Below, in pieces: positions 1-26,455 of a stretch of 26,455 nucleotides of DNA. The notes under the pieces were generated by a model. The model searched no databases. It saw only the letters and a list, made by a program, of their open reading frames with translations, and had not been told where the DNA came from. How positions within the stretch are numbered: position 1 is the first letter of the stretch; every line of letters starts with the position of its first letter. This stretch comes from a virus. The stretch spans positions 1-26,455 of IMG/VR virus record IMGVR_UViG_3300042861_001224; one strand, 5' to 3'. Made by a program: the position numbers and the translations under genes.

Positions 1-1077
1 AGTATTAAAAAAACCTGGATTGTCGTTTAGTTGTTTGCTATTGCTATTCGATCCGGAAGTATCAGCTAGCGAAAAAAGTTTTGAACGATACGGAGGGAAA
101 ACGTTAGCGTACAGCGTTGAAAGGTGCTTTGCTAGCTTCATAACACCCAATTTTGCCGGATGAATAAAATCAGCTGAATACCCTGTACGCCAATTGCCGG
201 TCGTCGATGCTGGGTCTACGCTGGGGGTATACATATCGACCAACAAAACATTCGGATAGTTAGCAAAATAGGCTAATTCCCATCTCACAAACTGCGCTAA
301 TTTGTCTGCGCGTGTAGTAACCCAATCCGTGTATCCGTTGCTGAGCGCCATCGGTGTCATCAGCACTAATCGACTGCCGCGGGATAGCACATACTCTGCA
401 ATGCTGATTAGGTTTGACTTCATATCATCTAACGTGATGCTGTTGACGCTGATGTCATTGATGCCAATGACACAAAATACATAATCTGGCGCAAGGTGAG
501 CCCATGCTGTCAAATGAAATGCTAACATCTCTCTGGAATCATCTCCGCCCACACCAAAATTGCCTAAATTTTCTAATGGCGATCCTAATAGCGCATTGAA
601 TAGAGCGATGATATTTGAGTCTAACGCTCTGTTTTGTGCCACACATACAAATGAGTTGTTAATAAATGTGTATGGCCCTTGTAATAACGTGTCGCATGGA
701 TAGGTATAGGTATTTTCATTAACCACAGTGATTTTTTTGATGCCGCACAAACTAGGTATTTCAACATTATTCATGTTGACTAGGCAGTTAGTTACTAAGC
801 CGTGAGACGTATGCACCACTGTTGCAATGCCATTGCTGCAGGTAATAGATGTCACAGTAGACGATTGATTTCCTCTTCCCATGATTGAGTCGCCGATAGT
901 GATGTATGTCGGTCTGGTTAAAATCGGCGCAACTGGTTTGATAGATTCATCTTTTACGAGATATCGAATGCCGGATATTTTTACTTCGCCGTTCCCAGCT
1001 TCTTTAAGGCCCCCATCCGCCTCAAAATCCGCCATAGAATCATACTCAAACACCTGCCTAGCTGGACGCTTACCCAT
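1..1077 (-). CDS. SGNH/GDSL-family hydrolase, tail-associated (partial, C-terminus outside window)
   Basis: This frame stays open from an ATG at 1077 to the window edge, giving 359 visible residues. SGNH signatures are clear: block I TIGDS with Ser64 as candidate nucleophile, block II NFGVGG around residues 173-178, block III GIND (Gly205, Asn207, Asp208) and block V DFIH (Asp303, His306). SGNH enzymes are esterases or deacetylases; in phage tails they usually remove acyl groups from surface polysaccharide, so a receptor-processing role is inferred. The start overlaps the tail-tube stop (TAATG), so the two are probably translationally coupled. The first ~55 residues look like a short structural anchor, and sequence continues past the catalytic domain. 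The gene is visibly more AT-rich than the tail genes before it, suggesting recent acquisition. Family is confident; substrate is unknown. Confidence 0.85.
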   Translation of the reverse strand, partial: MGKRPARQVFEYDSMADFEADGGLKEAGNGEVKISGIRYLVKDESIKPVAPILTRPTYITIGDSIMGRGNQSSTVTSITCSNGIATVVHTSHGLVTNCLVNMNNVEIPSLCGIKKITVVNENTYTYPCDTLLQGPYTFINNSFVCVAQNRALDSNIIALFNALLGSPLENLGNFGVGGDDSREMLAFHLTAWAHLAPDYVFCVIGINDISVNSITLDDMKSNLISIAEYVLSRGSRLVLMTPMALSNGYTDWVTTRADKLAQFVRWELAYFANYPNVLLVDMYTPSVDPASTTGNWRTGYSADFIHPAKLGVMKLAKHLSTLYANVFPPYRSKLFSLADTSGSNSNSKQLNDNPGFFNT

Positions 1078-1442
1078 TACGCAATCCTCTCGGAAATGTT
1101 CGCCATGATGGTGATCTTGCTCTCCCCATCCCCCCAACCCGCAGGATCACCGGAGCGGAACGCTTGCGACAGCATGTAGACCTGGCCACTGGTTAAACGG
1201 ATCGTCACGTCTTCGTTTTTGATGTTGTTGATCGCATCCAGATCGACACCGGCCTGCAGGTTGATGTTCAGATCCAACACGGCCGGTTTGCTGGTGGTTA
1301 AAAAGCCGCCGTCTTCCGGTAGGCGGCCGGGTTTGTGGTCGCGCATTTCACCACTGGGGGTAAACGTGCCTGGCGGTGAGGCTAAGGGCAGTTTGCCGAT
1401 GGATGGCACGGATACGGTGCGGATGTTGTTTAATTCAGCCAT
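1077..1442 (-). CDS. M: Mu gpM-like tail tube protein
   Basis: The 121-residue product fits the Mu-type contractile tail tube protein (gpM), which polymerises into the inner tube through which DNA is injected. Length and position directly after the sheath gene agree with Mu. The N-terminal part (VPSIGKLPLASPPGTFTPSGEMRDHKPGRL) is family-like, and the C-terminal half carries the alternating pattern expected of a tube beta-barrel. An AGGAG lies 9 bases before the ATG. A 110-base gap holding a palindromic repeat separates it from the sheath gene, and its stop overlaps the start of the SGNH hydrolase gene. Confidence 0.85.
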   Translation of the reverse strand: MAELNNIRTVSVPSIGKLPLASPPGTFTPSGEMRDHKPGRLPEDGGFLTTSKPAVLDLNINLQAGVDLDAINNIKNEDVTIRLTSGQVYMLSQAFRSGDPAGWGDGESKITIMANISERIA

Positions 1443-1480
1443 GGTTTATAGCTCCTAAAAATTGTATTTAACCTTTGTAT

Positions 1481-1553
1481 AAATCCCCCTCAATCCCCCT
1501 TTACAAGGGGGAGGCTCACCCCTCTTTTTCAAAGAGGGGCCGGGGGAGATTTT
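1481..1553. repeat. Compound palindromic intergenic repeat (MITE-like)
   Basis: The L-M gap contains two adjacent hairpins: CCCCCTT/AAGGGGG (1495-1511, 3-base loop) and CCCCTCTTT/AAAGAGGGG (1519-1539, 3-base loop). They are enclosed by imperfect outer arms, AAATCCCCC at the left and GGGGGAGATTT at the right. This architecture resembles small interspersed elements common in proteobacterial chromosomes. It could act as an mRNA-stabilising or attenuating structure between sheath and tube. Genomic copy number cannot be judged from one window. Confidence 0.7.
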
Positions 1554-3013
1554 TAAACCCGCTTCGCAAACTGCGCACGGCCCGCCAGGATGTAAAAAGG
1601 CGACAACAGCACCGGTTTATCTAAATAGTTAAACCGGGACGTGTTGAGCGGGTCTTGTTCAACCACCAGCGTCTGCTTGTACTCGGTATAGTTCTGCACC
1701 CAACCGTGCTCGCGCATCAGCACGTTTTGATACAAGCTCAGCAAAAACGCCCGCACGCTGTCCTCGGTGGTGATGCGCAAGCCGGGTTTATACCCCTCGT
1801 TGGTTTTCGCCGCCGCCGTGCCGACGAAGGCTTTAATCGCGCCGATGCGTTGGGTATAACGGATGCGTTCCAGCACTTCCGGGGTGTTGACATCCAGATA
1901 AGCATCATCGGCGGAACCGTCCGGGCGGAATTGATGCAGGGTAATCAGGCGTTTAATGCTGCAAGTACCGTCCTGGCTGATTTGCATGATAGACATGCCT
2001 TTAAACAGCAGGCTGTTGGCATTGGTCCAGTCGTGATACGTCACGCCGATCATGCCGGTTAATGTGATGCCCTCTAATGATTCGACCGGGCTGTTGTACA
2101 GTTTGGGTGCGGCAGCTGCGCAGACAATCGCGGCGGCTTCCCATGTGGGGGTTGGATTAATCTCTAACGACAAATCCACGATATGTTCATAGTTTTTGGT
2201 TTCGCCAAATGCTGCGGCAGCGGCGTAATCGCCACGGTGAGCGGTAAACGCTCTAAAACCGGCTTGCACGGGCGGTTGATAGCGGCGTTGGCTTTCCGTG
2301 TGCCAGGCGGCCAGTGTGGCGGCGTCGTTATTACCCAGGGCAATGTAGCGATACCAGCGATTAGCGCCCAGCAAGGTTGTCAAGTTACCCGGCGCCGGGT
2401 CGCCCGATCCGCTCGCCATCGCGGCAATGGTGACTGCCAAACCGGTCGGTTTAAGTTCACCGTATAAATTCAAACGGATGTCGATTTGGTTGCCGCAGGT
2501 GCCTTTATGCCGTGCGGTTAAGGTAACCACGCTGGCCACCGCTGCGGCCGTCACCGGGATATCGGTGCTGGTAAACGCCGCCGCAATGGCTGTGGCGATT
2601 TGGGCCGTGGTCATGGTGGAGGTAATCGCCACGCTGATCAGTTTGCCCGCCACATATAATGACAAAGTGCCGTCAGCTGTGGCGGGAGCCGTGACAGTAA
2701 TCGTACCCGTCGCCGCTACACCTGCACCGTTGTCGGCATAGGGCAGCATGTATAAATCCAGGGTGGGATCAATCGCCCGATAACGCGCGGCCATTTGATG
2801 CAGCATGGAGCCTGCGCCCGCTTTGGTTTGTGCATCAAACACCGAGCTAATGCGGGTAATCTCGCCTGCCGGTGCGGTGCCGGATGCCAGCTTTTGGCCG
2901 ACCAACAGCACGGCGGGGATATCATCGCCCAGCCCGGCCTGGCTGCCGTCAATCTCGATATAAACGCCCGGATAGCGTAGCGCCTGGGGAACGTGGTCGT
3001 AGGAAATAGTCAT
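1553..3013 (-). CDS. L: Mu gpL-like tail sheath protein
   Basis: This 486-residue protein matches Mu-type contractile sheath proteins, which polymerise around the tail tube and shorten to drive it through the envelope. The N-terminus (YPGVYIEIDGS, then PAVLLVGQKLASG) is typical, as is the C-terminal region around residues 390-486, including RIRYTQRIGAIKAF and the final FYILAGRAQFAKRV. An Ala/Thr-rich central segment (about residues 90-195) looks like the variable outer domain. The ATG overlaps the stop of the preceding gene (ATGA), consistent with coupling in the tail operon. Confidence 0.92.
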   Translation of the reverse strand: MTISYDHVPQALRYPGVYIEIDGSQAGLGDDIPAVLLVGQKLASGTAPAGEITRISSVFDAQTKAGAGSMLHQMAARYRAIDPTLDLYMLPYADNGAGVAATGTITVTAPATADGTLSLYVAGKLISVAITSTMTTAQIATAIAAAFTSTDIPVTAAAVASVVTLTARHKGTCGNQIDIRLNLYGELKPTGLAVTIAAMASGSGDPAPGNLTTLLGANRWYRYIALGNNDAATLAAWHTESQRRYQPPVQAGFRAFTAHRGDYAAAAAFGETKNYEHIVDLSLEINPTPTWEAAAIVCAAAAPKLYNSPVESLEGITLTGMIGVTYHDWTNANSLLFKGMSIMQISQDGTCSIKRLITLHQFRPDGSADDAYLDVNTPEVLERIRYTQRIGAIKAFVGTAAAKTNEGYKPGLRITTEDSVRAFLLSLYQNVLMREHGWVQNYTEYKQTLVVEQDPLNTSRFNYLDKPVLLSPFYILAGRAQFAKRV

Positions 3014-3498
3014 AATGCGGGTGCTCCTGTGTAAACCAGCTCACTGTAAGGGCCGGGATCGGGTAAATAATTGGTCATCAGGGCGTTGAACGCGTAACGG
3101 TCGGCCCAGTAAATGTCGTTTGCGGTGTATTCCAAGACACGTCCGCCCTTAAAGCTTAGCGGCCTGATATCGGCTTCAATCTCCCAGCCTTGCAGCTTGG
3201 CGCGTACCGCGTGGCGATAGGCCAGCAATACATCGTCTGTTTCCCCAGCTCGCTGGGTGCGTGTGTTGGCAATAGCGATTACCACGTCAAAACTTAACGC
3301 TACATCCGCCGCCAGCCCTTCTGAATCTACATCGTCGGTTTTATCGTTGGCACGTATCAACCAGCAGGCTGGTAACGGCAAAGCTTCTTGACGTACCTGG
3401 GCAAACTCGGCTGCGCCCGCAACGTCCCGAAACCAGGCATGGGCAAAGCCCGCCGGTTTTGGGGTCAGATGTTGTATCAGTGGAGTGAGCGAGATCAT
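3010..3498 (-). CDS. Tail terminator / Gp37-like protein (Mu gpK position)
   Basis: The 162-residue product lies between the DUF1320 neck gene and the sheath gene, where Mu has gp37/K. The pattern FRDVAGAAEFA ... DDVLLAYRHAVRAKLQGW ... GGRVLEYTANDIYWADRYAF resembles phage tail-terminator families, which cap the tail tube and sheath and provide the head-docking face. ATG at 3498 is chosen because it overlaps the previous stop (TAATG) and is preceded by GAGG at 7 bases; a TTG two codons upstream is less likely. Position is strong evidence; the exact family name is less certain. Confidence 0.75.
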   Translation of the reverse strand: MISLTPLIQHLTPKPAGFAHAWFRDVAGAAEFAQVRQEALPLPACWLIRANDKTDDVDSEGLAADVALSFDVVIAIANTRTQRAGETDDVLLAYRHAVRAKLQGWEIEADIRPLSFKGGRVLEYTANDIYWADRYAFNALMTNYLPDPGPYSELVYTGAPAL

Positions 3499-4001
3499 TA
3501 CCAATCCTCAATCACAGCGGACGTGCCGCCATAACGCCGGGCCGAGCTTTCGAACTGCACCAGGTCATCGGATATCACTGGATCGGTGGGTAACGGCGGC
3601 TCGGGTGGGATCAAACTCAGTTTGCCAGTCGCATGGTTATTTAAGACATCAAGCACGCCTTTGTAGGCTTTTTCGACATCGTCGGTCATGCGTTCAGCGC
3701 CTTGCAGGTAATACAGCGCCACAGTAGACGACAAACGCGCCACTAGCGTGGTTTGCAGCGTATCCGGCAATCCATAGCTCAATAACAGCGCATCCGCATC
3801 GCCCAGCGCTTTATCAATCGCATCCAGCGCCAGAGTCAGCGCGGCTTGCTCGTCGGGGGTGTAGCCGGTCAGCGCACCGCCATCAATAGCCACCCGTAAC
3901 GACTCATCCGGCGGCATGGCTACATCAGCCGGTACCGCCAGTTGCATCAACCGGCGGGCATTGCTGCGGGCTAACAGATCGGCGCGGGTGGCGAATGGCA
4001 T
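3498..4001 (-). CDS. J: DUF1320 / Mu gp36 (J-like) head-tail joining protein
   Basis: The product has 167 residues. It has the N-terminal ATRADLLAR pattern, a helical middle where ALDAIDKALGDADALLLSYGLP is followed by VALYYL, and a C-terminal FESSARRYGG motif diagnostic of the DUF1320 (Mu gp36/J) family. These proteins form part of the neck connecting the filled head to the tail. The start overlaps the upstream stop (TAATG) and the stop overlaps the next start, so the gene is embedded in the coupled neck-tail operon. It is slightly longer than usual, with an Ala/Pro-rich insert near residues 20-45. Confidence 0.88.
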   Translation of the reverse strand: MPFATRADLLARSNARRLMQLAVPADVAMPPDESLRVAIDGGALTGYTPDEQAALTLALDAIDKALGDADALLLSYGLPDTLQTTLVARLSSTVALYYLQGAERMTDDVEKAYKGVLDVLNNHATGKLSLIPPEPPLPTDPVISDDLVQFESSARRYGGTSAVIEDW

Positions 4002-4585
4002 TAGTCAGCCGCCGCTTGATTTTTGATTTGATTCCAGGCTTGGTCGCGTTCTGCGGCCAGCACTTTGAAACCGGTCAATGCGGAAACAGCATCCAGATTT
4101 GGGCTACCATTCGTTAACCAATGATCGACATTGTTCTGGTCGAGTTGTGCAATAGCCGATTTGATGGCGTCTAGACGAGAATCCATAGCGGATTTGTCGC
4201 CGCCTCCATCGACTCCAGCAGTAGCGAGGGCCTCGGACGCGTCCGCCTCCGGCCCTCTTTCGGTTGGTTTTTCTTCCCCCTCAGCAGCGGACACCGTGCC
4301 TGCGTGCTCACTATCTCCCTGTGCGGTGCCCGCCGAGTCCTGTTCAACCTTAACGTCGCTCTCGGGTGGGTTATTCTGTTTTTGTGCCGTTGGGCTGGTG
4401 GCGTACACCTCAACCAACACGGTCGGCGTGTCGCTTACTTCCAAATACGGGTCTTCATTCAACGCGGCCAGCGTGGCTTCATCCACATTGTCCAACTCGG
4501 TCCAGTCGCGGTTAAACCGCAAACCAGCACGGTCACGTTTTTGTAAATCGGTGCGTAGGTTTACGCGGCAATACAGTTTTGGCAT
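4001..4585 (-). CDS. FluMu gp35/HI1506-like structural protein
   Basis: The 194-residue protein has three parts. The N-terminal ~65 residues (YCRVNLRTDLQKRDRAGLRFNRDW) resemble the FluMu N-terminal domain of Mu-like prophages. The centre is a low-complexity Glu/Ala/Asp-rich linker. The C-terminal segment DHWLTNGSPNLDAVSALTGF resembles the HI1506-type C-terminal motif. It sits between capsid gene T and J, as in Mu and FluMu prophages. ATG at 4585 has GGAG upstream; an in-frame TTG four codons earlier is less likely. A minor head or decoration role is probable but not shown. Confidence 0.75.
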   Translation of the reverse strand: MPKLYCRVNLRTDLQKRDRAGLRFNRDWTELDNVDEATLAALNEDPYLEVSDTPTVLVEVYATSPTAQKQNNPPESDVKVEQDSAGTAQGDSEHAGTVSAAEGEEKPTERGPEADASEALATAGVDGGGDKSAMDSRLDAIKSAIAQLDQNNVDHWLTNGSPNLDAVSALTGFKVLAAERDQAWNQIKNQAAAD

Positions 4586-4608
4586 GTCAGTCTCCAATCA
4601 GGTTGTCT

Positions 4609-4631
4609 CCCTCTCCCTTGATGGGAGAGGG
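4609..4631. repeat. CCCTCTCCC palindromic repeat between T and gp35-like genes
   Basis: CCCTCTCCC and GGGAGAGGG form a perfect 9-bp stem with a 5-base TTGAT loop, followed on the plus strand by GCCGGGGTGAGGG. The motif resembles short interspersed palindromes common in proteobacterial intergenic DNA. On the minus-strand mRNA it forms a stable hairpin just after the capsid gene and could protect or partly terminate that transcript. No U-tract follows, so it is not called a terminator. Confidence 0.65.
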
Positions 4632-4659
4632 CCGGGGTGAGGGTGTTACAAATCAGGCC

Positions 4660-5553
4660 TTATTGCACCCAAGGCGTGACCAGCAAATCCACCCGTTTGT
4701 AGTTGGTATTGCTCTCACCGTTGCCGATCATCTCTTTAGCCAGCAAAGTTTCAGCCGCCACGCGGTTAGTCGGTCCGCACACTAACAAACTTGGGTTAGT
4801 CCCCAGCTTGATACCGCCGTCGCCGGTCTGGCTGATCATGCGGTTATACAAATCGTCAAAGTTGGTAGCGTTCAAAGTGGCTTTGGATCCATAGCAACAC
4901 TGCCAAAACCCAAACGCCGCCGCACCGCGCCACCTGCCACCAAACGAATACACGTCGTTTTCGAAAACGTTGGTGGTGGCTGCCGTAGTTTGGCTTTCCA
5001 ATTGCGCCGGCACTCGTTCTTGTAGAATCAGCGCAGGCGCATTGGGGGCGAATAGATACCAGGGCGCACCCGCACCGGCTTGAATGTTGGAGGTAGCCAC
5101 CGCCGTACCGGTGCCATCGGCATTGGGATAAACCGGGTGATCGGTGTCAAAAAAGAACTGGTCGTCGTAACAGTTGGTAGACCAACCCAACAACAGCATG
5201 CCAAAGATCAATTCGTCTTTTAAGCGCTGTGCCGCCGCACCATGGCCACGCGCCACATTGGCGTAATGTCCAAAATCGTCGTCTTCCACGTCCGTGCGTT
5301 GCACGTCGATAGTCGCTTCGTACTTGTCATTGACGACGGTGTAGGCTTTTTCAGCAATCGCTTTATGCAAACGAGAGCCGACCCATTTACGGAAGGACGG
5401 CCATTGCGTTAACCAGGCGTAGGTGCTGCTTTTGCTGGATGACTTCATCAGCTCGGCAATGCGTGCCCAGTTGCTCGGGGTATCAATCAAGCCTTTGTCA
5501 AAATTGGCCTGCAACGTGGTTTTAAGCGCGTCGATTTGGGATTGTGTCAGCAT
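4660..5553 (-). CDS. T: Mu gpT-like major capsid protein
   Basis: The ~297-residue protein matches Mu gpT (305 residues), the major head subunit that builds the icosahedral shell. Characteristic stretches are the N-terminal LTQSQIDALKTTLQANF, WPSFRKWVGSRL near residue 50, YEATIDVQRTDVEDDDFGHY, FFDTDHPVYP, and the C-terminal PSLLVCGPTNRVAAETLLAKE. It lies directly downstream of the protease/scaffold gene, as in Mu. Two ATGs are adjacent; 5553 is preferred because GGAG is then 6 bases away, but 5556 is possible. Confidence 0.95.
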   Translation of the reverse strand: MLTQSQIDALKTTLQANFDKGLIDTPSNWARIAELMKSSSKSSTYAWLTQWPSFRKWVGSRLHKAIAEKAYTVVNDKYEATIDVQRTDVEDDDFGHYANVARGHGAAAQRLKDELIFGMLLLGWSTNCYDDQFFFDTDHPVYPNADGTGTAVATSNIQAGAGAPWYLFAPNAPALILQERVPAQLESQTTAATTNVFENDVYSFGGRWRGAAAFGFWQCCYGSKATLNATNFDDLYNRMISQTGDGGIKLGTNPSLLVCGPTNRVAAETLLAKEMIGNGESNTNYKRVDLLVTPWVQ

Positions 5554-5585
5554 CATATGCTCCTGTTAAAAAAATTCGTGCCGGG

Positions 5586-6047
5586 TTATTGGGCGTGTTT
5601 TTTCTGCGTCGCCAAAAACTCTTCAGCGGTCACGCCCATTTGCTCGGCAATCTTGGCCTGTTCGGCAGTCAGCGCAGCGGTTTGGGTGGTGTGGCCGTCG
5701 CCGGTTTGGCGCTGGGTGACAGGTAATGGATTCGTCGCTTCCAGATATTCTGTCAATGCCGCCAGGCTTTGTTTCTCCGCCCACGGCTTTTGTGCTGGGG
5801 TCAATCGGCCATCAGTCAGGGCGGCGTTTAGCAGATCGGTATGTTTTTGCTGTTCTGCTGCCTGCGCCGCGTCGGCTTGTGCTTGTGTCAAGGCGGCCAC
5901 CTGGGTTTTCAGGTCGTCGCGTTCGGTGGTCAATGCGGCCAGCGAGGTTTTTAAACTGTCACGCTCAACGGTCAAAGCCGCCACCTGCGTGTTCAGGCCG
6001 TCGCGCTCTACTGTCAGCGCCGCCAATTGTTCTTCGGGTTTGGGCAT
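5586..6047 (-). CDS. Z: Nested in-frame scaffold (gpZ equivalent)
   Basis: An internal ATG at 6047, in frame with gpI at residue 182, is preceded by GGAG 9 bases upstream. Initiation there would give a 153-residue protein starting MPKPEEQ, containing only the coiled-coil and C-terminal scaffold part. In Mu, gene Z is an in-frame internal start within I that produces the scaffold in excess over the protease. The sequence shows the start, ribosome site and domain boundary in the right place; expression is inferred from that precedent. Confidence 0.65.
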   Translation of the reverse strand: MPKPEEQLAALTVERDGLNTQVAALTVERDSLKTSLAALTTERDDLKTQVAALTQAQADAAQAAEQQKHTDLLNAALTDGRLTPAQKPWAEKQSLAALTEYLEATNPLPVTQRQTGDGHTTQTAALTAEQAKIAEQMGVTAEEFLATQKKHAQ

Positions 6048-6590
6048 GTCGTCGTTCTCCGTGTCGGGATGGGGTAAATAAAAATGTTTGGTGAGGGCTG
6101 CAAGTTCGCCGGAGTCGAGGCTATCCAGGCCGTCAAGGCCTGGGGTGTTAGTCATCGTTACGTTAATGATGTCCAGCACCTCGCCTGTGCCAGCCAGATA
6201 AATAAACAGCGAGCTGATGTAGCGATATTCTTTTTTGATGATGTGTTTTTTAGCGTCTTCGGTCCAATCCACTCCAACAGCGTATAAACCCTTGCCATCG
6301 CGCCACTCCATGTCGTGGAACCAGCCTGCGGCTAAATTTTTTTGGCCGTTTTGCTCTTTGCGTAGGTTTTGATGCTCATAATCGATGAGCGTGTCGTTTT
6401 TGCGGGCACGCAATCGAGCAATCACGTTGGTTGCGATCGTGGCATCCAGCTGCCAGGCATCGGCATCTTCGGGCCGACCGTCGGTTGCGCGAAACGGACC
6501 CACCGGCAACAAATGCGCAGCACTCGGCACGGTGCCGTCGGTAGCGATTTCAAACGCGAGAGCAGCAATATTGACAGCGGGTTTGGACAT
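5586..6590 (-). CDS. I: Mu gpI-like prohead protease and scaffold
   Basis: The 334-residue product belongs to the Mu-like protease family: SKPAVNIAALAFEI at the N-terminus, LLPVGPFRATDGRP, then DYEHQNLRKEQNGQKNLAAGW, DWTEDAKKHI and YRYISSLF in the catalytic half (to about residue 165). The C-terminal half is a coiled-coil scaffold built of 14-residue repeats. The protease cleaves scaffold and itself during prohead maturation. ATG at 6590 has GAGG 5 bases upstream; the frame is open further upstream but lacks a better start. It lies directly upstream of the capsid gene. It begins its own unit here behind a palindromic promoter-like element, as at Mu promoter PI. Confidence 0.92.
   Translation of the reverse strand: MSKPAVNIAALAFEIATDGTVPSAAHLLPVGPFRATDGRPEDADAWQLDATIATNVIARLRARKNDTLIDYEHQNLRKEQNGQKNLAAGWFHDMEWRDGKGLYAVGVDWTEDAKKHIIKKEYRYISSLFIYLAGTGEVLDIINVTMTNTPGLDGLDSLDSGELAALTKHFYLPHPDTENDDMPKPEEQLAALTVERDGLNTQVAALTVERDSLKTSLAALTTERDDLKTQVAALTQAQADAAQAAEQQKHTDLLNAALTDGRLTPAQKPWAEKQSLAALTEYLEATNPLPVTQRQTGDGHTTQTAALTAEQAKIAEQMGVTAEEFLATQKKHAQ
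5883..6026 (-). repeat. 42-bp coding repeats: 14-residue coiled-coil units in the gpI/Z scaffold
   Basis: A 42-base period encodes about three and a half copies of a 14-residue unit of form [QS][VL]AALTxERDxLxT. The units alternate small/hydrophobic and charged positions, as in a parallel coiled coil. Copies differ slightly in DNA (GTC/GAC codons), so it is an older expansion rather than an exact duplication. Confidence 0.85.
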
Positions 6591-6617
6591 ATCGACCTCA
6601 AAAAATCTGTTGAGGCC

Positions 6618-6665
6618 AGTATCCGGATTTGTAAGATTTGAAACGATGCTGGAAACGTTTCCCAG
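6618..6665 (-). promoter_or_regulatory. Candidate activator-dependent late promoter upstream of I
   Basis: The palindrome GGAAACGTTTCC (6651-6662, extended to CTGG at one side and CCCAG at the other) lies 58 bases upstream of the gpI start. On the minus strand a -10-like GATACT occupies 6623-6618, 33-34 bases from the dyad centre, with no good -35 box. The same palindrome with the same spacing precedes the other late operon near 17.8 kb. Mu has a C-activated promoter at this position (PI). Binding by the Mor-like protein encoded here is inferred. Confidence 0.5.
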
Positions 6666-6729
6666 GCTGAGGTGATGCGATTGAATCTGAGGCGATTTAA
6701 GGCGCACCTTTGCAAGACTGCGCTTATGA

Positions 6730-6773
6730 CCCGTTTAAAATCTTGTGAACGTTTCTCGCGGTTTTTAAACGGG
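6730..6773. repeat. Inverted repeat CCCGTTTAAAA with AACGTT at its centre
   Basis: Perfect 11-bp arms CCCGTTTAAAA (6730-6740) and TTTTAAACGGG (6763-6773) flank a 22-base spacer whose middle contains GAACGTTTC. It could be a regulator site cluster or an end-of-early-operon structure. No protein can be assigned from sequence alone. Confidence 0.6.
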
Positions 6774-6875
6774 GTTTTGAGGGGGTTTAGCCCCGTCTCG
6801 TGGGGCCATGCCGACCACTTCGCCCAGTGTGAGTTGCACCAGGGTGGCTGCGGGTGTTTTTTGTAGCTGGCTCAC
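6765..6875 (-). CDS. Possible short ORF after mor (uncertain)
   Basis: A minus-strand frame reads through about 50 codons after the mor stop. It ends in residues such as TPAATLVQLTLGEVVGMAPRDG, which look more protein-like than a random frame. The only nearby start is a GTG at 6875 with a poor ribosome site, giving 36 residues. The same frame continues upstream antagonistically through mor, so it may be a shadow or the tail of a decayed gene. Confidence 0.2.
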   Translation of the reverse strand: MSQLQKTPAATLVQLTLGEVVGMAPRDGAKPPQNPV

Positions 6876-6916
6876 CGCCCGCTGGAGCCGTTGCCGCCGA
6901 GCGGCTCTTGTTTGGG

Positions 6917-7318
6917 TTAATCGAATAAGTCCATCTGCGTGCCGGTATCGGCCATGCTGCGAATGTTGGTAATTTGTCGGCTGCTGAGGTTGTACACGCG
7001 CGCTTGCTGGGCAATGCTTTCGCGATAGGCATTGATGATGATGGCGTGATTGCGATGCACGGCCAGCAGCTTGTCGGCTTTGGGGCAGGTAAAACGGTTG
7101 CTGGCGTCCAGGTGTGGCGCTAACGTCACGCGCAGGCGGGCCAGCTCGTCTGGATTGAGTCCGAGGGTTTTGGATTTGCGTTGAGGTAGATGGATATTGA
7201 CGCCGCCGTGATCGCGCAGCCACTCTTGAGCGCGGGCAAAACCTAGCGCTTTGACCACCGCCCGCAGGACGGGCGGCAGGGTGGCTAACAGTTCGGGGGC
7301 GACGTCGGGAAAGTCCAT
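6917..7318 (-). CDS. mor: Mor/C-family transcription activator
   Basis: The 133-residue protein resembles Mu Mor and C, dimeric activators that switch on middle or late phage transcription. It has the N-terminal helical dimerisation part (ELLATLPPVLRAVVKALGFARAQEWLRDHGG), the connecting strand NIHLPQR (residues 41-47) and a C-terminal helix-turn-helix (about 90-123: IINAYRESIAQQARVYNLSSRQITNI). It is the last early gene and starts 2 bases after the GemA stop, as in Mu-like phages. The ribosome site is weak, suggesting reinitiation. No second Mor/C protein is seen in the window, so it may do both jobs; likely targets are the shared palindromes near 6656 and 17798. Confidence 0.85.
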   Translation of the reverse strand: MDFPDVAPELLATLPPVLRAVVKALGFARAQEWLRDHGGVNIHLPQRKSKTLGLNPDELARLRVTLAPHLDASNRFTCPKADKLLAVHRNHAIIINAYRESIAQQARVYNLSSRQITNIRSMADTGTQMDLFD

Positions 7319-7320
7319 TT

Positions 7321-7785
7321 TTATCGTGCCATCCAGGCTTTAAGTGCTTCGATAATCGCCTGACCTTCTTCAGTGGTCAGGCTGTCCAGGTCGGGGACGT
7401 TATGCGCGGTTTGACGGGCACAAAACGCCAGCAAAGCCTGACGGGTAGCGTTGTTGACTTTACCCGCCTGACCCAGCTTGCCCCACAGTTTAACGATGTG
7501 GCCGATTTGTGGCGATACGACTTTTGGACGGCTTGACGCGCCATTGTTGGCTGTGCTTTGGTGAGTTTTCCGCCGTTGCCAGCCGCGCAACGCATAATCG
7601 GCTAGCACGTTTGACAACTGCGGCATATTGAGGGTTTTGGCGCTAACCCGGCCATTTTGCTCAATCGCACCATGCCGCACCAATAGCATCCGGTGCATGT
7701 CATCATCCCAGCCGGGCAGGTGTTTCTCTGCCCAGCTTTTAGCAATGCCGACCTGCTGCAGGTAGTGTTTGACCAGGTCGCTCAT
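7321..7785 (-). CDS. gemA: GemA/gp16-like protein
   Basis: The 154-residue protein matches the phage Mu gp16 (GemA) family: DDMHRMLLVRHG in the first half, then the basic linker, then IGHIVKLWGKLGQAGKVNNATRQALLAFCARQT and a C-terminal IIEALKAWMAR. In Mu GemA modulates host gene expression and DNA topology; the mechanism is not well settled. It sits just before mor, its usual place, and overlaps the upstream small gene by ATGA. Confidence 0.88.
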   Translation of the reverse strand: MSDLVKHYLQQVGIAKSWAEKHLPGWDDDMHRMLLVRHGAIEQNGRVSAKTLNMPQLSNVLADYALRGWQRRKTHQSTANNGASSRPKVVSPQIGHIVKLWGKLGQAGKVNNATRQALLAFCARQTAHNVPDLDSLTTEEGQAIIEALKAWMAR

Positions 7786-7973
7786 GATCCAAACTCATCA
7801 TGCAACTCGGCGTCCAACTCATCGGCCTCGTTTTCGTAACGGGCCGCCAGGCGCATGTCCTCGTCGTAGGCTAGGCGGCTGTCTGATCTTAGGGCTGACT
7901 CGCGGACATTGCGGGCGCGTTCTCGCAATTCTCTAACCCGCTCTTGTTGTGCGGCACGTTCTATAGTCGTCAT
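7782..7973 (-). CDS. Small charged helical protein, hypothetical
   Basis: This 63-residue protein is rich in Arg, Glu, Asp and Ala (ERVRELRERARNVRESALRSDSRLAYDEDMRLAARYENEADELDAEL) and is probably one long helix or coiled coil. It lies between gam and gemA, overlapping gam by TGATG and gemA by ATGA. ATG at 7973 has GGAGG 7 bases upstream. No function is recognised; the context says early lytic expression. Confidence 0.7.
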   Translation of the reverse strand: MTTIERAAQQERVRELRERARNVRESALRSDSRLAYDEDMRLAARYENEADELDAELHDEFGS

Positions 7974-8482
7974 CACACCACCTCCTGTTCAAACGGGACG
8001 ACGGCGAAATCTTCCAGGCCGCTGTTGATAGTGATGCCTACAATGCCGGATACGGCTTTAGGATCGGCCAAAATAGCTTCTTTGTTGATTTCATCCTTAC
8101 TGCGGATAAATCGACTCAGTCCCAAGTTGCGCAATGTTTCGATAACCTTATCCGCTGCACGGATGCCCACACTATTGGGACGTATCCGCCAGGACACTTC
8201 GCCTGTAATCAGGTTGGCGGTTTTGCTGCCGTTTTTGCACAGCTCGCCGCGGTTTGCTTCACACCAGGTTTGAATGCCGTTTACCAGCGTTTCACAGCGG
8301 GTTTTAAGCGATTCGATTTCAGTTTTGCGGGCGCTGGTGATTTCAGCAATCGCATCGTTCATCTCGGTTTCGATGCGCGTTAAGTGGCGCTGCACGTCAC
8401 CCAGGATGCGGATGGCTTCCATGGTTTCGTCTTTGGTCTGGCAGCTATACGCCGCTGCCGGGGCTTTATGTTTCTTGGCCAT
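7973..8482 (-). CDS. gam: Mu Gam-like DNA-end-protecting protein
   Basis: The 169-residue product matches Mu Gam (174 residues), a dimeric Ku-like protein that binds double-stranded ends and blocks host exonucleases. Visible marks are the long central coiled coil (residues ~25-85, IEMEMNDAIAEITSARKTEIESLKTR-like), NLITGEVSWRIRPNSV around 103-118, and the C-terminal IRSKDEINKEAILADPKAV. AGGAG lies 5 bases before the ATG. It is followed at once by the small gene and gemA, a normal Mu early order. A REPIN-like element separates it from the gene upstream. Confidence 0.92.
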   Translation of the reverse strand: MAKKHKAPAAAYSCQTKDETMEAIRILGDVQRHLTRIETEMNDAIAEITSARKTEIESLKTRCETLVNGIQTWCEANRGELCKNGSKTANLITGEVSWRIRPNSVGIRAADKVIETLRNLGLSRFIRSKDEINKEAILADPKAVSGIVGITINSGLEDFAVVPFEQEVV

Positions 8483-8504
8483 GTTGGCTCCTGTGTTGGT
8501 TTTT

Positions 8505-8559
8505 GTAGGGTACGCATGGCGTACCTTTAGGCTTGTCCGGTACGCGATGCGTACCCTAC
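8505..8559. repeat. REPIN-like inverted pair of GTAGGGTACGC elements
   Basis: Two 21-base arms (8505-8525 and 8539-8559) form an inverted repeat with a single mismatch around a 13-base spacer. Each arm is itself palindromic around GGTACGC/GCGTACC. The outer 13 bases, GTAGGGTACGCAT and ATGCGTACCCTAC, are exact complements. This is the form of a REP doublet mobilised by RAYT-type transposases. Its right arm supplies the final Ser codon and TAG stop of the 184-residue gene. Confidence 0.8.
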
Positions 8560-9110
8560 GAGGTGTCAGGCGGCTTCAATGGGTCTTTCCATCCCGCAGG
8601 TGGCTTGGACTTGGTTTTCTTCTGCGCGGTATCCACCAAGTCCGCCATCGACACCGGCGCGCCGCCGACATTGCTGCGGTTGCGGGCCTGCTCGATCTTG
8701 TCTTGTTCCTGCTTGCGTGCTGCTGCCTCGCCGCGACCGGCGATCATGCTCAGCAGATAGCCGTTGCTTTTTAATGGCAGCACTAAAGTTTCCGGGCGGT
8801 TGACGACCAGCTTCATCATTTCCGCTTCCCAGATCCCTTGGGGCGCTGAGTAGGCGATGCCGTTGCGTTTGATCTGCGCGGCTTTAATCAGCGGCATCAA
8901 CTCCTTAGTCAATGCCAGTCGGCGGCTCCAGCGCAGCTCTTGTTTGGTGGGTTTAAACAGCTCCAGATAACGCAACAGCGCACCCACCAACCCAACCGGC
9001 AAATCACTCAGCAGCGCAGTCCATTCGTTGCCCGCCAGCATTTCCATCGCCTGCACTACGTCGATGTCTTTGGCGCAATACGGGCAAGGGATGGTGCAAG
9101 CGTTGCTCAC
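8556..9110 (-). CDS. Mu-like early protein with N-terminal CPYC motif, hypothetical
   Basis: The 184-residue protein starts at a GTG whose bases overlap the previous stop (GTGA). It has a CPYC pair near residue 9, suggesting half of a metal site. A helical region follows: NEWTALLSDLPVGLVGALLRYLELFKP (residues ~25-50), LTKELMPLIKAAQIKRNGIAYSAP, then a segment on which a DNA-binding role can be imagined (WEAEMMKLVVNRP). The C-terminus is polar and basic (QKKTKSKPPAGWKD). It is not recognised as a named family. The last codon and stop lie in the REPIN, so the C-terminus may be altered by that insertion. Confidence 0.7.
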   Translation of the reverse strand: MSNACTIPCPYCAKDIDVVQAMEMLAGNEWTALLSDLPVGLVGALLRYLELFKPTKQELRWSRRLALTKELMPLIKAAQIKRNGIAYSAPQGIWEAEMMKLVVNRPETLVLPLKSNGYLLSMIAGRGEAAARKQEQDKIEQARNRSNVGGAPVSMADLVDTAQKKTKSKPPAGWKDPLKPPDTS

Positions 9111-9349
9111 AGACGGCACTCCAAACCGGCGACATGCACTAACGGCACATGGGTTAACTGATACGCCACCATGGCCAGACCTACGCACGCAACCAGTAGC
9201 GCGATACGAGTCCCCACCAGCTCCCAGGTCAACCGGTCGATTTCGTTGTACTGCTGTTCGATCAATTTGCCATTGCCGTCCAGGCGGGTCGACAGGTCAT
9301 TGATACGGTGGGTTTTTAAGGTATCGATAATGCGTTCAACTGTTTTCAT
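9107..9349 (-). CDS. Small membrane protein, hypothetical
   Basis: This ~80-residue protein has an N-terminal amphipathic helix (KTVERIIDTLKTHRINDLSTRLDGNGKLIEQQYNEIDRL) and one transmembrane segment (ELVGTRIALLVACVGLAMVAYQL). Such small coiled-coil and membrane proteins are frequent in phage early regions, but no function can be named. Two adjacent ATGs overlap the upstream stop; 9349 gives GGAG at 7 bases and 9352 is an alternative. Confidence 0.6.
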   Translation of the reverse strand: MKTVERIIDTLKTHRINDLSTRLDGNGKLIEQQYNEIDRLTWELVGTRIALLVACVGLAMVAYQLTHVPLVHVAGLECRL

Positions 9350-9540
9350 CATTCGTCTCCATCACGGATGGCCCAATCGGAGGCCACGCGGGTTTTTGTG
9401 GTTACAGGCTTTGTCATCCGGGCCAATATTTTTTTTATCTGCCTTTGGTCGCGTTGCGGCTGCGGGGCGTAATCCCCGCGCAAAAACGGCCCGACCAGCG
9501 GCGATAAGGTTTTAACGGGTTTGTTGCGGCTGTATCGCAT
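9349..9540 (-). CDS. Small basic protein, hypothetical
   Basis: The 63-residue product is basic and proline-containing (RYSRNKPVKTLSPLVGPFLRGDYAPQPQRDQRQIKKILARM) with an acidic last few residues. ATG at 9540 is chosen because it is preceded by GAGGCGGCC and begins 7 bases after the upstream stop; the frame is open further but would overlap that gene heavily. No family is recognised. Confidence 0.6.
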   Translation of the reverse strand: MRYSRNKPVKTLSPLVGPFLRGDYAPQPQRDQRQIKKILARMTKPVTTKTRVASDWAIRDGDE

Positions 9541-9547
9541 GGCCGCC

Positions 9548-9748
9548 TCAATGCCGTAGGGCAGACGTGTTGATGATCGAAACCGCTTTATCCACGCCAT
9601 GCGCGGCCAGATACTCATTCAATGTGTCAATCAAAAAAGAGCCCATGGCATAAGCCACGGTTTTGTCATCACTGGGGTGGCGCATGTCGTGGGCTTTAAC
9701 CACCACGCCCTTGCCGTTGTCTTCGATGCTGATTAAAAAGGTGCTCAT
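9548..9748 (-). CDS. Small early protein, hypothetical
   Basis: The 66-residue protein (start overlapping the previous stop as ATGA) has a beta-hairpin-like first part (FLISIEDNGKGVVVKAHDMRH) and a helix (TVAYAMGSFLIDTLNEYLAAHG). It is not recognised. Position between B and gam places it among non-essential early genes that tend to vary between Mu-like phages. Confidence 0.65.
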   Translation of the reverse strand: MSTFLISIEDNGKGVVVKAHDMRHPSDDKTVAYAMGSFLIDTLNEYLAAHGVDKAVSIINTSALRH

Positions 9749-9966
9749 AGTGCTGTCTCCAGTTCGGGTCCGGCGGGCATCTCTGCCCAGTGGGTGACTG
9801 CGCCGTAGGGGTGTTGGTCGCCCATCACGTCATAAAAATTATGCTGATTGAAATAACCCAGCCAGACCGGCTCATTTAGCGTGGGGTGGTACAGCAGTAC
9901 CGTCATTTCGTCGTCGGGTAACGACTCGTTGACGTCTAGCCATTCAATGCCTTCCATTACGATCAT
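9745..9966 (-). CDS. DUF551-like small protein
   Basis: The 73-residue product shows the DUF551 pattern: WLDVNESLPDDEMTVLLYHP, a WLGYF strand, then VTHWAEMPAGP near the C-terminus. DUF551 proteins are small phage- and prophage-associated proteins of unknown function. The start has AGGGGG 6 bases upstream and lies 9 bases after the B stop; the stop overlaps the next start. Confidence 0.75.
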   Translation of the reverse strand: MIVMEGIEWLDVNESLPDDEMTVLLYHPTLNEPVWLGYFNQHNFYDVMGDQHPYGAVTHWAEMPAGPELETAL

Positions 9967-9975
9967 GGCAGCCCC

Positions 9976-10914
9976 CTACGCAATGGATTGCAGGCACAAC
10001 GCCTGTTTGGCCACAGCATCCACCAGCGCCACTGTCAACTCGCGGCCGTTTCTAAACTGGGTAATCGCCGCAACCAATCCCTCGATCAACATCCGCGCGC
10101 TGCCCTTGCTGTAGGCATGCAACCTGGCTTTGACGTCATCGCTAATTTCCTCTTCACCAAACGCTGCCTGCACGAGTGCGGCGGCGTCGTCTTTGGTGAT
10201 GGCTTTAACCGTTTCCGGCCAAAAGCCGGTGCGGCTGCGGATCTGGTCAAACTGGCCTCGCTCGGGGCGTATCAGGCCGGTTAACTGTTCGGTGCCGCAA
10301 AGCACAATGCCAATGTTGGCTAAGTCGCGCAGGCGGCGCAGGGTGTGTAAAACGTGCGGTGTCAGCGTGTCCGCTTCATCAACAATCAACAGGCTGTCGG
10401 TGTTGCGCAAGCTATCGACGATGGACCTAAACTTGTCATCAATACTGCCCTTACCTTCGTAACCCGCCACGGTGCGCGCCAATAGTTTGATGAGGCTTTG
10501 CACAGTCATGGTGGGCGTGGCTTCTACCAAATAGGTGTTGGGCGTGGTGCGTTGGTAATGTTTGGCTGCAAAGGTTTTTCCGGTGCCGACATACGCCGAC
10601 ACCACCGCAAAATTCCGATAGCGCCGCGCCATTTGAAAGGCTGTATTCGCCAGGCGAAAAACGCTGGTTTCCACTGGCGCCACCACATCAGCGGCGGTAT
10701 CGTCGGCGTGCTTCATGGCGCTGGCGATTTTGACTAACAACACGCCAGGGGGTGTGGCATACGTGCCGCCGAGGATTTGACTCAGGCTGGCCGGTGATAT
10801 GCGCGCCAACCGAGCCAGCGCGGCTTGTTTGTAATTGCGTTCGGTCATCCAGATCTTGATCTCATCGACCAACTGGATGTCCTCCGGGGTGTAATGTTCT
10901 GGGTAGGTGCTCAC
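9976..10914 (-). CDS. B: Mu B-like AAA+ ATPase, transposition target selector
   Basis: The 312-residue protein equals Mu B in length. It starts at a GTG with GAGG 5 bases upstream, immediately after the A stop. The N-terminal helix-turn-helix (about residues 26-50, KQAALARLARISPASLSQIL) is followed by an AAA+ core with Walker A VGTGKT (109-114) and Walker B LLIVDEAD (175-182), then the C-terminal domain. Mu B forms ATP-dependent filaments on target DNA, recruits the A transpososome and gives target immunity. All core motifs are present, so the protein should be active. Confidence 0.95.
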   Translation of the reverse strand: MSTYPEHYTPEDIQLVDEIKIWMTERNYKQAALARLARISPASLSQILGGTYATPPGVLLVKIASAMKHADDTAADVVAPVETSVFRLANTAFQMARRYRNFAVVSAYVGTGKTFAAKHYQRTTPNTYLVEATPTMTVQSLIKLLARTVAGYEGKGSIDDKFRSIVDSLRNTDSLLIVDEADTLTPHVLHTLRRLRDLANIGIVLCGTEQLTGLIRPERGQFDQIRSRTGFWPETVKAITKDDAAALVQAAFGEEEISDDVKARLHAYSKGSARMLIEGLVAAITQFRNGRELTVALVDAVAKQALCLQSIA

Positions 10915-10921
10915 GGGTTCC

Positions 10922-12601
10922 TCACTCAAAGTTAAAAATATCGATATCAATTTCGGGTTCTGGCAGCGTGGGTGTGCTGTCCAGCAGGGTTTGTGCATCG
11001 CTGGCGACGGCGTCGGCGTCGATCACTAAACCAGCACGGGCTTTTAGTTCGTCCAGCTTGCGTTGTTGGCGCTTGGTGGCGTCTTCCAATGCTTTGGCGC
11101 GGTTGTCTTCCATAAACGAGTCGCTGACGTTGCCTATTTTTTCCACCAATGTGGCTTCGCAAATAAACTCGCCTTTCAAAGTGCGAATATCGGCGGTTTT
11201 GTCATTCAGGATGTCAACTTCCACTAACACCGCTTGTCCGTTCCAGGCATGCAAATCAGTGTGCAAGTAACGCCGGTTGTTGATCTGCACAGCAGCTTTA
11301 CTGACAATCCGTTTCTCGCTGGGTCTGGCTATTTGCCGTGCCGAGGCATGCGGCTTGATCGGTTGCAGTTGCGACCACACTGACCAATGGGTTTGGGTCT
11401 TATCTTCCGGATGCTTATCGTGGTGGTATTCCTCCAACCAAACGTCATAAGCCGCCACAAACTCAGCCAATGACGGCGGCGTTAAACGACCGTTTTTGCA
11501 ATCGTTGGTGGTTTTGTTCAAAACCTCCGCCGCCATGTCGGTCCCGCAGTAAAACTCAGGACGCCAAAGCTTCAAGAAACGGTCTTTAACTGTCCTGTGA
11601 AAGCGCTCCACATGACCTTTACCACGTGGGTTATGCGGTATGGAATGAATCACTTCCTGCACACCAGCCCGCCGGTAATAACCGCCAAGCTCATCATCAG
11701 CCAGCTTATTTTTGTAACCGGAACCGTTATCCACATACAGGATCGGCGGCACATGGTCCCAGCGCTCGAAGATTTCCGCCCAGCCGATCATTACGTCATA
11801 ACTGCCTTCGTTGGCCATGATGCGATAGCCCACCAACACCCGGCTTTTCAGGTCAATCACATGCATGATTTCAGGCCGCCAAATGTCGCCAGTGACGGGG
11901 TGAGCCAGATACACGTCGGCCCGATAGCCATCCGCCATGTAAATATCACCCGGCAACAGGTTAGCCGTGCAACGGACCACATACTTGGCTTGGGTCTGCT
12001 TGTACAAATCCCGCCCAATCCGCGCCGGTGACATCTGTCCCAACGTGGCAGGCAACGCCCGCAGGTAATAGCGCACCTGATCAAACGAACAGCTATGCCC
12101 GTAACGGTTGACCAAGGCCCGATGCACCGCCGATATATCCGGCTTGCTGGGCTGGCTGTAGAGTTCCAGCGCCAAGCCTTCCCAGCCGCCTTCTTGCCGG
12201 ACTTTGCCTTTGTGCTGTTTGATCAAGCCATCCAGACCATGATCACGGTACGCCGCGATTTTTTCGAATACCGTGGTTCTGGATGGCATGGTTTTTTTAC
12301 CTACCGCGATAGCCTCCAAAAAGCCCAGCATTTTTGGGTCCAAGTCGCTGTCTTTGGCTCGTGCCATAAACAAATCCACCGCCGTCGTGAGGGAGCCGCG
12401 CACGCCTTTGATAGCATCGATTGCCCAAATCACTTGTTCCCAATTCAGCGCGTCTTGTTGCTTAGACTTGGCCGCTTTTTCAAACTCAGACTTCTGATGA
12501 AGGTTGAGTTGAATCACCTCGGCGCGTGTCGCGGCGCGCGGCAGCTGGCTATCACCCGGCGTTTTCATGACCGTGTTCCGTGGAAAGGGTTGCGCGGACA
12601 T
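10922..12601 (-). CDS. A: Mu A-like DDE transposase
   Basis: The 559-residue protein carries the DDE catalytic triad: Asp224 in MADGYRAD, Asp291 in YVDNGSGYKNK and Glu332 in GKGHVERFHRT. The D-D spacing of 67 is the same as in Mu A (D269, D336). Upstream are helix-turn-helix regions for end binding (residues ~50-190). Downstream is the Mu-type C-terminal beta-barrel (about 400-490) and a basic/acidic tail for contact with B and host ClpX. It is shorter than Mu A (663 residues), mainly at the N-terminus, so an Ibeta-like enhancer domain seems absent. ATG at 12601 lies 5 bases after the previous stop; a second ATG at codon 12 is possible. Confidence 0.95.
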   Translation of the reverse strand: MSAQPFPRNTVMKTPGDSQLPRAATRAEVIQLNLHQKSEFEKAAKSKQQDALNWEQVIWAIDAIKGVRGSLTTAVDLFMARAKDSDLDPKMLGFLEAIAVGKKTMPSRTTVFEKIAAYRDHGLDGLIKQHKGKVRQEGGWEGLALELYSQPSKPDISAVHRALVNRYGHSCSFDQVRYYLRALPATLGQMSPARIGRDLYKQTQAKYVVRCTANLLPGDIYMADGYRADVYLAHPVTGDIWRPEIMHVIDLKSRVLVGYRIMANEGSYDVMIGWAEIFERWDHVPPILYVDNGSGYKNKLADDELGGYYRRAGVQEVIHSIPHNPRGKGHVERFHRTVKDRFLKLWRPEFYCGTDMAAEVLNKTTNDCKNGRLTPPSLAEFVAAYDVWLEEYHHDKHPEDKTQTHWSVWSQLQPIKPHASARQIARPSEKRIVSKAAVQINNRRYLHTDLHAWNGQAVLVEVDILNDKTADIRTLKGEFICEATLVEKIGNVSDSFMEDNRAKALEDATKRQQRKLDELKARAGLVIDADAVASDAQTLLDSTPTLPEPEIDIDIFNFE

Positions 12602-12606
12602 GGCTG

Positions 12607-13035
12607 CTACCCATTAAGGCCGACGGTGCGTTGGCGAAGTAGCGCTTCACGATGCGCCAATGATTGACGCAAGTAATCAGCACGTATTTCCTGATGTCCA
12701 ATCACAGTTAGCCCATCCAAGATGAAGACATCAACACCATCGCTGGCGTATTCTGCGCACTCGTCATCGCTAATGAACAATAAAATACATTCACCAAAGA
12801 GCGCTGGATGCACCCATGTGGGATCAAAAGAGGCGGCTAAGCGACAGCCAATAACCAAATGCGCACGCTTACCAAGGCCAGTTGCTACCTTGCGCCAATC
12901 GACCTCGTTAAAGCGCTTTTCATGAGACGCTTTTTCGCGCTCTGACATGGCATCGCCGACGCACCCCACCAAATACGCCTCGATGATGCGCATATCGATG
13001 GACTCGTCACACACACCGCTAATCTGCCTATACAT
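12607..13035 (-). CDS. Early-region hypothetical protein
   Basis: This 142-residue product starts at an ATG with GGAGG 5 bases upstream that overlaps the DUF3102-like gene stop. It has a mixed alpha/beta look (HLVIGCRLAASFD, ECILLFISDDECAEYASDGVDVFILDGLTVIG), with alternating hydrophobic strands that could form a small Rossmann-like fold. No family is recognised. It is coupled between a DUF3102-like gene and the transposase gene, so it is expressed early. Confidence 0.65.
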   Translation of the reverse strand: MYRQISGVCDESIDMRIIEAYLVGCVGDAMSEREKASHEKRFNEVDWRKVATGLGKRAHLVIGCRLAASFDPTWVHPALFGECILLFISDDECAEYASDGVDVFILDGLTVIGHQEIRADYLRQSLAHREALLRQRTVGLNG

Positions 13036-14140
13036 CCTCGCCTCCTTTTTTATTGCTGCTACCTTTCTTACGGCCTGGCCCTGGACGTTCAGCCGAGCGC
13101 TCAATGTCGCGCTTGTTTTTGGCACGGGTAAAGTTAATGTCGATCATGGTTACACTGTCTTGCAAACGCGCCTTTTCGTCGTCTCGCAACAGGTAATTGG
13201 CATTGGTTTTGATTGGCAATAAATCGCCAAGATCGTCTTTAATACGGGCATACAGCAATTCGGCGCGCGCCAGTAAACCGCCCGCCGCAATGGCGATAGC
13301 ATGCAGTTGCAATTCGCGCTCTTGATGGCTGGTTTCGGAATCGTTGATCACTTCGCCGTAGATCACATCCAGCGCATCGACGTTGACGCGACTGGCATAC
13401 TCCAACGCCGCCGCTTCATGGCGTACTTCCACCGTGCGGGCGTTGTAGATACCCTCACCGGGTTGTTTGGCTTTGGTCAGGTTGTTGTGTTCGCGGCGCA
13501 GGGTTTCATGCTGTTGCCTCAGTATTTTGTACTCGGCTTCCTGTTGTCGGATGGTATCGCGCAAGTCCCGGACGCTCAGCGATTTCAGCTCGTTATCAGG
13601 ATCTTCCAACAGATCCTGAACTACCTCAGGATCGGCAGCAGCAAGCGCCCTGAGCTTTGTTTTGCTGAGCATAAATACTTGTTTGCGCTTTTCGGGATCA
13701 AGGCTGGTGTAAAATTTTGCGGTCAGCATCAAGTCAGACGCCGTTTGCTGCGTTACGCCATGCGCCTTCAGCAGTTTCAAAAACTCGCCGCGCTCACACT
13801 CGGCCTTGGCTTTCAGCATCAAATAGCCCGCTTCCAGCACTAACGCCGCCGCCGTGTTTTGTGCCGCCACCGCCCGCTCAACACAAGCCGCCACCGAACC
13901 CGCCAACGATATACCCAACCCAGCAGCAACCGACTCATCTGCAGAATCAAGCGACCCCGTTGAAAGTACGGAACGTTCCGTACTTTGGTTAATGGGCGAA
14001 ATGTCAGAACGTTCCGCACTTTGAATTATTGGCGTCATCGCCTGCATATCGGCATCGATATTGACCAGCTCACCGTCAATAAATGTGCGGACGGGGGGTA
14101 GTTCGTCGTCCATATCCAATTCAAAATCTATTTCAGACAT
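13028..14140 (-). CDS. DUF3102-like early protein with coiled coil
   Basis: The 370-residue protein has an acidic N-terminus, a 12-residue tandem repeat near residues 35-60 (QS[AT]ERS), and a DUF3102-like helical domain around 80-180 (AALVLEAGYLMLKAKAECERGEFLKLLKAHGV, then a helix-turn-helix-like QTASDLMLTAKFY). A coiled coil follows at ~210-245 (EAEYKILRQQHETLRREHNNL), and the C-terminus is highly basic (ERPGPGRKKGSSNKKGG). DUF3102 proteins occur in phages and plasmids and are thought to bind DNA. ATG at 14140 has GGAG at 6 bases and overlaps the previous stop; upstream in-frame ATGs lie inside that gene. Confidence 0.65.
   Translation of the reverse strand: MSEIDFELDMDDELPPVRTFIDGELVNIDADMQAMTPIIQSAERSDISPINQSTERSVLSTGSLDSADESVAAGLGISLAGSVAACVERAVAAQNTAAALVLEAGYLMLKAKAECERGEFLKLLKAHGVTQQTASDLMLTAKFYTSLDPEKRKQVFMLSKTKLRALAAADPEVVQDLLEDPDNELKSLSVRDLRDTIRQQEAEYKILRQQHETLRREHNNLTKAKQPGEGIYNARTVEVRHEAAALEYASRVNVDALDVIYGEVINDSETSHQERELQLHAIAIAAGGLLARAELLYARIKDDLGDLLPIKTNANYLLRDDEKARLQDSVTMIDINFTRAKNKRDIERSAERPGPGRKKGSSNKKGGEDV
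13963..13986. repeat. 24-bp perfect palindrome inside the DUF3102-like gene, with a degenerate second copy
   Basis: The half-site AAAGTACGGAAC is followed directly by its exact complement. A second copy centred at 14010/14011 keeps the right half at 11 of 12 positions (GTTCCGCACTTT) but has lost the left. The centres are 36 bases apart, matching a 12-residue protein repeat, so coding duplication explains the spacing; the perfect symmetry of one copy is not explained by that alone. Confidence 0.7.
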
Positions 14141-14510
14141 GACGAACTCCCGTGATGACAAATCCAACGTCGACACCAATTTCATACGCTGCCTTCAAGA
14201 ATTTAGCGGTCGGCGTGGTAGTGTTTAATTCCCACATCATGACTGCTCTCTTTGTTACGCCGATTTTTCTACCGAGCTTTGTCTGGCTATATCCAAGCCT
14301 GTTTCGCTCTTCTTTTAACCTGTTTCCGATTGATGAAATATCCCGGCGAGAACGCTTTTTTTCTTGCTGTGACGTTAACAACTTTGGCGATTCAAGAACC
14401 GTTGAGAGCATTTGTAATGCAGATACTGGTTGCACTTTGGCGACAGGCATCACTGTTATTCCGCCGATGTCAATGCCACGATCCTTAATTATGGTGTCAT
14501 TAATGTTCAT
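14133..14510 (-). CDS. XRE-family helix-turn-helix regulator
   Basis: The 125-residue protein has an N-terminal ~60-residue segment of unknown role and a C-terminal XRE/Cro-type helix-turn-helix (IGNRLKEERNRLGYSQTKLGRKIGVTKRAVMMWELNTTTPTAKFLKAA, about residues 62-110). It occupies the place of a Ner/Cro-like early regulator upstream of the transposase. AGGA lies 8 bases before the ATG at 14510; longer in-frame starts would overlap the preceding gene. The stop overlaps the DUF3102-like start. Confidence 0.8.
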   Translation of the reverse strand: MNINDTIIKDRGIDIGGITVMPVAKVQPVSALQMLSTVLESPKLLTSQQEKKRSRRDISSIGNRLKEERNRLGYSQTKLGRKIGVTKRAVMMWELNTTTPTAKFLKAAYEIGVDVGFVITGVRHV

Positions 14511-14544
14511 GTATAATTTCCTATGCAGTTGTGGTAATTGGGCG

Positions 14545-14733
14545 TTATTGCGCTTTTGGAACAGGCTTAACGCCCAATGCTTTGGCGGCTTTGAATGATT
14601 TCCCGCGTAACGCTGGGGAGCGACCATTGAGAATTCGATACACCAAGTCACGCGGGTATCCATTCTGGTCTGCCCATTGGCCTGGGCATTCGCCGTTATC
14701 GGTAAACTGTTGTTTTCGTTCAGCAGGGGTCAT
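14545..14733 (-). CDS. BcepMu gp16-family DNA-binding protein
   Basis: The 62-residue protein matches the small phage-associated family typified by BcepMu gp16: TPAERKQQFTDNG, then WADQNGYPRDLVYRILNGRSPALRGKSFKAAKALGVK. The pattern is a compact helix-turn-helix in which WADxNGYPxxLVYRxLNG forms the recognition part. It is the first early gene, divergent from the repressor, where a Ner/Cro-like role is usual. AAGGAG lies 6 bases upstream of the ATG. Confidence 0.8.
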   Translation of the reverse strand: MTPAERKQQFTDNGECPGQWADQNGYPRDLVYRILNGRSPALRGKSFKAAKALGVKPVPKAQ

Positions 14734-14763
14734 GTTTGGCTCCTTTTATTGATTTTGTGAAAT

Positions 14764-14797
14764 GGTATTTAAAATACCGTGATGTAATTAAAATACT
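14764..14797. promoter_or_regulatory. Two operator-like dyads between repressor and early operon
   Basis: GGTATTT-A-AAATACC (14764-14778) is a perfect 15-base odd palindrome. About 20 bases away (centre near 14791) a related imperfect dyad GTAATTAAAATAC repeats the TTAAAATAC half. One covers the expected early transcription start and the other the -10 box. Spacing of about two helical turns suits cooperative dimers of the CI-like repressor; identity of the binder is inferred. Confidence 0.65.
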
Positions 14798-14815
14798 ATT
14801 AGCAAAGACTGTCAA
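14787..14815 (-). promoter_or_regulatory. Early promoter PE
   Basis: Reading leftward, a perfect -35 TTGACA (14815-14810) is followed after 17 bases by the -10-like TTTAAT (14792-14787), which drives the early/transposition operon beginning at 14733. The predicted start near 14780 lies between two operator-like sequences, so repression by the divergent CI-like protein is direct and simple. Confidence 0.75.
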
Positions 14816-14824
14816 GGGGGATAT

Positions 14825-15202
14825 GTGAATTTATTTGACGAAGCCATGCTGAGGCTCAAACAACAACTAAAAGTTACGGAAGATAAGGAAGCGGCAGATT
14901 TTTTAGGGCTATCGCCAAGAGCTTTAGCTGGGAGAAAACAACGGGAAAGCTTTCCGACCAAAGAAGTCTTTGCGCTGGCTGCGCAACGTCCAGAGCTAGG
15001 TCTTGATCCTGATTGGATTGTGACTGGCACAACGATCAGGACAGAGATTGACGATAGACAAGTAGCGTATTTAGTACAGTGCTATCAAATCATGAGTCCG
15101 CATGATAGAAAGGCCATGCTAAAGATTGCTGGCGCGCTATCGGATGTCGCCAACTTACCTAGCGAAGAAATCACCAGAAGGCTAAGCAACTACCAAACTT
15201 AA
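14825..15202 (+). CDS. CI-like phage repressor, short form
   Basis: The 125-residue protein carries a phage CI-repressor helix-turn-helix (residues ~15-65: DKEAADFLGLSPRALAGRKQRESFPTKEVFALA, then LDPDWIVTG) and a short C-terminal helical part, but no S24 autocleavage domain. It should therefore not be induced by RecA-driven self-cleavage. It starts at a GTG preceded by AAGGGGG, divergent from the early operon across two dyad operators, the standard place for the lysogeny repressor. Three further genes follow within 10 bases or with overlap, so they are likely expressed from the lysogen. Confidence 0.82.
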   Translation: MNLFDEAMLRLKQQLKVTEDKEAADFLGLSPRALAGRKQRESFPTKEVFALAAQRPELGLDPDWIVTGTTIRTEIDDRQVAYLVQCYQIMSPHDRKAMLKIAGALSDVANLPSEEITRRLSNYQT

Positions 15203-15212
15203 GGATAAAAGG

Positions 15213-15551
15213 ATGAAACAAGAGAAACAAAGCAAAGAAAAAAGCCTGCCTTTAGCAATCGGCTTAAATGTTGTGCTGCCCGGATTGGGCTATATGTACA
15301 TGGGAAAATGGATAATCGGTATCGCAGGCTGTTTGCTAATTATGGCGATTTCTTGGAATGCCTTTCTTTCAGGCGGCGATGTTTTAACAACTTGGCTGAT
15401 TGTCAATCTCATCATGGCTATCGACATGTTGATTCTGATGAATAAAAACAAAGCAAAAATAATCGCTAACGAAATGAAGAAATGTCCAGCTTGCGCAGAG
15501 CTTATTAAAAAAGAAGCCGTGGTTTGCCGATTCTGTAATCGAGAAGTATGA
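15213..15551 (+). CDS. Membrane protein with TM2-like hairpin and C-terminal zinc ribbon
   Basis: The 112-residue protein has two or three hydrophobic segments (LPLAIGLNVVLPGLGYMYMG, WIIGIAGCLLIMAI, WLIVNLIMAIDMLILM) with a TM2-like PGLGYxYxGK turn. A cytoplasmic zinc ribbon CPAC-x10-CRFC follows at residues ~91-108. Function is unknown. It starts 10 bases after the repressor stop and its stop overlaps the nuclease start by four bases (ATGA), so it is in the lysogenically expressed operon. A membrane sensor or superinfection-exclusion role would be speculation. Confidence 0.75.
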   Translation: MKQEKQSKEKSLPLAIGLNVVLPGLGYMYMGKWIIGIAGCLLIMAISWNAFLSGGDVLTTWLIVNLIMAIDMLILMNKNKAKIIANEMKKCPACAELIKKEAVVCRFCNREV

Positions 15552-16036
15552 AGCTAAAAATGAAAAGGATTTTCCTAATTTTGCTTTTAATATCCGCAAT
15601 AACCTATGCAGGCGAATGGACTGGAACGGTTATCGGCATCACTGACGGCGATACAGCCACAGTGCTGAATGCTGAAAACCAATCGATTAAAGTTCGCCTG
15701 GTCGAAATCGATGCGCCTGAATCCAAGCAAGCATTCGGCAATCGAGCCAAACAATCACTAGCTGAGCTGTGTTTTAAAAAGCCGGTGGTCGTGATGGATA
15801 AAGGCCATGACCGCTATAAGCGCACTTTGGGTCGTTTGATTTGTGATGGTGTTGACGCCAATGCCGAACAAGTTAAACGCGGCATGGCCTGGGCATATCG
15901 GAAATATCTTAAAGACTCTTCAATCCTAGATTTGGAAACCCTGGCCAAAAATGGCCAAGTAGGCCTATGGGCTGACATCAATCCAACCCCGCCTTGGGAA
16001 TTTAGGCACCCTCACAAACCTTTAAATCAGGAGTAA
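15548..16036 (+). CDS. Secreted staphylococcal-nuclease-like (SNase/thermonuclease) protein
   Basis: The 162-residue protein begins with a signal peptide (KRIFLILLLISAITYAGEW, cleavage near residue 21) and then a full SNase-like fold. All catalytic counterparts of S. aureus nuclease are visible: Asp35 in TDGDT, Arg50, Asp55 and Glu58 in RLVEIDAPE, and Arg92 in YKRTLGR. It should be an active Ca-dependent nuclease outside the cytoplasm (periplasm or medium). It is coupled to the membrane zinc-ribbon gene and followed 3 bases later by a small secreted Cys-rich gene. It is not part of the core Mu gene set, so it looks like lysogenic-conversion cargo. Confidence 0.9.
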   Translation: MKLKMKRIFLILLLISAITYAGEWTGTVIGITDGDTATVLNAENQSIKVRLVEIDAPESKQAFGNRAKQSLAELCFKKPVVVMDKGHDRYKRTLGRLICDGVDANAEQVKRGMAWAYRKYLKDSSILDLETLAKNGQVGLWADINPTPPWEFRHPHKPLNQE

Positions 16037-16039
16037 ACC

Positions 16040-16225
16040 ATGCAAGTCATTTTCAAAGCTCTAGTCACTGCAATCATGGTAATGGTCTGTATTTCATCGA
16101 CAGCAGAAGCCAAAGGCAAACAGCCTTGTTCCGGCAAAAAAGGCGGTATCTCGCATTGTTCTGGCGGAAAATTTGTATGTAACGATGGCTCGATAAGCAA
16201 GTCTAAGAAGACTTGCTCAAAATGA
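16040..16225 (+). CDS. Small secreted cysteine-rich protein
   Basis: The 61-residue product has a signal peptide ending near residue 24 (VCISSTAEA) and a basic mature part of ~37 residues with four Cys in [23 protein letters not shown] and a final TCSK, which could form two disulfides. It lies 3 bases after the nuclease gene with CAGGAG upstream of the ATG, so the two are made together and exported together. A partner, inhibitor or stabiliser of the nuclease is possible; nothing in the sequence decides. Confidence 0.75.
16196..16217. terminator. Hairpin at the end of the repressor-nuclease operon
   Basis: AGCAAGTCT and AGACTTGCT pair perfectly over 9 bp with a 4-base loop, overlapping the last codons of the Cys-rich gene. 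The operon converges here on the gpG paralogue. No U-run follows the stem directly; an AT-rich ATCTTT/AAAGAT hairpin 35 bases on could complete termination. Confidence 0.4.
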
Positions 16226-16272
16226 AGTTTGCAAATTAAGTCGGTTGGTAATCTTTTTTAAAGATATTAATT

Positions 16273-16866
16273 TTATTTAGCTCTGGCACGTTTTAAGACC
16301 CGCGTCAGATGATCTGTTGCGATGGTTTCAACCAAGTCGCGGTCGGCATCTGGGAAGCCAATCAACTCACGCTTGGGTAATCCAGGATGATTGACACGTT
16401 TTGTCACAATTCCTGCAAATGCTAAGGCTTGACGTTGACGCGGCGTAATCAGATGCGGAGCTGTTCCGAATTGGTGAAACCCGGCCAGTTTACTTTCGCG
16501 AGACCCATCGAACCATAGCCGCAACTCATCGCCATTTACCTGATAGGTTAACGAGCTCAACATGTCGCCTGTATCGCGTAATATGCCACCGGCGCGCACC
16601 CTTCTGACGGTGGCTAAGCTCATTGACTTATTTTTTCGGAATGATTCTTTTTGTTTCTTCCAAACCTTTGCACCAATGGTCAATGGCGATAAGGTTTTCC
16701 ATGGTGAGCCATCGGGGGCGAGATTCGCTTTATGTCGTTTCCTATTGGCGCGTAATAGCATTTCTCCGATGCTATCCAACATCTTGTCCGGTTGCTCAAT
16801 CTCGCCTCGTGCGGCACGTAATGTATAAAGCAAATGACTGGTGTCAAATTCAAGTTCGAATTGCAT
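16273..16866 (-). CDS. Mu gpG-like virion morphogenesis protein, paralogue 1
   Basis: The 197-residue protein matches the phage virion morphogenesis (Mu gpG) family: IGEMLLRANRKRHKANLAPDGSPW near residues 30-53, LRDTGDMLSSLTYQV, GFHQFGT, then ITPRQRQALAF and HPGLPKRELIGFPDADRDLV. It is related to the protein at 25660 but has a ~40-residue extra segment in the middle, so it is a diverged paralogue rather than a recent copy. Unlike other gpG genes it lies in the leftward SSB operon, 154 bases downstream of ssb. AGGAG lies 7 bases before the ATG. Confidence 0.85.
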   Translation of the reverse strand: MQFELEFDTSHLLYTLRAARGEIEQPDKMLDSIGEMLLRANRKRHKANLAPDGSPWKTLSPLTIGAKVWKKQKESFRKNKSMSLATVRRVRAGGILRDTGDMLSSLTYQVNGDELRLWFDGSRESKLAGFHQFGTAPHLITPRQRQALAFAGIVTKRVNHPGLPKRELIGFPDADRDLVETIATDHLTRVLKRARAK

Positions 16867-17020
16867 GGGTTACTCCTAATAGCGAGTAAAAAAAATCTTA
16901 ATGATCCAGCTGGTATTTCATCTAATAGAATGTGGAGTACGAGCGGGCTTGTCCGTATAAAACATCGCCGCAAACATAGTTGACAGCAAGCCTTTGATAA
17001 ATTCCCACTGAGTTAATATC

Positions 17021-17419
17021 TTAATATGGCACATCATCGTCATAATCATCACCCACCGGCCCACTAGCCGCCGTTTGCCCGGCGCCGTTACTTTTCCCAG
17101 TCAACATATGCATTTCACTTACGATGATTTCAGTGGTATAGCGTTCCACGCCGTCTCTATCCTGCCATTTACGCGTCTTCAAACGGCCTTCAACGTAGAT
17201 TTGATGACCCTTTTTAACGTATTCGATCAGCACTTTCGCCAGGCCGGAAAAGAACACTACCCGGTGCCATTCTGTATCCTCTTTGCGTTCTCCGCTTTCG
17301 CGATCTTTCCAGCGTCGAGTCGTCGCCAGGGTGATGCTGGCCGTGGGTGTGCCGTCAGGTAAGTAGCGTACAACAGGATCATCACCCAGGCGGCCGATGA
17401 GTTGGGCTTTGTTTAGCAT
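17021..17419 (-). CDS. ssb: Single-stranded DNA-binding protein
   Basis: The 132-residue protein is a clear bacterial-type SSB: MLNKAQLIGRLGDDPVVRYLPDG at the start, EDTEWHRVVFFSGLAKVLIEYVKKG and IYVEGRLKTRKWQDRDG in the OB-fold, and an acidic tip DDDVPY close to the canonical DDDIPF that recruits repair and replication proteins. The Gly-rich linker is short. ATG at 17419 has AAGGA upstream and overlaps the stop of the 46-residue membrane gene. Mu itself depends on host SSB, so a phage copy is notable; it might bias recruitment of host replication factors after transposition. Confidence 0.93.
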   Translation of the reverse strand: MLNKAQLIGRLGDDPVVRYLPDGTPTASITLATTRRWKDRESGERKEDTEWHRVVFFSGLAKVLIEYVKKGHQIYVEGRLKTRKWQDRDGVERYTTEIIVSEMHMLTGKSNGAGQTAASGPVGDDYDDDVPY

Positions 17420-17553
17420 GAGACATCCTTGCGGGTAAACACCCGACGTTTTAAAAAGGGTATTAAGCGATGGCCGTCCAGGATGATAAAAAGCACTAAG
17501 CCCACTATCAATGCACTGCCACAAAACAGCGGCCTATCTAAAAACTCTCTCAT
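17414..17553 (-). CDS. 46-residue single-pass membrane peptide
   Basis: An ATG at 17553 overlapping the previous stop (ATGA), with AGGGA 7 bases upstream, opens a 46-codon frame. Its product begins MREFLDRPLF, has a membrane segment (CGSALIVGLVLFIILDG) and ends basic (FLKRRVFTRKDVSC). The stop overlaps the ssb start. Tight overlap on both sides and a good ribosome site argue that it is real despite its size. No function is known. Confidence 0.7.
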
Positions 17554-17738
17554 CGTTTTTCCCTGGGTGGTGGACTATCCGCGATCGGCAAGCGCAGCAT
17601 GGCCCGCCAAACCCGGTTAAATTGTTGTAAATCGGCTGACACGGCCTGCCACTGCTGTTCCGTGCGGCCTTGGCTCAAATAAAACGCTTTGATGCGCTGG
17701 TAAGTTCGCGCTACATTGTGTTGCCAATACTGACTCAT
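17550..17738 (-). CDS. Small helical protein, hypothetical
   Basis: This 62-residue protein is predicted helical (ARTYQRIKAFYLSQGRTEQQWQAVSADLQQFNRVWRAML) with a proline- and lysine-rich end. It is the first gene of the leftward operon that contains the membrane peptide, ssb and gpG paralogue 1, and begins ~53 bases from the shared palindrome. It is not recognised. Confidence 0.6.
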   Translation of the reverse strand: MSQYWQHNVARTYQRIKAFYLSQGRTEQQWQAVSADLQQFNRVWRAMLRLPIADSPPPREKR

Positions 17739-17790
17739 TCACCCTCCGCACCGGTCAACACTCTATTCGTCTCTTATCTCACTGTCCGCG

Positions 17791-17837
17791 CTGGAAACGT
17801 TTCCAGCCTCATCAAACCTCGCGCGCGCGCGTAATCT
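17791..17837 (+). promoter_or_regulatory. Candidate activator-dependent lysis/late promoter (Plys equivalent)
   Basis: A perfect 16-bp palindrome CTGGAAACGTTTCCAG (17791-17806) lies 70 bases upstream of the holin start. The -10-like TAATCT at 17832-17837 is 33-34 bases from the dyad centre, the same spacing as at the gpI element, and no -35 box is evident. Predicted dyad centre at about -45 is close to where Mor/C proteins bind in Mu. A (CG)6 tract (17820-17831) lies between dyad and -10 box. Confidence 0.5.
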
Positions 17838-17876
17838 GCAGCCTGTGTTTTGAATTAATTTTTTGTGGGGATTGTG

Positions 17877-18221
17877 ATGACGAAATTACCAAGATTGTTT
17901 GTTTGGCTAGCCATTGGGCTATGGTTGTTTTTTCTGATTGGGATAGCCTACCCGGCTCAAATCGGCGTGGCGGTGTTTAAAGTGGCGCTGTTGGCAGTGG
18001 CGGGTTATTTGGGCTATTGGCTGGATCGGTCGCTGTTTCCGTATGCCAGGCCGGACGGTTATTTAGCCGAAACCAAACATAAACGCTATTACAACGACCC
18101 CAAAGAGCATGCTGCCGATTTCAAGGTTAACGAGGGTTATCACCAGGTGTTTTGTTCGGCGATGATTCGACGAGCCATTATTGTCGGTTGCGCCATGTTG
18201 GCTGTTGGGTTGGGGGCGTAA
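17877..18221 (+). CDS. Putative holin
   Basis: The 114-residue membrane protein has an N-terminal segment (LFVWLAIGLWLFFLIGIAY), a second (IGVAVFKVALLAVAGYLGYWL) followed by DRSLFPYARPDG, and a C-terminal one (AIIVGCAMLAVGLGA). This LGYWLDRxLFPYARPD pattern is that of a putative holin family in Mu-like and related prophages; the product would permeabilise the inner membrane. ATG at 17877 has GTGGGG 6 bases upstream and is preferred over an upstream GTG. It begins the rightward late operon and overlaps the transglycosylase gene (TAATG). Confidence 0.75.
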   Translation: MTKLPRLFVWLAIGLWLFFLIGIAYPAQIGVAVFKVALLAVAGYLGYWLDRSLFPYARPDGYLAETKHKRYYNDPKEHAADFKVNEGYHQVFCSAMIRRAIIVGCAMLAVGLGA

Positions 18222-18850
18222 TGCGTAGGCCTACAAAAACCTCGGTTATCGGCGACTTGCTATATCTGGCGCTGATGGTGGGCGTGGTCGCGTGGTCGTT
18301 ACCCGCTCATGCCGCCACTATGCCACGCACTGCGATTCAATACCGTGCCGATCTTACCCGAGTGGCGCATGCCGAGTGGGGATTGGATGCGCCAATTGCG
18401 GCATTTGCCGCACAAGTGCATCAAGAAAGCGGCTGGAATCCGCGTGCCGTTTCGCAAGTCGGCGCACAAGGCATGGCGCAATTTATGCCCGCCACAGCGC
18501 GTTGGTGGTGCGATAAAACCGGCACCATGCCTGCCAACTGCCTACCCAGTAACCCGGTCTGGTCATTACGTGCGTTAGTGGGTTATGACCTCTGGTTGTA
18601 TGAGCGGGTGAAAGGCTCAAATGAATTTGACCGGCTGTGGGCTGCGTTGCGTAGTTATAACGGCGGCTTAGGGCATTGGCAAGCTGAGGCGAAAATCGCA
18701 GGCTCGCTTAAACGCGCCGATGTGGACGGCGTCTGTGGGGCGGCCAAGCGCGCGGCTGTACATTGCCGGGAAAATCTGGATTATCCCCGGCGCATTTTAA
18801 TCAATCTGCAACCGCTCTACGCCAACTGGGGTCGGGCGGTGCTGTCATGA
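18221..18850 (+). CDS. Lytic transglycosylase (SLT domain), phage endolysin
   Basis: The 209-residue protein has an N-terminal signal anchor (VIGDLLYLALMVGVVAWSLPAHAA, to residue ~32) then an SLT domain: Glu69 in HQESGWNP is the expected catalytic acid, followed by GAQGMAQFMPATA (81-93) and ALRSYNGGLGHW. It would cleave peptidoglycan between MurNAc and GlcNAc. Mu uses a different lysozyme, but SLT endolysins are common in B3/BcepMu-like phages. The signal anchor suggests export through Sec, so the holin next door may act by depolarising the membrane. Confidence 0.9.
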   Translation: MRRPTKTSVIGDLLYLALMVGVVAWSLPAHAATMPRTAIQYRADLTRVAHAEWGLDAPIAAFAAQVHQESGWNPRAVSQVGAQGMAQFMPATARWWCDKTGTMPANCLPSNPVWSLRALVGYDLWLYERVKGSNEFDRLWAALRSYNGGLGHWQAEAKIAGSLKRADVDGVCGAAKRAAVHCRENLDYPRRILINLQPLYANWGRAVLS

Positions 18851-19182
18851 ATCGTCGGCAAATCATTTTTTTAGCGGAGAGGCTAAAGCGCGGCTATCGC
18901 TTGGTACGTGCAGCAGCCACTGTACATTCGGCTGTGACGATTGAGCATTCGGCATTAGCTAGATCATTTATCGCTGAAGCGGCTATCACGCACCAATTTG
19001 ACGAGCAGACTAATCAGCGGCTTGACGATATCTATCACGAAAATCAGGCCGCAGTCAGGGAATTTTGGTTGCTGCATCAAACCGTCGTCGATCTGCATGA
19101 ACAATTGTTAGACGCCATGAACAGCGGTATTTCACATGCTGAATTCCTGCGCATCGTGCAATGGATCGAGGAGTCTCCATGA
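18847..19182 (+). CDS. Lysis-operon hypothetical protein
   Basis: The 111-residue protein overlaps the transglycosylase stop by ATGA and the next start likewise. It is largely helical (IIFLAERLKRGYRLVRAAATVHSAVTIEHSALARSFIAEAA, then NQAAVREFWLLHQTVVDLHEQLLDAM). It sits where spanin genes often occur, but no clear transmembrane anchor or lipobox is visible, so a spanin is not called. Confidence 0.6.
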   Translation: MNRRQIIFLAERLKRGYRLVRAAATVHSAVTIEHSALARSFIAEAAITHQFDEQTNQRLDDIYHENQAAVREFWLLHQTVVDLHEQLLDAMNSGISHAEFLRIVQWIEESP

Positions 19183-19502
19183 CTCAAGCATTTCGCTCCG
19201 GAAAAGGCCGCGTGTATCTCGCAGGCCCCATGTCCGGCATTGCCGATTTTAATTACCCCGCATTTAACCAAGCCGCCGAGCAGCTGCGCGCAAAGGGATT
19301 TATCGTGGAAAACCCCGCTGAAAACACCCCGCCCGCCTGTAACAGTTGGACGGGTTACATGCGTATTGCATTACGGCAAATGTTGCTGTGTGACATGTTG
19401 ATTTTTTTACCCAACTGGCAGCAATCCAGAGGTGCCAATCTGGAATATAAGATAGCCCAGCAGCTATCAATACCCACATTTCAAATTGAGGAGGTGCTAT
19501 GA
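19179..19502 (+). CDS. DUF4406 nucleoside 2-deoxyribosyltransferase-like protein
   Basis: The 107-residue protein shows the DUF4406 hallmark RVYLAGPMSGIADFNYPAFNQAAEQLRAKGFIVENPAEN, followed by YMRIALRQMLLCDMLIFLPNWQQSRGANLEYKIAQQL. This is a small relative of the nucleoside 2-deoxyribosyltransferase fold, which handles nucleotides or nucleosides; substrate is unknown. It is coupled on both sides in the lysis-to-terminase stretch. GGAG precedes the ATG. Confidence 0.85.
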   Translation: MTQAFRSGKGRVYLAGPMSGIADFNYPAFNQAAEQLRAKGFIVENPAENTPPACNSWTGYMRIALRQMLLCDMLIFLPNWQQSRGANLEYKIAQQLSIPTFQIEEVL

Positions 19503-19831
19503 GCACAGAGGTTAAACCCGTCGATATGACAGCCATTGCTCAGGCATTGGGCGAATTAAGCGGAGAGCTACGCGTCAGCCATCAAAACCAGCTGCGTGCG
19601 ATTGAAATGCTGCGCGAAGATTTGCATCGAATTGAAGACGGCATGAACGAGCGGATTAACCGCTTGGAGGAAAGCGTGGGAAAACGTCTAGACGGCATGG
19701 GCGGACGTATTACGGCGCTGGAAGCGGAAGACAAGCGGCTGAGTGAAAAAATGGCGGGTTTGTCGGCTTTGGGCGGCACGGTGGGCGGTGCGTTGGCGGC
19801 GGCTGCGGTTGAGCTGATTAAACGGATGTAA
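19499..19831 (+). CDS. Coiled-coil protein with hydrophobic C-terminus, hypothetical
   Basis: The 110-residue protein is mostly coiled coil (HQNQLRAIEMLREDLHRIEDGMNERINRLEESVGKRLDGM) ending in a Gly/Ala-rich hydrophobic tail (SALGGTVGGALAAAAVELIKRM) that could insert in a membrane. The architecture resembles haemolysin XhlA-like phage proteins and DUF2730-position genes in Mu-like phages. It lies directly before DUF1804, with GAGGAGG before the ATG. No function is assigned. Confidence 0.65.
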   Translation: MSTEVKPVDMTAIAQALGELSGELRVSHQNQLRAIEMLREDLHRIEDGMNERINRLEESVGKRLDGMGGRITALEAEDKRLSEKMAGLSALGGTVGGALAAAAVELIKRM

Positions 19832-19833
19832 TC

Positions 19834-20328
19834 GTGGCACATCCACAAGAAACACGCGCCCACGTCCGCCGCTTGTATATCGAGGGCATGCCGCTGTCTG
19901 GCGCGTGTATTGCCGCCGATGTGAGTTATGACACAGGTCGGCTTTGGAAATCCACGGCACAGAAAAAAGGCGACGACTGGGACACGGCACGCTCTGCGTA
20001 TCGGATCAGCGAGCAGGGGATTGATGATCTTAACAAGCAGCTGGTGGAAGATTTCGCACGGCAGGTGATTACAACCACGCGGGAGCTGGAAACCGCGCCG
20101 ATACCGGCAGCGGAAAAAGCCCAGCTGTTAGCGCAATTGGCGGATGCGTATGCCAAGTTTTCCAAGGCGTTCAGCCGCATCAATCCGCAGTTTAGCGGGC
20201 TGTCGGTGGCGTTGGATACCTTGCGGATTATTGCCGATGAATTGCGCCAGCGCGATCCGGCGGCGCTGCGGGCGTTGCAGCCGTATTTGGAAGATATTGG
20301 GGCGGTGTTGGGGAAGCGGTATGGGTAA
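19834..20328 (+). CDS. DUF1804 protein, probable small terminase partner
   Basis: The 164-residue protein fits DUF1804: AHPQETRAHVRRLYIEGMPLSGACIAADVSYDTGRLWKSTAQKKGDDWDTAR at the N-terminus (a helix-turn-helix) and the ALDTLRIIADELRQRDPAALRALQPYLEDIGAVLGKRYG ending. In Mu-like phages it lies just before the large terminase and is taken as the DNA-recognising small subunit; that role is inferred. It begins with GTG two bases after the preceding stop. Confidence 0.88.
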   Translation: MAHPQETRAHVRRLYIEGMPLSGACIAADVSYDTGRLWKSTAQKKGDDWDTARSAYRISEQGIDDLNKQLVEDFARQVITTTRELETAPIPAAEKAQLLAQLADAYAKFSKAFSRINPQFSGLSVALDTLRIIADELRQRDPAALRALQPYLEDIGAVLGKRYG

Positions 20329-20509
20329 GCAACGCGAAATTGTTTGGGTTCCGGACCCAGCCGACGCGCGCTATATGGTGCCAAAAGACTGGGACATGTG
20401 GCATGACGGTCTGCAAAGACGAAATATTCCGCATATCCCGCGTAAGCGCATTGATGGAATGACACGAAAGCCGGCCCTCAAATCATGTTCGGAAAATCAA
20501 CATGTCTGA
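20321..20509 (+). CDS. Small protein between DUF1804 and terminase, hypothetical
   Basis: The 62-residue frame opens at an ATG inside the DUF1804 stop region (8-base overlap) with GGGGAAG upstream, and ends inside the terminase start (ATGTCTGA). It is rich in Trp, Pro, Arg and Asp (IVWVPDPADARYMVPKDWDMWHDGLQRRNIPHIPRKR). Nested overlap at both ends supports a real gene. No family is recognised. Confidence 0.6.
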   Translation: MGKQREIVWVPDPADARYMVPKDWDMWHDGLQRRNIPHIPRKRIDGMTRKPALKSCSENQHV

Positions 20510-22196
20510 AGTCATCGACATCCAAGAAGTCAAAAACTGGAAAGAATTCGAACGCGAGCTGGCCCTGCTCGGCGAGCAAATCCGCCAGCAGATCGAGCTG
20601 GAGTGCGAGGCGTTTGCGACCGATCCGGCGGCGAGCAAGGAGCGGCGCGAGCGTGCCTGGCACGACTACGGCTATTTCTGCAAAACCTATTTTCCGCACT
20701 ACGTCCCCACGCCGTATTTCAGCCAATTTCACGAATTTATCTTTCTGCGCTTTCCGCAAGTGATCGACGGTGCCGCTGACGGTCGCGAAGTGCATCAAGC
20801 GCCACGCGGCGAGGCTAAATCCACCTACGAAACCCAGCTGGGGTCGCTGTGGTGCATCGTCACCGGCCGCAAGCACATGATCGGCATCATCATGAACACC
20901 GAGGAGCAGGCGGCGGAGATGCTGGAAAGCATCAAGGCCGAGCTGGATACCAATCCGCGCTTGATGATGGACTTTCCGGACGCCTGCGGTCGCGGTCGGG
21001 TGTGGCAAGCGACCACGGCCATCACCGCGAATAACATCAAGATCCGCATCGGCGGTACCGGCAAAAAGATCAGGGGTATGAAGCACGGCCCGCACCGGCC
21101 CGACCTGATTTTCCTGGACGACCTGGAGAACGACGAGAACGTCAAGGACAAGGGCCAGCGCGACAAGGTGCAGAAGTATGTACTCAGCGCGGTGCTGGGC
21201 TTGGCCGGACCTGGCGGTGGCATGGATGTGTTTTGGGTCGGTACCAGTTTGCATTACGACGCGGCGATTAACCGCGTCAGCCGCGCGCCGGGTTGGCGAC
21301 GGAAGGTGTTTCGGTCGATCTTGAAATGGCCGGATCGGATGGACCTTTGGGACCAGTGGGAAACACTGTACACCCGCAGCGGTGACGATGACGAAAAGGA
21401 GCAGTTCGAAGCCGAGGCGCTGGCGTTTTATCTGAAAAATAAAATCAAAATGGATGCCGGATCGGTATGCAGTTGGCCGGAAGTAAGGCCGCTGTACCGG
21501 CTGATGTGTATGCGGGCGATTAATCACGATGCGTTTTCCCAAGAGCAGCAGAACGAAGCCGGAAACGACGAGAACGCACCTTTTAAAGATATTCAGTTCT
21601 GGCTCAATCGGCTATCTGACTGGGTTTATTTTGGCTCCATAGACCCTTCATTGGGCAAGAAAGGCACGGTTAAAGGCGACCCATCGGCGATTCTGGTCGG
21701 TGGATTGGATCGTAAAAAGATGGTGCTGGATGTGGTAGAAGCCGATATCGCCCGCCGCGTGCCGGATTTGATCATCAGCCGGGCGATTGATTTGCAAGCC
21801 GAGTATGGCTGTCTGGCCTGGGCAGTGGAAACGGTGCAGTTTCAGGCGTTTTTGCATAGCGAGTTGATCAAGCGCGCGGCGTTGAAAGGCATTGCCTTTC
21901 CGGGTATTCCGGTGGTGCCGGATACCGACAAGAGTTTGCGGATTATCAGCTTGCAACCGCATATCAACAACGGGCTGATTCGCTTGCACCGCAGCCAGTC
22001 CACGCTGATTGAGCAATTGAAATTCTGGCCGGAAGCGGACCACGACGACGGCCCGGATGCATTGGAAATGCTGTTTAAGATTTCCAGCCAGTTTGGTGGC
22101 GAATTTACATACACGTCGGCGGGCGGTGGACGCGGCAAGCAGCGTTCTACCAGTCGTCGTAGTGCTGATTATGATGAGGATTGGGATGATGACTAA
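20502..22196 (+). CDS. Terminase large subunit (Mu gp28-like)
   Basis: The 564-residue protein packages DNA into proheads. The ATPase half has a Walker A-like APRGEAKST (residues 100-108) and Walker B DLIFLDD (201-207) followed by LENDENV. The nuclease half has acidic residues Asp381 in GSIDPSLG, Glu443 in AVETVQFQ and the Asp cluster near 513-519. Length and motifs agree with Mu gp28 (551 residues). Mu-type terminases cut host DNA next to the integrated phage in headful packaging. A Ser/Arg-rich then Asp-rich tail (residues ~540-564) is extra. Confidence 0.95.
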   Translation: MSEVIDIQEVKNWKEFERELALLGEQIRQQIELECEAFATDPAASKERRERAWHDYGYFCKTYFPHYVPTPYFSQFHEFIFLRFPQVIDGAADGREVHQAPRGEAKSTYETQLGSLWCIVTGRKHMIGIIMNTEEQAAEMLESIKAELDTNPRLMMDFPDACGRGRVWQATTAITANNIKIRIGGTGKKIRGMKHGPHRPDLIFLDDLENDENVKDKGQRDKVQKYVLSAVLGLAGPGGGMDVFWVGTSLHYDAAINRVSRAPGWRRKVFRSILKWPDRMDLWDQWETLYTRSGDDDEKEQFEAEALAFYLKNKIKMDAGSVCSWPEVRPLYRLMCMRAINHDAFSQEQQNEAGNDENAPFKDIQFWLNRLSDWVYFGSIDPSLGKKGTVKGDPSAILVGGLDRKKMVLDVVEADIARRVPDLIISRAIDLQAEYGCLAWAVETVQFQAFLHSELIKRAALKGIAFPGIPVVPDTDKSLRIISLQPHINNGLIRLHRSQSTLIEQLKFWPEADHDDGPDALEMLFKISSQFGGEFTYTSAGGGRGKQRSTSRRSADYDEDWDDD

Positions 22197-22416
22197 CAAA
22201 CCCGACCTATTGCCGTGCCCGTTTTGCGGCGATGCCGATCTAAGCTGGCACGAAGATTATGATAGACAAGGTGCCTATAAATCACGCATGACTATCAGTT
22301 GCGGCTGTGGCGTTGAAATGAAAGACGAACGCTGGCACTGGACGGCCAAGGATTTAAGAAAAATTCAGCGAGAATCCATTCAATCCCGTTGGAACAATAG
22401 GAAAAACCATGATTAA
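22186..22416 (+). CDS. Lar-like restriction-alleviation zinc-ribbon protein
   Basis: The 76-residue protein has LLPCPFCGDADLSWHEDYD at the start, then a second cysteine pair CGCGVEMKDER, and the end IQSRWNNRKNHD: the form of Lar-type proteins (CPFCG ... C-x-C ... W-N-x-R). Rac-prophage Lar modulates type I restriction-modification to protect unmodified DNA; most family members are untested. The gene overlaps both terminase and portal. ATG at 22186 has GAGG 6 bases upstream; the next codon is also ATG. Confidence 0.8.
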   Translation: MMTNKPDLLPCPFCGDADLSWHEDYDRQGAYKSRMTISCGCGVEMKDERWHWTAKDLRKIQRESIQSRWNNRKNHD

Positions 22417-23959
22417 ACAAGCCAAAGCCGCACTAGCCAAACTCACCCAGGTCAGTAAAAAAGGCCTGGAAACTCTGCAAGCCGGGGCACGATCCACGCA
22501 AAGCACGGCGTTGAATTATGCCAGTGTCAACACACTGGACCCGACGCGCCTGGCGAATGCGTTTTCTCAAGCCGACCAGGGTTACATCACCGACCAGGCC
22601 ACGCTGTTTGAGCTGGTGGAAGAACAAGACCCGCATATTTTCAGCGAGCTGGGCAAGCGGCGCCGCGCGGTGACGGGTTTGGGTTGGGATTTGCACCCAC
22701 AAGATGACGCTACTCAAGCGGAGATCGATCGCACCAAAGAGTTAAAAGACATGCTCTGTAAAATCCCGCGTTTTGAGGATGCGCAGTACGATTTGACCGA
22801 TGCGATTGGCAAAGGCCTGGCGGCGCTGGAGTTCGATTGGCAGACCGGCAGTGAGTGGATACCTAAAGCATTGAATTGGGTACCCCAACGCGAGTTGCAG
22901 ATCGATATCAAAACCGGTGAGTTGATGTACGTAAAAAACGGCATGCCGGAAGCGTTGCGCCCGTGGGGTTGGGTGGTGCATGAGCACCGGGCTAAGTCAG
23001 GGTACATCGAGCAGGCCGCATTGTTTCGGGTGTTGGCGTGGACGTATGCCTACAAAGCCTACAACATCCGCGACATGCAGCGGTTTTTAGAATTGTACGG
23101 CATGCCGATCAGGTTGGGTAAATATCCGAGCGGGATCGGTAAAACGGAGCGGGATCAGCTCTTAAAAGCGGTACGCAATATCGGCAACGATGGCGCGGGC
23201 ATTGTGCCCAGTACCATGGCGATTGAGTTCATCACGGCGCAAAACGGCAAGATTGATGATTTTATCAATGCCACCGAATACTGGGAGCGCAAGCAATCGT
23301 TGGCTATTTTAGGCGGCACGCTAACCAGCCAGGCGGACGGTAAGACCAGTACCAACGCGCTGGGTGTGATTCATGACAAAGTGCGGCGGGAGATTATGCT
23401 GCACGACGTGCGGCAAATCGAGCCCACGCTGAATAGTCAGATTATCAAGCCGATTGTGCTGTTGAATGGGCTATTTACCGAAGACCGCATACCGGTTTTG
23501 CGCTATGACACGGCGGATGAAGTTGACCAGAAAGCCATCGTCGACGTGCTGAAAATTGGCGCGGAATTGGGCATGGAGATTGATCTGGATTGGGCGCATG
23601 AAGCGTTGCAGATTCCACGCGCAGGCAAAGAAGCCAAGATTTTAAGTGCGTCCGGACGCACTGCCGCACCTAATCAAGCTGGGGCGGCATTGACTAGGCT
23701 GGCGGCATTAGCCAAGCAACAGACGGATGGCGATATCGTCGGTAATTACAGTCAGCAGCTGGCGGCGTTGTGCATGCCGCATGAAGAGGCGGCGATTCAG
23801 CAGATTGCGGCGGTGGTGGCAGCGGCGGGTTCGTTTGATGAGGCGATTGCCGGGATTGAGGCGTTGAATTTAAGCGGTTCCACCTGGGCGGAGTCGTTGC
23901 AATTGGGATTGGCGGCGGCGCATTTGGCGGGGCGCGGCGATATCGGTGGTACATCGTGA
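22409..23959 (+). CDS. DUF935 portal protein (Mu gp29-like)
   Basis: The 516-residue protein matches Mu gp29 (512 residues), which forms the ring at the portal vertex. Typical segments are DPHIFSELGKRRRAVTGLGWDLHP (residues ~72-95), ALEFDWQTGSEWIPKALNWVPQREL, WTYAYKAYNIRDMQRFLELYGMPIRLGKYP (about 205-240) and ILGGTLTSQADGKTSTNALGVIHD. The start overlaps the Lar-like stop and the stop overlaps the next gene. Confidence 0.95.
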   Translation: MIKQAKAALAKLTQVSKKGLETLQAGARSTQSTALNYASVNTLDPTRLANAFSQADQGYITDQATLFELVEEQDPHIFSELGKRRRAVTGLGWDLHPQDDATQAEIDRTKELKDMLCKIPRFEDAQYDLTDAIGKGLAALEFDWQTGSEWIPKALNWVPQRELQIDIKTGELMYVKNGMPEALRPWGWVVHEHRAKSGYIEQAALFRVLAWTYAYKAYNIRDMQRFLELYGMPIRLGKYPSGIGKTERDQLLKAVRNIGNDGAGIVPSTMAIEFITAQNGKIDDFINATEYWERKQSLAILGGTLTSQADGKTSTNALGVIHDKVRREIMLHDVRQIEPTLNSQIIKPIVLLNGLFTEDRIPVLRYDTADEVDQKAIVDVLKIGAELGMEIDLDWAHEALQIPRAGKEAKILSASGRTAAPNQAGAALTRLAALAKQQTDGDIVGNYSQQLAALCMPHEEAAIQQIAAVVAAAGSFDEAIAGIEALNLSGSTWAESLQLGLAAAHLAGRGDIGGTS

Positions 23960-24273
23960 GTATGCATATTGAATGGACGCATGGTGTGGGGCGGGTGTTT
24001 GATGGCAGTTTGTCATTTGCTAATCACGACTCGTTTTTCTCGGTCATGTCGATCGATAAGATTGGCCCTGATTGTGTGTTGGTATCGGCTGATTTAACTC
24101 AGCGTAAGCTCAAAAAGTCGGATATCGAATCGATTTATCAAGCATTAAAAGCGGCGGGATTTGCGCTAATGCATTGCTGGAGAAAAGTAGGTAAACGAGT
24201 GCCGCGCGGCGCTCGCAATGGGCGGATATTGCGGACGGTGGGCGATTTGTCATTGTGGGAGATTGAGCTGTGA
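23956..24273 (+). CDS. Hypothetical protein between portal and gpF
   Basis: The 105-residue product is read from a GTG overlapping the portal stop (GTGA); ATG at 23962 is an alternative. It has beta-rich and polar segments (IEWTHGVGRVFDGSLSFANHDSFF, DLTQRKLKKSDIESIYQALKAAGFALMHCWRKVGKR) and a basic patch. Mu has no gene here. It overlaps the gpF GTG start, so it is translated with the head genes. Given the nuclease-like domain fused to gpF, an immunity or chaperone role is worth testing but is only conjecture. Confidence 0.6.
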   Translation: MSMHIEWTHGVGRVFDGSLSFANHDSFFSVMSIDKIGPDCVLVSADLTQRKLKKSDIESIYQALKAAGFALMHCWRKVGKRVPRGARNGRILRTVGDLSLWEIEL

Positions 24274-25550
24274 CCGATTCGCCCGCGCAACTGCCCTTTA
24301 GCCAGGCGATTGAGTTTTTTAAAAACAAAATCCAACTGCCGACAGCCAGCTGGACGGATATTTGGGAGCAGCAACATAGCCACGCCTTTGTGGTGGCCGG
24401 TGCTGCGCAAGATGCATTGGTGGAGGATTTTTATAACGCGATTCAGTCGGCCAAATGGGGTGGCGGCGGTTATGAAGATTTTCGAAAGCAGTTTGATGCG
24501 ATTGTGGCCAAACACGGCTGGAGCTACAACGGCTCGGCGGGTTGGCGGAGTAAGATCATCTATGACACCAATATCAATCAGTCGTATAACGCGGGACGCT
24601 ATCAGCAGATGGTGGCGGTCAAGCATCTGCGGCCATTTTGGGAGTATGACCACACCTCGATTGAGCATCCAAGGCTGGAACATAAAGCCTGGGATGGTTT
24701 GATTCTGTCGGCTGATGATGTGTGGTGGGACACGCACATGCCGCAGAACGGTTGGGGCTGCCGCTGCCGGGTTAATTCATTATCCAATTACGAGGCCGAG
24801 CAGGCCTGGCAGGCTAAAGGCCAGTCCGGACCGGATACCGCGCCGCCGATTGAGTGGGAGGAAAAGACCGTAGGCAGCAAAGGTGCGACGCCGCGTACTG
24901 TGCAGGTTCCAAAAGGGATTGATCCTGGGTTTGCGTATAACCCTGGTAAGGCTTATTTGGAACCGTTGACTGTGCCGCCGTTGACGGGTTATGACGTGGT
25001 TTTAAAGCAGCGGGATAAGCCGTGGCCGACAGGGTTTAAGGTGCCTGAGATGCCGAAACCGACTAAGGTTTCGCCGAATATTTTATTACCGGCAGACATT
25101 GCGCCTGAAATGGCTGTTGAAGAGTTTTTGTCTATTTTTGGCGCGACAATGGAGGAAGGTGCGGCGTTTACGGATGCAGCAGGCAGTACGTTGGCGATTA
25201 CAAAGGCACTGTTTCAAGATGGTAAAGGCGATTTTAAATGGTTGGCTAAGGCCGATAAATCGCATCGTTTGCCTTATATGAATCTATTGGCAATGACGCT
25301 GTTGGAGCCGGATGAAATCTGGTGGCTTTGGGTGCAAGATGCTAAAGAAAATGGCCGATGGCGGTTGAAAAGGCGCTATTTAAGAGCGTTTGAAATTGCT
25401 GGAAGTAATGAGTTTGCCTACGGTATTTTTGAATGGAAGCAAACAGGCTGGGATGGCTCGACCGTTTTTATGGGGTCTCAGAAGTCTGAGAAATCACGCG
25501 AAAAGTATTTTGATGGGCAGCGCGACGGGCGAATGATGTTCAAGAAATAA
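24270..25550 (+). CDS. F: Mu gpF-like minor head protein with C-terminal PBECR-type nuclease-like domain
   Basis: The first ~230 residues of this 426-residue protein are the gpF/SPP1 gp7 head morphogenesis domain: WRSKIIYDTNINQSYNAGRYQQM (92-114), HPRLEHKAWDGLILSADDVWWDTHMPQNGWGCRCRV (133-168). Residues ~283-424 form a second domain: EEFLSIFG, the PDEIW motif at 347-351, RRYL at 368-371, W-x3-STVF at 394-400 and a final RDGRMM. This is the pattern of phage Barnase-EndoU-ColicinE5/D-RelE-like (PBECR) domains, thought to be RNA-directed nucleases. Such fusions may enter the host with the DNA. It starts with GTG in overlap with the previous stop. Confidence 0.85.
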   Translation: MTDSPAQLPFSQAIEFFKNKIQLPTASWTDIWEQQHSHAFVVAGAAQDALVEDFYNAIQSAKWGGGGYEDFRKQFDAIVAKHGWSYNGSAGWRSKIIYDTNINQSYNAGRYQQMVAVKHLRPFWEYDHTSIEHPRLEHKAWDGLILSADDVWWDTHMPQNGWGCRCRVNSLSNYEAEQAWQAKGQSGPDTAPPIEWEEKTVGSKGATPRTVQVPKGIDPGFAYNPGKAYLEPLTVPPLTGYDVVLKQRDKPWPTGFKVPEMPKPTKVSPNILLPADIAPEMAVEEFLSIFGATMEEGAAFTDAAGSTLAITKALFQDGKGDFKWLAKADKSHRLPYMNLLAMTLLEPDEIWWLWVQDAKENGRWRLKRRYLRAFEIAGSNEFAYGIFEWKQTGWDGSTVFMGSQKSEKSREKYFDGQRDGRMMFKK

Positions 25551-25580
25551 AAAACGCGGCCTTTTGAGGGGTCGCGTTTT
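25551..25580 (+). terminator. Hairpin terminator after gpF
   Basis: Directly after the gpF stop, AAAACGCG and CGCGTTTT form a perfect 8-bp stem extended by partial pairing of GCC with GGT, ending in TTTT. The A-run and T-run flanks are those of a bidirectional intrinsic terminator. It would lower expression of gpG2, which begins 80 bases further on. Confidence 0.6.
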
Positions 25581-25659
25581 GCGGATCGGATACTGTGCAG
25601 TAGCGCGCATGGCGCAGTCTGACCGATTCACACCTTTATTATATAGGCGACGGCGGATT

Positions 25660-26127
25660 ATGCAATTTGAAATCGAGTTTGAGACGCGGCATTTGATCAA
25701 TATGCTGGAGATAGCACGTCAGGAAATTGCTAAACCGGACGAAATTTTAGGATCTATTGGTGAGTCGTTATACCGGGCTAACTCAAAGCGTCATAATGCT
25801 GGTAAAGATCCCGATGGAAAAGAGTGGAAAGAATTGTCAGGGGTAACACTGGCAAAAGGTGATCGTAAAGGAGGACCGCTCAAACGTACTGGCAGGATGT
25901 TGGCAAGCCTTAATTATGCGGTGACTGACGACACGTTGATTTTAGGGTTCGATGAGCCAAGGGTGGATGGTCGTTTGCCAGGGTTTCATCAGCGAGGGCA
26001 TGACAAGACTGATCGTCATCCTGGACTACCTAAAAGGGAATTATTAGGGTTTCCGCAGGCCGATCGTGATTTAGTTGAGCATGTGACTGTTGATCATTTA
26101 ACGCGTATTTTAAAGCGTGTTCGATGA
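25660..26127 (+). CDS. G: Mu gpG-like virion morphogenesis protein, paralogue 2
   Basis: The 155-residue protein matches Mu gpG (156 residues), a late protein needed for virion morphogenesis. Signatures are IGESLYRANSKRHNAGKDPDGKEW (residues ~31-54), LKRTGRMLASLNYAV, GFHQRGHDK and HPGLPKRELLGFPQADRDLVEHV. The ATG at 25660 is supported by alignment with paralogue 1 (both begin MQFE[LI]EF); the frame is open further upstream without a better start. It follows gpF, the Mu order, but is separated by a hairpin terminator. In Mu gene I would come next; here noncoding DNA and the prophage end follow. Confidence 0.9.
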   Translation: MQFEIEFETRHLINMLEIARQEIAKPDEILGSIGESLYRANSKRHNAGKDPDGKEWKELSGVTLAKGDRKGGPLKRTGRMLASLNYAVTDDTLILGFDEPRVDGRLPGFHQRGHDKTDRHPGLPKRELLGFPQADRDLVEHVTVDHLTRILKRVR

Positions 26128-26327
26128 GGTAATAAACGGCATTTAAACGGTATAAATTAAGCGTATGCAGTGCCTAATTTTCTAATATTCTGGCCAATAT
26201 TTACAGGCATTCATGCCAAATCTGTCCGGAATTCAAGATTTCTTGTTAATTCCCTGAATCCCGCGAAATCCGTGATATTTGGGCGAATTTTTGTCTTTGT
26301 TGTTGTCCGGTTTCTACCTCCTCCCTA
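26128..26327. other. Noncoding AT-rich stretch, probable right prophage end
   Basis: No convincing gene is seen between gpG2 and the truncated host gene. The stretch is AT-rich, contains TTTAAACGG and TAAGCG near 26142-26163, and two TGTCCGG motifs (26223-26229 and 26304-26310, 81 bases apart) that could be transposase sites. A GAATTCAAG/CTTG-TT-AATTC imperfect hairpin is at 26229-26252. The canonical 5'-TG/CA-3' Mu terminus is not evident next to the host gene, so the exact end is unresolved. Confidence 0.5.
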
Positions 26328-26455
26328 CTAGAGTTTGCTGTTTTTGATGCCTTTGAAAGCAAACAAGCGCCGACCATGACACAGTGCGTACCACTGGAAA
26401 TACTCGCGCCACAATAATTCAAAAAATATCCAGTAGGTCGATTCATTCGCACCCG
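26328..26455 (-). pseudogene. Truncated cryptochrome-DASH/photolyase fragment (host gene)
   Basis: Read leftward from the window edge, the sequence encodes 41 residues including [19 protein letters not shown] and [13 protein letters not shown]. This is the FAD-binding-domain signature of cryptochrome-DASH photolyases ([20 protein letters not shown]2-HG). After KNSKL the frame stops at TAG (26330-26328), where an intact enzyme would continue with the LTSFYPxRF-type segment. The gene is therefore cut here. The most economical explanation is insertion of the prophage; the missing 3' part would lie beyond the left prophage end. The 5' part lies to the right of the window. Confidence 0.8.

Follow-up and report, generated by a model that had tools for sequence, protein, structure and literature searches.

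The late genes of the uncultured Mu-like phage analysed here are very probably switched on by one activator of the Mor/C family. On comparative evidence, short palindromes of the form GGAAAYRTTTCC would serve as late operators, at which a single Mor protein would bind and activate four late promoters without the C protein of Mu. The late regulon is best read as working like the C regulon of Mu, with a different operator, a different spacing and two of the four promoter positions changed. The window, i.e. the whole stretch of 26,455 nucleotides that was analysed, is itself a phage fragment and carries two of the candidate promoters, located in front of two divergent late operons.

Candidate operators and -10 hexamers in the window

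The relevant features of the window are as follows.

5586..6593, minus strand: gpI protease/scaffold, leading the leftward head-tail operon (PF10123, E 8.1e-70)
6618..6623, minus strand: -10 hexamer GATACT of PI, 27 nt past the 12-mer (offset test)
6651..6662, no strand: candidate late operator of the gpI promoter (PI), GGAAACGTTTCC, kept between mor and gpI in relatives
6917..7318, minus strand: Mor/C-family activator of 133 aa (PHROG 836, E 1.9e-14, residues 12-132; the only family match found in the record)
7321..7785, minus strand: GemA (Mu gp16) gene, immediately preceding mor, an order also found in KS10 (PF06252, E 2.1e-18)
17760..17765, minus strand: possible reverse -10 TAGAGT, speculative, mirroring the Phol hexamer at 27 nt
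17790..17807, no strand: candidate late operator of the holin promoter (Phol), an 18-bp perfect palindrome, GCTGGAAACGTTTCCAGC, kept before holin in relatives
17832..17837, plus strand: -10 hexamer TAATCT of Phol, 27 nt past the 12-mer
17877..18221, plus strand: holin, leading the rightward lysis-head operon (PF13272, E 8.5e-33)
18221..18850, plus strand: SLT-domain endolysin of the holin operon (PF01464, E 1.3e-15)

The 12-mer GGAAACGTTTCC occurs exactly twice in the window, at 6651-6662 before gpI and at 17793-17804 before the holin gene. The original prediction had placed one palindrome at both late operons, and both copies are indeed exact, although the holin-side palindrome is 18 bp long and not 16; the gpI-side palindrome is perfect over 12 bp, with its CTGG/CCAG flanks out of register by one base. 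Each hexamer starts 27 nt past its 12-mer and 33.5 bp from the centre of the dyad, in agreement with the 33-34 bases proposed for a -10-like box. At the two window promoters a search of 6400-6900 and 17500-18000 gave no sigma-70-type site that includes a -35, in line with the original observation and with Mu C-type late promoters. Transcription would be expected to start near 17844 at Phol and near 6611 at PI.

In dinucleotide shuffles of the window GGAAACGTTTCC had a mean of 0.004 occurrences and was present twice in none of 1000, while in one of them GGAAAYRTTTCC was present twice. A perfect palindrome of 12 bp, of whatever sequence, had a second exact copy in 30 of the 1000 shuffles; since this word-agnostic test of the window reaches only about 3%, the proof was taken from related phages, which confirm that the twin palindromes are real and that the observation is firmer than the window by itself indicates.

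Conservation of the candidate late promoters in related phages

Each of eight longer relatives carries four sites, located before the holin gene, gpI, the tape-measure gene (P3) and the gp47-type baseplate gene (P4), so that the palindrome also precedes other late genes. The 32 sites comprise 26 exact copies of GGAAAYRTTTCC and six with one mismatch, and a hexamer with A2 and T6 begins exactly 27 nt past the 12-mer at 35 of 35 sites when the two of the window and one of the fragment G002 are included. Two one-mismatch YR sites off the four positions (G015 30614 and G028 11100) were rejected, the hexamer being absent on both sides.

In a larger set of 72 non-redundant sites (68 exact and four GGAAACGTTTCA; 104 before the removal of sites at least 80% identical), A2 and T6 are present in the hexamer 27 nt downstream of all 72, with a dyad-to-hexamer distance of 33.5 bp throughout. 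The mean -10 score of these sites is 3.88 bits at offset 27, compared with -3.06 at the runner-up among 60 offsets. The four P4 sites taken separately score 4.08 at offset 27 and are also positive at offset 42 (1.54); the P4 copy sits within the codons of the gp46-type gene, and part of its conservation may therefore be coding. The operator arms are constant while the two centre bases differ (CG, TG, CA or TA), and most spacer columns are free to vary, unlike A2 and T6 of the hexamer.

In the reverse direction an A2/T6 hexamer at 27 nt accompanies just six of 72 sites, counted over separate non-redundant sets (4 of 19 Phol, 1 of 28 PI, 1 of 21 P3 and 0 of 4 P4), and the idea of Phol as a bidirectional promoter was left as speculation.

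A site with at most one mismatch follows mor in 42 of 47 uncut Mor loci (50 in total, with the cut loci L106, L131 and L138 set aside), and A2/T6 is present in all 42; the assignment of these sites to Phol or P3 used their position and strand alone, not the downstream gene. The five other loci failed the site filter, and the degenerate copies named in them, with one to three mismatches, were chosen post hoc by their spacing. The Mor alignment was reduced from 36 to 35 sequences by the omission of L104.

A blind scan of viral sequences for the 27-nt arrangement evaluated at least 119 loci, some of which share records with the query proteins. Among the matches listed, 66 of 123 precede the four late genes, compared with 0 of 77 in the 20-nt shifted-spacing control; 57 of the 123 listed are not before any of the four genes, and 43 come from loci without a Mu-like gene and are due to chance or unexplained.

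The proposed activator

The profile of the Mor protein matched chains of Mu C in the PDB (E 0.0023 and 0.0031), while the protein itself had no family match in Pfam at E 1e-3. Its predicted model (pLDDT 83.7), compared with the family fold of an N-terminal dimer domain and a C-terminal HTH, placed Mu C at rank 1 in Foldseek, as a weak match (E 0.18), and in VIA the model gave Z 7.0 with Mu C over 52 residues and Z 6.5 with Mor (1rr7), tied with TrpR (6.6) and DeoR (6.5). A tblastn search with the Mor protein at E 1e-5 returned no match among 50,697 named phages.

PHROG 836 gave a single strong match per phage for the window and the eight relatives, and two in Mu, which served as the positive control; in the window and the relatives this search found no further Mor/C-family gene with a similar score. 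As the same profile at E 0.01 also matches 7 of 14 control genomes, and weak second matches were obtained in G004 (15.6 bits, a fragment) and G030 (12.7 bits), a single activator here means one strong match. With this meaning, the proposal that a single Mor/C-like protein co-regulates the split late arms appears strongly supported by the comparison.

The Mor/C-family protein would be expressed from the early operon and would bind as a dimer to GGAAAYRTTTCC, with the centre some 45.5 bp ahead of the transcription start. Bound Mor would substitute for the absent -35 element and recruit sigma-70 polymerase to the weak -10. In the intact phage the holin, gpI, tape-measure and gp47-type baseplate promoters would then fire simultaneously, so that both divergent late arms would be turned on by one protein, and no second activator equivalent to Mu C would be needed.

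Another phage protein, such as a CI-like repressor or a Ner-like or CII-like HTH protein, could instead bind the palindromes and silence the late genes in the lysogen, and several HTH proteins are indeed encoded at 14133-15202 of the window. This is improbable, because the CI-like and Ner-like proteins, sought as the window's own versions only, recur in one of the eight relatives each, compared with eight of eight for Mor (and likewise for gp16). Furthermore, the site lies upstream of the -10, separated from it by 27 nt, in a promoter where no -35 is seen, so that a direct block of polymerase would not be expected, and no exact GGAAAYRTTTCC lies beyond the four late positions in the eight relatives.

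The main alternative raised originally, that the palindromes are operators of a LacI-family host regulator (Cra, PurR or similar) coupling late expression to host metabolism, is contradicted by the host genomes and appears very unlikely. The core AAACGTTT resembles LacI-family operators. GAAACGTTTC reportedly occurs in a study of Cra from E. coli (PMC11157272), and LacI proteins are encoded in two of six hosts (8 and 5 matches). However, the other four lysogen genomes, including both Methylomonas isolates, had no PF00356 match (the assemblies being drafts or MAGs for which no completeness is given), which makes such a regulator unlikely. Within the six host genomes, 17 of 27 exact copies either share a contig with mor or lie no more than 15 kb from it: M. 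koyamae and Ferrigenium contribute 4 of 5 copies each, Methylomonas WSC-7 4 of 7, the Hydrogenophilales MAG 3 of 4, and Herbaspirillum and Ralstonia 1 of 3 apiece. Five of the ten remaining copies were inspected: four lack the 27-nt hexamer, and the copy on Ralstonia contig C51, which has CACAAT, may be a detached P4. In addition, a position upstream of a promoter without a -35 fits an activator better than a repressor.

Least credible of all is chance or shared descent, with the motif a fossil or a product of constraint on codons and its spacing coincidental: palindromes do recur in shuffles of the window and the P4 copy is intragenic, but the arms stay fixed around varying centres, A2 and T6 persist beyond a mostly free spacer, and the shifted-spacing control contrasts sharply with the blind scan.

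Comparison with known transposable phages

Read as the regulon of one Mor activator, the system resembles the C regulon of Mu (Plys, PI, PP and Pmom) in having a dyad upstream of the -10 at several late promoters, A2 and T6 in the hexamers (TAGACT, CAAACT, TATCCT and TAAGAT in Mu), four promoters of which one is intragenic (PP, in Mu_43), predicted control of the lysis and I operons, and a putative activator of the Mor/C family. It differs in its operator, GGAAAYRTTTCC, as compared with TTAT-N6-ATAA at Mu Pmom, which is the consensus of the C operator, and in its dyad-to-hexamer distance of 33.5 bp, about 2 bp more than the 31.5 bp at Pmom. The Mu hexamers were taken from the aligned annotated features, as was the Pmom spacing, by eye; in an automatic dyad search over the five annotated promoters of Mu, the known late dyads did not come out on top. 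Further differences are the one strong Mor/C match instead of the Mor-then-C pair, the third and fourth promoters before the tape-measure and gp47-type genes instead of P and mom, and the division of the late genes between two divergent arms. The parallel to Mu PI and Plys drawn in the original prediction would hold for control of the gpI and lysis operons; it does not extend to the spacing or to the two further promoters, which are not at the positions of PP and Pmom.

In Mu, mor follows gp16/gemA, an order shared by the window and KS10. Mu Mor is reported to act at Pm as a dimer on a dyad centred at -43.5 and overlapping the -35 (PMC4287176). A dimer at an upstream dyad is likewise proposed here, although the protein in the Mor position would act directly on the late operons.

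The cultured Burkholderia phage KS10 is reported to have a split late arrangement and only one annotated Mor, which immediately precedes the protease gene (PMC2628397), as in the phages studied here. In its genome TGAAANNNTTCA stands ahead of holin, protease and gp44, in each case with an A2/T6 hexamer downstream (three of five matches listed; the two others, at offsets 26 and 27, were left out). Unlike the present group, KS10 has a spacing of 25 nt instead of 27, different operator letters and no GGAAAYRTTTCC. The nearest named phages are of the D3112 type from Pseudomonas, both by terminase (48.6-49.7%, best 20 of 196) and by gpI (32.7-33.2%, best 20 of 183). D3112 carries TGAACCCCTTCC 25 nt before CAGGAT on the lysis side (one match), but its gene order is unsplit and Mu-like, and GGAAAYRTTTCC is absent.

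Four outgroup phages with a distant Mor have different palindromes before holin and partly before gpI, at 32.5 bp, so that the operator may change along with Mor. The candidate operators read CGGAA-N4-TTCCG in G030 and G018, and TGAAA-N3-TTCA in KS10. No shuffle control was included for the de novo palindrome finder. Its output in G013, G016, G011, G017, G024, G027 and G029 was judged to be chance and was not used, even though the clusters in G016 and G027 had three members each; applied to Mu, it did not recover the four sites of that phage because they are too degenerate.

Distribution and significance

The phage group comprises uncultured Mu-like phages, with prophages in Methylomonas, Ferrigenium, Gallionella and betaproteobacterial genomes. 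Exact GGAAACGTTTCC was not found in the literature covered, and among the matches listed for its variants and GAAACGTTTC no title concerned a phage late promoter, many subscription papers lying outside this coverage; nor did any title listed for Mu-like late promoters describe a GGAAAYRTTTCC-type operator.

The sites provide a sequence-level definition of late promoters for a Mu-like group without a close named relative in the collection searched, from which late operons and gene starts become predictable, and the proposed switch would explain the synchrony of the two divergent late arms. The evolution of Mor/C specificity also becomes testable, as several activators each have their own predicted operator and spacing. 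More tentatively, with the odds slightly against it, one Mor ortholog may drive all late operons in the non-Mu transposable phages via an operator of the GAA-N4-TTC type, whose letters and distance from dyad to -10 (31.5, 32.5 or 33.5 bp) would have co-evolved with the Mor HTH by clade. If so, these phages would represent a natural set of orthogonal activator-promoter pairs, and the Mor-then-C cascade of Mu would be a derived duplication.

Organisation of the window and its paired palindrome

The window, which is the whole 26,455-base IMG/VR virus record, is part of a Mu-like phage; its genes were named after the Mu-type families that they match. The early block, comprising transposase, MuB, GemA and Mor, is read leftward and runs on into a late arm headed by gpI, which extends to the tail tube close to the left end. 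Another late arm, with holin, endolysin, gp26-28, portal, F and G, is read rightward from 17.9 kb. The two late arms, being read in opposite directions, are therefore divergent. The tape-measure and gp46-48 proteins of relatives, used as queries, had no match in the window, indicating that it is a fragment.

Two gpG-type paralogs are encoded, at 16273-16866 (minus strand), near the repressor region, and at 25660-26127, closing the head operon; of the two, the former is the more similar to the best gpG match in relative G001 (61% vs 48%). The CI-like gene adjoins a possible cargo gene (15548-16036; by eye from the ORF list), whose nuclease-like product has an apparent signal peptide. The 24-bp perfect palindrome AAAGTACGGAACGTTCCGTACTTT (13963-13986), located beside HTH genes where the early region begins, is a candidate early operator.

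The original prediction placed one palindrome, followed by an equally spaced -10-like box, before both gpI and holin. The exact 12-mer GGAAACGTTTCC is indeed present in two copies only, starting at 6651 and 17793, and the hexamer spacing is identical:

6618-6623, minus strand, GATACT hexamer, starting 27 nt past the 12-mer
17790-17807, perfect 18-bp palindrome before holin, containing a 12-mer copy
17832-17837, plus strand, TAATCT hexamer, starting 27 nt past the 12-mer

The holin-side palindrome is thus perfect, as predicted, but spans 18 rather than 16 bp. A search for a sigma-70 promoter with a -35 element around both sites found none, in agreement with the predicted lack of this element. 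In shuffled windows GGAAACGTTTCC averaged 0.004 copies and never occurred twice, while a repeated palindrome of whatever sequence appeared in 30 of 1000 shuffles. The holin palindrome is also flanked on its opposite side, again at exactly 27 nt, by a mirror -10-like hexamer, TAGAGT (17760-17765). A counterpart exists in G001 (TAAAGT), but only 4 of 19 holin sites have A and T at hexamer positions 2 and 6 (A2/T6) in this mirror position.

Conservation of the sites in relatives

Relatives were gathered with holin (32 loci) and Mor (one locus) as queries. The split layout is common to eight long relatives of 31-44 kb (G001, G003, G004, G006, G007, G015, G020 and G028), all of which carry one site at each of the same four places.

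Places of the sites in the long relatives
Before holin
Between mor and gpI
Upstream of the tape-measure gene (PHROG 794 in G001)
Within the final codons of the baseplate-wedge gene, ahead of the gp47-type gene (PHROG 180 and PHROG 6 in G001)

The suggested search ahead of other late genes thus revealed copies before the tape-measure and gp47-type genes in 8/8 relatives. The 32 sites of the eight genomes comprise 26 exact copies of GGAAAYRTTTCC and six of GGAAACGTTTCA. No exact GGAAAYRTTTCC was found outside the four places in the eight genomes, and two extra one-mismatch copies (G015 and G028) are without a hexamer. Adding the two window sites and a single G002 site to these 32 gives 35, and in 35/35 an A2/T6 hexamer begins at exactly 27 nt.

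With nine aligned Mor proteins as query, 50 loci were retrieved, 13 from bacterial genomes and 37 from viral contigs; three of the 50 were cut. A site with no more than one mismatch follows mor in 42 of the 47 uncut loci, and all 42 sites, picked regardless of the hexamer, have A2/T6 at 27 nt. For the other five, degenerate copies carrying 1-3 mismatches and A2/T6 at 27 nt could be identified afterwards, which is weaker evidence. The 72 non-redundant sites (28 before gpI, 23 before tape measure, 17 before holin and four before gp47-type genes; 68 exact) all possess the A2/T6 hexamer, and their pooled -10 score averages 3.88 bits at offset 27 and less than -3 at each of the others among 60 offsets. 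In the opposite direction A2/T6 is found at only 6/72 sites, so the sites are directional.

IMG/VR was then scanned blind for the 27-nt pattern, and 123 distinct sites were evaluated among the matches listed; 66 of them lie on the same strand and no more than 500 nt before one of the four late genes: gp47 in 22 cases, gpI in 20, tape measure in 14 and holin in 10. The corresponding figure for a 20-nt pattern was 0/77. Three loci of more distant Mu-like contigs (L215, L238 and L241) contain both 27-nt-spacing sites and gp26-type head genes, perhaps representing another promoter layout.

Candidate binding protein

It is very unlikely that a LacI-type host regulator, originally regarded as the main alternative, is the binder common to these sites: PF00356 (LacI) had no match in four of six host genomes (drafts or MAGs). 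Exact GGAAAYRTTTCC has 3-7 copies in each of these genomes and 27 in total, of which 17 share a contig with mor or are no more than 15 kb from it (Methylomonas koyamae 4/5, Methylomonas WSC-7 4/7, Ferrigenium 4/5, Hydrogenophilales MAG 3/4, Herbaspirillum 1/3 and Ralstonia 1/3).

Mor is the probable binder. PHROG 836 (late activator) has one strong match in the window and in each of the eight relatives, consistent with the proposed co-regulation by a single Mor/C-like protein, whereas Mu, the positive control, has two, Mor and C. The second match in G004 is a 15.6-bit fragment; weak matches carry little weight, since at E 0.01 the family also matches in 7/14 control genomes. The CI-like and Ner-like proteins of the window each have a match in only 1/8 relatives. 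Searched against the PDB, the Mor profile matched Mu C (E 0.0023 and 0.0031), and Mu C ranked first, weakly, for the predicted fold. In the HTH part of 35 sequences, L111, R114, N118 and I119 are invariant or nearly so. In one mor-like gene (L104, 9980-10420, Hydrogenophilales MAG), an in-frame stop falls a few codons short of the usual C-terminal end.

Four phages with distant Mor proteins have other palindromes: three copies of CGGAACCCGTTCCG in G030, three of the CGGAA-N4-TTCCG type in G018, and two and three of the CCGAAG type in G022 and G023, respectively. Their hexamer is 1 bp nearer to the palindrome, each phage has a copy no more than about 300 nt upstream of its holin match, and G030 and G018 have another before gpI. 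This pattern would fit a binder that changes together with Mor.

Comparison with Mu and KS10

According to PMC4461284, Mu C is active at lys, I, P and mom; according to PMC4287176, the dyad bound by Mu Mor at Pm is centred at -43.5. The Mu late hexamers (TAGACT, CAAACT, TATCCT and TAAGAT; annotated promoters, by eye) have A2 and T6, as do those described here, while the Pmom dyad lies 31.5 bp from its hexamer (by eye), as against 33.5 bp in the present system. The cultured Burkholderia phage KS10 has the same split layout, and its holin, protease and gp44 are each preceded by a TGAAA-N3-TTCA site, spaced by 25 nt (31.5 bp). The KS10 protease is annotated to start at 18120 (L283, NC_011216), ahead of the putative late site at 18127; the promoter agrees better with a start near 18177, giving 381 aa.

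The predicted likeness to C-dependent promoters holds in that lys and I are Mu C targets; judged from sequence, the palindrome system appears to work like the Mu late regulon, but by operator sequence, spacing and cascade it is not the Mu C regulon. Judged by where the late palindromes lie, how they are conserved and what is known of the Mu proteins, Mor would bind them, probably as a dimer that contacts polymerase, and the start sites are likewise putative. With a single strong Mor/C-family member, the late switch may be a one-step process.

Follow-up and report, generated by a model that had tools for sequence, protein, structure and literature searches.

The DNA analysed here (the window) is a linear fragment of 26,455 bases from an IMG/VR viral record and derives from a transposable phage of the KS10/TJ1-like type: gene order is the same in the window, Curvibacter phage TJ1 and Burkholderia phage KS10, the transposases are 36-39% identical across this comparison, and MuA/MuB-type transposition genes are present. 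Early transposition and tail genes lie on one strand, and the repressor, an accessory slot and the late head genes on the opposite strand. An inverted or misassembled prophage, suggested at first by head and tail genes that differ in strand, could be ruled out, as TJ1 and KS10 are organised alike. Two genes for Mu gpG-like virion morphogenesis proteins are present in opposite orientation (16273-16866, minus strand; 25564-26127, plus strand), and the minus-strand copy is conserved in a sister prophage (L210, 13038-13565). An open-ended minus-strand ORF (1-1137) resembles, by eye, an SGNH/GDSL hydrolase (GDSI...GIND) and is possibly a tail-fibre enzyme. Since close relatives of the nuclease described below are found in Methylococcales genomes, and since the sister prophage (G165/L210) resides in a genome from that order, the order of Methylobacter, the host is probably a methanotroph of the Methylococcales.

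The cassette studied here comprises four plus-strand ORFs at 14825-16225, encoding a CI-type repressor, a small zinc-ribbon membrane protein (ZnTM), a secreted nuclease of the thermonuclease family (SNase) and a YdcA-like Cys-rich miniprotein, and occupies a variable accessory slot that separates the repressor from the lysis genes. The exact ORF coordinates bear out the gene order and the spacing of 10, -4 and 3 bases given in the original prediction. A phage SSB gene (17021-17524, minus strand) has the cassette on one side and the lysis genes on the other. Divergent from the repressor is the first early gene (14545..14733, minus strand), which encodes a Ner/Cox-like small HTH protein (phrog_925 HTH DNA-binding protein, E 2.4e-16). 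The intergenic region between the two contains a 13-bp direct repeat whose near-palindromic copies are candidate operator 1, GTATTTAAAATAC (14765..14777), and candidate operator 2, GTAATTAAAATAC (14784..14796), 19 bp from operator 1. When up to two mismatches were allowed, this motif matched 8 times in the window versus 0.93 expected, a count that includes both strands of the two palindromes, and exact matches occurred at operators 1 and 2 only. The gene overlaps suggest a single transcript starting at CI; a scan of the plus strand of the cassette for sigma70-like consensus sites, which is a weak test, found none. The assignment of the four genes to one repressor-led operon is well supported.

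The repressor gene (14825-15202) has a GTG start after AGGGGG and encodes 125 residues that match PF07022 (Phage_CI_repr) at 25.4 bits versus a cut-off of 22. As the protein is short and no S24 domain was found in it, and as the beginning of the early gene region encodes a further HTH protein (14133-14663, minus strand), CI is one candidate for the protein that holds lysogeny.

ZnTM (15213-15551, 112 residues) is predicted from hydropathy to be a membrane protein with a C-terminal zinc ribbon. The ribbon part (15483..15536) shows the pattern C91-x2-C94-x10-C105-x2-C108, a match to Zn_ribbon_3 that is under Pfam's cut-off (E 2.3e-4) and a KKCPxCAELIKKEA motif common to other phage zinc-ribbon membrane proteins, so that the earlier description of this gene product holds. 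Homologues with 86% (G165/L210) and 53% (L091) amino acid identity are both encoded directly 3' of a repressor, and in the sister prophage the repressor gene overlaps that of ZnTM. Comparison with the sister copy gave a dN of 0.07 and a dS of 0.98 (dN/dS about 0.07). Identity with Imm_superinfect (PF14373) was rejected because no match appeared at E 0.1; a TM2-like character is a reading by eye only, and the AlphaFold model is too poor for use (pLDDT 62.7). Against PADLOC-DB, the C-terminal part alone matched LmuB (E 0.0089), reflecting a generic domain. At other loci (L093-L104), zinc-ribbon membrane proteins that carry the ribbon motif, and that resemble ZnTM mainly in the ribbon, are encoded immediately before the tape measure gene, the slot that YdcA uses in Acinetobacter phages.

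The start of the SNase gene (15548-16036, 162 residues) overlaps the ZnTM stop codon (ATGA). Its product matches PF00565 over the whole profile (1-107 of 107, E 3.8e-22), and D35, R50, D55, E58 and R92 align with D21, R35, D40, E43 and R87 of Staphylococcus aureus nuclease, the PDB chains in this alignment being engineered variants, one of them mutated at position 43. The catalytic set is thus complete, as had been claimed, and these positions are invariant across five phage SNases. We predict a signal peptide (15548..15610) that ends in ...LLISAITYA and is followed by GEW, a call made by eye and from hydropathy. The match in PADLOC-DB to C3a212 (SNc+LTD; E 9e-9) again concerns a generic domain. 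SNases require calcium and act outside the cytoplasm.

The last gene (16040-16225; Shine-Dalgarno sequence AGGAG) encodes 61 residues and belongs to the YdcA family (phrog_6000, E 2.1e-23), with matches to the NCBIfam PRK10040 models under the cut-off. Here too, sequence and hydropathy agree with the earlier call of a signal peptide (16040..16111, predicted to end in ...STAEA before KGK), leaving a mature part of about 37 residues with 4 Cys and 9 Lys. The signal peptide accompanies the pattern CSGKKGGxxHC...F.CNDG..S.SKK.C, in which 16 columns are invariant among 14 members of the family. The miniprotein is 61% identical to an Escherichia coli chromosomal protein encoded at the site of ydcA, and the annotation 'YdcA family protein' is attached to some of the copies in E. 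coli prophages. An NCBIfam beta-lactamase match (E 0.065) was dismissed as signal-peptide noise. Substitutions relative to homologues bear the mark of purifying selection (dN/dS about 0.09-0.17 for the miniprotein; 40/22/97 by codon position for SNase, concentrated at third positions), as they do in ZnTM, which argues that the cassette ORFs are real genes.

We then asked how often such nucleases accompany repressors. Across the 80 bacterial loci whose SNases are closest, a phage-type repressor lies upstream, on the same strand and within 2.1 kb, in 10, versus 0, 0 and 1 for the other three repressor positions. The query repressors were picked mostly from repressor-SNase loci themselves (the weakest hit being L124 at E 2e-4), and subtracting the three loci that supplied them leaves 7 versus 1 (binomial P about 4e-4). 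In viral genomes SNase likewise follows the repressor, directly or one gene later, in TJ1, Mcat8, Mae-JY22 and L009, the Mae-JY22 repressor being read by eye from position and sequence, with no family match. The genes separating repressor and SNase vary; known families among them are Imm_superinfect with a zinc ribbon (L185; Imm_superinfect match E 3.9e-16), putAbiC/AbiP-like (L176) and DUF4124 (L110). The first of these loci, from a Rhodoferax MAG (3817-5462), has the order repressor, Imm_superinfect/zinc-ribbon protein, SNase and is apparently an independent version of the window's order; the unit adjoins CII-like and primase-like genes, both recognised by eye. Lysogenic conversion predicts recurrence of this kind, and repressor-linked SNases in unrelated phages and prophages fit it. 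What began as one odd cassette has thereby become a testable pattern, in which temperate phages of several groups carry a secreted SNase directly behind the repressor, sometimes accompanied by superinfection-immunity or Abi-type membrane proteins.

The same loci bear on two other uses of an exported nuclease. It might free nucleotides or phosphate from extracellular DNA, or loosen biofilm, as a general gain in fitness for the lysogen, and the 70 of 80 SNase relatives in which no repressor was detected upstream within about 2 kb are in keeping with such a role; scavenging would leave the recurrent placement beside repressors and exclusion-type genes unexplained, and we consider it improbable. 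Alternatively, SNase might destroy free DNA before uptake and so shield the prophage from recombinational replacement, with ZnTM being incidental. Moraxella catarrhalis is a naturally competent species, and its prophage Mcat8 encodes an SNase with a signal peptide beside the repressor. Moreover, the dns gene of CJIE1-type Mu-like prophages tracks with non-transformable Campylobacter jejuni and an extracellular DNase halo, and strains with a broken dns can transform (PMC10893306, citing Gaasbeek et al. 2009). Yet the membrane and Abi-like partners of SNases elsewhere point to phages, and Dns belongs to a nuclease family different from SNase; blocking of transformation is thus possible but doubtful as the main function.

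YdcA genes show a one-sided placement as well: a same-strand repressor lies upstream of YdcA in 20 of the 80 viral loci, and in none does it occupy any other position. At least 80% of a cI-YdcA unit is present, within P2-like prophages, in 625 of 5,426 complete E. coli genomes; a group of P2-like loci shares the layout with YdcA 3' of cI, and in one E. coli example (L214, 3404-4180) the order is cI, YdcA, integrase. In Haemophilus phage HP2 (L002, 2510-2692) an unannotated YdcA-like ORF overlaps the cI stop codon and is followed by a gene for a secreted tRNA_anti-like protein. Acinetobacter and Moraxella phages carry YdcA among the tail genes instead. At several loci in phages or islands (L020, 5098-5982; L092, 5283-5927; L013, 6383-6901), proteins with a segment that looks BRCT-like by eye adjoin YdcA or a zinc-ribbon membrane protein. 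Nucleases were also considered as general neighbours of YdcA, which they mostly are not, most copies having no adjoining nuclease.

Within the Methylococcales, YdcA is present in 14 of 201 genomes, and 13 of the 15 hits (L195-L209) form the N-terminal domain of a secreted Endonuclease_NS (DNA/RNA non-specific endonuclease). Three of these 13 fusions are broken or cut off, and PF01223 was scanned in two (E 2.5e-38 and 1.2e-35), the others being assigned by the same sequence pattern. One small envelope domain is thus associated with two unrelated families of secreted nucleases, in cis and in trans, and this is the main new clue; together with the one-sided linkage of secreted SNases to repressors, the association of YdcA with nucleases is the strongest result of the analysis. 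It also bears on the proposal that the Cys-rich protein might inhibit the nuclease. A regulator or inhibitor, guarding for example the envelope or the host DNA, would be in keeping with a gene that adjoins SNase and with the predicted co-secretion of the two products. On the other hand, the YdcA domain forms one polypeptide with a different, otherwise complete, secreted nuclease, which makes a docking or accessory role more likely than inhibition; most YdcA genes lack a nuclease neighbour, a nuclease that is exported requires no inhibitor in the cytoplasm, and we regard inhibition as very improbable.

A structural hint comes from the Dot/Icm outer-membrane cap, one chain of which (7muc_AN) is the sole match of the YdcA profile in the PDB (E 3e-4, best domain 0.0036). 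The same chain ranks top in a Foldseek search with the YdcA model (mean pLDDT 70) at a non-significant E of 0.58. It is probably Dis2, as its modelled length of 76-78 residues fits that protein. Dis2 is a two-lobed protein near the outer membrane that is pinned by five disulfides and whose function is not known (PMC8486379). No paper on the function of the YdcA family was found in the literature searched, and the fusion to a secreted nuclease, the pairing with SNase and this weak tie to a structural protein near the outer membrane offer a lead on an uncharacterised family.

To determine whether the three cargo genes share a history, we compared the cassette with related phages at the nucleotide level. 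Matching stretches end close to gene boundaries: 15201-15545 pairs with the ZnTM region of G165 (84%), 15614-16223 matches SNase and YdcA of L009 as one block (68%), and 15980-16230 matches L010 (81%), where a 3' remnant of SNase still precedes YdcA. On this basis SNase and YdcA move as a block which ZnTM joined separately. A search of 80 loci with SNase, 80 with YdcA and 201 Methylococcales genomes did not recover the full ZnTM-SNase-YdcA trio, and the co-occurrence search for the three cargo families that had been suggested therefore returned the complete trio from this record only. A close ZnTM occurs once among the 201 genomes of the order, without SNase, in the sister prophage; there a different gene follows ZnTM, and then the same minus-strand virion morphogenesis gene as in the window. 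A joint, co-inherited system of all three proteins, as first envisaged, is not supported, given these separate mosaic histories, and the idea of a lysogenic-conversion cassette survives in the narrower form of a repressor-led unit in an accessory slot with a recurrent repressor-SNase pairing.

The separate blocks also raise the question of whether the three are unrelated conversion genes that share nothing other than a promoter slot. ZnTM and YdcA each occur singly 3' of repressors, and the tail-gene slot, too, can hold YdcA or a zinc-ribbon membrane protein. Nevertheless, SNase and YdcA are contiguous in two phages with a remnant of the pair in a third, YdcA is joined to another secreted nuclease, and the Rhodoferax locus has a similar order with a different membrane domain, such that we hold a set of independent morons to be rather doubtful, if a serious contender.

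We favour, tentatively and with a little less than even confidence, a lysogenic-conversion operon that would confer an envelope barrier against DNA, with YdcA as the envelope partner of the nuclease. The repressor promoter, open in the lysogen, would drive transcription through the overlapping cassette genes. SNase would be exported and, being Ca2+-dependent, could work nowhere but outside the cytoplasm; there it would cut DNA reaching the envelope, superinfecting phage genomes first and transforming DNA too. ZnTM may act in the inner membrane at the DNA entry step, like Imm-type proteins, and the YdcA-like miniprotein could dock or assist the nuclease as an envelope module pinned by disulfides. 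The Imm_superinfect/zinc-ribbon and AbiP/AbiC-like neighbours of related SNases (L185, L176), along with the precedent of a DNase in Mu-like prophages (PMC10893306), fit a DNA barrier, and on account of the Imm- and Abi-like neighbours we prefer phage exclusion over the blocking of transformation by a small margin. Several observations run counter to the barrier: a free periplasmic nuclease might miss DNA injected via a tail tube, the trio is confined to this record, ZnTM lacks SNase in the sister prophage, ZnTM gives no Imm_superinfect match, 70 of the 80 SNase relatives show no upstream repressor within about 2 kb, nuclease-free YdcA is commoner than YdcA with a nuclease, and some YdcA and ribbon-similar zinc-ribbon membrane proteins are encoded just ahead of the tape measure gene. 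A more specific 'block and shred' mode of exclusion, in which ZnTM stalls DNA at the inner membrane and SNase, held at the envelope by YdcA, destroys it, is in our estimate unlikely. If true, YdcA would be a general envelope-docking module for phage exclusion proteins, one that is encoded 3' of cI in roughly a ninth of complete E. coli genomes. No relevant paper connecting SNase or thermonuclease morons with superinfection was found in the literature searched.

Several known systems resemble parts of the cassette. SNIPE, a nuclease of the membrane, cuts phage DNA as it is injected and unites GIY-YIG and DUF4041 in one protein (PMC13190303). The cassette shares with it the idea of an envelope nuclease directed against incoming phage DNA; unlike the single membrane-bound protein of SNIPE, it pairs an SNase bearing a signal peptide with a separate membrane protein. 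The CJIE1 nuclease is of the Dns/endonuclease I type. With the CJIE1 prophages the window shares a Mu-like, transposable prophage that encodes an exported DNase (export being predicted from the sequence in our case); it differs in enzyme family and in that its nuclease gene belongs to an operon headed by a repressor, which also encodes a membrane protein and a Cys-rich partner. As neither GIY-YIG nor DUF4041 was found in any cassette protein and the enzyme is not of the Dns family, the cassette can at most work like SNIPE or CJIE1 dns. T4 Imm and the Imm_superinfect family (PF14373) are likewise small membrane proteins, and a PF14373 protein with a zinc ribbon stands between repressor and SNase in the Rhodoferax locus, whereas ZnTM itself has no PF14373 match. 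Of the two phages with the same genome organisation, TJ1 has the order repressor, ORF, SNase before its lysis genes but no detectable ZnTM or YdcA near SNase, and in KS10 two different genes fill the slot. Finally, E. coli ydcA/phrog_6000 shares with the miniprotein a signal peptide, four Cys in the same pattern and, in P2-like prophages, a position 3' of cI, whereas the gene in the window lies directly 3' of a secreted nuclease.
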